Shown piece after piece: positions 1 to 64,000 of a DNA stretch of 64,000 bases; within the stretch, counting starts at the first letter, position 1, and each line of letters starts with the position of its first letter. Both the position numbers and the translations under genes were made by a program. The DNA is from Runella sp. SP2. GTDB lineage: Bacteria; Bacteroidota; Bacteroidia; Cytophagales; Spirosomataceae. The stretch covers positions 5,580,001 through 5,644,000 of the forward strand of contig NZ_CP031030.1 of the NCBI RefSeq assembly GCF_003711225.1, read 5' to 3'. The notes beneath the pieces are model-generated. The model saw nothing but the letters and a program-made list of their open reading frames with translations, ran no database searches and had not been told where the DNA came from.

Positions 1-600
1 AGTTTTGTGAATAATTCACGTAACTTAGCGCTCAAACTCAACACGTTTCTACCCCATCATCCTGAAATCAGAAAGACGTTTAAAGTACTCATTACCAACT
101 ACATTCTTGCCGCAAAAGAACACTTGCGTTCGGGAGTGCATGTGAAGCACCTAGAGAATATAGGCGAATACGACAGCACGTTTTATAGCAAGAAAAAGCA
201 TGTTCCCAACCAAATTATGGGGGCGATTTATGACGAGGTCAATACCCTTTACCAGCACAAACTACTCACGGGCGACCAGCTATTTCTCATCAATGAAGAA
301 CTCCGCTCTTTCACCGACAACATCGGTGGCTGTGAGCGTATCAAGCGCACGCCCATTCCGTTTGCCTACAGTTTATTTTTGAAAAAAGTCATTTTCTTGT
401 ACGTATTTACGATGCCCATTGGGTTTGTGGTGGAGTTTAAGTATTGGGCAGCCCCCATTGTAGCCATCGTTTTCTACATCTTCGCCAGCATCGAAGTTTT
501 GGCCGAAGAAATTGAAGACCCCTTCGGAACCGACGCCAACGACCTCCCTACGGATACCATTTACGAAACCATCAAAGCCAACCTCGACGAAATTCTATAA
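1..600 (+). CDS. Bestrophin-family anion channel, C-terminal part (cut by window edge)
   Basis: The frame is open from base 1, so the gene begins before the window and about 199 C-terminal residues are visible. The bestrophin/UPF0187 signature is clear: CERIKRTPIPFAY, then two hydrophobic segments, then the acidic motif EEIEDPFGTDANDLP, which in this family forms a cytosolic regulatory part of the channel. Bacterial members are usually about 290-310 residues and form pentameric channels in the inner membrane, so roughly a third is missing. A GTG at position 7 could be read as a start, but the family length argues against it. pyrB follows on the same strand after 87 bases with its own promoter, so co-transcription is not implied. 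The family call is firm; the ion carried is not known from sequence. Confidence 0.85.
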   Translation, partial: SFVNNSRNLALKLNTFLPHHPEIRKTFKVLITNYILAAKEHLRSGVHVKHLENIGEYDSTFYSKKKHVPNQIMGAIYDEVNTLYQHKLLTGDQLFLINEELRSFTDNIGGCERIKRTPIPFAYSLFLKKVIFLYVFTMPIGFVVEFKYWAAPIVAIVFYIFASIEVLAEEIEDPFGTDANDLPTDTIYETIKANLDEIL

Positions 601-654
601 GCACACTTTTCAAGGTTTTTGAGGCCGAATATTTCGCAAACGTGCAGGGATTTG

Positions 655-662
655 TACCTTTG
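655..662 (+). promoter_or_regulatory. -7 promoter box of pyrB
   Basis: TACCTTTG matches the Bacteroidota -7 consensus TANNTTTG exactly and lies 25 bases before the pyrB ATG. The -33 element is weak (ATTTCG at 631-636, 18 bases upstream). Its position shows that an upstream in-frame start at 619 is not the real one. Confidence 0.55.
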
Positions 663-687
663 CAAAACTTTTTTTGTGCTCCTGACC

Positions 688-1608
688 ATGTCACAACTTT
701 CCGTAAGGCACCTACTCGGCATCAAAAACCTCACCGAATCAGATATTTACACGATTTTAGATACGGCTACTCAGTTCAAAGACGTCATCAATCGGCCCAT
801 CAAAAAAGTCCCTTCTTTGCGCGATGTGACGATTGCCAACGTTTTTTTTGAAAACTCTACCCGCACTCGTTTATCGTTTGAATTGGCCGAAAAACGACTT
901 TCTGCCGACGTAGTTAATTTTTCTGCTTCGGGAAGTTCGGTCAAAAAAGGGGAAACCTTGCTCGATACCGTCAACAACATTTTGGCCATGAAAGTCGATA
1001 TGATTGTGATGCGGCACAGTAGCCCAGGCGCTCCGCATTTCTTGTCTGAGCGGATTACTGCCAATGTCGTCAACGCAGGCGACGGCACCCACGAGCACCC
1101 TACCCAAGCGTTGTTGGATGCGTTTTCCATTCGTGAGCAAATTGGTGATTTGGCGGGGAAAAAGATTGCCATCATTGGCGATATTCTTCACTCTCGGGTC
1201 GCGCTTTCTAACATTTTTTGCCTCAAAAAACTAGGCGCCGAAGTCCGCGTGTGTGGGCCAACCACGCTTATCCCAAAATACATTTCTTCGTTGGGCGTAC
1301 AAGTGAGCCACAACGTGAAAGAAACGCTCCAATGGTGCGATGTCGCCAACGTGCTCCGTATTCAATTAGAACGCCTGCAAGTAAAATACTTCCCAAGCCT
1401 TCGTGAGTATTCGTTGTATTTTGGTATTAATCGTCAAATGCTCGACGAACTTGACCGCGACATTGTCTTGATGCACCCTGGGCCTATCAACCGTGGGGTC
1501 GAACTCACCTCTGATGCCGCCGATTCGCGTCAAAGTATCATCTTAAACCAAGTAGAAAACGGAGTAGCTGTGCGCATGGCGGTGCTTTATCTATTGGCTC
1601 AACAGTAG
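688..1608 (+). CDS. pyrB: Aspartate carbamoyltransferase catalytic subunit
   Basis: This 306-residue protein catalyses carbamoyl phosphate plus aspartate to N-carbamoyl-aspartate, the first committed step of pyrimidine synthesis, in the cytosol. The carbamoyl-phosphate loop FFENSTRTRLSFE lies at about residues 53-65, HPTQALLD at about 137, and HPGPINRGVE near 264; all are diagnostic of ATCase. The ATG at 688 gives MSQLSVRHLLGI, the usual start and length of the family, and sits just after a TANNTTTG box, whereas an in-frame start at 619 lies before that box. No pyrI regulatory subunit is next to it. The gene downstream is an unrelated secreted glycosidase 24 bases away. Confidence 0.96.
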   Translation: MSQLSVRHLLGIKNLTESDIYTILDTATQFKDVINRPIKKVPSLRDVTIANVFFENSTRTRLSFELAEKRLSADVVNFSASGSSVKKGETLLDTVNNILAMKVDMIVMRHSSPGAPHFLSERITANVVNAGDGTHEHPTQALLDAFSIREQIGDLAGKKIAIIGDILHSRVALSNIFCLKKLGAEVRVCGPTTLIPKYISSLGVQVSHNVKETLQWCDVANVLRIQLERLQVKYFPSLREYSLYFGINRQMLDELDRDIVLMHPGPINRGVELTSDAADSRQSIILNQVENGVAVRMAVLYLLAQQ

Positions 1609-1632
1609 TTGGGAACTAATAGATAACCTATC

Positions 1633-3420
1633 ATGAAAATACTACCAAAACGTCGTACGTTTACTGCGTACCTCGCAGAAGGTATTGCCTTTTGCTTCTT
1701 GCTCTTTTTTGCATTTTGCCCAACTTTTGCCCAAACGCGAACGTACTGCAACCCGATTAATCTGGATTATGGCTTTACTCCCATTCCCAATTTTTCGGAA
1801 GCAGGGCGGCATCGTGCCACCGCCGACCCCGTCATTGTCAATTTCAAAGGCACCTATTTTCTTTTTTCTACCAATCAATGGGGCTATTGGTGGAGCAAAG
1901 ATTTGTCAAAATGGAACTTTATAAGTCGTAAGTTTCTCCTTCCGCACAACAAAGTCTATGACGAATTATGCGCCCCCGCCGTTTGGGCCATGGACGATAC
2001 GCTCTACGTTATTGGTTCTACGCATACCAAAGAGTTTGCAATTTGGAAAAGTACCAACCCCACGGTTGATGACTGGAAAATTGCCGTTTCGGCTTTTGAA
2101 GGGGCAGCTTGGGACCCCGCCTTTTTGTACGACGACGACAAACGCCTTTACCTTTACTACGGTTCTAGCAATTTTTATCCATTGTACGGCTGGGAAATCA
2201 ACCCAAAAACACTCCAACCCATTGGCGAACGTAAAGAACTCGTCCGCCTCCACGACGACCAACATGGCTGGGAACGTTTTGGCGATTATAACGACAATAT
2301 TTTCCTCAAACCGTTTATCGAAGGGGCTTGGGTGGACAAACACAACGGGAAATACTACTTCCAATACGGAGCACCTGGAACGGAGTTTAACGGATACGCC
2401 GACGGGGTTTATGTATCGGACAACCCATTGGGGCCATTTACCTACCAAAAACACAACCCATTTTGTTATAAACCAGGAGGCTTCATACGAGGAGCAGGCC
2501 ACGGCGGAAGTTTCAAAGATAATTTTAACAATTGGTGGCACATTACTACGGGTGTTGTGGCCGTCAAAAACAATTTTGAACGTCGTTTGGTCCTTTTTCC
2601 TACGGGTTTTGACAACGACGGCATTATGTATTCCAACACCACGTTTGGCGACTACCCTCATACGTTACCCACTGGCAAAGCTGACCACCTTAAAAGTCGT
2701 TTTACGGGCTGGATGTTGTTAAATTACAACAAACCCGTGCAAGTTTCGTCGTCGTTGAGTGGTTTTACGCCCAACTTCGCCGTGGACGAGGACATCAAAA
2801 CCTACTGGAGTGCTACTTCGGCCAACGCAGGCGAATGGCTACAGAGCGACTTGGGCGAAGTATCGACCGTCAATGCCATTCAAATCAACTATGCCGACCA
2901 AGACGTGGACTCGATGTATTTGGGAAAATTTACCAATATCTATCACCAATACCGTCTATGGCATTCGCTAGATGGCAAAAAATGGCAGTTGCTGGTGGAC
3001 AAAAGTAAAAACAAGACCGATGTCCCCCACGATTACATTGAGCTGAGCAAGCCCGTTGAAACGCGTTTTATTAAGTTAGAAAACCTCCACATGGCCACGG
3101 GCAAGTTTGCCATCAGTGGTCTGCGGGTATTTGGAAAAGGAAAGGGGAAAGTACCTAACGCTGTTAAAGGCTTTGTAGTACTCCGACAAGAAGACGACAA
3201 ACGGAATGCGTGGCTCAAATGGTACCCCGAAAGCGGCGCACAGGGCTATAATATCCATTACGGTATCGCGCCCGACAAGCTATATACCAGCGTGATGGTC
3301 TATAACAAAAACGAGTACTACCTCAAAGCACTTGATAAAAATACGACCTATTACCTTTCGATTGAGCCTTTCAACGAAAACGGCATTGGGCAACGCACGG
3401 TAGTGATGAAAGTGGAGTAA
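1633..3420 (+). CDS. Secreted glycoside hydrolase family 43-like protein with F5/8-C and fibronectin III domains
   Basis: The 595-residue protein has a signal peptide ending near TFAQ (residue 34). A five-bladed propeller typical of GH43 covers about residues 38-345. Probable catalytic residues are Asp65 in TADPVIV (base), Asp161 in WDPAFLYDDD (pKa modulator) and Glu230 in FIEGAW (acid); these are assigned by analogy with the family. A discoidin/F5/8 type C carbohydrate-binding domain follows at about 355-500, and a fibronectin type III-like domain at about 508-595. Such enzymes usually cleave arabinose- or xylose-containing plant polysaccharides; the substrate cannot be told here. No SusC/SusD pair is present, so this is not an obvious polysaccharide utilisation locus. 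A degraded copy of the last part of the gene lies just downstream. Confidence 0.82.
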   Translation: MKILPKRRTFTAYLAEGIAFCFLLFFAFCPTFAQTRTYCNPINLDYGFTPIPNFSEAGRHRATADPVIVNFKGTYFLFSTNQWGYWWSKDLSKWNFISRKFLLPHNKVYDELCAPAVWAMDDTLYVIGSTHTKEFAIWKSTNPTVDDWKIAVSAFEGAAWDPAFLYDDDKRLYLYYGSSNFYPLYGWEINPKTLQPIGERKELVRLHDDQHGWERFGDYNDNIFLKPFIEGAWVDKHNGKYYFQYGAPGTEFNGYADGVYVSDNPLGPFTYQKHNPFCYKPGGFIRGAGHGGSFKDNFNNWWHITTGVVAVKNNFERRLVLFPTGFDNDGIMYSNTTFGDYPHTLPTGKADHLKSRFTGWMLLNYNKPVQVSSSLSGFTPNFAVDEDIKTYWSATSANAGEWLQSDLGEVSTVNAIQINYADQDVDSMYLGKFTNIYHQYRLWHSLDGKKWQLLVDKSKNKTDVPHDYIELSKPVETRFIKLENLHMATGKFAISGLRVFGKGKGKVPNAVKGFVVLRQEDDKRNAWLKWYPESGAQGYNIHYGIAPDKLYTSVMVYNKNEYYLKALDKNTTYYLSIEPFNENGIGQRTVVMKVE

Positions 3421-3422
3421 AC

Positions 3423-3453
3423 CCTTCCCGAAAGTTTGAAACTTTCGGGAAGG
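3423..3453. repeat. Palindromic intergenic repeat, copy 1
   Basis: A perfect inverted repeat with 15-base arms (left arm CCTTCCCGAAAGTTT) around a single G, directly after the GH43 stop. The same palindrome occurs at 4011-4041 and, with a 5-base centre, at 26080-26112. It could act as a transcription terminator, but the recurrence points to a dispersed repeat family. Confidence 0.85.
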
Positions 3454-3471
3454 TGAATGATTATGATGTAA

Positions 3472-3543
3472 AACAAAAACGAGTACTACCTCAAAGCACT
3501 TGATAAAAATAGGGCAACGCACAGCGGTGATGAAGGTGGAGTG
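3472..3543 (+). repeat. Degraded partial duplication of the GH43 3' end
   Basis: The segment starting AACAAAAACGAGTACTACC repeats the coding sequence beginning near 3304 almost base for base up to GATAAAAAT, then jumps about 50 bases to GGGCAACGCAC and continues with a few substitutions through the equivalent of the last codons. It is a tandem copy with an internal deletion, placed after the palindrome at 3423-3453, and has no coding capacity of its own. Confidence 0.85.
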
Positions 3544-3561
3544 ACGAGGAGTAAATTGACC

Positions 3562-3594
3562 TTTTGCTAAAAATCAGTTTCGTAGTTATCTTTG
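3562..3594 (+). promoter_or_regulatory. Promoter of the kinase remnant
   Basis: TTTTG at 3562-3566 and TATCTTTG at 3587-3594, separated by 20 bases, match the Bacteroidota -33/-7 pattern. The likely transcript start is only a few bases before the ATG at 3604, so the message would be nearly leaderless. Confidence 0.5.
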
Positions 3595-3603
3595 ATAAAA
3601 AAA

Positions 3604-3951
3604 ATGACCGATGAACTTAGACATATCCTTGAAGGAACTGGCAGAATTACAGAAACAGATCTTATCCAAACAACCCTCTTTTACCTTAGAAAAGGCCAAA
3701 CAGCAAGTGGAAAGATTGAAAAATCAAAATTCGTCAATAAAGAAGACGAGGTAAAACACCTAACTACCTTTGCCTCTCGCTATCATCTTTGGTACACTGC
3801 AATACCTCAAAATGCCTATATTGGAGAAGGTAATGATTTTTTTCATCCAGAGTTAGGCATTATTCTTGAAGACCTTCACGACGAAAATGTATTAACTAAT
3901 CAGGGACTTTTCTTTTTTATTGATAGTGCTATTTATTTGATTACCCATTAG
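3604..3951 (+). pseudogene. Remnant of a putative polyvalent-protein kinase, internally deleted
   Basis: The 115 residues read as two ends of one known architecture, the putative Ser/Thr kinase found in polyvalent proteins of mobile elements. The N-terminal part (DELRHILEGTGRI, QTTLFYLRKGQTASG) is the conserved lead-in; the C-terminal part (HPELGIILEDLHDENVL, then LFFFIDSAIYL) is the kinase catalytic-loop region. What normally lies between, the glycine-rich loop, the lysine strand and the hinge, about 100 residues, is absent, and the junction falls at YIGEGN/DFFHPELG. I infer an in-frame deletion, so kinase activity is unlikely. The TTG at 3592 would add four residues. The assignment rests on recall of the family pattern rather than a search. 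Confidence 0.6.
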
Positions 3952-4010
3952 AAGAAAGCACTATTGAAAAATACGCCCCATAGCCAATCAATACGAAGAA
4001 GTTATCTCAA

Positions 4011-4041
4011 CCTTCCCGAAAGTTTTAAACTTTCGGGAAGG
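4011..4041. repeat. Palindromic intergenic repeat, copy 2
   Basis: The same 15-base arms as the copy at 3423-3453, here around a central T. It lies between the kinase remnant and the convergent ppc gene, where it could stop transcription from either side. Confidence 0.85.
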
Positions 4042-4052
4042 TAAAAAAAGGA

Positions 4053-6626
4053 TTAGGCAGAGTTGCGCGCGGCGTTGATGATACCAAACATCGCCCGAAT
4101 GACAAGCTTATTGAACACATCTACGTCAGCGGAAGAGAGCTCTCCACTTTGTAGTTTTTGAAGCGCGTACTGTTGAATCGTCATCAACGGCAAGACAATT
4201 CGCTCCCGAATCTTGATGGACTCTTTGGTGACTGGGTTTTGGTTTAATAAGTCTTTTTCGCCCGAAAACTCCAACATCAATCGAATACTACGCTCGTATT
4301 CCTCAAACATCATGTTCCAAATCGTTGCAAACTCTGGATTGTCTTGGAGGTATTTGGTAGCTGGATAATACGCCTTCATCAGCGACTGCATTGAGTTTTC
4401 GACCAACGTACGAACAAACAACGAACGCTTATAGAGCTTCTTCAAAGCATCCATTTTCCCTTCGTTTTTCAACGTTTCCAAACCTGACCCAAACCCGTAA
4501 AAACCAGGTACATTTTGTTTCATCTGGGCCCAAGAACCCACAAACGGAATCGCGCGGAGGTCTTCAAACTTGAGTCCACCACCGCTTCCACGCTTGTCGG
4601 GTCGGCTACCAATTTTGGTTTGTCCGTAAAAACGTAAAGGCGTAATTTTCTCCAAATACGGCACAAACGTCGGGTGATTTTTGAGTCCCAAATACGCATG
4701 ATACGCCGCATCGGCCAACTCTTCCATCAGCGCCTTATCGGCCTCAGAAAGTTGATCCTTGGTGTTTTTGGACATAAAAAGATTGTTTTCCAACCCTGCC
4801 GTAAACAATCTTTCTAAGTTATAAATGGCCGTTGGCACTGTACCATAGTTGGAGCTAATGGTCTGTCCCTGAACCGTCAACTGAATTTCTTTGTCTTCAA
4901 TATCTTTCCCCAACGACGCATAAAACGCGTGGTTGTTTCCTCCCCCACGACCTGGAGGCCCTCCACGACCGTCGAAGAAGGTCACTTTTACATCGTACTC
5001 GCGCGAAATTTTTGTGAGTTGCTCTTTGGCTGAGAAAATTGACCAGTTTGCCCGCAAATATCCTCCGTCTTTGGTCCCGTCGGAGAAACCCACCATGATG
5101 GTTTGTTGGTTGCCTCTCTTGGCTAAATGCGCCCGATAATACGGATTTTCGTACAACATTTTCATTACCTCCGACGCATTTGCAAGGTCATCTACAGTTT
5201 CAAAAAGCGGGACAATATCAACGTGCAAATCATCTGTTTTCCAAACATTTTTAAACAACGCCAATACTTCCACCACGTTAAGCGCACTCGCACAGTTGCT
5301 GATGACATAGCGGTGAGCTCCTTCTATTCCATTTCGTTTCTGAATTTCACGAATGGCCAACATCGAACCATAAATATCTTGCGTAATCGGGTCTTTGAAA
5401 TCGCTTTCTGCCAACTCTACCTGCAACGACAACAAGAAATCTATTTTTCGTTTTTCATCCCAACTTTCATAATCAGAGAATGAGAAAACAGGAACTTGTT
5501 TTTCAATTTTCGTAAGAATTTCCTGCCACGCCAATGAGTGTTTAGGACTTACTTGACGAATATCCAAACTAGCAAAAAAGAAACCAAATAGCTTGATTTT
5601 CAACACTGTTTCATCCAACAACTCCACAAAGAGTGAATCGTGGTCGCGTACCAATACTTCCCGTGCTTGGCTCAAGTCCGCCAATAGTTCTTCGGCTTTG
5701 GTGTAGTGCTCTTGATCAGGATAATAAATCGCGTTGTTGGTCTTACGCTCTGCCGTTGAGATAAACTCTTCTACCCCATTAAAGGTCAATCGGCGTTTGA
5801 GGTATTTAATATCACGCCAATAACACTTGAGCAATATCTGGCGCAAACGGTCAGCCACCTCCAATGTCACGTCCGAAGTGACAAACGGGTTTCCGTCGCG
5901 GTCGCCTCCAGGCCAAAAGCCCAAGCGGAACAAACCCGTGTGTTTCCATTCGTTCATCGGTACTTCAAGGCCATTGAGCAGGCGTTGCACAAGCATCGGG
6001 ATGGCTTTATAAAATACATTCTCCAAAAACCAACACAACGTCATGGCTTCATCCAGCGGCGTAGGCTTGTTTTTGTTGATAAAGCCCGTTTTTCCCAACT
6101 GCAATAGAAGATGGTTTACTTCCACAAAGTCATTGTCTTTGATGGATTCTTCCAAATCAGTGATGATACCAAGTACTTTGCCTGGGTAAAATTGCGTAGG
6201 GTGGGCTGTCAACACGATGCGTACACAAAAGTCTTCTAACTTACGAAGAAGCTTTTGGCGCAAATCGTCGCTATCGACCCGATTGAGAAGCTGCGTAAGC
6301 GACCCTTGCCCATTGCTGTCATGTGTGTGGTCAAAACCCGCATCTTCCACGGAATCAAACAATACAACTTGCCGTTCAATGAACTTGATTAAGTTAAATA
6401 GCAAGTCGCGACGTTCATCTTCGGTCGCATTTTCGGTATATTCCTCAAAAAACGACTCGATGATTTGCAAAGGGCTTTTGCCCGCATTAAACCCTTCCTC
6501 ACTCGCCTGAACAAGCAACGGAAGAAGCGTACCCGTACGGTAGATGTCCTGAAACGGTAAGCTCAGAAACAGGCTGTTGAAAATGTTATATTTCGTTACA
6601 ACAGCGTCTTGATAAACGTTAGGCAT
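4053..6626 (-). CDS. ppc: Phosphoenolpyruvate carboxylase
   Basis: This 857-residue enzyme carboxylates phosphoenolpyruvate to oxaloacetate, refilling the citric-acid cycle. Signature sites are VLTAHPTQ with the catalytic His at residue 142, FWPGGDRDGNPFVT near 230, the glycine-rich loop FDGRGGPPGRGGGN at about 550-565, and MVGFSDGTKDGGY just before it. The C-terminus ends in NAARNSA rather than the canonical NTG, so the usual C-terminal glycine is replaced, as seen in some Bacteroidota enzymes. The length is slightly below that of the E. coli enzyme. It stands alone on its strand and faces the divergent gene at 6842. Confidence 0.95.
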   Translation of the reverse strand: MPNVYQDAVVTKYNIFNSLFLSLPFQDIYRTGTLLPLLVQASEEGFNAGKSPLQIIESFFEEYTENATEDERRDLLFNLIKFIERQVVLFDSVEDAGFDHTHDSNGQGSLTQLLNRVDSDDLRQKLLRKLEDFCVRIVLTAHPTQFYPGKVLGIITDLEESIKDNDFVEVNHLLLQLGKTGFINKNKPTPLDEAMTLCWFLENVFYKAIPMLVQRLLNGLEVPMNEWKHTGLFRLGFWPGGDRDGNPFVTSDVTLEVADRLRQILLKCYWRDIKYLKRRLTFNGVEEFISTAERKTNNAIYYPDQEHYTKAEELLADLSQAREVLVRDHDSLFVELLDETVLKIKLFGFFFASLDIRQVSPKHSLAWQEILTKIEKQVPVFSFSDYESWDEKRKIDFLLSLQVELAESDFKDPITQDIYGSMLAIREIQKRNGIEGAHRYVISNCASALNVVEVLALFKNVWKTDDLHVDIVPLFETVDDLANASEVMKMLYENPYYRAHLAKRGNQQTIMVGFSDGTKDGGYLRANWSIFSAKEQLTKISREYDVKVTFFDGRGGPPGRGGGNNHAFYASLGKDIEDKEIQLTVQGQTISSNYGTVPTAIYNLERLFTAGLENNLFMSKNTKDQLSEADKALMEELADAAYHAYLGLKNHPTFVPYLEKITPLRFYGQTKIGSRPDKRGSGGGLKFEDLRAIPFVGSWAQMKQNVPGFYGFGSGLETLKNEGKMDALKKLYKRSLFVRTLVENSMQSLMKAYYPATKYLQDNPEFATIWNMMFEEYERSIRLMLEFSGEKDLLNQNPVTKESIKIRERIVLPLMTIQQYALQKLQSGELSSADVDVFNKLVIRAMFGIINAARNSA

Positions 6627-6841
6627 GTGGGTTGTTAATGTTAGGTGGGTATTAGACAGCGAATAAAAGCATAAAATTGTACATTTTCAAGAAAAAAGGC
6701 CAATTCTTATCAATTTTAATAATTAAAGTAGGGGTTTTATTGAAAATTTCTTAATTTAACCCTAACAATCATACGTTATGTTCAATTCTCAAACACAAAG
6801 AAGAAACCATTGTATGTTTAAACGTATCCATTTTTACTCGT

Positions 6842-8899
6842 TTGAAATCACTACTTTTTCTCTCGTTTGGGGTTGGCTTAGTTGGAACTGTTTCCTATGC
6901 GCAAGAATTTCGCCGCCGCGAAATTGACCCCACTTCATTTGTTCAGAACCTCCTGCCCATCACGGCAGAAGACCTCAATTATGGTACGGTCTATGAGAAT
7001 CTGATTCAGCTCTACACTGCTCCACTCGACCTTAACACCTGCACGCGCGAAGAACTGGCTGCTACGTATCTTCTCAATGAACGTCAGCTCAATCGCTTCT
7101 TTGAGTACCGTACTCAGTTTGGAAATTTCCTGTCTATCTACGAGTTACAGGCTATTCCTGAGTTTGAGTTAGCACTGATTTACCGATTGCTCCCCTTTGT
7201 GACCGTCACTCCCCAAAATCGAAAGTTATGGAATGGATTGACCAATCCTAGCGACCATTATTTGTTGGTAAGAACGGAGCAACTTTTAGAACAAAAACGC
7301 GGAGCTACCGCAGATGCGCCCCAGTCACGCGATGGAACATTGCAGAAATTTGCGGGTAGTCCGCTGCAATGGTACGCTCGCTATCGCTACAGCCGAAGCC
7401 GCGACTTTAGTTTTGGCATTACGGCCGAAAAAGACGAAGGGGAAGCTTTTTCGTGGAAGCCTTCGGCGCACAAGTACGGCCCTGATTTTTTATCATTTCA
7501 CGCCCAAGTACAGCACCGTGGGCGCCTCAAAAACCTCATTTTGGGTGATTACCAACTCCAAGTAGGACAAGGGTTAATTTATTCGGCGGGTTTTTCGCTG
7601 GGCAAAGGCATGGAAACCGTCTATACCATTCGTCGCCCCACGACAGGTATCCGTCCTTACACTTCTGTCACCGAAACGGGCTTTTTTCGCGGCATTGCGG
7701 CTACTTATTCTTTAGGCAAGCGCCTTGAACTTACCACGCTGCTTTCTCGCGTTCGGCAGAGTGGAACACTCACCGCCCAGCAAACCGTCAGCTCGTTCCA
7801 AACCGACGGGCTTTTTCGCATTCCTAATGAACTCCAATACCGCGCCAACCTCGTAGAACAAAACGCGGGAGCGCATTTGGTGTATCATCTTGACCGTGGG
7901 CAACTGGGTGCTACCTACCTTCATACTTCTTTTGACTATCCGTTGCAGAAGGCAGAAGCGCCACGCAATGAATTTGAATTTCGGGGAAAACATAATCACC
8001 TTTTGGGATTGCATGGCAACTATGTTTGGCGGAATTTTCATTTTTTTGGCGAAACGGCACGCTCCAAAAGCGGTGGAACGGGTACCGTTGCAGGCGTACT
8101 CGCCAGCCTCACCAAACGCTGGGATGCGTCCCTACTTTTTCGGAATTTTGACAGGAATTTTCACAGTTTTTATGCCAATGCTTTTGGTGAAAACAGCCGT
8201 AATATCAACGAAGCTGGGTTGTATTTGGGGGCAAAATACAGCGTTCATAAACGGCTAAAACTAGCGACTTACGTTGACCTCTATCGCTTCCCTTGGTATA
8301 AATATTTGGTCGATAAACAACCTACCAAAGGCTGGGATTATCTCGTACAAGGCACCTGGACGCCTTCCAAAAAATGGACGTTGTACGCCGTTTATCGGCA
8401 AGAGCAAAAAGAAAGAAATATCGCGTCTGATTTGTCAAAACAAAAATTTGTAACCCAAACCCTGCGCCGCACCCTTGTACTAAATGCCGAATACGCACCC
8501 CACCGCAGTTGGTCGTTTCGCAGTCGAATCCAAGGAGGGACGTTTGGCTACCACGGCTTCGAAGCCGACAAAGGATGGTTGGTGTTACAAGAAGTAACGG
8601 CCAAATGGGGCAAGTTGGCAGCGACCGCCCGCGTTTCTGCGTACAATACCGATAGCTACGACGCTCGTCAATACGCCGTAGAGCAGGATGTACTATACGC
8701 GATTTCGATGCCTGCTTATTATGAGCGTGGCTTTCGGCATTTTTTGTTGCTGCGGTATTCGGCAAATGCGCACACGGATATTTGGCTTCGGGTATCGCGT
8801 ACAACCATGCCCGAACGCGACGCACTCAGCTCGTACGTGGACGAAATCCAAGGGACAAACCGAACAGATATTAAATGCCAAGTACGCTATCGCTTTTAG
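6842..8899 (+). CDS. Exported helix-hairpin-helix protein with a predicted outer-membrane beta-barrel
   Basis: The 685-residue protein begins with a signal peptide (LLFLSFGVGLVGTVSYAQ). Residues about 55-120 hold a ComEA-like helix-hairpin-helix repeat (LDLNTCTREELAA; LSIYELQAIPEFE). The rest, about 130-685, is rich in alternating aromatic strands and ends in CQVRYRF, with the terminal Phe typical of outer-membrane barrels. The combination is recurrent in Bacteroidota but has no settled function. The start is a TTG; no in-frame ATG exists nearby upstream, and this TTG gives a proper signal peptide. The 215 bases before it are the divergent promoter region with ppc. Confidence 0.7.
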   Translation: MKSLLFLSFGVGLVGTVSYAQEFRRREIDPTSFVQNLLPITAEDLNYGTVYENLIQLYTAPLDLNTCTREELAATYLLNERQLNRFFEYRTQFGNFLSIYELQAIPEFELALIYRLLPFVTVTPQNRKLWNGLTNPSDHYLLVRTEQLLEQKRGATADAPQSRDGTLQKFAGSPLQWYARYRYSRSRDFSFGITAEKDEGEAFSWKPSAHKYGPDFLSFHAQVQHRGRLKNLILGDYQLQVGQGLIYSAGFSLGKGMETVYTIRRPTTGIRPYTSVTETGFFRGIAATYSLGKRLELTTLLSRVRQSGTLTAQQTVSSFQTDGLFRIPNELQYRANLVEQNAGAHLVYHLDRGQLGATYLHTSFDYPLQKAEAPRNEFEFRGKHNHLLGLHGNYVWRNFHFFGETARSKSGGTGTVAGVLASLTKRWDASLLFRNFDRNFHSFYANAFGENSRNINEAGLYLGAKYSVHKRLKLATYVDLYRFPWYKYLVDKQPTKGWDYLVQGTWTPSKKWTLYAVYRQEQKERNIASDLSKQKFVTQTLRRTLVLNAEYAPHRSWSFRSRIQGGTFGYHGFEADKGWLVLQEVTAKWGKLAATARVSAYNTDSYDARQYAVEQDVLYAISMPAYYERGFRHFLLLRYSANAHTDIWLRVSRTTMPERDALSSYVDEIQGTNRTDIKCQVRYRF

Positions 8900-8994
8900 T
8901 GATTTTTAACAAATTTAACTTTGGCATAACTTTTGATAAGTGATGGTTAGTGTATCTAAAAGGTATATAACCCTCTGCTTTTCAATTGTTTTTT

Positions 8995-9510
8995 ATGAAT
9001 CGTTTTTACCGCTTTGGAATTTTTGGGCTTTTGATGATTATGTTTTTAGGCTGGATGATTAATTGTACTGGCACAAAAACCGCGTCGCATACCCCCTCGT
9101 TTATTCACCTCAATACTTCTGAAGTAATTACGTCAGACTGGATTGATGCTAACCAATGGGTGACGACAACGGTATTTGGTTTACCCGCTCGTACTTGCGA
9201 GCTAACGTCCAAACAATTGAGTCCGTCGTTGTTAGAAGAAAATCAATTGTATGTCTATTCTAAAATTGACGAGCAAGTCCATCCCATGCCTTTTAACATT
9301 CGCCAAAACAGCGCCGAATTGCGTTTTGACTATACCATGCCTACACCATCTACCCTAAAAATTGTAATGATTGGTTTGAAAGGCAACCTAAAACCCATGG
9401 GCGAGCAGCAGTACCGCTATGTGTTAATTCCAAATTCGTTGGTCAAAAAATCACCGATTAACATGGGCGATTATGAGATGGTCAAAACGGCTTTTCATTT
9501 AGAAGACTAA
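8995..9510 (+). CDS. Hypothetical lipoprotein
   Basis: The 171-residue product has a lipoprotein signal: MNRFYRFGIFGLL, a hydrophobic stretch, then the lipobox-like MINC with the acylated Cys near residue 21. The rest is soluble and predicted mostly beta, with no recognised motif. The ATG at 8995 is preferred over an in-frame start three codons upstream because it gives the cleaner signal. It lies 95 bases after the helix-hairpin-helix gene and is followed by a strong terminator. Confidence 0.6.
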   Translation: MNRFYRFGIFGLLMIMFLGWMINCTGTKTASHTPSFIHLNTSEVITSDWIDANQWVTTTVFGLPARTCELTSKQLSPSLLEENQLYVYSKIDEQVHPMPFNIRQNSAELRFDYTMPTPSTLKIVMIGLKGNLKPMGEQQYRYVLIPNSLVKKSPINMGDYEMVKTAFHLED

Positions 9511-9530
9511 TTTCTTTTTCTGATTTTCTT

Positions 9531-9576
9531 AAAAATGCCTATACTTGCCGACATCGTGCCAAGTATAGGCATTTTT
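9531..9576 (+). terminator. Rho-independent terminator
   Basis: Perfect 17-base arms (left arm AAAAATGCCTATACTTG, right arm its complement) around a 12-base loop, ending in a run of T. It follows the lipoprotein gene and ends 25 bases before the mraY start, so it could also act as an attenuator for mraY. Confidence 0.85.
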
Positions 9577-9601
9577 GCGTTTGCCTAACCTCCAATTTAC
9601 T

Positions 9602-10816
9602 ATGCTTTATTACCTATTTTCGTATTTAGACAAGACCTTCAATTTCCCTGGGGCAGGGGTATTTCAATATATTTCGTTTCGGGCGTTGGGAGCTACCGTT
9701 ACCTCGCTCCTCATCGCGGCCGTTTTTGGGCGACGTATCATTGATTTTTTACGCACCAAACAAATTGGCGAAACCATTCGTGACTTGGGACTTCAAGGCC
9801 AAATGGAGAAAAAAGGAACGCCAACCATGGGCGGGTTTATCATCTTGGCTTCCTTGTTAGTTCCCGTGCTCCTTTTTGCCAAACTCTCCAACGTCTATAT
9901 CGTTTTACTGCTCATCACCGCCGTTTGGACAGGCTTGATTGGATTCGTTGACGATTACCTCAAAAAATTCAAAAACAACAAAGAAGGACTTCACGGAAAG
10001 TTTAAAGTCGTAGGCCAAGTAGGGCTCGGATTGATTGTGGGGATTACGTTGTCGTTTAACCAACACGTTAAAATTCGGATTTATGATAAACCCCTGATTA
10101 GCTCGGCCATTGGGGAAGTCCAGCGTTATAATGACCTCATTAATCCTACCGTGACAACACTCCCTTTCATCAAAAACAATGAATTTGACTATTCAAACCT
10201 TCTTTTTGGGCTTCTTCCCGACAGCTATTCGTGGATTATTTATACCATCGTCGCTATTTTCATCATTACGGCTGTTTCCAATGGCTCCAACATTACCGAC
10301 GGTATCGACGGTCTTGCGGCGGGCACATCCATTATTATTGGACTTACGCTGGGCGTTTTGGCCTATGTATCGGGGAATGCCAAATTTTCGCAGTATCTCA
10401 ATGTCATGTACATTCCTAACTCTGGGGAGATGGTAATTTTCGTAGCGGCTTTTGTGGGGGCCTGTATTGGATTTTTATGGTACAATTCCTACCCCGCCCA
10501 AGTGTTTATGGGCGATACGGGCAGCTTGATGCTCGGGGGCGTCATCGCCGTTATTTCGTTGGCGATTCGGAAAGAGTTGCTGATTCCTATTATGTGCGGA
10601 ATTTTCTTTGCCGAAAGCCTCTCCGTCATCATGCAAGTGAGTTATTTTAAATATACTAAGAAAAAATTCGGCGAAGGGCGTCGCATTTTCTTGATGTCGC
10701 CGCTTCACCACCATTTTCAGAAAAAGGGATACCACGAAGCCAAAATCGTGGCGCGTTTCTGGATTGTGGGCATTATTTTGGCCATTGCCACCTTGGTTAC
10801 GTTGAAACTCCGCTAA
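9602..10816 (+). CDS. mraY: Phospho-N-acetylmuramoyl-pentapeptide-transferase
   Basis: This inner-membrane enzyme transfers phospho-MurNAc-pentapeptide from UDP to undecaprenyl phosphate, making lipid I. The 404-residue protein is nearly all membrane helices and shows the family landmarks: [16 protein letters not shown] near residue 117, [12 protein letters not shown] near 230, FMGDTGSL near 303 and [11 protein letters not shown] near 370. The ATG at 9602 gives [11 protein letters not shown], the normal start; the nine codons of frame before it lie over the terminator. In most bacteria mraY sits in the dcw division and cell-wall cluster; here no mur or fts gene is adjacent. Confidence 0.96.
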
Positions 10817-10837
10817 CCAAACACCGCTTTTTTTTAC

Positions 10838-10875
10838 AACGGCGAGCAACTTCAAGAAGTCACTCGCCGTTTTTG
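10838..10875 (+). terminator. Terminator after mraY
   Basis: AACGGCGAG pairs with CTCGCCGTT, with an inner ACTTC/GAAGT stem between, followed by TTTT. A two-part rho-independent hairpin. Confidence 0.8.
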
Positions 10876-11000
10876 TTTTACACATCCAAAACAAGTAAAA
10901 ACACGTAGATAAAAACCGTACAATCCCTCAGAAGGGTACGGGTAAAAAACTGCACTTTTGTAAACTTTTTCAATTAGTGTTTCCCTAACTCCAACAAATC

Positions 11001-11885
11001 ATGAATAAGCTCTCGACACTGCTGCTGTGTGCCGCCCTTTTTGTTACTGGATTTTCACAAACTACCCTTGCTCAAACGCAGCCTACTCCAAGTATGCAAG
11101 AGCAATATGACAAACTCCACGGAATCAAGCCTAAAACGCCGACCACTGATAAATCAAAAGCAAAAACGAAAACTACTACCCAAAAACCTGAGAAAACCAC
11201 CGCCCCCTCTAAACCTCCCAAGCAGGCCAAAACGGTTGAACCAGCCAAACCCAAACCTACTAAGCCTGTTCCTGCACCCGCGATGGCAAGCGAAGGTGGA
11301 TTTGGGGTAAAAGTAGGTCTGAGAGGCGGAGCCAATTACAGTTCTATCACTTCAGATGCCATCAAAGCCAGCGGACTCACCGTTGATCCTCTATTGGGCT
11401 ACCACGGTGGGTTGGTGGTAGAACTCGGTGGAAAAACATTTTCAGTTCAACCAGAAATCTTGTATTCTCAAACAGCCTATAAAATCAGCGCTTCCCAGTC
11501 AGGAAGTTTACTTACAGGCGAAAGTCGTGTCAACAGTGTGACCGTCCCACTTTTGTTCAAAGTATCGCTTGGCAATGGTCTAACGAAGTTTTTTATCAAT
11601 GCAGGAGGTTTTGGAAGCTATGCCCTCAGTGCCAAGACAAAAACTACCTTTAGTGGCATTACGACTACCACTGACTTGAAATTTGATTCAGGTGATCAAC
11701 GTCTCGAATACGGGGCTGTAGGAGGTGCAGGGGTAGCGTTGGGACTTGGAAGGGCACAATTGCTCATTGAAGGACGCTACTATTATGGTCTTGGCAGCGA
11801 CGGTGATGTCCCTGCTGCAAGTAAAAGGTTTACGCGAAACATCCAAGGGTCAATAGGTCTGTTGATTCCGCTTGGGGGGAATTAA
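11001..11885 (+). CDS. Outer-membrane beta-barrel protein with a Lys/Pro/Thr-rich linker
   Basis: The 294-residue protein has a signal peptide ending at TTLAQ (residue about 25). A low-complexity linker rich in Lys, Pro and Thr follows (about 42-95). The C-terminal 195 residues form a porin-like barrel of the PF13568 type found in Bacteroidota, beginning GFGVKVGLRGGANYSSI and closing with SIGLLIPLGG. The linker may cross or bind peptidoglycan, but that is inference. The gene is single and bounded by terminators on both sides. The family call is good; its function is unknown. Confidence 0.75.
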   Translation: MNKLSTLLLCAALFVTGFSQTTLAQTQPTPSMQEQYDKLHGIKPKTPTTDKSKAKTKTTTQKPEKTTAPSKPPKQAKTVEPAKPKPTKPVPAPAMASEGGFGVKVGLRGGANYSSITSDAIKASGLTVDPLLGYHGGLVVELGGKTFSVQPEILYSQTAYKISASQSGSLLTGESRVNSVTVPLLFKVSLGNGLTKFFINAGGFGSYALSAKTKTTFSGITTTTDLKFDSGDQRLEYGAVGGAGVALGLGRAQLLIEGRYYYGLGSDGDVPAASKRFTRNIQGSIGLLIPLGGN

Positions 11886-11887
11886 TT

Positions 11888-11933
11888 AAACGAAATGAGC
11901 GCGTGAATTTATACTCACGCGCTCATTTCGTTT
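11888..11933. terminator. Bidirectional terminator overlapping a gene end
   Basis: Perfect 19-base arms with an 8-base loop, A-rich on the left and T-rich on the right, so it can work in both directions. The right arm contains the last codons and the stop of the minus-strand regulator gene that ends at 11923. Confidence 0.85.
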
Positions 11934-12228
11934 CTTGAAAAGTTCCTGAGCGAATAAATGCTTCTAGGGTATTGAGGTGCTGCGTAAACGCCGTACGGCC
12001 ATCGTCAGTCGCGGCGTAGGTAGTGTTGGGTTTTCGTCCAATAAATTGTTTTTGAACACTCACATACCCTTGCTCTTCGAGCGCGCGCAGGTGGGTAGCG
12101 AGGTTTCCGTCGGTCAGTTGAAGGAGGTCTTTGAGGGCGTTGAAACTCAACGACTCATTGACAATCAACACCGACATGATTCCTAACCTTGCCTTACTCT
12201 CAAAAGCTTTATTGAAATGTTCGAGCAT
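11923..12228 (-). CDS. Small winged-helix transcriptional regulator (HTH_34 type)
   Basis: The 101-residue protein is a single winged-helix domain. The recognition region LSFNALKDLLQLTDGNLATHLRALEEQGYV and the wing QFIGRKPNTTYAATDDGR match the PF13601 group; these are ArsR/MarR-like repressors that often control the membrane protein encoded beside them. It lies 38 bases after the 211-residue membrane-protein gene in the same operon, and probably regulates that operon. No metal- or ligand-binding residues are evident. Confidence 0.8.
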   Translation of the reverse strand: MLEHFNKAFESKARLGIMSVLIVNESLSFNALKDLLQLTDGNLATHLRALEEQGYVSVQKQFIGRKPNTTYAATDDGRTAFTQHLNTLEAFIRSGTFQETK

Positions 12229-12266
12229 TTAGTGTGTCTTTTCTTTAATTGCAGTAGGGTAATCTG

Positions 12267-12902
12267 CTAGCGTTTTATGTCGTACTTAAAATACATGTAA
12301 GTTCCATAAACAATGTGAAGAACTCCAAATCCTAGCGCCCAAACCAGTAAGTTATATCCCGTCATAAACAGTGAAATCAATCCTAAAATTACTTCACAAA
12401 TACCCAGGTATTCGACATCACGAACGGTGTATTTACTAGCATTGAGCAGGGCTAATCCGTAAAAAATGAGGGTTGCGGGAAAACTCACCCACAAAATACC
12501 TCTGTAAAACATCGCCAAGCAAAAAACCCCTCCCGTTACGAGCGGAATCATTAAGCTAATGACCAGGCGTTTTGATGTACTATTCCAAACACTTTGCCCC
12601 GACTTCTTTGCTTTACGAATGGTAAAGAACACCCCAAAAATTAATGCTAAAACCAAGACGATGGTTCCATCGAGGAGTACAAAACGCATCATTTCACCAC
12701 GGGTAAGCTCCGAGACGTCGCTCATGCCATCGTAACTCAGCGCATCGGTTTTGAGACGTAAGTACGCCACTAACGCCCCCCCCAGTGCAACAATACCCGC
12801 GAATATCCCTGACAAACCGCTTAACGATAGGAATTTTGATGAGCGCTGCATCAAATCCCGAATCTCGGTCAAGGTTTCTAATGATTGATTGTGAGAATCC
12901 AT
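12267..12902 (-). CDS. Hypothetical multi-pass membrane protein
   Basis: The 211 residues start with a short cytosolic segment (SLETLTEIRDLMQRSSKF) and then hold about six hydrophobic segments, including LSGIFAGIVALGGALVAYL and a pair near the C-terminus (LISLFMTGYNLLVWALGFGV). No catalytic motif is seen. It sits between a dgkA-like gene (18 bases upstream) and a small winged-helix regulator gene. The pair of integral membrane protein and HTH_34 regulator is a recurrent Bacteroidota arrangement of unknown role. Confidence 0.65.
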   Translation of the reverse strand: MDSHNQSLETLTEIRDLMQRSSKFLSLSGLSGIFAGIVALGGALVAYLRLKTDALSYDGMSDVSELTRGEMMRFVLLDGTIVLVLALIFGVFFTIRKAKKSGQSVWNSTSKRLVISLMIPLVTGGVFCLAMFYRGILWVSFPATLIFYGLALLNASKYTVRDVEYLGICEVILGLISLFMTGYNLLVWALGFGVLHIVYGTYMYFKYDIKR

Positions 12903-12920
12903 CTGTTTATTTTATGGAAT

Positions 12921-13295
12921 TTACATATTCAAGAACCAACACCACAGCTTACCGCCAAACACAATTGCTCCCACCACTACAGCTACTACTGATGTTATCA
13001 TTACTCCTGCTGCCGCCAAATCTTTGGCCGCTTTGATTTGTGGATGGTAATCGGGCGACACCAAATCGCACAATTTTTCAATGGCCGTATTAAATGCTTC
13101 TGCTGCCCAAACTGCTCCTATCACTATCGCCACCAGCGCCCACTCAAAACGCTCTAACCCAAGCACAATTCCTAACAAAACTACTCCAAAAGCCGCAATA
13201 AGGTGAAAACGGGCATTGTTTTCGTAGCGAAACAATGCTACCACCCCTTCAAAGGCGTAGCTAAAACTACGAATCATTTTGCGAATATCAACCAT
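12921..13295 (-). CDS. dgkA: Diacylglycerol kinase / undecaprenol kinase family protein
   Basis: The small (124-residue) inner-membrane kinase phosphorylates a lipid alcohol (diacylglycerol or undecaprenol) with ATP. The hallmark EAFNTAIEKLCDLV followed by HPQIKAAKDLAAAGV carries the conserved acidic and Lys residues of the active site. An N-terminal amphipathic segment and three membrane helices fit the family. Position near mraY (3 kb) would suit an undecaprenol role, but the sequence cannot decide between substrates. It is the first gene of a three-gene operon. Confidence 0.88.
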   Translation of the reverse strand: MVDIRKMIRSFSYAFEGVVALFRYENNARFHLIAAFGVVLLGIVLGLERFEWALVAIVIGAVWAAEAFNTAIEKLCDLVSPDYHPQIKAAKDLAAAGVMITSVVAVVVGAIVFGGKLWCWFLNM

Positions 13296-13350
13296 CTAAT
13301 TTATTCAGCCAAAACGCTTTCTACTGACAAAACGTTTTTTTCGTTTGATG

Positions 13351-13358
13351 CAAAGATA
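13351..13358 (-). promoter_or_regulatory. -7 promoter box of the dgkA-like operon
   Basis: On the minus strand this reads TATCTTTG, a full TANNTTTG match, 55 bases before the start codon. It overlaps an inverted repeat (GATAGGGAG at 13355-13363 with its complement near 13388-13397) that might be an operator or the terminator of the macroglobulin gene. No clear -33 TTG. Confidence 0.5.
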
Positions 13359-13418
13359 GGGAGAAGACATCAGAAAACTAACGTCCACTCCCTATCTAAG
13401 CACTTTTGGGCTAGGTTT

Positions 13419-16400
13419 TTAGTCCACTTTTACCTTTCCTCCTCCCGAATAACTTCTAAAATCGCCCGAGTACATGGCATCGGCACTCACGGGGCCAAGT
13501 GTGAATGTGCCTTTGGTAATGACCCGAACCATGTAATAAAACGTTTTGGGTTCGGACGTGGCGGTAGTATAATAACTGATACGGTCGTCGCGAATGTCAA
13601 AGTGGTCGGGAACGGTAGGTGCCTGAATCCACGGCATATCGCGGGGTTCGGTCAAACGTGGGTTTTCGATTTCAAACGACGCTGGGAGCAAATCCGTCAC
13701 CACCACGTTTTCAACTGGCGAGCCGTCGGTGCTGCTGAGGCTAATCTTTACCACTACCAAGTCGTTTTGTCGGAACGTGCTGATTGGTTGTCCAAAGCGA
13801 TTGAAGAATTGTTTACGGACGCGCAAACCTGCATCTTCTTCCGTATAAGTTCCTGTCGCACTGATGCCCTCCGTTTGGGCAAACCAATAGACCGAACCTT
13901 TGCCCGAGGCAGCCCCCAACCCCCGAAGTGGGCTATTTGTTGAAATTATTAACTCTTTTCCATCAAATTGATACCCTTTGCCATTGATAGTCATTTTAGC
14001 AGTTGCCGTCGAATTCGCGTTTTTCTTGGCCAATTTACCCAACGCCAAAAACGAGAATGCCGCTTCTTGGGTGTTGAGGTACGAACTCGACGCCATCGCT
14101 TCTGATAAGCGTCGGGCAAGTCGAGGAATTTGGAGGTTATTCGGATCAGTTTCAATGAGGGTATTGACCGTCAAAGCCAAGTTACGAATCGGACTAGCAA
14201 AACTTCCGCTCAGTCCTCTCGCCCCTACTGGAGGCACATAATCGGCGGGCAATAAGGCCTTATAACTGCGTTCGTCACCGATTTGCTTGTACGCCGCTGC
14301 CAATAAATAGCGCGTGTCGAGCGTCAATAACTGTTGATTTTGTTTGTAATAGTTCATCGACGCCCGATTGGCTTTTCCACCCAATGCCAAGACGTACAGT
14401 GAATACATGGTCGTGCGGCTCGCAATCGTCAACTGCGTATAGCCGCCTGTTTCGTTGTAAACGTAGTCATATTCCGTAGCCGCTGTTCCTGCTTTGGTCG
14501 TCAGGTAATCTAACATCCGCCCCAGTGCCGACGCATTCACCTCAAAACCAGCCCGTTGGGCTTCCAACAAAAAGTGCGTTGCATAGGCCGTTCCCCAGGC
14601 CGATTCCTCGGTACTGGCAGGCCAGTAACTTACCGCACCGTTGGGCAACTGCATACTTTCTACCTTTTGAATGGCCGCTTGAACGTTGAAAGTCGGGTTA
14701 AAATCGCTCTCGCCTGCTTTGACGAGGTAGGTTTTTGGAGCAATGGTTTTGGCCAAATCTCCAAAATAAATCTGGGGAAATGCCTTCGAAATCGTTTGTT
14801 CGATGCAACCATGTGGATAGCCAAGCAGGTAGTCGAGGGCTTTGGCATATTGTACCATCGGCGAACGGCTCACTACGATTCGGCTCGTTACGGTTGACGG
14901 GATAAAATCATTCCCTCGCAAATCGATGGTAGCAGTGCTACCGCCCGCAATCACTCCCGACTGACTCGCTTTGAGCAACGAAGCGGCAGGACGTACCGTC
15001 AGCTCCGTTTTTTCAACAAATTTCTCTTTGCCATTATTCACCGTCACAACCACCGAACCATTTCCCATCGCCTCGGCCGCTTTGATGGTAAAGTACGTTC
15101 TGGCTTCTTTTTCGGGGGCAATGCTTAGGCGCTGAGTTACCTGACTAACCGCCGATAACTTGCCACTGATAGCGATACTTGCCGTGACATTGGCCGTTGT
15201 TTTTTCGGTGTTGCTGATATTTACGGGGACAATTACCTCATCGGTTGGGCTCAAGAATCGCGGTAGGGCCGTACTAATGACAATAGGGTCGGCTACTTTC
15301 ATATTTTTGTTATTCGACCCAAACGCATTGTCTTTGTACGCCACCGCCATAATGCGCAAATCGCCCGAAAACTGCGGGATGTCCACCTCAAACTCGGCTT
15401 CTCCGCTGAGCCCAGTTTCTAGTTGTCCCGACCAATACGCCACCAAATTCACCCGCCCATTAGAAAGAGGATTGATGCGTTTTTCCAAATCGTAGCCATC
15501 TCCCCCAACGCTGCTTGTGGAAGCCAACGATAATTCGGGAAAAAGGAACGGATACAAGTCGTGACTGTTGACTTCTAAGGCTCGTTTTTGGTAGAAAAAC
15601 CCGTGAATATCTGGCGTTTGAAAATTTTTGATTTGCAAAATCCCTTCGTCCACCACCGCAACCGTTACTTGGGCATTCCGCGCAGTTTTGATTTTTATTT
15701 TCTGTTTGGTCTTTGAACGCGACTTCTCTACTGCCACAATTTCTACGGGAATTTTGGTGTCTTCTTCTTCCACTTTCACCGAGGCAAAACCGTGCGCTAC
15801 CGTCAGCGGTAGGTTTGAATTATCCAACGGACGAATCAACGTAGCCGTGACGTAGGCATTGGGCAAATGCTCATCGCCTAATGAGAAGGTAAATTCGGCC
15901 GATTTGTTATCAGTTTCTAAGTAATGATGCTCCAATACCTGATTGCGCTCCACCGTCACCAATAATTTTCCCGCAAACGGCGTTTTGAACAACACCTTTG
16001 CCTTATCCCCGACTTGGTACGATGGCTTATCAAACTCCATCAATACCTCGCCTTCGTTGCTTACTTCAAACGACGAAGCCGACGTACCTCCCCAGCCGTA
16101 GGCATAAAAATGGGTCACAGAATACCCCGCTACCCCACCTGCACGGCGAATGCGAACTTCGTATTCTCCCGATACTGTGGGTACGTAACGTACTTCGGAT
16201 AAGCCATTTTTGAACGAAATCACGTTGGAATACACGACTTTTTCCCGCTTTTTGGACGCATACCGTAGCTGGTCGTTTTGTTTTTCTACGACGGTTTGAT
16301 ACTCCATCCGCACAATGTCCACTTGGGCCGTCGCGGTTGCTTTTGGGCGACCGTCTTTGTCCACCGCCACCAAACCAATCGGAACGGGAGCGTTGAGCCC

Positions 16401-18914
16401 AACGTAGCTATCGGGCATTCGTACGCCATAAAAGACGTCTTGGGTAAAGACATCAAAGCGTTTGAGACGATTGACGGGGCGGCCTGTTTCGTCAAAAACC
16501 GTTACGTAAATTTTCCCTTCCAACACACCCACATCTTGGTACGTAGCAGGAAGCACAAAACCCTCTTTGGCCTGCCCGTTGTCGTCGGTTACTCCTTGGC
16601 GTACTGTATTTTCGTATTTGCTATTGTTAGGTATGTCAAAAATGTATTCCTTGTATTTTTCGGCAAAAAAGGCTTTTTTCTTCAACGAAAACTCCATTTC
16701 GTAGTTTCTCCCCGACGCGGGTGGGCCAAACAAATTGAGGGCTGTTGCGTTGAGTTGAATGGTTTGCCCCGTACGGTAATGGTCTTGGTTCGCTTTGACA
16801 TCCACCTTGATGCGGTCGGGCATAAATTCCTCGATGCTCAGTTTTTTGGAGGTCAACAACACATCGTTGGCGTTATACACCTCCACGCTGTAGCCGCCCG
16901 TGACGGCCGCTTTGTCGAGTGCTACCGAGGTTTCTACGGCGCCTTGACCGTTAGTCGTTACCCGAAACGTCTTCAATTCTTTTCCATTGGGCAAAATCAC
17001 TTTGATTTTCAACGGGATTTCACCCACACTTTTCCAATTTTGTTGACGAACGACCGTATTAAAGTGCACCGTTTCCCCTGGACGATAGATGTCGCGGTCA
17101 CCATACACAAACGCCTCAAAACCCGACGCATTATCGCGCTTGCCTTCTACCTCAAAACGGGAGGTTTCGACTTGGGCGTCTTCCAACAACAAATAGTTAA
17201 AGTCCTGAACCGTGTTATCCTCTGAACGCGGCGTTTGGGCCACTACCATCGCAATTTTAAAATTCGGCGCTTTTTCCGATAACTTCTCAAATTTCACCAC
17301 CCCGTCATTGTCAGTTTTTCCTTTTACGACGGTTTGGTTATTGGTCGAAACCAAGCTGACTTCCAACTTACCTAGCGGCTCGGCGGTTTTAATCGAGTTG
17401 GCAAACACCCACAATTCATCTTTGCCTTGTTTGGCAATGAGACCAATGTCCGACAACGACACCATTTTGATGGCGCGGTTGTACTGTTCGTCTTTTGACT
17501 GCACCGTCACCACATAAATTCCTCGAAACTCATTGCTCGCGTCGGGAATCCCCAAATTCAAGGCCGAAACGCCCTTTACTTTGGGCAGGTTATCGGTTTC
17601 TACCGTTTTGTCCACTACGACGTCGCTGAAAACTTGGTTGTAATCTTCGTCGTAGTTGTAATTTCCCGTAGGCCCCCAATTATCCTCACCCCCACCTAAG
17701 TACCCGTATTCTTCGTAACGGTTGCTGCGGAGGTACTGCAAAATGTTGTTTTCGTAAATCTTCGCAATTTTCACCTGTACTTTCGGAACGTTCACAATCT
17801 GGATGCCCACATTTCGCGCGCCTTTGGAAGAGAGGTAAATGGCTTTTTTGTTGACAAACGAAATGCTGGCAGGCATCAACCCAAAAAACAAATCTTTGCT
17901 AACGGGTTCTTCCAAACGCGCTCCCAGCACCCCCTGCACTTGGTCGGTGAGGGTGAGCACGTAGGTATCAGTTTCGTTAAAATCACCCCGAATGACGAAG
18001 CCATTTTCGGTCAATTCGGCTTTGGTCTGTACGGCAGGCTGAATGCTGTAATAGGTGCTCAAATCCTCGTTTTTCAGTTCTTGCGTCGTAATGACCCGCA
18101 CCATGCCTCGGTTATTTTCAAAGCCCGTTTTTACATCTTTCACTTCAAGCGTTGTGGCCGATGGAATGGTACTTGACAAGGTCAAAGGCGCTGTGCTTGT
18201 GTAGGTTGTGTTGGGAACTTTTACCCCTTTTTCAACGGCGACTTCGAGCGGTTGTTCGTTTTTATCAGCAACGGCTTCCCCCAAAGCCACCGTCACCACA
18301 GGCGCGTTTTGCGTAGGAATGACGGAAGGACTTAGCTTTTTCTCGTCGCTTTTGGCACTGAGTTTTCCACCAATTTCGCCACTACTGAGGTCATAATTAA
18401 AATATAACTTGGTTTTTGCCAACGGTTTTCCCGTTTCGCGCGACTTAGTCCAGTAGGTTTCGGCTTCGGTAAGTTGGAGGTAAGGCGTATGAAACGTCAC
18501 ATCGTCGCCCGATAGGTCATAGCGTTTGTCGATGGTTTTCTTGGCCAACTCCTTACTCAATTCGGCGCGATATTCGGTCGCAGGTTCAAACCCACTCGCG
18601 GGCGAAAACACCAATTCGTTGGGGGCTGTCCACTTAAATTTTCCCGCCACGGCAGGAATAAACTCAATAAATTTGGTCGATTCCCAGCTGTTGAGTTCGG
18701 ACGTGGGAACAATGTCTTTGTTGAACGTAAAAACCAAGTTTTGGGCGAGGTTGATTTCGTCTTCAAAATTTCGACCTACCACCCGAATTTCGTTGAGTTT
18801 TCCACATTGGGAGAGGAAGGTGGTGGAAAAAAGCGTAAGTAGAGCGAGTAACCTCACCCTAAATCCCTCTCCTGCTAGGCGAGGGACTTTGAAGTGCTTC
18901 ATAAAGGAGCGCAT
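13419..18914 (-). CDS. Alpha-2-macroglobulin family lipoprotein
   Basis: At 1831 residues this is a full-length bacterial alpha-2-macroglobulin, a protease trap anchored in the periplasm. A lipoprotein signal precedes the lipobox LSQC at about residue 37. Successive MG and bait-type domains follow. The thioester motif GCIEQ has its Cys near residue 1370, within PHGCIEQTI, followed by the alpha-alpha toroid TED domain (WGTAYATHFLLEAQ). The C-terminal part has the receptor-binding-like MG domain. An intact thioester Cys suggests the covalent-trap class. Such genes are commonly next to pbpC (PBP1C); none is seen here. Translation may start at the fifth codon, ATG at 18902. The n-region of the signal is encoded by a repeat-like sequence. 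Confidence 0.92.
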   Translation of the reverse strand: MRSFMKHFKVPRLAGEGFRVRLLALLTLFSTTFLSQCGKLNEIRVVGRNFEDEINLAQNLVFTFNKDIVPTSELNSWESTKFIEFIPAVAGKFKWTAPNELVFSPASGFEPATEYRAELSKELAKKTIDKRYDLSGDDVTFHTPYLQLTEAETYWTKSRETGKPLAKTKLYFNYDLSSGEIGGKLSAKSDEKKLSPSVIPTQNAPVVTVALGEAVADKNEQPLEVAVEKGVKVPNTTYTSTAPLTLSSTIPSATTLEVKDVKTGFENNRGMVRVITTQELKNEDLSTYYSIQPAVQTKAELTENGFVIRGDFNETDTYVLTLTDQVQGVLGARLEEPVSKDLFFGLMPASISFVNKKAIYLSSKGARNVGIQIVNVPKVQVKIAKIYENNILQYLRSNRYEEYGYLGGGEDNWGPTGNYNYDEDYNQVFSDVVVDKTVETDNLPKVKGVSALNLGIPDASNEFRGIYVVTVQSKDEQYNRAIKMVSLSDIGLIAKQGKDELWVFANSIKTAEPLGKLEVSLVSTNNQTVVKGKTDNDGVVKFEKLSEKAPNFKIAMVVAQTPRSEDNTVQDFNYLLLEDAQVETSRFEVEGKRDNASGFEAFVYGDRDIYRPGETVHFNTVVRQQNWKSVGEIPLKIKVILPNGKELKTFRVTTNGQGAVETSVALDKAAVTGGYSVEVYNANDVLLTSKKLSIEEFMPDRIKVDVKANQDHYRTGQTIQLNATALNLFGPPASGRNYEMEFSLKKKAFFAEKYKEYIFDIPNNSKYENTVRQGVTDDNGQAKEGFVLPATYQDVGVLEGKIYVTVFDETGRPVNRLKRFDVFTQDVFYGVRMPDSYVGLNAPVPIGLVAVDKDGRPKATATAQVDIVRMEYQTVVEKQNDQLRYASKKREKVVYSNVISFKNGLSEVRYVPTVSGEYEVRIRRAGGVAGYSVTHFYAYGWGGTSASSFEVSNEGEVLMEFDKPSYQVGDKAKVLFKTPFAGKLLVTVERNQVLEHHYLETDNKSAEFTFSLGDEHLPNAYVTATLIRPLDNSNLPLTVAHGFASVKVEEEDTKIPVEIVAVEKSRSKTKQKIKIKTARNAQVTVAVVDEGILQIKNFQTPDIHGFFYQKRALEVNSHDLYPFLFPELSLASTSSVGGDGYDLEKRINPLSNGRVNLVAYWSGQLETGLSGEAEFEVDIPQFSGDLRIMAVAYKDNAFGSNNKNMKVADPIVISTALPRFLSPTDEVIVPVNISNTEKTTANVTASIAISGKLSAVSQVTQRLSIAPEKEARTYFTIKAAEAMGNGSVVVTVNNGKEKFVEKTELTVRPAASLLKASQSGVIAGGSTATIDLRGNDFIPSTVTSRIVVSRSPMVQYAKALDYLLGYPHGCIEQTISKAFPQIYFGDLAKTIAPKTYLVKAGESDFNPTFNVQAAIQKVESMQLPNGAVSYWPASTEESAWGTAYATHFLLEAQRAGFEVNASALGRMLDYLTTKAGTAATEYDYVYNETGGYTQLTIASRTTMYSLYVLALGGKANRASMNYYKQNQQLLTLDTRYLLAAAYKQIGDERSYKALLPADYVPPVGARGLSGSFASPIRNLALTVNTLIETDPNNLQIPRLARRLSEAMASSSYLNTQEAAFSFLALGKLAKKNANSTATAKMTINGKGYQFDGKELIISTNSPLRGLGAASGKGSVYWFAQTEGISATGTYTEEDAGLRVRKQFFNRFGQPISTFRQNDLVVVKISLSSTDGSPVENVVVTDLLPASFEIENPRLTEPRDMPWIQAPTVPDHFDIRDDRISYYTTATSEPKTFYYMVRVITKGTFTLGPVSADAMYSGDFRSYSGGGKVKVD
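18852..18890. repeat. Repeat-like inverted sequence inside the macroglobulin signal region
   Basis: CCTCACCCTAAATCCCTCTCC followed after a short centre by GGCGAGGGACTTT resembles the dispersed CCCTCTCC-type intergenic palindromes; a related sequence lies at 34979-35043. It codes for the residues KVPRLAGEGFRVR of the signal n-region. Confidence 0.55.
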
Positions 18915-19133
18915 TGGAAAGACGGTTTAGAATTTGGCCAATAAACGATGAAAGTTCGGTAAATTGTGAACAGTACGCAACAAAAAGTACGGCCAATTAT
19001 TTGACGGCTTCGTGAGGACCTTTTTCGCAATTTTTTAGGGGGTACAGCACGTGTTTTGAAGTACTCGCCACATTTATTTTTATCGCTCCGATGGTTGTAT
19101 TTGCTTTGGAGCATCATCTTAAACCATACAGCT

Positions 19134-20312
19134 ATGCACATCAATAAATGGCGATTGTTCTGGATTCATTATGGGGTTTTATTGCTCTTACTTTTAATAT
19201 GGCATTTTTTTACAAATAACTACCTCGAAATTTATCATGTTAAAAACGTAACCATTTTTATACCATGGCAGAGTATTGCTATACAGCTATTTGCAACTAA
19301 AAATGCTCCATTCATTAAAGCATTATTGATTGTCTCAATATCAACCTACTTTTACTTATTTATTTTTCAGGATTTAGTCCAAAAACAGTTTAAACGTTTT
19401 GCCATTAAATTTTGCCTCTTTGTTGGAGCCCTACTAATACTACAAATTATTCTGTGGGCTTTTTACGATTGGCTTCTCTTCAATTACACCTACGAATATG
19501 AAAAAGAACAGGCTTGGATTGAAACCCAAAAGGAAAACGGAAACCTTTTCCGCCCTTTTTCAGCTCTTTTGCTTGATTCGTTTCATATCCTTACCCAAAA
19601 CAGATTTGTCTATGGCTTGCTTGTTTTAGGAGTAGATGATATTATCTTCTATCTCCTCTACACCGCCTTTTTCACCCTCATCATGTACGTTTGGCAAAGT
19701 CGGAAGCGAGAGGAGGAGTTGGAGAGACAGCAACGCGAAGTAGAAATTCAGTCCTTGAAAGCGCAGTTAAACCCTCACTTTCTGTTCAATTCGCTCAATA
19801 CCATCTACAGTTCGGCCCTCACCGAAAAAGACACGCCCACGGCGCAGTTGGTACAACAATTATCGGGGATTTTACGGCACAGCGTGGAAGAAGTTCGTCA
19901 CGAAAAAACATCCTTAGAAAAGGAACTGGCATTTATTGAAAAATACCTCGCCCTCCAACGCGCCCGCTTGCCGCAACACCCCCACGTATCCATCAATACG
20001 TCAATTCATTGGGACCAAGAACCTGCCGATATTGCACCGTTGTTGTTGATTCCCTTCATTGAAAATGCCTTCCAATACGGCATTAGTTTGGACACGCCTA
20101 GCTTTGTCACTATTCGCTTGACGATTGAAGACAAAAAACTCCATCTGCGCGTCGAAAACAGCCTTTTGACAGTACATGGCCACCAAAAAGGGGCAGGAAC
20201 GGGCTTGCCAAACGCCCAAAAACGACTACAATTGCTGTATCCTCACCAATATACCTTGGCATTTGGCCCCGAAAAAGGTACTTTTCTCGTAGATTTGACG
20301 CTTCAATTGTAA
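19134..20312 (+). CDS. LytS-type sensor histidine kinase
   Basis: The 392-residue inner-membrane kinase has four or more N-terminal membrane helices (about 1-195), a coiled linker (REEELERQQREVEIQ) and a His_kinase domain (PF06580) with the phospho-accepting His in LNPHFLFNSLN near residue 214. An ATPase part follows (LLLIPFIENAFQYGI; KGAGTGLPNAQKRL). It pairs with the LytTR regulator that begins 4 bases downstream. The start at 19134 (MHINKWRLFWIHYG) is chosen over one at 19056 because the membrane segment then begins in the usual way. The signal sensed is unknown. Confidence 0.88.
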   Translation: MHINKWRLFWIHYGVLLLLLLIWHFFTNNYLEIYHVKNVTIFIPWQSIAIQLFATKNAPFIKALLIVSISTYFYLFIFQDLVQKQFKRFAIKFCLFVGALLILQIILWAFYDWLLFNYTYEYEKEQAWIETQKENGNLFRPFSALLLDSFHILTQNRFVYGLLVLGVDDIIFYLLYTAFFTLIMYVWQSRKREEELERQQREVEIQSLKAQLNPHFLFNSLNTIYSSALTEKDTPTAQLVQQLSGILRHSVEEVRHEKTSLEKELAFIEKYLALQRARLPQHPHVSINTSIHWDQEPADIAPLLLIPFIENAFQYGISLDTPSFVTIRLTIEDKKLHLRVENSLLTVHGHQKGAGTGLPNAQKRLQLLYPHQYTLAFGPEKGTFLVDLTLQL

Positions 20313-20315
20313 ACC

Positions 20316-20996
20316 ATGAACGTTTCCACCATCGCCATCGACGACGAACCTGCGGCCTTGGCCGTTATCGAAGAATATACCCACCTTGTGCCATTTTTAA
20401 CCCTAAAACAAACCTTTGTGAGTCCCAAGGAAGCCTTAGCTTTTTTGAAAAAAGAACGCGTCGATTGCGTGTTTTTGGACATCAAAATGCCCGATTTGCT
20501 CGGAACAGATTTCGCCCGTATTCTTCAAGGACAAACGCAGGTCATTTTTACCACCGCCTACCCCGAATTTGCCGTCCAAGGGTTTGACGTTCAAGCGTTG
20601 GATTATTTGCTGAAACCCATTGAGTTTACCCGTTTTTTACAAGCCGCCAATCGCGTCTATGCCCAGCAAAGCCAACGGGTGGAAGGACAGAGTTACATTT
20701 TTGTAAAAGAAGGCTACGATTGGGTGCGCGTGTCGCTGGGTGAAATTCAGTACATTCAATCAGACACCAATCTGTTGTTTATTTACGAACGCAGCCGCCG
20801 CGTCATTACGCGAATGACTGTCACCGAACTGCTTCGCATTTTGCCACCTGAGCGTTTTTTGCGCGTTCATAAGTCGTACATCGTCGCCATTGAGGCAATT
20901 CTCAAAATTGAACGACATCAATTGGTATTGGCCAAAACTACCATTCCTATTGGAGAATCTTATCGTGAGAGCGTGGAAAGGGTGTTGTTGGGGTAA
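20316..20996 (+). CDS. LytTR-family response regulator
   Basis: The 226-residue cytosolic regulator has a receiver domain at about 4-115 with the phospho-acceptor Asp55 in CVFLDIKMPD, the switch Thr in VIFTTAYPE and the conserved Lys in DYLLKPIEF. A LytTR DNA-binding domain covers about 130-226 (LRILPPERFLRVHKSYIVA). It starts 4 bases after its cognate kinase gene, so the two are one operon. Target genes cannot be told; the A2M gene upstream is divergent and could be one. Confidence 0.92.
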   Translation: MNVSTIAIDDEPAALAVIEEYTHLVPFLTLKQTFVSPKEALAFLKKERVDCVFLDIKMPDLLGTDFARILQGQTQVIFTTAYPEFAVQGFDVQALDYLLKPIEFTRFLQAANRVYAQQSQRVEGQSYIFVKEGYDWVRVSLGEIQYIQSDTNLLFIYERSRRVITRMTVTELLRILPPERFLRVHKSYIVAIEAILKIERHQLVLAKTTIPIGESYRESVERVLLG

Positions 20997-21018
20997 AAAA
21001 CAAAAAAGTTTAAATTTG
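20985..21018 (+). promoter_or_regulatory. Promoter of the DUF2281 gene
   Basis: TTGTTG at 20985-20990 and TAAATTTG at 21011-21018, 20 bases apart. The -33 part lies within the last codons of the response-regulator gene, so the small gene has its own promoter. Confidence 0.5.
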
Positions 21019-21033
21019 TAGAAAAAGCATAAA

Positions 21034-21264
21034 ATGACGACCGAACAGTTACTATTGGAAGAATTTAACAAATTACCTACCCCGTTACAGGAGGAGGTTT
21101 TGGACTTTATTGGTTATTTATCTTCAAAATACCAGTCAAAGCGTTCTGTGCCAAAACGTAAAGCGGGAAGTATGAAAGGATTGGTCACGTATATGGCTGA
21201 TGACTTCAATGCTCCTTTAGAAGGCATATTCAATTATCACCTAAATTTAAAAGAACTATCATAA
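21034..21264 (+). CDS. DUF2281-family antitoxin-like protein
   Basis: The 76-residue protein fits DUF2281, small proteins that resemble VapB-type antitoxins: an N-terminal helix pair (LLLEEFNKLPTPLQEEVLDFIGYL) and the downstream GLVTYMADDFNAPLE. Family members usually end soon after with an acidic FKEYM-like tail; here the tail is GIFNYHLNLKELS, so the end may have been altered. No PIN-domain toxin gene follows; the next gene is convergent and overlaps it by six bases. It could be an orphan antitoxin. Confidence 0.6.
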   Translation: MTTEQLLLEEFNKLPTPLQEEVLDFIGYLSSKYQSKRSVPKRKAGSMKGLVTYMADDFNAPLEGIFNYHLNLKELS

Positions 21265-22341
21265 AACATCAAATTGGCCAAGTTTTGTAACTCGGTATTG
21301 TGTTTTTTCTTTTTCAAAAGTACCTTCTATTTGAATCACGCGGTTATTTTTATGAGCTTCTATAGCTTTTTGATATTCATACGAGTTTAAATAAATTACT
21401 ACATTCGTATCTATGTTGCGTATAGAAGCACGCATTTTTACTTTATTTTTTTCACCATCAATATCTTTTGAACTTAATTCTACAACTTTCCCATAAATTG
21501 TTTCTTCAAAAATTTCATTTATTTTCTCTTTAACATTTTTAGTAAATATACGTAAAGTATCTATTTTATCTTTATTAAGCCCCTTAATCAAGGTTTTTTG
21601 AGGCTTATTGACACCTTTTAGTTCAACTTCTAAATCAGCCAAATCTGTTTCATTATAAAGCTCCCTTATAGCATCAATGACGTTAACATTAATAAAAGAT
21701 TTGTGTTCTTTTAAATATGAATCTTCAAATGTTTCTGAATCCAACAAATCTTTATTTACAAAACTTAGTATATCGATTGCCTTTTTATTTACTTCTCTCG
21801 CTTGGATTTGGCTTTCAAATATATTCCCCATTTTAATGGTGTCATTTTTTGGCAACTCAATCTTCGTTATTAGGCTTCCTTTATCATTTCTCAAAAAGTT
21901 ACATAGGTTAATATAACGCTCTGCCTCCTCAATTTGCTCAAGAATGTGGGGCTTCCCGCTTACTGTAAAAGCGGCAGTTTCGTGTAAGAATCTTCGGATT
22001 TTTGATAGTATATCAGGAAAAGTAGCAATAGATACTTTTCCTGATTTCATTTTTTCACCTTCTATATGAAAACTTATTATCTCTTTATCTTCTAAAATAA
22101 TAGATTCAAGCTCTTCTGAAGATTCTTCATAAATAGAATTTAAAACTTCTATCAGTTTAATTATACTAGCTTCAAAATCTTCAAGGTAATATTTTTTAGG
22201 CAAATAGAGTAAATAATCCTCCCCAAAGGAAAGACTTTTTGGTGGGGAAAATACTTCATAACGAGGCTTATCCAAATGCAAGTTCCAATTCCTTTGAATT
22301 AGGAATTCTTTAAAATTTGCATATATTTGTTGCGATGACAT
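21259..22341 (-). CDS. Unrecognised 360-residue protein, partner of the DUF4365 gene
   Basis: I do not recognise a family. The protein is highly charged, with no signal peptide and no membrane segment, so it is probably cytosolic. The middle is helical. The last 90 residues (from about IYGKVVELSSKD to VTKLGQFDVL) look like a compact beta domain, perhaps OB-like, with two parallel halves: a VVIYLN strand then RVIQIEGTFE. Codon use is AT-rich compared with both flanks, suggesting transfer. It starts 2 bases after the stop of the DUF4365 gene, so the two are almost certainly translated from one message and may work together. Confidence 0.6.
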   Translation of the reverse strand: MSSQQIYANFKEFLIQRNWNLHLDKPRYEVFSPPKSLSFGEDYLLYLPKKYYLEDFEASIIKLIEVLNSIYEESSEELESIILEDKEIISFHIEGEKMKSGKVSIATFPDILSKIRRFLHETAAFTVSGKPHILEQIEEAERYINLCNFLRNDKGSLITKIELPKNDTIKMGNIFESQIQAREVNKKAIDILSFVNKDLLDSETFEDSYLKEHKSFINVNVIDAIRELYNETDLADLEVELKGVNKPQKTLIKGLNKDKIDTLRIFTKNVKEKINEIFEETIYGKVVELSSKDIDGEKNKVKMRASIRNIDTNVVIYLNSYEYQKAIEAHKNNRVIQIEGTFEKEKTQYRVTKLGQFDVL

Positions 22342-22343
22342 GG

Positions 22344-22859
22344 CTATCCAAAATTTTCAAATAAAGCACTCAGCGAATCTATTGTAATCAAGTTTTCTTT
22401 TTGAATAAAAATCCGTTTCGTCCCTGTGTTATCCGTAAGAGTTTCGTCTTCCGCAGGAAAGTACCAATATACACATTTCTTTACAACTAGCTCATTTTCT
22501 GATACTTGCACCCAATATTTTTTGTCTTCAGGGAGTATAAAAACAAACAATAGTAAAGGTTTATTCAAGTTCCTTCTTTGAATCAAATCATTATATGTTT
22601 TTGATTCTAAGTCATATTTAATACCAGCGTTTTCAATATGTATACCCCGTTCAGTTGTTGATTTAGCCTGAATTTTTATCTCTCTTCCAGTATTAACTTT
22701 TCGTATGTGTCCATGTTCTTCTCTATATCCTACTTCAACTATAGAAAAATCTGTACCGTAGTCTTTATCTGTAGAAGCTATATCATACCCTAAGTAACTT
22801 GCCAAGATTTCCACATACTTTATTGATATAGCTTCTTTAATATGCTCTTCAGTAATCAT
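22344..22859 (-). CDS. DUF4365 domain protein, putative PD-(D/E)XK-type nuclease fold
   Basis: The 171-residue protein is almost entirely a DUF4365 domain (PF14280): the start MITEEHIKEAI, DKDYGTDFSIVEV, then the core IKIQAKST and the later block LLLFVFILPEDKKYWV with CVYWYF. The Asp of GTDF and the Q-A-K of IQAK are in the places expected for a PD-(D/E)XK nuclease-like site, an inference from fold comparison. DUF4365 proteins are often found in defence or mobile contexts. The frame extends 8 codons upstream to 22883; I prefer ATG 22859 because homologues start MITEEH-like. First gene of an AT-rich two-gene cassette. Confidence 0.7.
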   Translation of the reverse strand: MITEEHIKEAISIKYVEILASYLGYDIASTDKDYGTDFSIVEVGYREEHGHIRKVNTGREIKIQAKSTTERGIHIENAGIKYDLESKTYNDLIQRRNLNKPLLLFVFILPEDKKYWVQVSENELVVKKCVYWYFPAEDETLTDNTGTKRIFIQKENLITIDSLSALFENFG

Positions 22860-22916
22860 TGGACATAAAAATATAGTACACAAAACTTATAAAACATATC
22901 AAAAGGCTTTTCTACT

Positions 22917-22969
22917 GATAAATAGGGGAGACGATAGCAGCAAAACCTGTATCGTCTCCCCTATTTATC
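22917..22969 (-). terminator. Strong hairpin after the ABC-F gene
   Basis: Perfect 20-base arms (left arm GATAAATAGGGGAGACGATA) with a 13-base loop, 10 bases after the stop of the minus-strand ABC-F gene. There is no long T run, so it may act as a terminator or as an insulating hairpin ahead of the DUF4365 cassette. Confidence 0.7.
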
Positions 22970-22979
22970 AATGACTTCC

Positions 22980-24605
<1,626 letters not shown>

Positions 24606-24638
24606 TTAATGAATTGATATTTTCTGTGAAAGATGGTG

Positions 24639-24646
24639 CAAAATTA
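24639..24646 (-). promoter_or_regulatory. -7 promoter box of the ABC-F gene
   Basis: Minus-strand TAATTTTG matches TANNTTTG, 34 bases before the start codon. No clear -33 element. Confidence 0.45.
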
Positions 24647-24710
24647 CGAATTTTTCGGGTGAAAGTTGGCACTTATTCCTATCTCTGTTTGAAGAGTTTC
24701 TTGGAGGTAA

Positions 24711-24741
24711 TTGTTTCAAATTTAGGGTTTATGTAGGTTTG
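24711..24741 (+). promoter_or_regulatory. Promoter of kynU
   Basis: TTG at 24711-24713 and TAGGTTTG at 24734-24741, 20 bases apart, give a full -33/-7 match. The start codon lies 22 bases after the -7 box. Confidence 0.6.
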
Positions 24742-24763
24742 TACATCAACAAATGAAATTCCA

Positions 24764-26050
24764 TTGGAGACTTTAGATTTACACTCGCTTTCGTCAGATG
24801 AACTCCACGCTTGGGCTTTACAACAAGATGCCATCGACCCACTTCGCAAGTTTCGTTCTCAGTTTTTTATTCCTGAACAAAACGGTACTCCTTTGACTTA
24901 TTTTTGCGGCAATTCGCTTGGTTTACAGCCCAAAGCCGCCCGAACGGCGGTTGAACAAGAGCTTACGACTTGGCAGCAACACGGCGTAGAAGGATGGTTT
25001 GAGGGAGAAAAACCTTGGCTAAGCTATCATCGGTATTGCCAACAAGCGCTTGGGCAAGTCGTAGGGGCTTTGGCCGAGGAAGTTTGTCCGATGAACCACC
25101 TTACCGTGAATCTTCACTTAATGCTGGTGTCATTTTACCAACCTACCCCTCAGCGGTACAAAATTTTGACCATCGCAGGTGATTTTCCATCGGATCAGTA
25201 TGCCCTCGAAACCCATTTAAAATTCCGTGGCTATAACCCCGCCGATGCCCTCATCGAAGTAGCTCCTCGCGAAGGTGAATATACCATTCGACTAGAAGAC
25301 CTCCTCGAAGCCATCGAAATCCACGCCAATGACCTCGCGCTGGTTTGCATGAGCGGCCTCAATTATTACACGGGGCAGGTCTTCGACATGCAAACCATCA
25401 CCGCAAAAGCCCACTCATTAGGCATCAACGTCGGGTTTGACTTAGCCCATGCCGCTGGAAACATTCCGATGCAACTTCACGATTGGGGCGTGGACTTTGC
25501 CGTTTGGTGTTCGTACAAATATCTAAATTCTGGCCCAGGCGGCGTATCGGGGGTATTTGTTCATCAGAAACACCACTCGTCTAACCTTGTGCGCTTGGCA
25601 GGCTGGTGGGGCTACGAAGAAAATCGCCGTTTTGAGATGACCAAAGGCTTTGTGCCTATGGCGGGTGCCGCTGGATGGCAGTTGAGTACCCCCAACATCA
25701 TGGCCTTGGCCGTTCACCGCGCTTCGTTGGCTATTTTTGAAGAAGCAACCATGCCGCTTATTCGTCAAAAAAGTGAAGCGCTGACAGGATTATTGGCAGA
25801 AATCATTCGTCGATTGAATGAATCGGGGGCCAAAATTGAAGTGATGACTCCAGCCCAACCCTCGCAACGGGGAAGTCAGCTTTCACTGTTGATTGAGGGC
25901 AAAGGCAAAGCTGTTTTTGATTATTTGGTCGAAAACGGTGTGATTGGCGATTGGCGCGAACCCAACTGTATCCGCCTTACGCCCGCCCCGCTTTATAATA
26001 CCTTTGAAGAAGTGTGGCGAACAGGAGAAATTTTACGAGCGGTGATTTAA
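24764..26050 (+). CDS. kynU: Kynureninase
   Basis: This PLP enzyme cleaves kynurenine or 3-hydroxykynurenine to (hydroxy)anthranilate plus alanine in tryptophan breakdown or NAD synthesis. The 428-residue protein has the aminotransferase class V fold. The N-terminal block is YFCGNSLGLQPKAAR, GFDLAHAAGNIPMQLHDWGVD contains the PLP-binding Asp, and the PLP Lys lies in WCSYKYLNSGPGG near residue 252. The start is TTG (METLDLHSLSSDEL); the nearby ATG at 24753 is out of frame and soon stops. No other kyn gene is adjacent, so this pathway step is unlinked here. Confidence 0.93.
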   Translation: METLDLHSLSSDELHAWALQQDAIDPLRKFRSQFFIPEQNGTPLTYFCGNSLGLQPKAARTAVEQELTTWQQHGVEGWFEGEKPWLSYHRYCQQALGQVVGALAEEVCPMNHLTVNLHLMLVSFYQPTPQRYKILTIAGDFPSDQYALETHLKFRGYNPADALIEVAPREGEYTIRLEDLLEAIEIHANDLALVCMSGLNYYTGQVFDMQTITAKAHSLGINVGFDLAHAAGNIPMQLHDWGVDFAVWCSYKYLNSGPGGVSGVFVHQKHHSSNLVRLAGWWGYEENRRFEMTKGFVPMAGAAGWQLSTPNIMALAVHRASLAIFEEATMPLIRQKSEALTGLLAEIIRRLNESGAKIEVMTPAQPSQRGSQLSLLIEGKGKAVFDYLVENGVIGDWREPNCIRLTPAPLYNTFEEVWRTGEILRAVI

Positions 26051-26057
26051 GCAGGAG

Positions 26058-26112
26058 CTTCCCGAAAGTTCCAAAAGCACCTTCCCGAAAGTTTTTGGAA
26101 CTTTCGGGAAGG
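26058..26112. repeat. Compound palindromic repeat after kynU, copy 3
   Basis: 26080-26112 is the palindrome family seen at 3423 and 4011 (14-base arms, centre TTTGG). It is preceded at 26058-26077 by another left arm, CTTCCCGAAAGTTCCAAAA, which can pair over 19 bases with the right arm. Two exclusive hairpins are thus possible between the convergent kynU and lipoprotein genes. Confidence 0.75.
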
Positions 26113-26128
26113 TATGACACAGACATTT

Positions 26129-26737
26129 TTATTTCAAATCCGCCAATTTATTCAAATCAATATCGCCAAGCACTGACTTTATTTTGTCGATACCCACACC
26201 GTTTCCGCGCACATTCACGATGTAGCGATTGGCGACTAGCACCGAAATTTCGCCGTCTTTTGAATCAGAATTGTATTTTTCAAACGCTTTGTGACCGTCG
26301 TATTCGGTTGTCTTTTCGTAGCCGTGTTCAGTTTCTTTATCCACCGACGCCATCGACCACGCGGCCATTCCCATCAGCGCTACACCCGTACCTGCGACGT
26401 CCACAATTTCGACATCAATACTTTGCCCGTTATCGTCGCTGTAATCGGCCTTGGCCGTAGATACGCCGAATCCCATCGCCGCCGTTTTTTCACTCGATGC
26501 TTCTTTGCGTTTTAATCCATCAGCATCAGCAGGCAGCAATTCCTTGAGCAGTTTAGGGTCAACCGTTTCTTTAGGACCCTCTTTCGACATTTTCTCAGCT
26601 TCGTCCGCTATTTTTTGCAGGGCTTCTAAGCCATTTTTTGGCTCTTCTTTGGCTTTTTCTTCTTCCGATTTCCCAGCACAGTTCCACAATACAACCGATA
26701 GTGATAACAGTAGGGCTAAAAACGAAATCTTTTTCAT
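26129..26737 (-). CDS. Hypothetical lipoprotein
   Basis: The 202-residue product has a lipoprotein signal with lipobox VLWNC (Cys near residue 20), a Lys/Glu-rich helical linker (about 23-65) and a C-terminal soluble domain of about 115 residues (GVSTAKADYSDDNG, EKYNSDSKDGEISVLVA, RYIVNVRGNGV). No family is recognised. It begins 125 bases after the end of lgt on the same strand, with a terminator between them. That it follows the lipoprotein-modifying enzyme gene is probably chance. Confidence 0.6.
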   Translation of the reverse strand: MKKISFLALLLSLSVVLWNCAGKSEEEKAKEEPKNGLEALQKIADEAEKMSKEGPKETVDPKLLKELLPADADGLKRKEASSEKTAAMGFGVSTAKADYSDDNGQSIDVEIVDVAGTGVALMGMAAWSMASVDKETEHGYEKTTEYDGHKAFEKYNSDSKDGEISVLVANRYIVNVRGNGVGIDKIKSVLGDIDLNKLADLK

Positions 26738-26760
26738 GAGTTCAGGATGATTTTTGTTAA

Positions 26761-26788
26761 TAAAAAAAGGGGACTGGATGTCCCCTCT
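26761..26788 (-). terminator. Terminator of lgt
   Basis: On the minus strand a 7-base stem (AGGGGAC with GTCCCCT, 5-base loop) followed by seven T, the classic rho-independent form. Confidence 0.75.
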
Positions 26789-26862
26789 AAATTACATTTT
26801 TTTCAACACTAGCCCCCGTCTTACTTTCTAAAATTAGTATTCGGTTACAACTAGCTGGCATT

Positions 26863-27708
26863 TCACCCAATGCGGTTGGCTTCTTCTACCGAGGCATCAG
26901 TAAATATTTTTTGCTCTTTGTCTTTGTTTTTGTAAGCATATACCAAAAAGATAACCCCTAATAATACCGCAGGGACGCTCAGGATTTGTCCCATATTAAA
27001 GGTGAGCTCGTTTTCAAAGGCCACCTGATTTTCTTTGAAAAACTCAATAACAAAACGAAGCCCAAAAACCCAAATTAGGAAGATACCCAACAATAAGCCC
27101 TGTGGAGTTTGCGCTTTGCGTTTGTTCCAAATCCAAAACAAAAAAAGACACAGTACCAAGCACGCAATGGCTTCGTATAATTGGGCTGGGTGGCGCGGGT
27201 ACTGCGTAAACTCAAAATTGTGCGTAAAGACAAAGCCCCAAGGCATTGTCGTTACTTTTCCTACAATCTCCGAGTTCATCAGGTTACCCATGCGAATAAA
27301 GCAGCCTGCCAAGGCAACGGTAATCACGATACGGTCAACCACCCACAAAAAGTTGATTTTTTTGGAACGAGAATAAATAAACAAGCCCAACAAAATACCT
27401 ATGGCTGCTCCGTGACTTGCCAAACCCGCAAACGGAGGTGTAATAACTTGAAGAGGGTTTTTAAGCAGAACCTCGGGTTCGTAAAACAAGAAATGGCCAA
27501 ATCGTGCTCCTATAACGGTCGTAATCACCATTGTCAATAAGAGCGAGTCCAGTAACGTTTCTTTTAAGCCTTCCTTGCGAAAAATGTGAGACATGATGCG
27601 CTGGCCGACCAAAAATCCTGACGCAAATAGCAATCCATACCAGCGAATCGAAAAACTACCAATGCTAAAAATTTCGGGATTAACATCCCAGATGATGTAG
27701 CCAAACAT
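26863..27708 (-). CDS. lgt: Prolipoprotein diacylglyceryl transferase
   Basis: The inner-membrane enzyme moves diacylglyceryl from phosphatidylglycerol to the lipobox Cys of prolipoproteins. The 281-residue protein has about seven membrane helices. It contains the signature RMGNLMNSEIVG near residue 137, GARFGHFLFYEPE near 65 and RHPAQLYEA near 173, and ends with a charged tail (KNKDKEQKIFTDASVEE). It is single, with a terminator just after it. Several predicted lipoproteins in this window depend on this activity. Confidence 0.95.
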   Translation of the reverse strand: MFGYIIWDVNPEIFSIGSFSIRWYGLLFASGFLVGQRIMSHIFRKEGLKETLLDSLLLTMVITTVIGARFGHFLFYEPEVLLKNPLQVITPPFAGLASHGAAIGILLGLFIYSRSKKINFLWVVDRIVITVALAGCFIRMGNLMNSEIVGKVTTMPWGFVFTHNFEFTQYPRHPAQLYEAIACLVLCLFLFWIWNKRKAQTPQGLLLGIFLIWVFGLRFVIEFFKENQVAFENELTFNMGQILSVPAVLLGVIFLVYAYKNKDKEQKIFTDASVEEANRIG

Positions 27709-27879
27709 AAATGACTGATTTTGAATAAAGGTATCAATGATACTAAAACCTCTACAAAAATCAACAAAGATTATTAGAAGTACATAATGCTTTGGCTCGA
27801 AATGTTGAAATTAGCACCTAATCTACCAACAAATTACTGACTATAAGCAAGTTAAATATATACCATTAAAAAATAAGTT

Positions 27880-27911
27880 CAAATCGGAGGTTGTAAGCAA
27901 CCTCCGATTTG
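27880..27911 (-). terminator. Terminator after the TolC-like gene
   Basis: Perfect 14-base arms (CAAATCGGAGGTTG) with a TAAG loop, touching the stop codon; a T-rich stretch follows on the minus strand a few bases later. Confidence 0.8.
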
Positions 27912-29228
27912 TTAGAATTCCCACTTACCTTTTTGGTAAAAGTCCATGATTTGACGTTGAAGCGTCAATTCGTAGTTGGAACGAATGGCATTGGCTTCGG
28001 CGCGAGCTAGGTTTGCTTTCGCAAGAGTATATTCAAACACACTGGCCGTTCCAGCAGTTAATCTACTTTCGGCGGCTCCAAAATTAGCCCTCAACGACTC
28101 CACTTGGCTTTTGGCGGCGGCATAGCGGTCGATGGTCGCGGCCAGCAATTGCGTTCCTTGTTCAATTGCTTGGCGAAGTTGTTGTTTCACTAAACTTACT
28201 TGGTTTTCGGCTACTTGTTGCTGCACTTTTACCGTTTCAACGCGGGGGCGAATCTGCCAACGCCCCATGATGGGTACGTTCAAGCCCAAACTCAACGAGC
28301 CGTTTCGGGTAGCATCCAATTGTTTGAAATAGCTACGTTCGGCGTTTGATGACGCATAGAAGGCGCCAAAATTCCCCGATAAACTCAACGACGGCAAGTT
28401 ATTGGCTTTGACAGCCTTGATTTGGCTCGCAAAGCTTCCCAAACGCAATTCACTGCTTTTGATTTCGGGCAACATTTTTACGGCATCTTCATAGATACTT
28501 TCAGCACTCAATGTCGTTGCCGCTACATCTCTTGATTCGACAGGGGCAAAAGTAACTGTTCCATCAGGTGGCAAATTCAACAATTGAAATACCGATAAAC
28601 GGGCCAATTGCTCATTGTTACGGGCCGTTACTTCGTCAAATTTATCATTGGCCAACTGTGCCTTAATTTCGTACAACATATTTTGGCCTACCGTTCCTGC
28701 TGATACTTGGCGCTCTACCCGCTCTACTTGCTGCTGCGAAGACGCTACTTGTTCTTGGGCAGCTTTGTGCAAGGCTTCGGTCGCCAAAACTTGTACGTAG
28801 GCTTGCAGCAATCGGATAATTTGCTGGTTGAGGGTCGCTTCTTGGTTTTTGATAGCGGCATCCCGCAGGGCTATCCCCTGCTGAATTTGGTGCTGAATCT
28901 GGAAACCTTGAAAAAGAGGCATCTGAAAACCAACCCCTACGTAGTTGGTATTATATACTTGGTCGATGTACCCGTTGGTAAAACGGTCGATACTGCGGCC
29001 AAAGTTCAGGTTTTGACCCGCATTAAAACCAATCTGCGGCAACTGTTGCGATTTATTTTGCTGCAATTGCGCCGACGCACCCCGCGCTTGTAGTTGGCTC
29101 TCGCGGTAGGTAAGGTTATTTTTTTCAAGAATGCTTACGCACTCCTTGAGCGATACCGTTTTCTGTGCCATCACTGAGGTTGAAAACGCCAACGCTCCTA
29201 TGGCTATTACCAGTTGAATTGTTTTCAT
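27912..29228 (-). CDS. TolC-family outer-membrane efflux protein
   Basis: The 438-residue protein has a signal peptide ending at STSVMAQ (about residue 22) and two outer-membrane efflux repeats (about 25-215 and 235-430). Long helices rich in Gln and Ala (AAQEQVASSQQQVERV, LRANFGAAESRLTAG) and the pattern near SVFEYTLAKANLARAEA are typical of TolC. It would form the outer-membrane exit duct of a tripartite exporter. It lies 32 bases after a MacB-type ATPase gene. No membrane-fusion (HlyD/MacA) gene is adjacent, so part of the complex is elsewhere. Confidence 0.9.
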   Translation of the reverse strand: MKTIQLVIAIGALAFSTSVMAQKTVSLKECVSILEKNNLTYRESQLQARGASAQLQQNKSQQLPQIGFNAGQNLNFGRSIDRFTNGYIDQVYNTNYVGVGFQMPLFQGFQIQHQIQQGIALRDAAIKNQEATLNQQIIRLLQAYVQVLATEALHKAAQEQVASSQQQVERVERQVSAGTVGQNMLYEIKAQLANDKFDEVTARNNEQLARLSVFQLLNLPPDGTVTFAPVESRDVAATTLSAESIYEDAVKMLPEIKSSELRLGSFASQIKAVKANNLPSLSLSGNFGAFYASSNAERSYFKQLDATRNGSLSLGLNVPIMGRWQIRPRVETVKVQQQVAENQVSLVKQQLRQAIEQGTQLLAATIDRYAAAKSQVESLRANFGAAESRLTAGTASVFEYTLAKANLARAEANAIRSNYELTLQRQIMDFYQKGKWEF

Positions 29229-29260
29229 TGAATTTCTACCAATAAATATGACTCCCTTCT

Positions 29261-29923
29261 TTACGAAACCCAGCCGTCTTTCAATCGAATGACTCGATTT
29301 CCGTAGGTGGCATTTACTTCTGAGTGAGTTACTTGTACGATGGATACTTTGTCTTTTTCGTTGAGTTCTTTGAACAACTCCATAATTTGCTCGGCTTGTT
29401 CAGAGTGCAAATTTCCCGTTGGTTCATCAGCAAAAATGATACTTGGTTCGTGGACAATCGCCCGCGCAATGCCCACCAACTGCTGCTGCCCTCCCGAAAG
29501 CTGGCTAGGGAAAAGGTCTTTTTTTGCGACCATATTGAAGCGGTCGAGCAATTCGGCCACCCTGCTTTTCCGCTCCGACGATGATGTTCCTTTGTACAAC
29601 AACGGAGTTTCGATGTTTTCATAAACCGTCAGTTCGTCAATCAAATGGTAAGCTTGAAAGACAAACCCAATGCGGTGGCGGTGCAGCTCAGTACGTTTTT
29701 TTTCACTGAGTTTGTCAACGCGTTCGTCAAAGAAGAAATATTCGCCTTCGGATGGTTCTTCTAACAACCCTAAAATGTGCAAAAGAGTGGACTTTCCTGA
29801 GCCTGACGGACCCATGATGGACACAAACTCTCCTTCATTTATGTCTAAATTGATGTTTCGTAGTACGTACGTTTTCCCAAATCCTGCGGGATAATACTTA
29901 GAAATACCTTTGAGCTGAATCAT
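29261..29923 (-). CDS. MacB/LolD-type ABC transporter ATPase
   Basis: The 220-residue single ABC domain belongs to the MacB/LolD class that drives mechanotransmission permeases: Walker A GPSGSGKST (38-46), Q-loop FVFQAYHL, signature LSGGQQQLVGIARAI, Walker B IIFADEPTGNL and the switch His in VTHSEVNA. Two residues differ from the class norm: Leu for Arg after the signature and His for Asp in the D-loop (GNLH). Both are, as I recall, common in Bacteroidota members. It is in an operon with the TolC-like gene. It is the only MacB-class ATPase in the window and so a candidate energy subunit for the many permeases at 35-64 kb. Confidence 0.9.
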   Translation of the reverse strand: MIQLKGISKYYPAGFGKTYVLRNINLDINEGEFVSIMGPSGSGKSTLLHILGLLEEPSEGEYFFFDERVDKLSEKKRTELHRHRIGFVFQAYHLIDELTVYENIETPLLYKGTSSSERKSRVAELLDRFNMVAKKDLFPSQLSGGQQQLVGIARAIVHEPSIIFADEPTGNLHSEQAEQIMELFKELNEKDKVSIVQVTHSEVNATYGNRVIRLKDGWVS

Positions 29924-30014
29924 GAATTGTGCTGTTGTATAATGTATAGTTTGTACTAATTACACGAGTTGTGCCAGTATGCTATTTTACTGATTACCAA
30001 GCATAAAGGCTCAC

Positions 30015-30044
30015 CACAAAAATAAAAAACGTCCGAAAACGGAC
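30015..30044 (-). terminator. Terminator of rny
   Basis: On the minus strand GTCCG-TTTT-CGGAC followed by GTTTTTTATTTTT. A second copy of the CGTCCGAA arm near 30055-30063 allows an alternative fold. Confidence 0.65.
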
Positions 30045-30134
30045 AACATTTGTACGTCTTCGGACGAAGGAAATATAGCTTTTTTAGGCGTAGGCAAAGC
30101 GCATTTGCTCTTTGCCAATTTGCCTTTTGCTTAC

Positions 30135-31694
30135 TTATTTAGCGTAAGCGACCGAGCGCATCTCGCGGATAACGGTCACTTTAATCTGGCCAGGGTACTG
30201 CATTTCTTTCTCAATTTTTTGTGAAATATCAAACGAAAGCTTGCTGGCCGTTTCGTCGTTTACAGTATCTGAATTGACAATCACGCGCAACTCACGACCC
30301 GCTTGAATGGCGTAACATTTGTCCACACCTGGGAAGCTAGTTGCTAAGTTTTCGAGGTCTTTCAAACGTTGGATGTACGATTCCATCATTTCACGGCGAG
30401 CGCCTGGGCGAGAACCTGAGATAGCATCACACACCTGAATAATCGGCGACATCATGCTTGTCATTTCAATTTCGTCGTGGTGGGCACCGATGGCATTGCA
30501 AACTTCTGGATTTTCTTTGTATTTCTTCGCCAATTCCATCCCCAAAATTGCGTGTGGCAATTCTGATTCTTCGGGCCAAACCTTTCCAATGTCGTGTAGA
30601 AGACCCGCACGTTTAGCCAATTTGGCATTGAGCCCCAACTCGGCCGCCATGGCTGCGCAAAGACGCGCCACTTCGCGAGAGTGCTGGAGCAAGTTTTGAC
30701 CGTACGACGAACGGAAACGCATCCGACCTACCATTTTCACCAATTCAGGGTGCAAGCCGTGTACCCCCAATTCGATGACGGTACGCTCGCCAATTTCGAC
30801 GATTTCGTCTTCGATGTTTTTCTTGGTTTTAGATACCACTTCTTCGATACGCGCGGGGTGAATACGGCCATCTTGTACCAAACGGTGCAACGACAAGCGA
30901 GCGATTTCACGGCGAACAGGGTCAAAACCCGAGATAACGATGGCCTCTGGCGTATCGTCCACGATAATTTCGCAACCCGTAGCGGCTTCGAGTGCGCGGA
31001 TGTTACGACCTTCGCGACCGATGATTTTACCTTTCACGTCGTCGCTTTCGATGTTGAATACCGAAACTGTATTTTCGATGGCATGTTCAGAAGCTGTGCG
31101 CTGAATCGTCTCGATAACAATTTTCTTAGCTTCTTTGGTAGCGGTAAGTTTTGCCTCGTCGATGGTATTTTTGATAAACGCCGACGCCTGCGTTTGGGCA
31201 TCTGCCTGAATCGCTTCTACCAATTGCTGTTTTGCTTGTTCGGCCGTAAGGTTAGCGATGCGCTCCAATTGCTCCACCTGCGAGCGGTGCATTTTTTCGG
31301 CTTCTTCGCGGCGTTTGGTCGCTACTTCCGTTTGTTGTTCGAGATTTTTACGAAGACCTTCCAACTCATTTTCACGACGTTTGTTCTGTTCCGTCATCTG
31401 ATTGAGTTGCTGCTCACGCTGCTTGATTTTCTGCTCGTTCTGAAGAATAATCTGTTTCTTCTTGTTTGAATCTTCCTCAAACTCACTTTTCAACTTGAGG
31501 TATTTTTCTTTGGCCTCAAGGATACGGTCTTTCTTTATATTTTCGGCCGAAATTTCTGCATTTTTGATGATCTCAGCGGCGCGCTGTTGAGCATCATCTT
31601 CCATCTTTTTATTGGCTTTTTTGATGGCAAAATACATGATAGCTGCTCCGACGGCTGCTGAGATGGCAGCATCAAGCAATAATATTGGATCCAT
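30135..31694 (-). CDS. rny: Ribonuclease Y
   Basis: The 519-residue endoribonuclease starts mRNA decay at the inner membrane. An N-terminal membrane helix ([20 protein letters not shown]) is followed by a long coiled coil (about 30-200), a KH RNA-binding domain (about 210-270: [20 protein letters not shown]) and an HD phosphohydrolase domain ([13 protein letters not shown]; the HD pair in [20 protein letters not shown]). The length and order match the family. It is 109 bases downstream of zapA, a gene order common in Bacteroidota. Confidence 0.95.
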
Positions 31695-31803
31695 TTTTTT
31701 GTGCTGTGTGTTTGTTGGTTTAACATATTCCCAACGCCCATCAACGAACGAAGCAAGACTGATTGGTTCAAGAACGATTTCGACAAAAAAGCTGGCTTTA
31801 GGG

Positions 31804-32106
31804 CTATGTTGTCGATTGGAAGTTATTTTGTATCGTGTCTAAATTCTTGAAGACATCTTCTTTCAATATCCTCAAATCATAGTCGCCTTTTAAGCGTGCT
31901 ACCGTAGCATCAAGGCAGACCATCGACAGTATTTCTTCTAAATTTACTTCTCCTTTTTTATTTGTCATTCGATATTCTATTTGCTCTGTCACCAGTTTGG
32001 CGGCTTTCCGTATCAATTCTTCCTCAAACTCAGAGCTTGTACGAAGTTCAAACGATTTGTTACCAATTGTGATATTGATAGGAGGCCGTCTTTTTTTGGA
32101 TTCCAT
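31804..32106 (-). CDS. zapA: Cell division protein ZapA
   Basis: The product (100 residues from ATG 32106; 103 from ATG 32115) binds and cross-links FtsZ filaments at the division site. The N-terminal strand block [16 protein letters not shown] and the C-terminal helix with [16 protein letters not shown] are those of ZapA. The stop of the coiled-coil gene is at 32117, so the longer start leaves one base between the genes; the second Met starts the basic [10 protein letters not shown] segment directly. Part of the pheT / coiled-coil / zapA / rny order. Confidence 0.85.
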
Positions 32107-32116
32107 TGGTGTCAAA

Positions 32117-32530
32117 TCAAATAGTTCGTAACAGCGTTATCGTTTCCTCTATGTATCGAATGTAATCGTCCAATTTGCTATTCAGTTCCGTTATCGCGTT
32201 GGCGTTTTTCGGGTTTTTTACAATTATAGACAATTGTTTGAAATTATTTAACTTTTCCTTCAAAGAAACTTCTTTTTCTCGCAATTGTTTGTTTTCTGTT
32301 TTTAATGCTCTTAACTGTTGTCGGGTTTCTTTTAGTTCTTCACTTTGTTTTTCGTGCGCCTTTTCGAGCTGTTCAAAACGCATTTTTAGCTCGTCGTGCG
32401 TCACTTTTTCAAACTGTAAAGTAACTTGCAACGTATTGATACGCTGTTCTATCTGGCGAAACTGCGTATTGAGTCGTTCCAGCACATCGCTATTGCCATA
32501 CGTTACAAGTTTCCGTTCCAAGTCTGGCAT
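32117..32530 (-). CDS. Hypothetical coiled-coil protein between pheT and zapA
   Basis: The 137 residues are nearly all a charged coiled coil from about residue 15 to 130 (QFRQIEQRINTLQ; KQSEELKETRQQLRALKTENKQL, quoted in part), with no signal or membrane segment. The same small gene is often found between pheT and zapA in Bacteroidota. A role with ZapA, perhaps as a ZapB-like division factor, is suggested only by position and coiled-coil nature. Confidence 0.75.
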   Translation of the reverse strand: MPDLERKLVTYGNSDVLERLNTQFRQIEQRINTLQVTLQFEKVTHDELKMRFEQLEKAHEKQSEELKETRQQLRALKTENKQLREKEVSLKEKLNNFKQLSIIVKNPKNANAITELNSKLDDYIRYIEETITLLRTI

Positions 32531-32539
32531 CGCTTAGTA

Positions 32540-34969
32540 CTATTTACGAATCACTGCTCCCAACTCTTTCTCAAAAGCCATCATAAGCTTTTGCATCGTT
32601 TTGTCAATCACCTTGTCGGTGAGTGTCTGTTCCGTGTCTTGAAGGGTGAAGCTCACCGAGTACGATTTCTTATCCGCCCCGATATTTTCACCTTCATACA
32701 CGTCAAAAACGTTCACGTTCGTCAACAAATTGCGTTCATATTTTTGAGCCAACTGACGAATCTGTTCAAAACTCACCGTCTTATCCAACACCAGCGACAA
32801 GTCGCGGCGTACTTCGGGATATTTTGAAACCTCTGTAAAGCGAACTTTGTCTTGGTATTGTTTCAACAAATACGCCCAGTCGAAGTCAGCATAAAACACA
32901 GGCTGCTTGATGTCGAGCATTTTGGTGTGTTTGCCTTTTACTTGTCCAAAGCTCACCACTGCTTTTTTCTTTACGGTATAAGTAAGGCCGTATTCAAAAA
33001 CCGTTTTATCCTGAATCTCTTGTTTTTCAACTCCTTGCACTCGGAAAGCGCTGAGCACCAAATGTACCATAGAGGCTAAATCGTGGAACGCCAGCTTTTG
33101 GTCTTTAGCGACCCAACTTTCTGCTTGTTGGTGTCCTGCCATCAACAACACAAGGTGGGCAACGTCTTTGTATTTGCCTTCTACTTTGTGGTAGGTTTTT
33201 CCAAATTCACAAATCTTAAGGTCGCGCTGACGGCGGTTGAGGTTGTAGGCCAACGTCTCTAACCCTGAGAATAACATTGTCTGACGCATCACCGACAAAT
33301 CTTCGCTCAATGGGTTGAGCATGACCACATCTTCCCCAACCAAACTTGCCCGCACGGCTTCGTTGTAGGCTGGTTTGGTGAGCGAATTGGTCATGGTTTC
33401 GTTGAAGCCATTTCCTGCTAAGATATTGGCAATGCGTAATTTTTGTTTGTCGGGATCCACCAACGGGAAGCCCGAGAGGAAGTTGGCCGACAAGTGTTCC
33501 GACAACTCGATGTTATCGAACCCATAAATCCGCAAAATTTCTTCCACAATGTCTGCCTCACGTGTCACATCAACGCGGTAAGGCGCTACCGATGCCAAGA
33601 AACCTTCGGGCGTTTCGTTTTGGATTTCGATGTCGAGGCTTGTCAAAATCTGCTTAATCAAGTCGCGATCAAGCGATTTTCCAATCAAGCGGTCAATGTT
33701 GCGGTATTTTACGGCTACCTCGTGGTTCGGAATCGGGTTAGGATAAATATCCACCACTTCCGACGCAATGTGTCCACCTGCTACTTCCAGTATCAGCAAT
33801 GCCGCCCGTTTGAGGGCATAAATGGGCATGTTAGGGTCGGTTCCACGCTCAAAACGGAAAGACGCATCGGTTTTGAGGGTATGGAAAGTACCCGTTTTAC
33901 GAATCGACGCTGGAGAAAAATAAGCAGATTCTAAGAAAATCGCGGTTGTATTTTCGGTCACCCCTGACTTGGTTCCCCCAAAAACACCACCGATACACAT
34001 GGGTTCTTCGGCGTTGCAAATCATCAAGTCACGCTCAGACAGCTTGCGTTCTATGCCGTCGAGGGTCACAAAAGGAGTTCCTTCGGGTAGATTTTTCACG
34101 ATGACTTTATTGCCCGTGATTTTCGACGCATCAAAGGCGTGTAGTGGCTGTCCTAATTCGTGGCAAATGAAGTTGGTGATGTCCACGATGTTGTTAATCG
34201 AACGTACGCCCACCGCTTGCAACTTTTCTTTGAGCCACTCGGGCGACTCACCCACGGTCAATCCTGCCAAGCAAACACCCGCATAACGTGGCGCAGCTTC
34301 GGTATTTTCGACGGTTACTTCAATGGGTGACGGAAGATTGGTAATGGGCAACTGGTCGAATGCTTCCACCGATGGTTTGGTTAACTCACGTCCCCAAACA
34401 GCTTTCAAGTCGCGAGCAACACCAAGGTGCGACGCCGCGTCGGCACGGTTAGGAGTGAGACCAATTTCAATCACGTAGTCGGGCAATACGCCAAAATACT
34501 GCGCAGCAGGAGTTCCGTTGGGCAAATCGGTGTCTAGCACCATGATACCCGCGTGAGAATGACCGATACCGATTTCGTCTTCGGCACAAATCATCCCTTC
34601 CGACGGCTGGCCGTAAACTTTACGTTTTCCAATCGTAAACGGCTCGCCTTCGGTAGGATAAATGGTTGCCCCGACGGTAGCGACAATCACTTTTTGTCCC
34701 GCCGCCACGTTGGCAGCTCCGCAGACAATCGTGCTTGGTTCGCCTGCGCCAGTATCAACGGTGGTGAGGTGTAATGTTTTTTCTTTGACAGTAAACGGCT
34801 CGCAGGTGAGAACTTCTCCTACCACGATTCCTTCCAATCCGCCTTTGACACGTTCGACGGGGTCGATTCCTTCTACTTCCAAGCCCGTTGCGGTCAATAA
34901 TTTACCAACTTCTTCGGGAGACTCCTGAATATCAATGAGTTGTTTAAGCCAATTGTAAGAAATTTTCAT
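32540..34969 (-). CDS. pheT: Phenylalanine--tRNA ligase beta subunit
   Basis: The 809-residue beta chain forms the alpha2-beta2 enzyme charging tRNA-Phe. Domains in order: the start MKISYNWLKQLIDI, an EMAP-like tRNA-binding domain (about 40-155), B3/B4 editing domain (about 210-390), B5 (about 405-475), a catalytic-like domain (about 490-700) and the C-terminal FDX-ACB anticodon-binding domain (from about 715: YPEVRRDLSLVLDK). pheS is not next to it. Transcribed with the coiled-coil and zapA genes, 9 bases apart. Confidence 0.96.
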   Translation of the reverse strand: MKISYNWLKQLIDIQESPEEVGKLLTATGLEVEGIDPVERVKGGLEGIVVGEVLTCEPFTVKEKTLHLTTVDTGAGEPSTIVCGAANVAAGQKVIVATVGATIYPTEGEPFTIGKRKVYGQPSEGMICAEDEIGIGHSHAGIMVLDTDLPNGTPAAQYFGVLPDYVIEIGLTPNRADAASHLGVARDLKAVWGRELTKPSVEAFDQLPITNLPSPIEVTVENTEAAPRYAGVCLAGLTVGESPEWLKEKLQAVGVRSINNIVDITNFICHELGQPLHAFDASKITGNKVIVKNLPEGTPFVTLDGIERKLSERDLMICNAEEPMCIGGVFGGTKSGVTENTTAIFLESAYFSPASIRKTGTFHTLKTDASFRFERGTDPNMPIYALKRAALLILEVAGGHIASEVVDIYPNPIPNHEVAVKYRNIDRLIGKSLDRDLIKQILTSLDIEIQNETPEGFLASVAPYRVDVTREADIVEEILRIYGFDNIELSEHLSANFLSGFPLVDPDKQKLRIANILAGNGFNETMTNSLTKPAYNEAVRASLVGEDVVMLNPLSEDLSVMRQTMLFSGLETLAYNLNRRQRDLKICEFGKTYHKVEGKYKDVAHLVLLMAGHQQAESWVAKDQKLAFHDLASMVHLVLSAFRVQGVEKQEIQDKTVFEYGLTYTVKKKAVVSFGQVKGKHTKMLDIKQPVFYADFDWAYLLKQYQDKVRFTEVSKYPEVRRDLSLVLDKTVSFEQIRQLAQKYERNLLTNVNVFDVYEGENIGADKKSYSVSFTLQDTEQTLTDKVIDKTMQKLMMAFEKELGAVIRK

Positions 34970-34978
34970 AGATTACCC

Positions 34979-35043
34979 AGCCCCCTGCCCCAATGGGAAG
35001 CTCTTTTATGGTACGTACAAATCCCCCTTTGGGGTGAGGGGCT
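34979..35043. repeat. Imperfect inverted repeat upstream of pheT
   Basis: AGCCCCCTGCCCCAATGGG at the left pairs imperfectly with CCCTTTGGGGTGAGGGGCT at the right, with GTACGTAC near the centre. It belongs to the CCCC-rich type also seen at 18852-18890 and lies in the pheT leader. Confidence 0.6.
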
Positions 35044-35055
35044 TTATTTGTAACG

Positions 35056-35063
35056 CAAAATTA
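35056..35063 (-). promoter_or_regulatory. -7 promoter box of the pheT operon
   Basis: Minus-strand TAATTTTG, 87 bases before the pheT start; the leader would include the inverted repeat at 34979-35043. Confidence 0.4.
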
Positions 35064-35123
35064 GGGGTTTTTAGGGAAATTTATGACTTTATAAAGTGGG
35101 TTGTTGTGGCCAAAGGCGCTGTA

Positions 35124-37517
35124 TTACTCTGACCGCAGCGAATCAACGGGATTTCTCAGCGCCGCTTTGATGGCTTGATAACTGATGGTGAGACAGGAAA
35201 TAAAAAGCATCAGTAGGGCGGTATAACCAAAAATAGGCCACGAAACCTCTATCCGATAGGCAAAACCCTGCAACCATTGCTCCATAAAATAATACGCAAT
35301 CGGCGAAGCTACCACCACAGATATTAAGACCAACTTTAAAAAAGAATTGGAAAATAAGACCACAATACTAGGTACCGAAGCGCCCACTACTTTACGAATT
35401 CCTATCTCTTTGGTACGTTGCTGAATGGCCAAGTGCGTCAATCCAAACAAACCCATGCCGCAAAGAATGATTGAAAGCAAGGTAGCGAAGCCAATGATTT
35501 TCTGCCAACGCTGTTCCTGAAGATAATCCCGGTTGTTGAGTTCATCCATAAAATTATAGGCATACACGGCGTTAGGCAGGGCTTTTCGATAAATACGTTC
35601 AAAGGCCGTGAGGGCTTCTTGCTGTCGATTTTTGTCAATTTTAAGCCAAATACCACCATAATACACGTCGTTGGTAGCCATTACCAAAGGTGGGATTCGT
35701 TCGCGCAATGACCCAAAATGAAAATCTTTTACTACCCCCACGATTCGCGCGGGTGTTTTCAGAAAAAAGTCTTCCGTAGTCACCAAAGCGCCAATGGGGT
35801 TTGTCAGACCCGCCTCCCTCACAAACGACTCATTCACAACCACTTCTACTTTACTCGAATTTAAAATAGTTCTCCCTTCTTTTAAACGAATCCCCAACAC
35901 TGCCAAGTAATTCGGGTCAATGTTTTGATACGTACTTTTTACCGTGCGTTGATTCACCTTGGCTTTATAATTAGCCCCTCGCTCTTCTCCAAAAGAAATT
36001 TGCACAATGGATGGCTCTTTGGCTACTTCGTTTCGAATGAACTCCGCCAAGGGTTTGGTTTCGCGGTTACCACTGATGTACGTCCGAATGACTTGGTACG
36101 GATTATAACCTAAATCTTTGGTACGCACGTAGTTCATTTGTTGGTAAAAAACAATGGAAGCAATGAGCAAAATAGCCGCTAACGCAAACTGAAGAACCAC
36201 AAGGCTTTTTCCGAAAAACCCACTTCCCGATACTTTTTGCTTTCGGTATAAAACTTCGGTAGGATTGAACTTGGAAAGCACAAAAGCAGGGTACAAACCC
36301 GCCAACAAAATATTGACCATCAAGACCCCACTGAAGACAAAGAAGAGTTTCCATTCAAAAACTTCGGAGAGAAGTATTTCCTTGTTGGCCAACTGATTGA
36401 ACACAGGCAACAGCACCAAAATAAGCACAAAAGCCAGAAAAAACGCCGCCACACACAGCAAGGCGGATTCGGCTAAAAATTGAACAATAATTTGCCTTTG
36501 GCGGCTGCCTGTTACCTTGCGAATCCCCACTTCTTTGGCCCTTTTGAGCGAACTTGCAATGCTGATATTGACAAAATTGATACTTGCCATCAACAGCATA
36601 AACAAAGCTATCCCCAAAAAAATATAGGAATAGAGCGGATTGCTGTAATTGATGGCGCCGCCTTCCCCGCCCGTTTGAAGTGGGTACAAATGAATATCAG
36701 TAATAGGTTGAAGCCCATAGGTAACCTGGGGATCGTGGCCGTTTTCTTTGATTTGTTCTTTGGCGAGTCGGGCATGAACTTGGTTGAATTTCTTACAAAC
36801 CAACGATTTGTCGGCTTTGGGATTCAGCACGACAAACGTACCGAGGTAGGCATTTAGCCAATAGGTATCCGTAAAGCTCAATTCCATAAAGCTGAACGGA
36901 TGCAGCACATCAAATTGAATGGACGAATTTTTGGGAGGATTTTCCACCACACCCGAAATCACCAACGGTTTCCCCAAACGGTCGGCCGAAGGGTCAGCTT
37001 CCATGTGTAAAAGTTGGCCAACGACGTTGGTAGAATTGAAAAATTTCAGCGCTGTTTTTTCGGTAATCACCACCGACCCCACATCGTTTAACACTGTTTT
37101 GGGGTTTCCGTGAAGGAGTTTAAAGCTAAAAACATCAAAAAAATGACTGTCCACAAACAGCAACTGTAGTTTCAGGGCTTTGCGGTTGGTGCGAATATCC
37201 CCAAAAATAGCCCCTCCCATGATTCTGACATAGTCTTCGATTTCGGGCACGGACGCTTTGAAAGCTGGGCCTTGTACTTGCCCCGTTCCTCCCGTGGTTT
37301 GAGGATCTTCGCCTTTGTTCTGAACAGCCGTTGTCGTAATTCGATATAAATGAGGGCTTTTTTGATGAAAATTATCAAAGCTATGTTCATCTCGGATGTA
37401 TAAAATCGCCAACAACACACAGCTAAGTCCAAACGCCAAACCAATGGTATTGATGGCCGAATACAGCCGATTGTGCCAAAGGAGGCGCAGCGCGATTTTG
37501 AAGTAATTGCGTAGCAT
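35124..37517 (-). CDS. MacB/FtsX-type ABC permease, paralogue 1 (regulator-linked)
   Basis: The 797-residue inner-membrane permease has the double layout of this Bacteroidota family: helix 1 near 20-42, a periplasmic MacB-like domain, an FtsX block of three helices (about 285-405), helix 5 near 425, a second periplasmic domain, and a final FtsX block (about 670-790). The two cytosolic coupling motifs are SLKRAKEVGIRKVTGS and QQRTKEIGIRKVVGAS. It has DIHLYPLQ in domain 1 and VVKDFHFGSL in domain 2, and ends NPVDSLRSE. Its start follows the winged-helix regulator gene by 26 bases, so the two form an operon, apart from the main array. No ATPase gene is adjacent. Confidence 0.88.
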   Translation of the reverse strand: MLRNYFKIALRLLWHNRLYSAINTIGLAFGLSCVLLAILYIRDEHSFDNFHQKSPHLYRITTTAVQNKGEDPQTTGGTGQVQGPAFKASVPEIEDYVRIMGGAIFGDIRTNRKALKLQLLFVDSHFFDVFSFKLLHGNPKTVLNDVGSVVITEKTALKFFNSTNVVGQLLHMEADPSADRLGKPLVISGVVENPPKNSSIQFDVLHPFSFMELSFTDTYWLNAYLGTFVVLNPKADKSLVCKKFNQVHARLAKEQIKENGHDPQVTYGLQPITDIHLYPLQTGGEGGAINYSNPLYSYIFLGIALFMLLMASINFVNISIASSLKRAKEVGIRKVTGSRQRQIIVQFLAESALLCVAAFFLAFVLILVLLPVFNQLANKEILLSEVFEWKLFFVFSGVLMVNILLAGLYPAFVLSKFNPTEVLYRKQKVSGSGFFGKSLVVLQFALAAILLIASIVFYQQMNYVRTKDLGYNPYQVIRTYISGNRETKPLAEFIRNEVAKEPSIVQISFGEERGANYKAKVNQRTVKSTYQNIDPNYLAVLGIRLKEGRTILNSSKVEVVVNESFVREAGLTNPIGALVTTEDFFLKTPARIVGVVKDFHFGSLRERIPPLVMATNDVYYGGIWLKIDKNRQQEALTAFERIYRKALPNAVYAYNFMDELNNRDYLQEQRWQKIIGFATLLSIILCGMGLFGLTHLAIQQRTKEIGIRKVVGASVPSIVVLFSNSFLKLVLISVVVASPIAYYFMEQWLQGFAYRIEVSWPIFGYTALLMLFISCLTISYQAIKAALRNPVDSLRSE

Positions 37518-37543
37518 GGAAAAAAAACGGTTATCAGGGTATT

Positions 37544-38464
37544 TTAAGAAGCAGCCACTTCCAGGCGATAGCCAACACCGTGAACGGCCACAATTTTTAG
37601 GGAAGTGTCCTCCTGGAGTAATTTTCGTAGGCGAGAGACAAAAACATCAATACTGCGCCCCACAATAATGCCCTCGTCTTCCCAAACCGATTTTAGAATA
37701 AACTCTCTTTCAAGGAGTTGATTCTGATTTTTCACAAACAAGTGGAGCAATTTTGCCTCGCGGTAGGTCAGGCTTTGTTGTGTGTTAGCAATGTAAAGCA
37801 TTTGATTTTCTAAATCCATACTCGATGCTCCAAACGTCAGTCGTGCAGGTGCAGGTTTTTCAATCGGCTGTTCGTGAAGTGTTTTAATGACTGACGCAGT
37901 GGTCATTTTTTTTCGCGACCATACCCCGTACGAAATGCCGACCAAGACCAAGCCTAGCCCTAACGTCCACCAAACGGGATTCGTTGAGGAGGGAGAATTG
38001 GCAGAAAGTGCAAACGTTACTTTTACATTATTGCATCCCAAAAGTTGCTCACGCCCAATGCAAGCCACTTCTTTACTTTTGGAATAATCTAAAAAGGTAT
38101 ATCCTAGTTGCAGTTCATTGGTTTTACAGTCGATGACCGCTACATCGTAGTTGATTTTGATGCCATGAAGGTCAAAAGATTCTTGCAACAAAGATGGTAA
38201 CTGACTGTAATTGAAGGCCCTACTTAGTTGTAATACATAGGTACCTTCCGCTGTTTTTTTGACCGCAGTAATGCGAGACGTAGAATCACCACTTGCCAAT
38301 AAAAGGCGATGTCCTGTACGGCGAAGTGCCAGATTGACTTTCTCCTCAAATCGTTGCGAAGTGCTCGATTCGGGGGCAGAAGTAAACCAAGCAAACCGCC
38401 CAAACAGCAAGCTGATGACCAACAATGAAGCCCCAATTGCCAATTTCCCCGTCATGATTTCCAT
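37544..38464 (-). CDS. Membrane-anchored winged-helix transcriptional regulator
   Basis: The 306-residue protein has an N-terminal membrane helix (about 6-27), a periplasmic domain (about 30-160) containing three Cys, a second helix (about 163-182) and a cytosolic C-terminal OmpR/PhoB-type winged helix (about 210-306: LTYREAKLLHLFVKNQ; SIDVFVSRLRKLL; GVGYRLEV). It lacks a receiver domain. The design recalls ToxR/CadC one-component regulators but with the DNA-binding domain after the sensor part. It likely senses an envelope condition and controls the permease gene downstream (26 bases). A TANNTTTG box lies just upstream. Confidence 0.8.
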   Translation of the reverse strand: MEIMTGKLAIGASLLVISLLFGRFAWFTSAPESSTSQRFEEKVNLALRRTGHRLLLASGDSTSRITAVKKTAEGTYVLQLSRAFNYSQLPSLLQESFDLHGIKINYDVAVIDCKTNELQLGYTFLDYSKSKEVACIGREQLLGCNNVKVTFALSANSPSSTNPVWWTLGLGLVLVGISYGVWSRKKMTTASVIKTLHEQPIEKPAPARLTFGASSMDLENQMLYIANTQQSLTYREAKLLHLFVKNQNQLLEREFILKSVWEDEGIIVGRSIDVFVSRLRKLLQEDTSLKIVAVHGVGYRLEVAAS

Positions 38465-38475
38465 AAGTTCTGTAT

Positions 38476-38483
38476 CAAATTTA
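38476..38483 (-). promoter_or_regulatory. -7 promoter box of the regulator-permease operon
   Basis: Minus-strand TAAATTTG, 12 bases before the regulator start codon. A short leader; no -33 TTG at the right distance. Confidence 0.4.
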
Positions 38484-38511
38484 GTAGAAATAGCTTACAA
38501 TCAGTAACGTA

Positions 38512-39636
38512 CTACCAAGGGCCGTTTTTTTTCACTTGATAAAAGCGCTTGCCATCAAAACGATAGAGCCCTTGTCCCGTACCCCACCACATGTTTCCTG
38601 ATTTATCCTGATACATACTTTGAACACAGCAAGTGAGTCCGTCTGCTACTGTAAACACGGTAAATGCTTTAGTATTCGACAAGGAAACAGAAGGGTCAAA
38701 GCGCGTCGTGCTGCCTCGGGCGGTAATCCAAACAATACCTGATTGCTCAATGATGATTCCCCAAAACTCCGTTCCGCCTAATCCGTCTTTGGACGTGTAT
38801 TCGGTAAATCTTTTTCCCACTTCCTGTTTTGGGTCGTATTTGCAAATGCCATTTTTCATGGTAAACCACATATTACCCGCTTGGTCTTGGGCAATTCCTC
38901 CCGCGTAGTTCTCCCCCAATAGTTCTTTTTCGGCCACATGAGTAATAGCATTATCCCCTTTCTGTTCAGGGTCATAACGAAAGACCCCCTGATTAGAAGA
39001 CGCAAACCAGATGTTACCGCTTTTGTCCTCCATGACGCCAGCAACGTTTACAGTAGCAAGTTCTTTAAACAATGAAAAACTTTTTCGGCCCTCGCTATCG
39101 GCCACAGGGTCATAGCGGTAAACGCCGCCATGCGTACCAACCCAAACCGTGCCCGATTTATCAACAAGAATGCCTTTTCGAGTAATGTCAACGTGGTTCA
39201 GGCCATCTTTTTGATTATAATTTTTAAATCTTTCCCCGACTGCCCGTCTGGGATCATACTTATACACGCCTTGGTCGGTGCCAAACCACATATTGCCTTC
39301 TTTATCTTCATTGATGGCATAAACGGTTTGGTTATAAAACCCGTCGGGATTGGAAAAGTAGGTCAAGGTTTTTTGATCGTACCTCACGACGCCTTCCCCT
39401 ATGGTACCAAACCATAAATTCCCTTTTGAATCCTGAAAAATACTTCGGATGTATTGGCTGACCAGAGTCGTGTCAAAATCGGGCGCCAACCCCACAGACT
39501 TAAAGTTTTTTATGATTTTGGGGCTTGGTTTGGACGTATTTGAGCCTTTTTGTGTGTTTGTTTTTTCTTGTCCGCTGCAAGATGTACAAAAAATAACCAC
39601 AGAGACCAAGGCATAAATAGGAAGGTATTTCATCAT
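38512..39636 (-). CDS. Two-component-regulator propeller lipoprotein
   Basis: The 374-residue protein has a lipoprotein signal with lipobox CTSC (Cys near 20) and then Reg_prop (PF07494) blades, seen as repeats of the pattern D-x-SGNxWFGT-x-G-x-YRYD: GNLWFGTIGEGVVRYD, GNMWFGTDQGVYKYD, GTVWVGTHGGVYRYD, GNIWFASSNQGVFRYD and others, about seven in all. Here the propeller is free-standing rather than fused to a hybrid kinase, so it is probably a cell-surface or periplasmic sensor or binding protein. A broken paralogue lies upstream at 39839-40424. Confidence 0.85.
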   Translation of the reverse strand: MMKYLPIYALVSVVIFCTSCSGQEKTNTQKGSNTSKPSPKIIKNFKSVGLAPDFDTTLVSQYIRSIFQDSKGNLWFGTIGEGVVRYDQKTLTYFSNPDGFYNQTVYAINEDKEGNMWFGTDQGVYKYDPRRAVGERFKNYNQKDGLNHVDITRKGILVDKSGTVWVGTHGGVYRYDPVADSEGRKSFSLFKELATVNVAGVMEDKSGNIWFASSNQGVFRYDPEQKGDNAITHVAEKELLGENYAGGIAQDQAGNMWFTMKNGICKYDPKQEVGKRFTEYTSKDGLGGTEFWGIIIEQSGIVWITARGSTTRFDPSVSLSNTKAFTVFTVADGLTCCVQSMYQDKSGNMWWGTGQGLYRFDGKRFYQVKKNGPW

Positions 39637-39683
39637 TTTTTTGAGACGTTAAAAGGGGCGCTATTTTTTTCTAATTTTATTTT

Positions 39684-39799
39684 TTACCCGCAGAAAGCCG
39701 CAGAATTACAAACGCTGATTCTCGCTGAAAAAGGGCTTTATATGGTCATTAATCAGCGCCTTCTGCGACTTTCAATCGGCGTAAATCAGCGGGTAATAG
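39684..39799. repeat. Intergenic inverted repeat between propeller genes
   Basis: An ACCCGCAGAAAGCCGCAGA element with AACGCTGATT at the left and AATCAGCGCC then AATCAGCGGGT at the right form an imperfect inverted structure of about 115 bases. The CGCTGATT / AATCAGCG motif recurs three times. It resembles non-coding dispersed repeats of Bacteroidota; the rest of this 200-base gap holds nothing else I can name. Confidence 0.5.
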
Positions 39800-39838
39800 T
39801 TAAAGAAAGCTGCCTAGCAATATAGATTGTTGGCTTAG

Positions 39839-40424
39839 TTAATATCTTCGTTCAAAAGACTTGCCATTGAAACGATACACACCATTGGGACCTCCGCCAA
39901 ACCACAATTCACCCGCTTTGCTTTTGTAAATAATCCAAGTAAAGTCACCATCCAGACCATCTTTTTGAGTGAAATTTTTCATGGTATGCCCATCGTATCG
40001 CCACACAGCTACAGGGGTTTTTTCCATCATATTGATACACGCCTGGTCCACCTTCAAGTTTATTGTAACCCGCAGTTTCATCCCCTTTAAACCAAAGGTC
40101 ACTATCCGTTAATTTCCACCCGTTTTTTGAATCATATTTTTTTTCATTGTAAACAGTCATTTTTTCACCATCATATCTACTTAACCCAATTCCACATTCA
40201 AACCAGATGATACCATTTTTATCTTCATAAATACTTCTCACCTGGTTGTCACTCAATCCGTTTTGGGTTGTAAAATAGTGCAACCGACCATTCTGAAGCA
40301 TACACACACCTTCGTTATGACTGCCAAACCAAATATTTCCTTTACTATCTTCTAAAATTGAACGAACTCCTTTGGTGTATTTCAACCGTGTGGTGCCAAT
40401 TTGAGAATGAACAACAGGTTTTGT
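39839..40424 (-). pseudogene. Broken propeller protein (Reg_prop), frameshifted and N-truncated
   Basis: Two overlapping frames carry one protein. The first (from TKPVVHSQIGTTRL down to PGVYQYDGK) has blades GNIWFGSHNEGV and GIIWFECGIGLSRYD. At the run of G4T6 at 40014-40023 the frame must shift by one base to continue as TPVAVWRYDGHTM and end in GGGPNGVYRFNGKSFERRY. The 5' end is also lost: a stop codon precedes TKPVV, and no signal peptide is in frame. A single-base assembly error could explain the shift, but not the missing start. Paralogue of the gene at 38512. Confidence 0.75.
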
Positions 40425-40561
40425 CTATCTGATTTTACTTTCATTGTAAAAGTGTCTTTTAGTATGACCTACAATAGAAATGATATTGATTAATGATATG
40501 ACAAATGATTTTAAACTCAACGATTCATATTATTTCTGACCCGCTGCATTCACTAGATAAA

Positions 40562-41188
40562 TCAATCCTGGACGCAACGAACAGATTCTGCGTAAGAAAC
40601 AGAGGCAGGAAAACGGAACGCTTTTGTTTTAAGTGGTTTTTCCCCTGGGCCACCATAACTGAAGTTCCATCCCCAGGCTTTACCCTCCTCACCCGAAGGT
40701 GTGGACGTCCACCAAAAACCCATAACACTCATCACCTCATAAAGATTATTTCTACGAATACCTGCCGGATGACCGTTAAACCCGCTGCTGTTAGTACCGT
40801 TGCCGTCTTCCGCCCAACCTTTGACGCTTTTCAGGGCTTCGCTGGCCTTGTCCATTCCACCGAATTTAGTCACCAGCATAGACCATTCGCTATCCGTTGC
40901 TAAATGCCAACCGCTGGGGCAGGCTTTTTTCGCGGCTTCCCAAGTGTAAAGCAAGCCGAGCTCTTTTCGATTGCTCTCTTTGTCATCATAAGCGTAGCTC
41001 TCCTGCACTTTGTAGTTCAGGTTTTGGGCCATCCAAGTAACTATGGTATCGGTCGAAGCATTTTTAAAGCTGAACGTTTTATACGTTTGCCCATCGCGTG
41101 AGTCGGTAAAAGTGCCAGTGGATTGGGCAATGCCTGCCTGAGTAAAAAACAAGACAACAAGTAGCGTAATGGTGTGCTGTTTTACCAT
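40562..41188 (-). CDS. Exported FISUMP-domain protein
   Basis: The 208-residue protein has a signal peptide ending GIAQS (about residue 22) and one Fibrobacter succinogenes major paralogous domain (TIGR02145): DSRDGQTYKTFSF, WMAQNLNYKV, YTWEAAKKACPSGWHLATDSEW and the C-terminal VRCVQD. These domains are lectin-like folds found in surface proteins of Bacteroidota; what it binds is unknown. It lies 90 bases after the preceding small exported-protein gene, with a hairpin between. Confidence 0.85.
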   Translation of the reverse strand: MVKQHTITLLVVLFFTQAGIAQSTGTFTDSRDGQTYKTFSFKNASTDTIVTWMAQNLNYKVQESYAYDDKESNRKELGLLYTWEAAKKACPSGWHLATDSEWSMLVTKFGGMDKASEALKSVKGWAEDGNGTNSSGFNGHPAGIRRNNLYEVMSVMGFWWTSTPSGEEGKAWGWNFSYGGPGEKPLKTKAFRFPASVSYAESVRCVQD

Positions 41189-41212
41189 ATATACTTCGGA
41201 TTGAAGCTACGT

Positions 41213-41268
41213 GGTCAGACGGTAGTCAGACCACGCATCCTACTCTGGGGTCTGACTACCGTCTGACC
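41213..41268. terminator. Long perfect inverted repeat between exported-protein genes
   Basis: GGTCAGACGGTAGTCAGACC at 41213-41232 and its exact complement at 41249-41268, with a 16-base loop. Each arm is itself built of GTCAGAC / GTCTGAC units. It may be a terminator or a dispersed palindrome. Confidence 0.8.
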
Positions 41269-41278
41269 CCTTCAATGC

Positions 41279-41731
41279 CTAACAGCCATCGCCATTTTGA
41301 GCCGTCACTTTCTTAAAATTAAGAGGGAAAAGGTATTTGGTAAATACCACTTTAGGCTTTTGATTTTCGGCCGCATTTCCTACGGTTTCTACCACCAACG
41401 CGTCGCCAAAACGTGCCCGTGACACCAAAAACCCAATTTCAGCTTCGTATTGCTCTTTTCCGTTGGTTTGTCCTCCAAAACTCACTTTTTGGTCACCGCG
41501 TTTTAGGTAAATACGGAAAGGCATTTTTGAATCTGACTCTAATGAATTTACGGTCAAAACGCCACTGCTCACGGTCGATAGCTCCGTTTGGTTCAGTGGT
41601 TGGCCGTCTAAGCGCAAAGCCACGGTCATTTTAGCGTCGTTGGTCGAATTAGTGGTTGGAACAGCGGTGGTTGCCGCTACGAAAACGAGCATACCGAGGG
41701 CAGCAAGTCCAATAAATGATAGTGTTTTCAT
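41279..41731 (-). CDS. Small exported protein, possibly GldM-domain-like
   Basis: The 150-residue product has a signal peptide ending near VAATTAVP (about residue 25). The mature part (MTVALRLDGQPLNQTEL, DSKMPFRIYLKRGD, YEAEIGFLVSRARFGDALVVETV, PLNFKK) is all beta and resembles in outline the C-terminal beta domain of gliding protein GldM, but the match is weak and made by eye. It ends in a Cys (NGDGC). It follows a similar small exported gene by 21 bases, in one operon. Confidence 0.5.
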   Translation of the reverse strand: MKTLSFIGLAALGMLVFVAATTAVPTTNSTNDAKMTVALRLDGQPLNQTELSTVSSGVLTVNSLESDSKMPFRIYLKRGDQKVSFGGQTNGKEQYEAEIGFLVSRARFGDALVVETVGNAAENQKPKVVFTKYLFPLNFKKVTAQNGDGC

Positions 41732-41752
41732 GATTGTAAAGAGGTTTGATAG

Positions 41753-42163
41753 TTAGTGAATTACGATTTCATTATGAGGGAGTGCGTAGGAGTCTTTTAA
41801 TGTCAATAGCACGATTGCGTCTCCTTTGTTGCACTTTGAAAGCACGTTTTTGATGTCCACTTTTTGGTACACTTCTTTCGAGAACATTGTCAACGTTTTG
41901 CTGTTTTTGTCCCGAATCGCCACCATGAAGTCAATCGCTGCCGTTTGGTGCCACTGGTTGTTTTCGTAGGTCGCTTCAGCCACCGAAAGCGTCCCCTGCG
42001 CGTCTTGCGTCAAGGCACACTTTCCCGTGGGAGAATAGTCATCGACTACCATCCTATTATCAATAAAAACCGCCGAACAATTTGAAAATTTGGTCTGCGC
42101 TTGCCCTATCAATGACGCGCCCACGAAGCCCGCCACGCACCACATTCGTTTCAGTGTTTTCAT
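41753..42163 (-). CDS. Small exported protein of unknown function
   Basis: The 136-residue protein has a signal peptide ending at IGQAQ (about residue 22). The mature part has Cys in FSNCSAVF, TGKCALTQ and LSKCNKGD. IDFMVAIRDKNSKTL followed by KGDAIVLLTLKDSY has the same order of blocks as the neighbouring 150-residue protein, so the two may be distant relatives. It is the first gene of this small operon, after the permease array, with its own promoter box. Confidence 0.5.
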   Translation of the reverse strand: MKTLKRMWCVAGFVGASLIGQAQTKFSNCSAVFIDNRMVVDDYSPTGKCALTQDAQGTLSVAEATYENNQWHQTAAIDFMVAIRDKNSKTLTMFSKEVYQKVDIKNVLSKCNKGDAIVLLTLKDSYALPHNEIVIH

Positions 42164-42205
42164 TCTCTTTAGGTTGTTTATAGGTGTTTACTCCTTTGAT
42201 GTTGA

Positions 42206-42213
42206 CAAAGGTA
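42206..42213 (-). promoter_or_regulatory. -7 promoter box of the small exported-protein operon
   Basis: Minus-strand TACCTTTG, 42 bases before the start at 42163. It suggests that the small exported genes are transcribed apart from the permease array. Confidence 0.5.
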
Positions 42214-42277
42214 TTTTCACCCACAAAATCTTCTAAATTTTTCCCGTAAAAGAATGTAAACGAAATGTAAAAGTTTG

Positions 42278-44686
42278 TTATTCGACTTTTATCGAATGCG
42301 TAGGGTTTGATAATGAAGCTTTTATGGTTTGCACACTTACCAGAAGAATGATGACAATTCCGAAACTTCCTGCCACAAACGCAAACGATGTCCAGCTCAT
42401 TTCGACCCGATAGGCGTAGCTTTGAAGCCAATTTTTCATACTCACAAACACCAACGGAAACGCGACTGCCATCGCCAAGGCCGCTACCACCAAAAACTCC
42501 CGCAAAAACAAGCCCACCAAACTCGCAGGCGAAGCGCCCAAGACCTTACGAATTCCGAGTTCTTTGGTACGACGCGTCACACTGAGCGACACCATGCCGA
42601 TGACTCCTAACAATACAATGATAATGGCCAACAAGGTAGCCGTGTGGGCAGCTTTTTTGAGGCGAATTTCGGTTTGGTAGAGCTTTTGAAGCATGTCGTC
42701 CAAAAACTTATACTCAAAAGGAGCGCCAGGGAGTAATTCTCGCCATTTGTGTTCTACCGCCGCAACACCCGCTGCCACGGTAGCAGGCCGCAATTTGAAC
42801 GAAAAGTAGCGATAGTTATTCAGGGTTTTGAGGTGAACGAAGGCCAATGCTCCCACTTGGTCGCGCATGGATTGAAAATGAAAATCTTTGGTGACGCCCA
42901 CGATGTGAAAAATTTGTCCAAACCCTACCAAACGCACTTGCTGACCAAGGGCATTTTCGGGCGTAAAGCCGAGTTTTTTAGCCGCCGATTGGTTGATGAC
43001 GAGCGGTACTTGAGCACCTATTGCTGGATTTTGCCCAAAATAAATCCCGCTCGCCATCGGAATTTGGTAAGTTTGGGCGTAATGTTCGTCGGTTTGCAAC
43101 ACAGGCATAAACGTCGCTTGAGTAGAATCCTGCCCCAGCTTAAAAATGCCCGACTGAAACCCCGTACGTCCGTCGGGGATTTCGTACGACAACGATACCT
43201 CGCTCACCTGCGGCAAACGCGCCATTTCATTGCGAATGGTTTCCATTTTGGCCACGCCTTTCGCCGACCAATCGCGCGGGACAGACGCCCACACAATCGC
43301 CTCTTTGGAGTATCCCAGTTCTTTATCGAAGAAATAATTGACCTGATTCGTGATAATCACTGCCGCTCCAAACACAAACATCGCCACCGAAAACTGACCT
43401 ACCATGAGCGAATATTTAAAAAGGCGGTTTTCTTTCACGTTTTTGAGCTTGCCTTTGATGGACTCCACCGAGGGCAAAGAAGAAAGCACAAACGCAGGAT
43501 ATGCTCCCGCCAAGCCACCTACAAGTACCCCTAAACCGATGCCTGCCGACAAAAAAGCCAATGGGGCATCAGAAAAATGAAGGAGCTCTTTTCCCAAAAA
43601 CTCACTAAACGATGGTCGTAAAAGTTCGTACAAGCCCCACGAAACAACCGTGCTGAACAGGGCCAAAATGGTTGATTCGGCCAAAAACTGCCGCATCAAT
43701 TGGGTTTTTGTACTTCCAAGCGACTTCCGAACGCCAATTTCCTTGAGACGTGCCGCCGAGCCACCCATCGAAAGGTTGACGAAATTGACCACGGCCATCA
43801 GCAAAATAAAAAACGCAACCAAGCTCAAGGTAAGTATTGTCTTGTTCACGAGTCCGTTGTTGTCTTCGCGGTAAAGTGTGGAAAGGGGGGTAGGAATAAC
43901 TTCGATGTTTTCTTGAATGACTTTGGACGAATGGGTGGCTATCAGCTGTGCAATCGCTCGTTTTAACGCGGGAAGGGTTGCTCCTGCTCGGAGTTTTACG
44001 TAATTGACCACATACACGTTGTCCCAAGAGGTGATAGCTCCGTCGCGGCCAAAGAAGGCCAAGCTCCTCAGCGGAAGTAAGATGGGGGTTTCGCTCGACA
44101 CAAATTGCGTCACGGAATTGTAGGGGATATTGGCCAAAACACCTGACACCATGAAATCGCGGCGCTCGCCCGAAAATGACTCAATTTGAAGCGTTTGGCC
44201 CACGACGTTGGTTTTTCCGAAATATTTCAAGGCCGTTTTTTGCGAAATCACCACCGAATTGGGCTGACTCAAGGCTGTTTTGGGGTCGCCGTCCAACAAC
44301 GGAAAACCGTACATCGACAAAAGTGTAGAATCTCCCAGCTGAAGGTCTTCTCGGAAATTTTTGTCACCCTTTGACACCACCGATGTCACACCATCAAAGT
44401 GATAATAGTCTTCTACCAACGAAGGGAAATTTTCTTTCAAAGCCTTGGCCAGCGGCGCAATGGTCGTGATTTCGATGCCCATGTTGGGCTGTTTCCATTT
44501 CGATTTGAGAATGTACTGTCGGTCGAGGTCTTTTAGTTCGGCGTTCACCCGCCATTCTCCCCAAACGTAGCTTCCCATCAGCATCGTAAAGGTAATGCCC
44601 ACTGAAAGCCCAAAGACGTTGATGATAGCGTATAACTTGTTCTTTTTCAGGCTGCGCCAGCCGATTTTGAAGTAATTCTGAAGCAT
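42278..44686 (-). CDS. MacB/FtsX-type ABC permease, paralogue 2
   Basis: The 802-residue permease has the double-FtsX layout, but is the most divergent of the array. The first helix follows MLQNYFKIGWRSLKKNK, the first coupling motif is ARLKEIGVRKSLGSTK, and the second is RRTKELGIRKVLGASP. It has GVTKDFHFQSMR in the second periplasmic domain, lacks the DIHL motif of the first (it has STLYRED there), and ends NPTHSIKVE instead of NPVKSLKSE. It is the last permease of the array in transcription order, separated from the previous one by 118 bases that hold a palindrome. Confidence 0.88.
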   Translation of the reverse strand: MLQNYFKIGWRSLKKNKLYAIINVFGLSVGITFTMLMGSYVWGEWRVNAELKDLDRQYILKSKWKQPNMGIEITTIAPLAKALKENFPSLVEDYYHFDGVTSVVSKGDKNFREDLQLGDSTLLSMYGFPLLDGDPKTALSQPNSVVISQKTALKYFGKTNVVGQTLQIESFSGERRDFMVSGVLANIPYNSVTQFVSSETPILLPLRSLAFFGRDGAITSWDNVYVVNYVKLRAGATLPALKRAIAQLIATHSSKVIQENIEVIPTPLSTLYREDNNGLVNKTILTLSLVAFFILLMAVVNFVNLSMGGSAARLKEIGVRKSLGSTKTQLMRQFLAESTILALFSTVVSWGLYELLRPSFSEFLGKELLHFSDAPLAFLSAGIGLGVLVGGLAGAYPAFVLSSLPSVESIKGKLKNVKENRLFKYSLMVGQFSVAMFVFGAAVIITNQVNYFFDKELGYSKEAIVWASVPRDWSAKGVAKMETIRNEMARLPQVSEVSLSYEIPDGRTGFQSGIFKLGQDSTQATFMPVLQTDEHYAQTYQIPMASGIYFGQNPAIGAQVPLVINQSAAKKLGFTPENALGQQVRLVGFGQIFHIVGVTKDFHFQSMRDQVGALAFVHLKTLNNYRYFSFKLRPATVAAGVAAVEHKWRELLPGAPFEYKFLDDMLQKLYQTEIRLKKAAHTATLLAIIIVLLGVIGMVSLSVTRRTKELGIRKVLGASPASLVGLFLREFLVVAALAMAVAFPLVFVSMKNWLQSYAYRVEMSWTSFAFVAGSFGIVIILLVSVQTIKASLSNPTHSIKVE

Positions 44687-44769
44687 GGTTTTGTACGTTT
44701 AAAATGGCACAGCAAGGTACGTACAAAACGCATTGACGGTCTGTTAAAAAACCTTAATTGTTTGAACAT

Positions 44770-44799
44770 CGTAGATACGTTGCATGCAACGTATCTACG
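44770..44799. repeat. Palindromic repeat between permeases 2 and 3
   Basis: A perfect 30-base palindrome with 15-base arms (CGTAGATACGTTGCA) and no loop. A near copy lies at 54472-54499. The core ACGTTGCATGCAACGT is shared, so they are one dispersed family. Confidence 0.9.
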
Positions 44800-44804
44800 G
44801 AAAA

Positions 44805-47225
44805 TCATTCTGATTTCAACGATTTTACGGGATTCATCAACGCTGCTTTGACCGACTGAACGCTGACTGTCAGCAAGGCCACCGCCAATACCCCAACGGC
44901 AGTAGCCGCTATGACCCACCAACTGATTTCGGTCTGGTAGGCAAACTCTTGCAACCACTGACGCATCAGATAATACGCGACGGGCGTGGCCAACACGACC
45001 GCGAAAGCAATCAGCTTGAGAAAATTGGTTGAGAGCATTACCGTAATGCTAAGCACCGACGCCCCCAACACTTTACGAATGCCAATTTCTTTGCGGCGGC
45101 GCTGTACGTTATAAGCCGTCAATCCCAAAATACCCAAGCACGAAATCGCAATGGCAAACACGGCAAAAATGCCAAACACTCGATTAAACTGGCGCTCATT
45201 TTGGTATTGGTGGGCAAAATTTTCGTCCAAAAACCAGTAACGAAACGGCTCTTCGGGGTAGATCTTTTTCCATGCCAATTGCATTGCACCAAGCGACGCT
45301 TCCAATTGTCGTACATTCATTTTTAGGGTCAAATATCCCAGCTCTTGCGGCGCAAAACAGTAGTAAAAAGTAGGCTTGGGTGCACTTTTGAGCGATTCGA
45401 TGTGAAAATCCTCTACGACCGCCCCTACCGTCATGGAGGAATTATTCTCGCTATTTTCGTAGGCAATTTGTTGACCAATAGCCGCTTCGGGCGACGGAAA
45501 GCCGAGCGCCTTTCGCATGGTTTCGTTGATGGTAATGGTGTTAAATCGCGCTACGCGGTCAGGGAAGAATTGATGTTTTCCTGCCAACAGCCGAATCCCA
45601 AACAAAGGGAAAAAGTCTTGGTCGGTTTCCACAAAATAGGAAGTAATTTTGGCAAAATCAGGTTTCTTTACCCAATGAAGCGGACGGTTGCTTCCCGCAA
45701 TCGTGTTGATGCCCAAACCTGGAACGATGTTGGACGAAGACGCGCCTTCAATCCCTACAACCTTTGCACATTCCGACTTAAAAAGCGCTAGTTTTCTAAA
45801 AATAGTACTGTCTCGGTTGTCTTCAGACGCAGGTACTTTGACCGACACCAACTGGTCGAGTTGTACACCAAGTTCGTGGTTATTGAGGAAATGTAACTGC
45901 TTTTCAATCACCAAAACGCCAAAAATCAGCCCCGCCGAGCAAGCAAACTGAACCACCACCAAGCTTTTGCGAAGCGTTTCGGTATTGCCCGCCACAAATC
46001 GCCCCCGCAGCACTTCCACGGGTCGAAACCCCGAAAGCTGCAAGGCAGGATACAGCCCCGCCACAAACCATATTAGGACAATAAACCCAATACTTACGCC
46101 CCAATATACCCCATCGACGGTGTTACCCGCCGATAAGTCGCGGCCAACGATGCCTCCAAACCAATCGGTTGACAGCTGCACACCTACTACTGCTGCCCCG
46201 AAGGCCACGCTGCTTATAACAAAGCTTTCCCACAAAAATTGTTGAGTGAGCGTGCCACGGCTTGCGCCCAGCACTTTTCGTACGCCTACTTCTTTGCCGC
46301 GTTCGTTGGCAAGTGCCGTTGTTAAGTTGATGTAATTCACAAAAGCAATCACCAATATCACCAAAGCAATGATACCCAAAAACTGCACCGTGCGCGCGCT
46401 GCCGTTGGGTTCGAGTTCGTAGGTAAGATTGGAATGGAGGTGAATGTCTTTAAAAGGCTGAATCACAAGTTGGATTCCTTCTTTTTTGAGAAAGGTTTGG
46501 TTGATTTCGGTTAATTTTTTGGTCACCCCGTCGGTCGAAGCATCGGGCGCTAGTTGGAAATAATTATAGTCCCAGTACGACTCAAAGTTGTCTTCGTGCC
46601 CCCGCGCGTACCGCGACGCGTACGACACCAACATGTCAAACTTGAGGTGGGTGTTTTGAGGTGGGTCTGCCACCACTGCCGTCACGGTGTAAGTTCCTGC
46701 TAGGCGACCATCTTTGAGACGCAGCCCTTTGCCAACTACCTGTTCATTCCCAAACAAGCGCTTGGCCGTCGTGCTGGTCAAAATGACCGTATGAGGTGCC
46801 GTCAGGCAATTTTGGGCGTTTCCTTCCACGATTTTTTGGGGAAACATGCGCAAAAACCCCTGGTCGGTGGCGTAATAACGACGAATATCAAAAGGCTGAT
46901 TGCCGACTACGACCGTAGCTTCGGGCGTATTGCCACAGTACAAACGAGCGTAATCGACCACACTTGGCACGGTTGCTTTGAGGGTAGGCCCTACGGCGCT
47001 GTGCGTGTTGGCGTCTTGGTTAACGACCGTTTTCCCATTGAGGGTTTGGTTATACACCCGCCAAATCGACCCCGCGTGTGGGCTTTGTAAATCGTACGTT
47101 TGTTCGTAACGCACGTACCGAAACAACAACAAACTCGCCGCCATTCCCAACACAAGACCCGCAAAATTGATGGCGGTAAAAATCGGTTGCTTCCGAAGCA
47201 AAATTTTGATGTAGTGTAGTAGCAT
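44805..47225 (-). CDS. MacB/FtsX-type ABC permease, paralogue 3
   Basis: This 806-residue permease starts MLLHYIKILLRKQPIFTAI, unlike the MLRNYLKIA start of its neighbours. The coupling motifs are ANERGKEVGVRKVLGASR and QRRRKEIGIRKVLGASVL. It has FKDIHLHSN in the first periplasmic domain and VVEDFHIESLK in the second (Glu for the usual Lys). The end is NPVKSLKSE. The first extracellular domain is rich in Thr and Val and contains NCLTAPHTVILT. It begins 2 bases after the stop of paralogue 4, so the pair is tightly coupled. Confidence 0.88.
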   Translation of the reverse strand: MLLHYIKILLRKQPIFTAINFAGLVLGMAASLLLFRYVRYEQTYDLQSPHAGSIWRVYNQTLNGKTVVNQDANTHSAVGPTLKATVPSVVDYARLYCGNTPEATVVVGNQPFDIRRYYATDQGFLRMFPQKIVEGNAQNCLTAPHTVILTSTTAKRLFGNEQVVGKGLRLKDGRLAGTYTVTAVVADPPQNTHLKFDMLVSYASRYARGHEDNFESYWDYNYFQLAPDASTDGVTKKLTEINQTFLKKEGIQLVIQPFKDIHLHSNLTYELEPNGSARTVQFLGIIALVILVIAFVNYINLTTALANERGKEVGVRKVLGASRGTLTQQFLWESFVISSVAFGAAVVGVQLSTDWFGGIVGRDLSAGNTVDGVYWGVSIGFIVLIWFVAGLYPALQLSGFRPVEVLRGRFVAGNTETLRKSLVVVQFACSAGLIFGVLVIEKQLHFLNNHELGVQLDQLVSVKVPASEDNRDSTIFRKLALFKSECAKVVGIEGASSSNIVPGLGINTIAGSNRPLHWVKKPDFAKITSYFVETDQDFFPLFGIRLLAGKHQFFPDRVARFNTITINETMRKALGFPSPEAAIGQQIAYENSENNSSMTVGAVVEDFHIESLKSAPKPTFYYCFAPQELGYLTLKMNVRQLEASLGAMQLAWKKIYPEEPFRYWFLDENFAHQYQNERQFNRVFGIFAVFAIAISCLGILGLTAYNVQRRRKEIGIRKVLGASVLSITVMLSTNFLKLIAFAVVLATPVAYYLMRQWLQEFAYQTEISWWVIAATAVGVLAVALLTVSVQSVKAALMNPVKSLKSE

Positions 47226-47227
47226 GA

Positions 47228-49645
47228 TTATTCCGTTTTCAAGGTATTGGCAGGATTGGTCAACGCCGTTTTAAGGGCTTGGTACGCTACGGTTCCTAAG
47301 GCAACCACCATCGCCACGGCCCCCGCAAAAACAAACATCCAAGCATTTATCTCGACGCGGTAAGCAAAATCTTGAAGCCATTGATTACCAAAGTAGTAGG
47401 CTACGGGACAAGCAATGAGAATGCCGATAAGCACCAGTTTCAGGAAGTCTTTTGACAAAAGCGCTACAATGCTCGTAACGCCCGCACCCAGCACTTTCCG
47501 AATGCCGATTTCTTTGGTACGTTGTTCGGTTACGAAGGTAGCCAAGCCAAACAATCCCAAGCAAGCAATCAAAATAGCCACCAACGACGTGTAGGTCAAA
47601 ATCTGTTTCCAGCGCAAATCGTCGGCGTAGCGTTCCATCCGAAAATCTTCCAAGAAATAATATTCCAAAGGAAGGTAGGGAACGTACTTTTTATACACTT
47701 TCTTAATCTGCGCCAATGCTTCTTTTTGGTGGTTGGCGGTAATTTGTACGTGAACACAGCCCGCTTGCCGACGGGTATCGCGCGCCCACACGATGGGTTT
47801 TATTTTCTCCTTGAACGAAGCATAGTGGAAATCTTTCACAATCCCGACGATATTCAATGCTTTATCTTGTTGGCGAATAGACAGGGTAAAAGGGTTTTGA
47901 CCTTTAGGGACAAATTCCCGTACAAAAGCCTCGTTGACAATGATGTTCGAGACCGTATCCAACGCATATTTTGACGAAAAATACCGCCCTTGCACCAACG
48001 GAATTCCCATCAATTGCAAATGATTTTCGTCGATGTACTCGTAGTAAGTATAGTCGGTACTTTTGCCATTAATCTGGTAAATGGTGCTGTTCCAATCCCC
48101 TGATTTGCTGGAAACTTTTTCGACGTACGGCAATTGCGCCAACTCATTTTTGAGCGGTGCGGCTACTTTTTCTATTTGATCCCAAGGTAGCCAAAAGCGA
48201 AGAATATTGTCGGTTTTGTAGCCAAGTTCGGCCTGAGCGATGTAATTAAACTGACGAGTCGCAATAACCGTCCCGATAATCAACACTCCTGCCAACACAA
48301 ACTGAAACACAACCAATGCTTTCCCGAAGGTTTGTCGGCCTGTTAGTTTAAACGGCCCACGCAAGGTTTCGATTGGACGAAAACCTGATAGCACCAACGC
48401 AGGGTAAAATCCTGCTAAAAGCGCTACCAAAAACAACAGTGCGCCAAAAAGCACCAAGGTAGTCGGTTGAAAAAGGTACGTGCTTTCGAGGTGTTTGTCG
48501 GTCAATTCGCTGAAAGTAGGCAACAACAGATAAGCCAATAACCACGACGGAATAAACGCCAAAGCAGTCAGCAAAAACGATTCTCCCAAAAACTGCGCTA
48601 AAATGTGCTGACGCGTGCCTCCCGTTGCCTTTCGGATACCAATTTCTTTGGCGCGTTTGAGCGAGCGAGCCAGCGTAAGATTCACAAAATTGATACAGGC
48701 AATGACCAAAACCAACAACGCCAACCCTGTCAAAATCTTCGGATAACGCTCATTTGACCAGTATTCTAAGCCATTGGAGGCATAATATTCGGGGTTTAAG
48801 TGGATTTCGTGCAAGGGTTGCAGCTTAAACTTCATTTCGTAGGTTTTTCCCTCTTTGTTGTCTTTACGCACACTTTCTAAAAAATCAGCGGTGTACTTCT
48901 TTGTCACGGACTCCATTTTTTTGCCCAACTGCGCCACGTTTGCTTTGGGATTCACCAGCAAAAACGTGTTCAAACTTGCATTAAACCAATTTTCATCGTT
49001 GGCGCGCTGCTGAGGGTCAGGTGAAACGAGGTGGTCGATAGACATCAACAGATCAAACTGAATCGACGAGTTGGCGGGCGGATGTTTGACTACCGCCGCC
49101 ACCACAAACGGCTTAAAAGCCGCCCCTTCATCACCGATTTGGATTAGCTTCCCCACTGGGTCTTGGCTTCCAAAATACTTTTCGGCCATGCGGTCGGTAA
49201 TCACCACGTTTTTTAAATCCTTGAGGGCTGTGCGGGCGTCTCCTGCCAATACTTCAAACGAAAACATGGTCAACACGGAGTTGTCGGCGTACATCAAATT
49301 CTCTGTAATCCCTTCATTACCTTTCTTCACGAGGGTATTCCAGCCGTTTTTAAAGCGGCAATACGCCTCAAAATCACCTAGTTCACGCACAAACGCGGGG
49401 CCTTGCGGCATCCCTGTGTTTCCCATTTTACTCAGATTACCTTGCAGGTCTTTGCGGTCTTGTATCAACCGAAAAATCTGCGGGCCTTTCGCGTGCATTC
49501 GGTCAAAGGACAAATCATCTTTGACGTACAGCATAATCAGCATCACCACCGTCAGGCCGAGGGTGAGCCCTGCAAGGTTGACAAACGAATACACTTTGTT
49601 TTGCCAAAGGTTCCGAAAAGCGATTTTGAGGTAGTTGCGTAGCAT
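47228..49645 (-). CDS. MacB/FtsX-type ABC permease, paralogue 4
   Basis: The 805-residue permease has the standard start MLRNYLKIAFRNLWQNKVYS. Coupling motifs are SLKRAKEIGIRKATGGTR and EQRTKEIGIRKVLGAGV. LHEIHLNPEYY marks the first periplasmic domain and IVKDFHYASFK the second; it ends NPANTLKTE. The first 45 bases of the gene and the spacer before it form part of a 107-base sequence repeated almost unchanged one gene upstream (52028-52134). Spacing to paralogue 5 is 15 bases. Confidence 0.88.
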   Translation of the reverse strand: MLRNYLKIAFRNLWQNKVYSFVNLAGLTLGLTVVMLIMLYVKDDLSFDRMHAKGPQIFRLIQDRKDLQGNLSKMGNTGMPQGPAFVRELGDFEAYCRFKNGWNTLVKKGNEGITENLMYADNSVLTMFSFEVLAGDARTALKDLKNVVITDRMAEKYFGSQDPVGKLIQIGDEGAAFKPFVVAAVVKHPPANSSIQFDLLMSIDHLVSPDPQQRANDENWFNASLNTFLLVNPKANVAQLGKKMESVTKKYTADFLESVRKDNKEGKTYEMKFKLQPLHEIHLNPEYYASNGLEYWSNERYPKILTGLALLVLVIACINFVNLTLARSLKRAKEIGIRKATGGTRQHILAQFLGESFLLTALAFIPSWLLAYLLLPTFSELTDKHLESTYLFQPTTLVLFGALLFLVALLAGFYPALVLSGFRPIETLRGPFKLTGRQTFGKALVVFQFVLAGVLIIGTVIATRQFNYIAQAELGYKTDNILRFWLPWDQIEKVAAPLKNELAQLPYVEKVSSKSGDWNSTIYQINGKSTDYTYYEYIDENHLQLMGIPLVQGRYFSSKYALDTVSNIIVNEAFVREFVPKGQNPFTLSIRQQDKALNIVGIVKDFHYASFKEKIKPIVWARDTRRQAGCVHVQITANHQKEALAQIKKVYKKYVPYLPLEYYFLEDFRMERYADDLRWKQILTYTSLVAILIACLGLFGLATFVTEQRTKEIGIRKVLGAGVTSIVALLSKDFLKLVLIGILIACPVAYYFGNQWLQDFAYRVEINAWMFVFAGAVAMVVALGTVAYQALKTALTNPANTLKTE

Positions 49646-49707
49646 GGTGTTTAGGTCGAATTATTCCGATTTCAATGATTTAACAGGATTCATCAGGGCG
49701 GCTTTAA
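49601..49707. repeat. Junction direct repeat, copy A
   Basis: 107 bases covering the first codons of paralogue 4, the spacer and the last codons of paralogue 5. They match 52028-52134 with only two differences, in the same orientation, 2427 bases away. Confidence 0.9.
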
Positions 49708-52072
49708 ATGATTGAACGCTTGTTGTCAACAGAGCGATGAAAAGGCTCAGTAACGCGGCTATTACAAAATACCACCCACTTATTTCGATTCGATAAGCAA
49801 ATCCCTGAAGCCAGGTACGTAGTAAATAATAAGCAATAGGAGAGGCTAGAATGATACCCAAAAAAACGAGTTTCAGTGATTCGCCTGAAAGCAACCGAAC
49901 AATACTAATACTACTTGCACCCAGCACTTTACGTATTCCAATCTCTTTCGTACGTTGTTCTGAGGTAAAAGTAGCCAACCCAAATAGCCCTAGGCACGCT
50001 ATCAGGATAGCAAAACCTGTAAAGGCAAAAATGATTTTCCCAATACTAATTTCATACTCATAAAGCTTACGATAAGCTTCATCAAGAAAATAATAATCGA
50101 ATGGCTTATCTACTTTATAGCTATCATACACATGCTTTATGACCGCTATTTTCTCCCGAACGTTGGCATTTTTTTCTAACTTGAGGTAGATGTATTCATG
50201 AAATACATCGTTTTTGTGAATAAGAAGCGCCATTGGGCGAATCTGACGATGCAGTGGAGAAAACGGAAAATCTTTGACCACGCCTATCAAGTGTTTCTGT
50301 GTTCCGCTACCAATATCAAGGGGGTGTTGGTAATTTTTGGCATTTATTCCTAGTGCTTTTGCCGCAGCCTCATTGATGACGATAGAGCCATGACTATCTT
50401 GAATTTCCTTTGAGGTAGGCGTAATGTCCCAATGCACACGCATAGTGTTAATAAATTCTTTATCAACAGGAAAACTATTTACACTGACTACTTTATTGGT
50501 GTGCAATGCTTTTACATCCAAGCTATTCATGTATCCGCCATAAATTGGTAAATCCGAGGAGGTCACAGATTCCACCCCGCTGATTTGGCTAAGGCTATTT
50601 TTAAGAGATGTATAATGTTTGTCAATACCAGTTTCGGGATCTAAACGAATCCCGATGACCTGTTCGCGTTCCAAACCAACATCTTGCCTGAGAAATAAAT
50701 CCAATTGTTTTTTGATGAGTATAGAAGCGATAATAAGTACAATCGAGATAGTGAATTGAAACACTGTCAGCGATTGCCTTACGGTTGTCACTCCCTTACC
50801 CATTCCTAATTTTCCCTTCAAAATAGAAATTGGAGCAAAATTCGCAAGGAGAAGCGCAGGATAACTCCCTGATAATAGGATACTAACCAAATAAATTCCA
50901 ATAGCAGGTAGCCAAAAATAAGGTGTCCATATAAAAGATGTCTCAATCTTGAGCTGTAATAGCTCATAAAAAACAGGTCTTAATAAACCAAAAAATAATA
51001 GTGCTCCCCCAAAAGCCAAGCTTACAAAAAGGGTAGATTCCAAATAAAATTGGACAATGAGGGATTTACGCGCCGCTCCTACGGTTTTTCTAAGCGAAAC
51101 TTCTTTCGCACGAGTGGTTGCGCGGGCCGTTGTGAGACTTACGTAATTGATGAGTGCCAAACTCAGTATTAGAGCCGCAATGATACCGAACGTATTAACT
51201 GTTCTTTGAATGCTTTTATGGGAAGCTTCAAAATGGTATTGGGGCAAATGGTATAAATAAAATTTGTCATTTTTGCTCCTGATTTTTGCTTGTTCGCTTA
51301 AAACTGACGGGATTTTAGAAGCAACAGTCGCAGCATTACTTGCATTTCTTAACAATAAATAGGTGTCAAATCCACCCGTAGCCCCAACCGACTCCAGTTC
51401 TTTGTTTGCCTGCTCTTTTCCCAAAATAGATTCGTATCTAGCACGGTCCATGGCACGTTGGGTTTCGATATCGGCCAAAAAGTTAAATTGAATCGAGGAG
51501 TTTATTGGTGGGTCAGCAACAACCCCAACGACTTCAAAAAGATGTTGTTTGTCATATGTAATTGTTTTTCCAATTGGGTCAGTACTACCAAAATACTTTC
51601 TAGCCATACTTTCAGTAAGTACCACTGTGTATGGACGCGAAAGAACAGTCTGACGGTCTCCTTTTAGTAGGGGAAAAGAAAATACCTCAAAGAAACGATT
51701 GTCGGCAAAACCAAAGCCCGATTCGTAGTTTTTATGCTGTACATCGGACATGATTTGCTTAGTGGAATAGCTACCCACTTTAATGCGGGCATAATTTTCA
51801 ACCTCAGGCGAAGCCTGCTGAACAGCTTCCGCAAAGCGATAAGACATCCATGGGACAGTATAAGATTGTTCGCCTTCCTCATGCTTGTATTCTACTTTTA
51901 CAATGCGGTCAGCGTGTTCGTGAAAACGGTCAAAGCTGTACTCATGAGCCACGTATAGCACAATCAGCAAGGTAACTGCCAAACCCATTGCCAGCCCTGC
52001 AATGTTGATAAAGCTGAAGACCCGATTTTGCCAAAGGTTCCGAAAAGCGATTTTGAGGTAGTTTCGTAGCAT
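49661..52072 (-). CDS. MacB/FtsX-type ABC permease, paralogue 5
   Basis: The 803-residue permease starts MLRNYLKIAFRNLWQNRVFS and ends NPVKSLKSE, but its interior departs from the others. The first coupling motif is TTRAKEVSLRKTVGAA, with Ser-Leu for Gly-Ile, and the DIHL site reads QYHFEASH. The second motif is standard, EQRTKEIGIRKVLGASS, and GVVKDFPFSPLH replaces the usual DFHF. To the eye the middle of the gene is more AT-rich than its neighbours. It is bounded on both sides by the 107-base direct repeat, so it is the unit that could be lost or gained by recombination. Confidence 0.88.
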   Translation of the reverse strand: MLRNYLKIAFRNLWQNRVFSFINIAGLAMGLAVTLLIVLYVAHEYSFDRFHEHADRIVKVEYKHEEGEQSYTVPWMSYRFAEAVQQASPEVENYARIKVGSYSTKQIMSDVQHKNYESGFGFADNRFFEVFSFPLLKGDRQTVLSRPYTVVLTESMARKYFGSTDPIGKTITYDKQHLFEVVGVVADPPINSSIQFNFLADIETQRAMDRARYESILGKEQANKELESVGATGGFDTYLLLRNASNAATVASKIPSVLSEQAKIRSKNDKFYLYHLPQYHFEASHKSIQRTVNTFGIIAALILSLALINYVSLTTARATTRAKEVSLRKTVGAARKSLIVQFYLESTLFVSLAFGGALLFFGLLRPVFYELLQLKIETSFIWTPYFWLPAIGIYLVSILLSGSYPALLLANFAPISILKGKLGMGKGVTTVRQSLTVFQFTISIVLIIASILIKKQLDLFLRQDVGLEREQVIGIRLDPETGIDKHYTSLKNSLSQISGVESVTSSDLPIYGGYMNSLDVKALHTNKVVSVNSFPVDKEFINTMRVHWDITPTSKEIQDSHGSIVINEAAAKALGINAKNYQHPLDIGSGTQKHLIGVVKDFPFSPLHRQIRPMALLIHKNDVFHEYIYLKLEKNANVREKIAVIKHVYDSYKVDKPFDYYFLDEAYRKLYEYEISIGKIIFAFTGFAILIACLGLFGLATFTSEQRTKEIGIRKVLGASSISIVRLLSGESLKLVFLGIILASPIAYYLLRTWLQGFAYRIEISGWYFVIAALLSLFIALLTTSVQSFKAALMNPVKSLKSE

Positions 52073-52134
52073 GGTGTTTACGTCGAATTATTCCGATTTC
52101 AATGATTTAACAGGATTCATCAGGGCGGCTTTAA
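52028..52134. repeat. Junction direct repeat, copy B
   Basis: The second copy of the 107-base junction sequence, covering the start of paralogue 5, the spacer and the end of paralogue 6. A less complete third version, interrupted by a palindrome, spans about 54418-54545. Confidence 0.9.
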
Positions 52135-54451
52135 TCGACTGGTAACTTACGGTGAGAAATGCAATTACGACCGTCAACAGCCCCGCAAACACAAAAATCA
52201 TTGGATTGATCGTAATTTTGTACGTGTATTCTTCCAACCACCGATTCATTATCCAATATGAAAGTGGGCTGGCTATCACAATGGCCACCAAAACAGGGCC
52301 GACAAACCCTTTTGACATCAATAGCACAAGTTGAAACACGCCCGCTCCCAGTACTTTTCGTATCCCAATTTCTTTGGTTTTACGCTGCGTCAGCGATAAA
52401 GCCAATCCTAGCAAGCCCAAACAAGTGATAAAAATGGTTAAAAATGAAAACCCTTGGGCCATGGCAGAAAGGCGCGCGACGCTTTCAAATTTTTCGTTGT
52501 AGGCTTCATCCACAAAATGATACTCAAACGGATAGTTAGGATTATATTTCTTAAAAATCGCCTTCGCTTTTTCTAGGTTTTCTTTAATGGGATTTTCGGG
52601 GTTATATTTGACATGAAGCGCGTTGAAAAAATTCATTTTCGCCCCCGCAATTGTCACCGCATTCACTTCACGAAAAGGTGATTGCATCACAAAATCTTTC
52701 ACCACGCCAATCACCTGAAACTCCCAACCTCCGTCAGTGATTTTTTCGCCAATGGGGTTTTTGAAACCCATCATCTTCTTGGCGGTTTCGTTAATAATTA
52801 CCCCCGAAGAATCGGTTGGATAAGATTTTAAATCGAAATCACGGCCTTCGATAATTTGTAACCCCAACGTTTTTACAATTTGATCATCCGCTCCAAAACG
52901 GTCAATGTTCCTGTGGTCGTCGGTGGCTTTACCTCGCCATTTCATTCCACCCGTGTTGCTCCAAGCTTCGGTAATTGGTGAAAAGGTCTTGACCACCGAA
53001 ACTGCCGCGTTACTTTTCAGTAATTCGGTCTTAATGAGGTCATAATTTTTAGATATATCTCCTTCAACTGCATGGTACACCAAGTTTTCTTTGTCATAAC
53101 CGACTGTCCTATTTTGGGCATATTCCAACTGTTGTTTGATGATAATTGTACAAGAAATGAGTAACACCGAGCACACAAACTGGCAAACGACCAGTATTTT
53201 CCGTGGTGTAAGGGGCGAAGTAATATTGATGTAGTTTCCTTTGAGTACTTGCAAAGGATTAAAGCTAGAAAGAAACAACGCAGGATACGAACCCGCCACT
53301 AGCCCCGTTGCTACAACAAAGACCAAAGCACATCCAATCCATTGATAATCAAACCAATTAATCGAAATTTTTGATCCAATAAGCTCATTAAAAGTAGGGA
53401 GGCTTAACGTGACAATGACCACCGCCAATCCGCCTGCCAACAAAGCGATAAGAATGGATTCGAAATAAAACAGTTTGATAAGTGAAAACCGAGTAGCCCC
53501 CGACGCTTTTCTGACCCCCACTTCTTTGGCTCGTTTTTCGCTCCGAGCAGTGCTTAAATTCATGAAGTTGATGCACGCAATCAGCAATATCAAAAGGGCA
53601 ATGACCGTAAAGTTGCGAACTTGCTCAATTTTACCACCTTCTTCTACCCCATTTTTAAAGCTTCCGTAAAGCCGCAATCGTTCAAGAGGATAAACGAAGG
53701 TCTCCCAGTTGGCTGTTTCTTTGTCGTAACGCTTTCTTAGGTGTTTGGCTTTGAGGTTAAACGCTTGGGCATCTGTTCCTTTTTTTAGTAACACATAGGT
53801 AGTGGTAGAGTTGTTACCCCAGTGCAAACTCTCCATGTTGTTGACCACCTTGAACCGCCACGGCACCAAACAATCAAAATTAAAATCGGTGTTGGATGGC
53901 AGTTGTTTTACGACTCCTGTCACCACAAAATCACTTTCGTTATTGAGCTTGATGATTTGACCAAGCGGGTCGCTATTTCCGAATAGTTTTTGGGCAAAAT
54001 CCTGTGTGATTACCACGTTATTGACGCCGTTTAGGCAGGTTTTGGCGTCGCCTTTGAGCAATGGAAAGGTGAATACGTCCAAAAAAGTAGAATCCACTAC
54101 CTGAACAGTCCCTTTAATTTTGGTCTCTTTTGCTTGAACCAAATATTTATCTGGCCAATCGACCCGCACCATTTTTTCAACTTCGGGATAGTCTTTTTGG
54201 AGGGCAGGTCCCATGGTTTGAGGTGTAACGTTCCAGCTACTGGTCTTGCCTTTTTCAGTGACTTGATTCCACGCCTGAAAAATTCGGTCTCGGTTTTCGT
54301 GGGTGTTTTCAAAGTTCATTTCGTCATTGACCCAAAGTAAAATCAATGCCGATGCCGAAAATCCGATGGCCAGTCCTAAGATATTGATACTGCTAAAAGC
54401 CCTATCTTTCAGCAAATTCCGAAAAGCGATTTTGAGGTAGTTTCGTAGCAT
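52088..54451 (-). CDS. MacB/FtsX-type ABC permease, paralogue 6
   Basis: This is a 787-residue permease from ATG 54451 (MLRNYLKIAFRNLLKDR). The open frame runs 13 codons further upstream, but those codons lie in a palindromic repeat. The coupling motifs are SEKRAKEVGVRKASGATR and QRKTKEIGIRKVLGAGV. With paralogue 8 it forms a subgroup: both have LWVNDE after helix 1, no DIHL motif, a GG near the end of the first periplasmic domain (EEGGKIEQ / NTGGSIRY), and DFVMQSPF / DIMAESPF where others have DFHF. It ends NPVKSLKSE. Confidence 0.88.
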   Translation of the reverse strand: MLRNYLKIAFRNLLKDRAFSSINILGLAIGFSASALILLWVNDEMNFENTHENRDRIFQAWNQVTEKGKTSSWNVTPQTMGPALQKDYPEVEKMVRVDWPDKYLVQAKETKIKGTVQVVDSTFLDVFTFPLLKGDAKTCLNGVNNVVITQDFAQKLFGNSDPLGQIIKLNNESDFVVTGVVKQLPSNTDFNFDCLVPWRFKVVNNMESLHWGNNSTTTYVLLKKGTDAQAFNLKAKHLRKRYDKETANWETFVYPLERLRLYGSFKNGVEEGGKIEQVRNFTVIALLILLIACINFMNLSTARSEKRAKEVGVRKASGATRFSLIKLFYFESILIALLAGGLAVVIVTLSLPTFNELIGSKISINWFDYQWIGCALVFVVATGLVAGSYPALFLSSFNPLQVLKGNYINITSPLTPRKILVVCQFVCSVLLISCTIIIKQQLEYAQNRTVGYDKENLVYHAVEGDISKNYDLIKTELLKSNAAVSVVKTFSPITEAWSNTGGMKWRGKATDDHRNIDRFGADDQIVKTLGLQIIEGRDFDLKSYPTDSSGVIINETAKKMMGFKNPIGEKITDGGWEFQVIGVVKDFVMQSPFREVNAVTIAGAKMNFFNALHVKYNPENPIKENLEKAKAIFKKYNPNYPFEYHFVDEAYNEKFESVARLSAMAQGFSFLTIFITCLGLLGLALSLTQRKTKEIGIRKVLGAGVFQLVLLMSKGFVGPVLVAIVIASPLSYWIMNRWLEEYTYKITINPMIFVFAGLLTVVIAFLTVSYQSIKAALMNPVKSLKSE

Positions 54452-54471
54452 GAGGTTTAGGGGTTTGTGAC

Positions 54472-54499
54472 GTAGAGACGTTGCATGCAACGTCTTTAC
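54472..54499. repeat. Palindromic repeat between permeases 6 and 7
   Basis: 14-base arms (GTAGAGACGTTGCA) with one mismatch, the same family as 44770-44799. The right arm contains the TAA stop of paralogue 7 (54496-54498), so the repeat supplies its end of translation. Confidence 0.9.
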
Positions 54500-56928
54500 T
54501 CGGATTTCAATGATTTGACAGGATTCATCAGGGCGGCTTTAATCGACTGGAAACTCACCGTCAAAAACGCCAAAAGCATCGTGGACACGCCCGCTGCCAC
54601 AAAAATCCACCACGGAATTTCGACCCGAAACGCGAAGTCTTCGAGCCAAGTGTTCATCGCGTAGTAGGCTAGCGGAGCGGCAATCAAAAAGGCAATTCCT
54701 ACTAACTTCAAAAAGTCTTTGGAAAGAAGGCCCACGATGCTCCACAAGCTAGCCCCCAGCACTTTTCGAACGCCAATTTCTTTGGTACGCTGCTCGGCGA
54801 TGTAGGTGATGAGCCCAAACAAACCCAAACAAGCAATAAAAATCGTCAGAATGGCAAAAATGAGCGCAATGGTGCCGACTCGCTGCTCGGCCTGGTACAT
54901 TTCGTTGAAAGAATCATCAAGAAAATGGTAATTGAACGGCATCCCCGTCGAGAGTTGTTTCCACTGGGCTTCAATTCGCTTGATAAGTTGCTGCGGGTCA
55001 GCTGTATTGATTTTAAAAGCCATGTCCCAGCCACTACGCCCGTACCGAAAGCTCAAAGGGCCGACGTTTTCCCGCATCGACGAATAATGAAAATTTTTCA
55101 CTACGCCAATTATCGTCAGCGTACTTGTTTCGGAACCATTGCCAGTACCCGTATAGAGGTTTTTGCCCACGGGGTCATCATATCCCAACATCTTCGCCGT
55201 TTCTTCATTGATAATAATCGAGCTAGAATCTGCCCCAAATGCTTTGGAAAAATTACGCCCCTTGATGATTTCCATGCCCAAAGTCGGAATGTATTCTTCA
55301 TCAATCACCCAGTTTTGCATGTTAAATCCGTTTTTCACGTCAATGATGGGCGTTTTTGAGTACGAATTATCGCTACGCGACGAGTTGGCTACGGGTAAAT
55401 ACCCCGCAAAAGCCCCCGCTTTTACCCCCGCCATTTTTTTGGCTTCTTCCTTAAAAACGCGGTTATTTTCTCCCAACGACGACGTACCCGTCACCACCAA
55501 CACTTGGTCTTTTGAAAATCCGAGGTTTTTGTGTTGGATGTAATTGAGCTGACGGTAAATGATAAAGGTAGAAATGACCAATACCAACGACGTCACGAAC
55601 TGGAACGTCACCAACGCATTTCGGAAATTGGAGCGTTTAAAATTGGCATTGAGCTTGCTTTTGAGGACTTCAATTGGCTTAAACGACGACAAGAAAAAGG
55701 AAGGATAATAACCTGCCAACACCCCAACACCAAGCGGTAATGCCAATAAAAAAGGCAAGTACGCAGGTTGATACATTGTAGTCGGCGTAAATTCTTTGCC
55801 CGCAATTTGATTGAAATAAGGCAACAATACCGTCGTAAATACCAACGCAATGCCAAAAGCCAAATAACTCGTCAGTATCGACTCAGCCATAAACTGACCA
55901 ATCAAACTGTTTCGTTCGGTGCCTAATACCTTCCGAATCCCCACTTCTTTGGCGCGGTTGGCCGAGCGAGCCGTGCTCAAATTCATGAAGTTGATGCAGG
56001 CAATGAGCAGTAAAAACAAAGCCACAATCGAAAAGATATACACATATTCGATATTGCCATTGACCCCAAACTCGTATAATTTGTTGGATTTGAGGTGAAT
56101 GTCCAGCAGCGGCATCAGCGAATACTGAATGTAATTCCCCGCTTTTTTGAACTCGTCCATGCTTTTAACATCTATGAAGGCTTTGGCTTGTGGGAGAACA
56201 TATTTGTCAACCAAACCGTCAAATTTATTCTCAAGTTGCTTATAATCAACTCCTTCTTTTAGCTTGACATAGGTATAAAAATTGTGGCTCAAGAAATTTC
56301 CGAATGTGTAATCCACATTTTTGAACGAAAAAATAATATTGGTTCTGAAGTGCGAATTTTGAGGTATATCTTCATACACGGCCGTTACTTTATACTCTTG
56401 AGGATTGTTAACTCCCGTCGCTAGGATTTTTCCCACCGCAGAGCCAGGCCCAAAAAACTTCTGAGCAGCCGACTGACTAATGGCAACGGTGTTAGGGGCA
56501 TTGAGGGCTGTTTTGGCATCACCTTCCAACACCCGAAATGGAAAAACTTCAAAAAAGGTAGAATCTGCATTGACGCAGTTGTGTTCTACCAAAAACTCAT
56601 TGCCTTTTCGGATAAATCGGCGACTGTTTTGGGCATACAAACGCGTGTATTGCTCCACCTCAGGATAGTCTTTTTTGAGCGTTGGGCCAAAAGGGTCGGA
56701 GCTTAGTGCCATTTTCATCTCGGTTCCCCCAAATTTGATGTCTGACTGTACGCGATAAATACGGTTAGCATCTTTGAGGTAGCGGTCGTAGCTCAATTCA
56801 TCGACTACGTACAGCGAAATCAGCAAAAAACAGGTAAGCCCAATGGCCAACCCAAAAATGTTGATGACGCTGTAAAGTTTGTTTTTGAGGAGGTTTCTCC
56901 AAGCAATTTTGAGGTAATTCCGTAGCAT
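54496..56928 (-). CDS. MacB/FtsX-type ABC permease, paralogue 7
   Basis: The 810-residue permease starts MLRNYLKIAWRNLLKNKLYS. Coupling motifs are SANRAKEVGIRKVLGTER and EQRTKEIGVRKVLGASL. LLDIHLKSNKLYE marks the first periplasmic domain and VVKNFHYSSMR the second. It ends NPVKSLKSE, with its stop codon inside a palindromic repeat. The 44-base gap to paralogue 6 is wider than usual because of that repeat, which may reduce translation coupling. The start is 13 bases after paralogue 8. Confidence 0.88.
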   Translation of the reverse strand: MLRNYLKIAWRNLLKNKLYSVINIFGLAIGLTCFLLISLYVVDELSYDRYLKDANRIYRVQSDIKFGGTEMKMALSSDPFGPTLKKDYPEVEQYTRLYAQNSRRFIRKGNEFLVEHNCVNADSTFFEVFPFRVLEGDAKTALNAPNTVAISQSAAQKFFGPGSAVGKILATGVNNPQEYKVTAVYEDIPQNSHFRTNIIFSFKNVDYTFGNFLSHNFYTYVKLKEGVDYKQLENKFDGLVDKYVLPQAKAFIDVKSMDEFKKAGNYIQYSLMPLLDIHLKSNKLYEFGVNGNIEYVYIFSIVALFLLLIACINFMNLSTARSANRAKEVGIRKVLGTERNSLIGQFMAESILTSYLAFGIALVFTTVLLPYFNQIAGKEFTPTTMYQPAYLPFLLALPLGVGVLAGYYPSFFLSSFKPIEVLKSKLNANFKRSNFRNALVTFQFVTSLVLVISTFIIYRQLNYIQHKNLGFSKDQVLVVTGTSSLGENNRVFKEEAKKMAGVKAGAFAGYLPVANSSRSDNSYSKTPIIDVKNGFNMQNWVIDEEYIPTLGMEIIKGRNFSKAFGADSSSIIINEETAKMLGYDDPVGKNLYTGTGNGSETSTLTIIGVVKNFHYSSMRENVGPLSFRYGRSGWDMAFKINTADPQQLIKRIEAQWKQLSTGMPFNYHFLDDSFNEMYQAEQRVGTIALIFAILTIFIACLGLFGLITYIAEQRTKEIGVRKVLGASLWSIVGLLSKDFLKLVGIAFLIAAPLAYYAMNTWLEDFAFRVEIPWWIFVAAGVSTMLLAFLTVSFQSIKAALMNPVKSLKSE

Positions 56929-56941
56929 GATGATATGGTTT

Positions 56942-59323
56942 TTATTCCGATTTCAATGATTTTACAGGGTTGACCAAGGCCGCACGTAGCGCCTGGTAAC
57001 TAACCGTTAGCAACGTAATGACCAGTGCACCAGCAGCAGCCACGGCAAACACCCACCACGAGATTTCAACTCGATAATCGTAGCCATTCAACCAATCATT
57101 GAGGTAATAGTACGCAATCGGACTGGCAATGAGGCTCGAAAGCAACACCAAGCCGACAAAATCGCGAGAAAGCATTTGCCACAAATTAGGAACACTTGCG
57201 CCCAACACCTTCCGAATGCCGATTTCTTTGGTGCGTTGCTCGGCCACGAAGCTCGCCATTCCGAACAAGCCCAAACACGAAATCAGGATGGCCAAGACTG
57301 CAAAATAGAGCGAAAGCGTACCGATACGCTCTTCGGCCTTGAACTTATTACCGTATTGTTGGTCAATAAATTCGTACGAAAAAGGCACATTCTGCACGTA
57401 CTTTTTCCAGATGCGTTCGAGGGTGGCAATGGATTTACTCGAACTTTGAGCAGGGTTGAGTTTGATGGTAAGATTATACAAATCCTTATCGCGGGTATGA
57501 TACAACGACGGGCGCACGGGATAAAACGGCGACTCAGCCATAATATCACTCACTACCCCAATGATGGTATAAGGCTTTCCATTCCATTTTAAAATTTTAC
57601 CAATGGGGTCTTTGAACCCTAAAAACTTCGCCGCTGCCTCGTTGATGATAAACGCCGCCGAATCGGTGGCAAACTCACGAGAGAAATCGCGGCCTTGTTT
57701 AATTTTCCAACCCACCGTTTTGCCCCATTCTTTGGTGACACGACTGTTTGGAAAATCAACGCCCAAGTTCGGGTCTTTCCCTTCCCAATCAAAACCGCCG
57801 TTGGTATTCCACACGCCCGTAAGTGGACTGTTGGAAGCCGTCAATTCTTCAATGGCCCCCGCCGATTTCAGTTCTCCTCTAAATGCCTCAAAGTGATCCT
57901 GAATTTCTTTGTCCATTCCCATGCTTATCAAGCCGTTACGTTCATAGCCAATCGGGCGATTTTTAGCGTGTTGAATTTGTTGGTAAACGATGATTGTGCC
58001 AATAATCAATACCACCGAAACCGTAAATTGGGTCGTTACCAACACCTTGCGCGGAATGGCCGCCCATTTTCCCACCCGAAACGTCCCTTTGAGGACTTTC
58101 AAGGGCTGGAAAGACGATAAGTATAACGCTGGATAACTTCCCGCCAACAAACCCGTAAGCGAAATAAACGACAAACTAAGCAGCCAAAAAACGGGATTTG
58201 CCCAAGGAAGTTCAATTTTCTTATCAGCTACTTCATTAAAAAATGGCAGACACAGTGTGACCAATACCAGTGATACCACAAAAGCAAACACCACCACCAT
58301 GTACGACTCCGAAAAGAACTGATTAATCAACTGCGACCGCACCGACCCTACGGCTTTGCGAATACCCACTTCTTTGGCGCGTTTTTCGCTGCGGGCGGTG
58401 GCTAGGTTCATAAAATTGATGCAAGCCAACATCAACACAAACACCCCAATGATACCAAACATCCACACGTAGCGAATGCTTCCTCCTGTGTTGATGCCTT
58501 CTTTAAACTCACTTTCCAACGCCCATTTACTCATGGGGTGCAAAAACGCCTCCCATTTATACTTCAATTCTTCCTTACTCAGATTGTTGGCTTTGACATT
58601 TTTAATGCGTTTGGAAGCCGCCTGCATTGATACATTATCTGCGACTTGGACGAATGTCTGGCTAAAGTTGCTATCCCAAGGGTCTTCCATTGTTTTTACC
58701 CAAGGATTGTCAATCAACCAAAGCGACCACGGCATGATGACCTTCACGTTGCGAAACGAGGTATTGTAAGGCAAATCTTCGTAAACACCCGTCACCTTCA
58801 CGTCGTAGGTTCGGTTGATTTTCAGCGTTTTGTCCAACGGATTTTGGTCACCAAACAGCGATTTGGCCACCGATTCCGACAGCATAATCGAGTACGGGTC
58901 TTTTAAGCCTGCGTACGTTCCGTAGCGCATTTTGAGGCTAAGCATTTCAGGTGCGCCTTCTTCAAAGTAAATCCCCGATTTTGTTACGTGGTTGCTTCCT
59001 AACGACAACACGTACGAGCCTTCCCACGAGGCCTGCACTACGTGCTTGAAGCTACTCCCGTATTTTTGCCGAATTTCGGGGGCCATCTGGGCAGGATTAG
59101 AGGTTTGGGTTCCAATTTTCCCGTTGAAAGTAGCGTGCTGCATGACCTGCGCGATACGCTCATAATTTTGATGGTAGGTATCAAACGACAATTCGTCGTT
59201 GACCCAAAGTCCAATCATCATAGCTACTGCCATTCCCACCGCCAGTCCACCGATATTGATGAAACTGTACATTTTGTTTTTGACGAGGTTGCGCCACGCA
59301 ACTTTGAGATAATTCCGAATCAT
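56942..59323 (-). CDS. MacB/FtsX-type ABC permease, paralogue 8
   Basis: The 793-residue permease starts MIRNYLKVAWRNLVKNKMYS. Coupling motifs are SEKRAKEVGIRKAVGSVR and EQRTKEIGIRKVLGASVP. It shares with paralogue 6 the features of a separate subgroup (LWVNDE, no DIHL, and GVVSDIMAESPF in the second periplasmic domain), so two subgroups of permeases alternate in this part of the array. It ends NPVKSLKSE. The gap to paralogue 9 is 12 bases. Confidence 0.88.
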   Translation of the reverse strand: MIRNYLKVAWRNLVKNKMYSFINIGGLAVGMAVAMMIGLWVNDELSFDTYHQNYERIAQVMQHATFNGKIGTQTSNPAQMAPEIRQKYGSSFKHVVQASWEGSYVLSLGSNHVTKSGIYFEEGAPEMLSLKMRYGTYAGLKDPYSIMLSESVAKSLFGDQNPLDKTLKINRTYDVKVTGVYEDLPYNTSFRNVKVIMPWSLWLIDNPWVKTMEDPWDSNFSQTFVQVADNVSMQAASKRIKNVKANNLSKEELKYKWEAFLHPMSKWALESEFKEGINTGGSIRYVWMFGIIGVFVLMLACINFMNLATARSEKRAKEVGIRKAVGSVRSQLINQFFSESYMVVVFAFVVSLVLVTLCLPFFNEVADKKIELPWANPVFWLLSLSFISLTGLLAGSYPALYLSSFQPLKVLKGTFRVGKWAAIPRKVLVTTQFTVSVVLIIGTIIVYQQIQHAKNRPIGYERNGLISMGMDKEIQDHFEAFRGELKSAGAIEELTASNSPLTGVWNTNGGFDWEGKDPNLGVDFPNSRVTKEWGKTVGWKIKQGRDFSREFATDSAAFIINEAAAKFLGFKDPIGKILKWNGKPYTIIGVVSDIMAESPFYPVRPSLYHTRDKDLYNLTIKLNPAQSSSKSIATLERIWKKYVQNVPFSYEFIDQQYGNKFKAEERIGTLSLYFAVLAILISCLGLFGMASFVAEQRTKEIGIRKVLGASVPNLWQMLSRDFVGLVLLSSLIASPIAYYYLNDWLNGYDYRVEISWWVFAVAAAGALVITLLTVSYQALRAALVNPVKSLKSE

Positions 59324-59335
59324 GGTTGTATAGGA

Positions 59336-61765
59336 TTATTCTGTTTTCAATGATTTTACAGGATTAACCAAGGCGGCACGAATGCTTTGGTAACTGACTG
59401 TCAGTATCGCAATTCCGATAGCGATGGCGCCTGATAGTACAAACATCCACCATTCAATTTCAATGCGATAGGCAAATTTGGACAGCCATTGCTTCATTAC
59501 GTACCATCCCAAAGGTGCGCTAATGATCATCGCCATCCCAACGAGCTTAACAAAATCAACAGAGAAAAGCCCAAAAATATGCGCAGTAGTCGCACCTAAT
59601 GATTTACGAATCCCAATTTCCTTGGTGCGTGATTCGGCCATAAACGAGACGACACCGTATAATCCCAAACAGCCGATAAAGAGTGCAATCACTGCCAAAA
59701 GGCGAAAAAGAGCATAGCTACGTTCTTCACCTTGGTAAAAATTGGCAAGGGTTTCATCCAGAAATTCGTACGAAAAGACAAACTCAGGAAAGATACTTTG
59801 CCACACGGTTTCTACCTCTTTCAGTAATTGACTAATACCTTTTACTCCTCCTTCTTGGCCTGCCAGTTTCATTCCTAAGGTAGTATAATTGCCTCGTTGG
59901 GTCGTTAATACGCTTGGTTCTACCTGATCACGGAGCGAAAACACGTTAAAGTCTTTTACGACCCCCACAATTTGTTTTTCAATGTCTTCTCCCGCCACTT
60001 TCATTTTCTTTCCAATAATTTGTTCGGGATTTTGAAAGCCTAAGCGTTTTACAAATGTTTCGTTGACAATCAACTCTCGAATTGTATCAGCGGGAAGGTA
60101 ATTACGTCCTGCCAATAATTTTAACCCATACGTCCGAATGTAAGAAGTATCTGCGGGACGCATCACGACGCCATAGTCGGGTTCTTTCTCTTGGTTTTCG
60201 AACCGAAAACCAGTACTCCAGTTGAATGCAGAAGATGGCGTCGTCATCGAAAAACTAAGCGACTGGACGCTGGGTAAGCCTGCGAGTTTAGCCCGTAGGT
60301 TTTCCAACTGACCTGGTTCATTTCCAGGAAGCTTTACTGTCAAAATAGCATCGCGGCTAAAACCCAAATCGGCCGAACGGAAATAATCCATTTGGTAATA
60401 TGCAATGATGGTACCGATGAGCAAAAATTGAGACACTGCAAACTGCCCAATAATTAACCCCCGACGCAACGTAAAATAATGCGCCGAGCGGGTTGTTTTC
60501 ATTTTTCCTTTGAGGGCCAAAATAGGTTGATAACCCGACAAAATCAGCGCGGGATAGAACCCCGTCAGCACGGTGGTGATCACGCCGAGTCCTGCCAAAA
60601 AGGCCAATATGACAGGACTAAATAAGTTTACAGCGCCTGTCGTGATATTTAATAAATCACTGACATAGGGCCATGCAAGCTCTGCCACTAGAAGAGCCAA
60701 TACCACGGCAATGCTTGTCAACACGCTCGTTTCGCCCAAAAACTGTCTTAGTAGCTGGCTACGAGTACTTCCCAGCACTTTTCGGACGCCTACTTCTCGC
60801 GCCCGACGAATTGCCTGGGCAGTCGCCAAATTGACGAAGTTGATACAAGCCGTCACCAAAATGAAAATGCCAATGAGGGCCATTGCCCAAATCATTTCAA
60901 TGCTGACACTACGTCGAGCAAAGTTAGTGGTATTCGTTGCGAAGTGAATATCGGTCAACGGTTGTAACGCATATTTAAACTTCTTGGCATCTTCTGGAGA
61001 GTGGTATTTTTTTACGAAACTGACCAGTTGGCTTTCCATTCGAGCCAAAGTGAGCGATGGAGGCAACAATAAGTAAATCTGCGCCCCACCATAGCTCGAT
61101 TTCCAGTCGTCGATGGGAGAAGTATTTCCAAACGTTACCACAGAAGCATGGGTCAAAAAGACATCGAAGGGAAAACTACTGGTAGCAGGCGGCGCTTGTA
61201 CAATACCCGTTACCACAAAATCCATTTGGTTATCTACCCGAATTGTTTTGCCCATTGGGTCGGTATCCCCAAAGTACTTACGCGCCATTCGCTCCGAGAG
61301 CACCACCGTATTCGGGTTAGTGAGCGACTGCGGGCTACCTTTTTTCCACTGATAATCAAAGAGATTGAAGTATTCAGGTTCGGCAAATGTAATTACTCCA
61401 TCGGGTTCCTGAAACCGTTTTTTCTCCGTTACAGCAGTTCCTCCTACCGATACTACCGCTCTTCTCACACGGCTTACCATCGTCAGTTGGTGTTTCAATT
61501 CAGGAAAATCGTTTCGTAGTGCTGCCAATGCGGGGAAGGTAATTCCCGTATTTGGTGTTTCGGGAGAGCTTTTAGAGACACCAAGCATTCGATAAATATG
61601 GTCAGCATGACGATGATGACGGTCAAAACTTAGTTCATACCGAACTGCCACAAACAAGACCACACAACAGGCCAGCCCCAAGGTTAGCCCTAATACATTG
61701 ATAATTGAGTAACTCCAATTACGCTTTAAAGCACGAATGGCCGTTTTAAAATAACTTGTAAGCAT
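59336..61765 (-). CDS. MacB/FtsX-type ABC permease, paralogue 9
   Basis: The 809-residue permease starts MLTSYFKTAIRALKRNWSYS. Coupling motifs are IRRAREVGVRKVLGSTR and ESRTKEIGIRKSLGATT. LTDIHFATNTTN marks the first periplasmic domain and VVKDFNVFSLR the second. It ends NPVKSLKTE. A decayed start of a different permease lies 33 bases upstream of its ATG, so its own 5' region was probably reshaped by recombination. Confidence 0.88.
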   Translation of the reverse strand: MLTSYFKTAIRALKRNWSYSIINVLGLTLGLACCVVLFVAVRYELSFDRHHRHADHIYRMLGVSKSSPETPNTGITFPALAALRNDFPELKHQLTMVSRVRRAVVSVGGTAVTEKKRFQEPDGVITFAEPEYFNLFDYQWKKGSPQSLTNPNTVVLSERMARKYFGDTDPMGKTIRVDNQMDFVVTGIVQAPPATSSFPFDVFLTHASVVTFGNTSPIDDWKSSYGGAQIYLLLPPSLTLARMESQLVSFVKKYHSPEDAKKFKYALQPLTDIHFATNTTNFARRSVSIEMIWAMALIGIFILVTACINFVNLATAQAIRRAREVGVRKVLGSTRSQLLRQFLGETSVLTSIAVVLALLVAELAWPYVSDLLNITTGAVNLFSPVILAFLAGLGVITTVLTGFYPALILSGYQPILALKGKMKTTRSAHYFTLRRGLIIGQFAVSQFLLIGTIIAYYQMDYFRSADLGFSRDAILTVKLPGNEPGQLENLRAKLAGLPSVQSLSFSMTTPSSAFNWSTGFRFENQEKEPDYGVVMRPADTSYIRTYGLKLLAGRNYLPADTIRELIVNETFVKRLGFQNPEQIIGKKMKVAGEDIEKQIVGVVKDFNVFSLRDQVEPSVLTTQRGNYTTLGMKLAGQEGGVKGISQLLKEVETVWQSIFPEFVFSYEFLDETLANFYQGEERSYALFRLLAVIALFIGCLGLYGVVSFMAESRTKEIGIRKSLGATTAHIFGLFSVDFVKLVGMAMIISAPLGWYVMKQWLSKFAYRIEIEWWMFVLSGAIAIGIAILTVSYQSIRAALVNPVKSLKTE

Positions 61766-61798
61766 CGTTTTTTATTTCAGGTGAATCTATGTTTTTAT

Positions 61799-61858
61799 GA
61801 AATACACCTTGTTTTTAGCAAGGTCTCGGAAAGCGATTTTAAAACAGTTTCTTAACCT
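61799..61858 (-). pseudogene. Decayed N-terminus of another permease
   Basis: Read on the minus strand from 61858, the codons give RLRNCFKIAFRDLAKNKVYF, which aligns residue for residue with the permease start MLRNYLKIAFRNLWQNKVYS. The ATG is now AGG, and the frame meets a TAG three codons after the match. The rest of the gene is missing. The remnant begins 4 bases after the VOC stop codon. Confidence 0.8.
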
Positions 61859-61862
61859 ACTT

Positions 61863-62228
61863 TTAGTTGATGGGCGCTGTAAATCGCAATGTATTTCCGC
61901 TTGGGTCAGTAACATAAAATTCTCTTCTGCCCCAAGTTTGGTCTATTGGCCTCAAATGCACAGGCGATTCTATTCTATGAGATTGATTTAGTCCTCTTTG
62001 GGTATATTTTTCAAAAAGGATATCTACATCATCCACAAGCACATTGATATCCAAGCCAGATACACCTTCCCAAACAGAAAGCTGTAATTCTGCCTCTCCG
62101 TTTATTAAATCCACCCCCCAATCATCGAATGTAAAATCTGGGTACTTGATTTCAAAGTCAAGGATTTTGGTGTAGAAATCAATAGCTTCTTGAATATCTC
62201 TTACTTTAAAAAAAGGGACTATTTTCAT
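61863..62228 (-). CDS. VOC-family (glyoxalase/bleomycin-resistance-like) protein
   Basis: The 121-residue protein is one vicinal-oxygen-chelate unit: MKIVPFFKVRDIQEAIDFYTKILDF (quoted in part) starts the first beta-alpha-beta-beta-beta module, and GRREFYVTDPSGNTLRFT closes the second, with the metal-type Glu in REF. Members act as glyoxalases, dioxygenases or drug-binding proteins; which one is unknown. It is out of place within the permease array: 28 bases after paralogue 10 and directly before a permease remnant, so it seems to have arrived or been joined by a rearrangement. Confidence 0.8.
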   Translation of the reverse strand: MKIVPFFKVRDIQEAIDFYTKILDFEIKYPDFTFDDWGVDLINGEAELQLSVWEGVSGLDINVLVDDVDILFEKYTQRGLNQSHRIESPVHLRPIDQTWGRREFYVTDPSGNTLRFTAPIN

Positions 62229-62256
62229 GATTTTAAGTAATGTTGTTAAACAGTTA

Positions 62257-64000
62257 CTACTCTGTCTTCAGGCTTTTTACAGGATTCATCAGCGCTGCTT
62301 TTAGCGACTGAAAACCGACCGTCAGGCACGCAATCCCGATGGCCAACATGCCTGCCGCCGCAAATACCCACCACGAAACTGTGATGCGAGAGGCAAAATC
62401 TTTCAGCCATTGTTCGGTCAAATACCACGCAATTGGCGAAGCAATCAGAATCGCAATAAGCACCAATTTGAGGAAGTCTTTGGACAGCAGTGCCATGATT
62501 CCAACTGTGGATGCCCCCAACACTTTGCGAATCCCAATCTCTTTGGTACGAGACTCAACGGTGAAAGTGGCCAAGCCAAACAACCCTAAACAAGCAATAA
62601 AAATCGCCCACAACGACGCCGTCGTGAAAATACGGCTGTATTGTTGTTCGGATACATAAAGTTTGTTGTAATTGTCATCGACAAAAGAGTAGTCAAACGG
62701 ATTGCCAGGGAAGTATGTCTTGTACAATTTATCCAAAGCCGCAATTTTTTCAGGCATTCGGTCGGCGGTTAATCGGATGGTGAAATAGGTACTGTTGTTT
62801 TGGGGATAAAAAATGATAGGATCAATCGTTCTTTTCAACCCTGTATGATGGTAGTTTTTCACCACCCCAATCACGTCCAAATAACGCTCATCCCACTTGA
62901 TTTTGGTACGAAGGGCTTCTTCTGCGTTCGCAAATCCCAATAACTCTACCGCTCGTTCATTGAGCAATACTTTACTATTTTGGTTCCAATCTATATCACA
63001 TTCGGCGGGGGTAAAGTTGCGCCCCGCTTTGAGGTCGATTTGATAAGTTTTCAGAAAACGGTCGCCAATGATGGCAAACGAGTACGAAATGAGTTCATCG
63101 CCTGGTTTGGTTTTAGGTTGCGTAAAACCTGAGGTCGCAAAATTATACCAACCGCTCGGCACCGCCCCTGAGGTCGCGTAGTCTTTCACAAACGTTTGTT
63201 GCATTAGCTCGTTCTGAAACGTCGTTTGGCGAACTTTGTAAGTAGCATCTTTGCCTACTTCTGGCCCACGAACCACCAACAATTGCTGCGGATTTAGTCC
63301 CAAGCTCTGCGTTTGCATGTGGTGTAGCTGACGATAAATGACCATCGTCGTGACGACCAAGCACACCGAAATCGCAAACTGAAACACCACCAATGATTTT
63401 CTCAGTAACCCACCACCCGACGTTTTGGCTAACTGACCTTTTAAGGTTTTAACAGGGTTGTAATTGGAAAGTAAAAAGGCCGTGTATCCCCCAGAAAATA
63501 ACGAACCTAAAAGCAAAATGCCCAAGCCCCAAGCCCATACCGACGTAGAAGCCAAAGAGGCAAAAGACAACGGCGTCCCGATAAGTTCATTAAAAAATGG
63601 CTGAAGTAAAAGTACTATCAGCACAGCTAATCCAAAACTTAGGAAATTGACCAACAGCGATTCGCCCAAAAACTGCCGCACCAAGTGGCTTTGTGTTGCG
63701 CCCACCACTTTCCGAACCCCCACTTCGTTGGCCCGTTTGAGCGACTGAGCCGTCGAAAGGTTGACGTAGTTGAACCAACCAATCACCAGAATCAAAAACG
63801 CAATTCCCCCCAACATATAGACGTATTTGAGATTTCCTTGCGTAAGGTACGTGTCGCTCAAGGAAGCCGCCAAATGCACGTTTTTGAGAGGTACAAGACG
63901 AAACTTTACGCCGTCGTTTTCTTTGCTGAGTTCGTTTCTTAGGGCGGTTAGTTTTTTCTCAAAAACTGAAGGGAGAACGTTGTTATTGAGTTGAAAAAAT
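62257..64000 (-). CDS. MacB/FtsX-type ABC permease, paralogue 10 (N-terminus beyond window)
   Basis: The frame is open to the right edge, leaving about 580 C-terminal residues. Coupling motifs are SLKRANEVGVRKVVGATQ (Asn for Lys) and ESRTKEIGIRKVLGAST. The first periplasmic domain shows LKNVHLAASLSD in the DIHL place, and the second shows VVKNYHHTGLK. It ends NPVKSLKTE. The visible part contains both FtsX blocks and the second periplasmic domain. The array may continue beyond the window. Confidence 0.88.
   Translation of the reverse strand, partial: FFQLNNNVLPSVFEKKLTALRNELSKENDGVKFRLVPLKNVHLAASLSDTYLTQGNLKYVYMLGGIAFLILVIGWFNYVNLSTAQSLKRANEVGVRKVVGATQSHLVRQFLGESLLVNFLSFGLAVLIVLLLQPFFNELIGTPLSFASLASTSVWAWGLGILLLGSLFSGGYTAFLLSNYNPVKTLKGQLAKTSGGGLLRKSLVVFQFAISVCLVVTTMVIYRQLHHMQTQSLGLNPQQLLVVRGPEVGKDATYKVRQTTFQNELMQQTFVKDYATSGAVPSGWYNFATSGFTQPKTKPGDELISYSFAIIGDRFLKTYQIDLKAGRNFTPAECDIDWNQNSKVLLNERAVELLGFANAEEALRTKIKWDERYLDVIGVVKNYHHTGLKRTIDPIIFYPQNNSTYFTIRLTADRMPEKIAALDKLYKTYFPGNPFDYSFVDDNYNKLYVSEQQYSRIFTTASLWAIFIACLGLFGLATFTVESRTKEIGIRKVLGASTVGIMALLSKDFLKLVLIAILIASPIAWYLTEQWLKDFASRITVSWWVFAAAGMLAIGIACLTVGFQSLKAALMNPVKSLKTE

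Follow-up and report, generated by a model that had tools for sequence, protein, structure and literature searches.

How do the joints between neighbouring genes come to be almost identical when the genes they join are not? The question is raised by a window of 64,000 nucleotides (contig 1, positions 5580001–5644000) from a 7.6-Mb Runella genome, here G000, which carries part of a long series of MacB/FtsX-type permease genes. A sequence-only reading of the window had placed 107-bp direct repeats with two mismatches at successive permease junctions, each copy covering a gene start, a spacer and a gene end. Both points are confirmed, on the minus strand, for three genes transcribed in the order F-E-D (Table 1).

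Table 1. Features of the window, in window positions except where extended window coordinates are named.
Feature	Position	Strand	Remarks
ABC-F-like ATPase	22980–24605		label by eye, without family scan
pheT	32540–34969		label by eye, without family scan
Permease A	35124..37517	minus	series member
Permease B	42278..44686	minus	series member
Permease C	44805..47225	minus	series member
Permease D, 805 aa	47228..49645	minus	MacB_PCD and FtsX domains (Pfam PF12704, PF02687)
Junction repeat copy 1 (E|D)	49601..49707	minus	E, last 44 coding bases plus stop; spacer of 15 bp; D, opening 15 codons; 105/107 identical to 52028–52134
Permease E, 803 aa	49661..52072	minus	gene between the two repeats; MacB_PCD and FtsX domains
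Junction repeat copy 2 (F|E)	52028..52134	minus	F, last 44 coding bases plus stop; spacer of 15 bp; E, opening 15 codons
Permease F	52088..54451	minus	MacB_PCD and FtsX domains (domain scan on 52088–54454)
G|F junction	54417..54542	minus	weaker relative of the repeats (71%); 44-bp spacer holding a palindrome
Permease G	54496..56928	minus	series member
Permease H	56942..59323	minus	series member
Permease I	59336..61765	minus	absent in G006 and G009, where J and H are joined
Permease J	62257..64000	minus	extends beyond the window; series continues to 181709 (extended window coordinates)

The two copies lie 2427 bp, one gene, apart and differ at 49637 (G/T, a synonymous CGC versus CGA in codon 3 of D and E) and at 49654, within the spacer. 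BLAST returns the pair as 109 bp at 98.2%, as does the junction-repeat comparison under strict scoring (+1/−3), and in a whole-genome search copy 2 is the best match of copy 1 other than itself. Identity outside the 107 bases is 0.4–0.6 across the next 10 to 60 bases (ungapped, 0.45 in the 20 bases on each side, and 0.57 and 0.50 out to 60 bases). The joined permeases are indeed very different inside, as had been claimed: the proteins share 35.5% (D–E), 34.7% (E–F) and 34.9% (D–F) identity, and the best other ungapped 107-mers of the same three pairs match at 77, 63 and 73 positions, respectively. Conserved protein ends explain part of the likeness of the repeats but not their identical synonymous codons and spacer, because codon agreement at identical residues is just 0.416 inside adjacent paralogues.

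The series to which these genes belong holds at least 35 full permease ORFs on a single strand, spanning about 147 kb (35124 to 181709 in extended window coordinates); one more ORF, touching unread sequence, is left out of the count. It consists of runs with other genes between them, including two gaps of more than 20 kb. A PF12704 profile search of G000 finds 77 places, all except 14 (our own count of the list) in the series region. In a per-gene Pfam scan that took in D, E, F, q10 and J, the first three score 78–127 bits against curated cut-offs of 25.5–27 for PF12704 and PF02687; q10 also passes, and J in part. Permease prefix domain 2 (NF038404, cut-off 35 bits) is found at the N terminus of q10 (74.9 bits) and q03 (85.0 bits), and the same profile scan has no match in C, D, E or F. 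Against the 'duplicated orphan permease' model ADOP (TIGR03434, cut-off 622.3 bits), all six proteins tested (C, D, E, F, q03 and q10) match, with E-values of 1e-72 to 1e-89 and mostly at full length (permease E best over 259–803), and none passes, at 243–301 bits. These scores mark the six as relatives of ADOP rather than members. ADOP proteins likewise form large paralogous families; PMC11573002 gives 28 and 33 RAST-annotated copies in two Dyadobacter species.

The junction effect is not peculiar to F-E-D but general. We compared codon agreement at identical residues in five genomes (G000, G001, G004, G006 and G009), over 175 orthologous, 105 adjacent paralogous and 166 sampled non-adjacent paralogous pairs; end comparisons leave out 3 of 186 permease ORFs without a start motif (two in G009, one in G006). 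At the gene end, adjacent paralogues come close to the agreement seen in orthologues; at the start the gap is wider, and in the interior they behave like any other paralogues. Over the last five codons agreement is 0.70 for orthologues, 0.68 for adjacent and 0.45 for non-adjacent paralogues, and over the first five it is 0.81, 0.68 and 0.41; the next five codons inward give adjacent and non-adjacent values of 0.66 versus 0.51 at the end and 0.71 versus 0.57 at the start. Interior values are 0.743, 0.416 and 0.426 for the three classes.

Pooled agreement of adjacent pairs, 0.648 over the first 12 codons and 0.630 over the last 12, was reached by none of 2000 gene-order shuffles, whose maxima were 0.569 (start) and 0.514 (end), or 0.587 and 0.524 when genes were shuffled within subfamilies (prefix-bearing versus prefix-free permeases). 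The neighbour signal drops between lag 1 and lag 2. Genome by genome, the gene-end value was reached by 0 of 2000 shuffles in each of the five, free or within subfamilies, and the start value by 5, 0, 0, 0 and 3 free shuffles and by 46, 5, 1, 4 and 2 subfamily shuffles (G000, G001, G004, G006 and G009, in that order); the five are relatives and so not five independent tests, and the shuffles ignore shared ancestry. The start-of-gene signal of G000 is the weakest, at 0.576, or 0.536 without the pairs holding E.

The same junctions can also be compared between lineages. The F|E and E|D junctions are 97% alike in G000 and 75% alike in G001 (R. defluvii), which has the F-E-D order too, with spacers of 40 and 66 bp versus 15 bp each in G000; between the two genomes the orthologous junctions are 76% and 62% alike. 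The earlier note had held that the same paralogues with unlike junctions in a related genome would speak against its reading. G001 presents just that, and what it tells against is an old repeat common to both genomes; it favours conversion inside a single lineage. In G001, D and E have ATGATACG in common, where ATGCTACG stands in both genes of G000 and in D of G004, G006 and G009. The clearest second case, the triple q11-x1-q08, occurs in that order in G001 and G006 with junctions 95% and 92% alike within each genome and 81% and 79% alike between them, each genome having two near-identical spacers unlike those of the other. Around both E and x1, spacers match between neighbours and not between orthologous junctions, while the D|C junctions of G000 and G001 agree fully.

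Defining full concerted evolution as both within-genome values exceeding both orthologous values, we find it in 4 of 35 triple comparisons, from three different triples (I-H-G, q11-x1-q08 and, twice, G-F-D); a further 2 show it on the mean (F-E-D in G000 versus G001 among these), 12 partially and 17 not at all. Conversion is local, patchy and recurrent, not constant. Between G001 and G006, 150-base windows are 97–100% identical along G and 96–100% along F save the last (91%), yet over the 120 positions about the G|F joint identity is 81%, with a change in spacer length counted. In 22 of the 26 orthologous pairs whose interior identity is 94% or higher, the final 48 coding bases are less alike than the interior (the binning omits 2 of the 175 pairs, with interiors below 0.75).

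Each of the five genomes has long junction repeats one gene apart, such as 416 bp at 93% in G000, 518 bp at 95% in G001 and 164 bp at 95% at G|F and F|D in G006. Under strict scoring (+1/−3, at least 60 bp and at least 88% identity), 39 of 156 repeat pairs in the five genomes lie mostly inside genes, and the longest pair of each genome is a junction pair, two genes apart in G004 and G006. Repeat length depends on the block, the longer junction pairs listed running from about 90 bp up to 526 bp, which argues against a fixed site of the kind that an integron-like cassette system would use. With lenient scoring (+1/−1), which stretches repeats into poorer flanks, repeats of at least 80 bp and at least 80% identity are found in 14 of 67 consecutive junction pairs versus 9 of 886 other pairs; the E pair is outside those 14.

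The gene content of the series differs between relatives in steps of single genes. Orthogroups were formed at 75% identity and the relatives read on one contig each, with G001:C25 and G004:C28 among the contigs left out, so that a 'missing' gene may sit elsewhere, E excepted, for which whole genomes were searched. For permease E, a search of the 12 other Runella genomes finds a relative at 81% in G001 alone (R. defluvii being the closest named relative); the other matches listed are at 42–43%. E is present in G000 and G001 and absent in G004, G006 and G009, where F is joined straight to D. Across the five genomes there are eight such cases of presence or absence of one gene with its flanks joined (q06, q03, q02, I, E, x1, x21 and x40). 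Between q11 and q08 stand q10-q09 in G000, x1 in G001 and G006, x11-x38 in G004 and nothing in G009, and the order of q06 and q07 is reversed between G000 and G001. Flanking homology is weakly linked to turnover (p = 0.04 when gene instances are counted; with orthogroups, p = 0.08 or 0.02, depending on how strictly 'variable' is defined), and the variable genes I and q02 have little of it at present. The proposal that a crossover between the repeats would remove or double exactly one permease with frames intact agrees with the three F–D joints; that recombination at junctions caused these gains and losses, and in which direction, is what we infer from them.

Sequence divergence in the series is at odds with that of rpoB and pheT and is read as interspecies transfer. 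Between G000 and G006 the permeases have a median DNA identity of 0.927 (21 pairs, 0.738–0.989), with rpoB at 0.826 and pheT at 0.743; between G006 and G009 the permease value is 0.857 (23 pairs), with rpoB at 0.965. The ABC-F-like ATPase gene of the window, at 0.913 between G000 and G006, weighs against a simple baseline reading and may itself have moved. Parts of the series have probably been transferred between species. E, at 0.775 between G000 and G001 versus a median of 0.921 for 23 permeases, may have been replaced or acquired separately. The spacers around E start with TTCGACSTA on both sides in G000 and G001, and F|D spacers in genomes without E do not. Permease genes near-identical between distant Runella genomes were also seen on G001:C10 and G006:C1 (up to 0.989 to G000). 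G008, with pheT 98% identical to that of G000, has a 4.9-Mb genome with 6 MacB_PCD matches versus 77; it has most or all of the series missing, which marks the large series as accessory.

We think it probable that conversion and crossover at junctions explain this tandem series. The junctions (the last ~15 codons, the spacer, the permease prefix domain in some blocks and the first ~10–15 codons) would be the main stretches similar enough for homologous recombination. Neighbouring junctions would convert each other and so stay similar and recombinable, while interiors, too diverged for pairing, would drift freely. Through the same homology, unequal crossover or DNA from outside could take out, insert or exchange exactly one permease with the frame kept, and the 107-bp repeats at the two joints of E would record one recent conversion in the G000 lineage. 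Such an account is parsimonious, as it would call on ordinary homologous recombination at junctions (conversion and unequal crossover, presumably homology- and RecA-dependent) and interspecies transfer. Its central element, gene conversion at junctions, is well supported by the sequence comparisons.

Purifying selection alone, with membrane-anchor motifs at the protein ends and translation signals in the spacer holding unrelated copies alike, would account for the ends being kept across the series (paralogue amino acid identity of 0.62–0.85 in the two outermost five-codon bins versus 0.33–0.35 mid-gene) and for the complete match of certain orthologous junctions such as D|C. It does not predict that synonymous agreement should depend on adjacency or, for some triples, on lineage, and the spacers around E and x1 match their neighbours rather than their orthologues; we regard it as improbable. 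Still less probable is a recent tandem duplication of whole genes whose interiors were later replaced or evolved fast. The repeats do lie one gene apart in like orientation, but D, E and F are 35% identical, interior codon agreement is equal in adjacent and non-adjacent pairs, and orthologous interiors are well kept (medians of 0.846–0.955 by genome pair, for pairs chosen at ≥75% amino acid identity). The original suggestion of 'recent gene conversion or duplication' is therefore upheld in its first half, conversion being neighbour-specific, junction-confined and, where seen, lineage-specific, and not in its second.

Exchange of cassettes is the most serious competitor, if still an unlikely one as the main process: horizontal exchange through shared junctions would leave the likeness as a footprint of insertion rather than of conversion within a genome. 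The discordant permease identities of G000–G006 and G006–G009, the low identity of E and the motif opening both of its spacers all fit. The different homogenisation of q11-x1-q08 in G001 and G006, however, needs conversion after the lineages parted, and cassette exchange and within-genome conversion probably both act. Near-identical repeats in tandem arrays are prone to assembly error by collapse or misjoining, and collapse was an alternative that the sequence-only reading had itself raised. Such an error is very unlikely here, since junction repeats are present in all five assemblies, the two copies are not fully identical and each has flanks of its own, and the G000 assembly has 4 contigs and 99.98% completeness.

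Junction conversion and crossover have partial parallels elsewhere. The closest published one known to us is the lpl cluster of S. aureus, in which homologous recombination at a conserved segment reportedly reshuffles tandem paralogues, their evolution not being bound by gene limits alone. That cluster, of a different protein family, is said to have its conserved recombination site inside each gene, with variable ends and a two-gene unit. In the Runella series it is the junction that is conserved, and an entire gene interior forms the unit; a two-gene unit of the lpl type does not apply here because conservation is highest at the gene ends and drops towards the interior. Bacterial multigene families such as PE_PGRS likewise undergo conversion between paralogues (a subject treated by PMC1762029 and PMC13061034), whereas homogenisation in the series centres on the joints and leaves most of each gene interior untouched. 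Among the papers listed in a literature search that lay largely outside subscription journals, none deals with this array or with conversion at the junctions of permeases like these. Known processes account for the array; its scale and geometry, with constant joints and variable genes, are unusual.

In domain content the permeases resemble MacB/LolCDE-type ABC transporters, including the DarB/DarD darobactin exporter. The six proteins score 95–150 bits against DarB (NF038008, cut-off 700 bits), and both they and the neighbouring ATPase fall under the equivalog cut-offs. That DarD/LolD-like ATPase gene, an open frame of 243 aa at 181745–182476 in extended window coordinates (L014:17745–18476, minus strand), is the immediate upstream neighbour of q19, the first permease of the series, and relatives 94% identical to it lie upstream of q19 in G006 and G009. 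Judged from a motif search, which may overlook some ATPases, the series differs from DarB/DarD in having many permeases per adjacent ATPase, and the one upstream of q19 may serve many of them. One could go further, tentatively and with more doubt than belief, and see the series as an open permease library common to Runella species, in which conversion keeps the junctions interchangeable as adapters and any permease may be inserted, taken out or exchanged as a unit behind a shared DarD/LolD-like ATPase; if so, the export or envelope-stress repertoire could change fast. Conversion and crossover at the junctions would account for the way in which very large series of MacB/FtsX-type permeases are built and reshuffled. 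Recombination here seems to maintain its own substrate, in that the likeness of the joints permits their conversion and conversion in turn preserves the likeness, with coding interiors free to diversify. Single-gene turnover also becomes directly testable in culture.

Three further features of the region deserve mention. A second DarD/LolD-like ATPase gene (29261–29923) lies beside a TolC-like outer membrane efflux gene (27912–29228) and lgt (26863–27708), and these genes are a possible set of exporter partners. A glyoxalase-family gene (61863–62228) stands between I and J in G000; the J|I spacer is 43 bp in G001 and 28 bp in G004, so the gene was either gained in G000 or lost from those genomes. 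The palindrome AGACGTTGCATGCAACGTCT lies in the G|F spacer at 54476–54495 and again past the window end at 64829–64848 (L009). We considered it as a mobile recombination site and rejected it, as it is absent from F|E and E|D and its 22-base form GAGACGTTGCATGCAACGTCTC occurs at two places only in the genome. Similar copies occur in spacers of the relatives, repeated in one of them, and the palindrome is possibly a small mobile or REP-like element.
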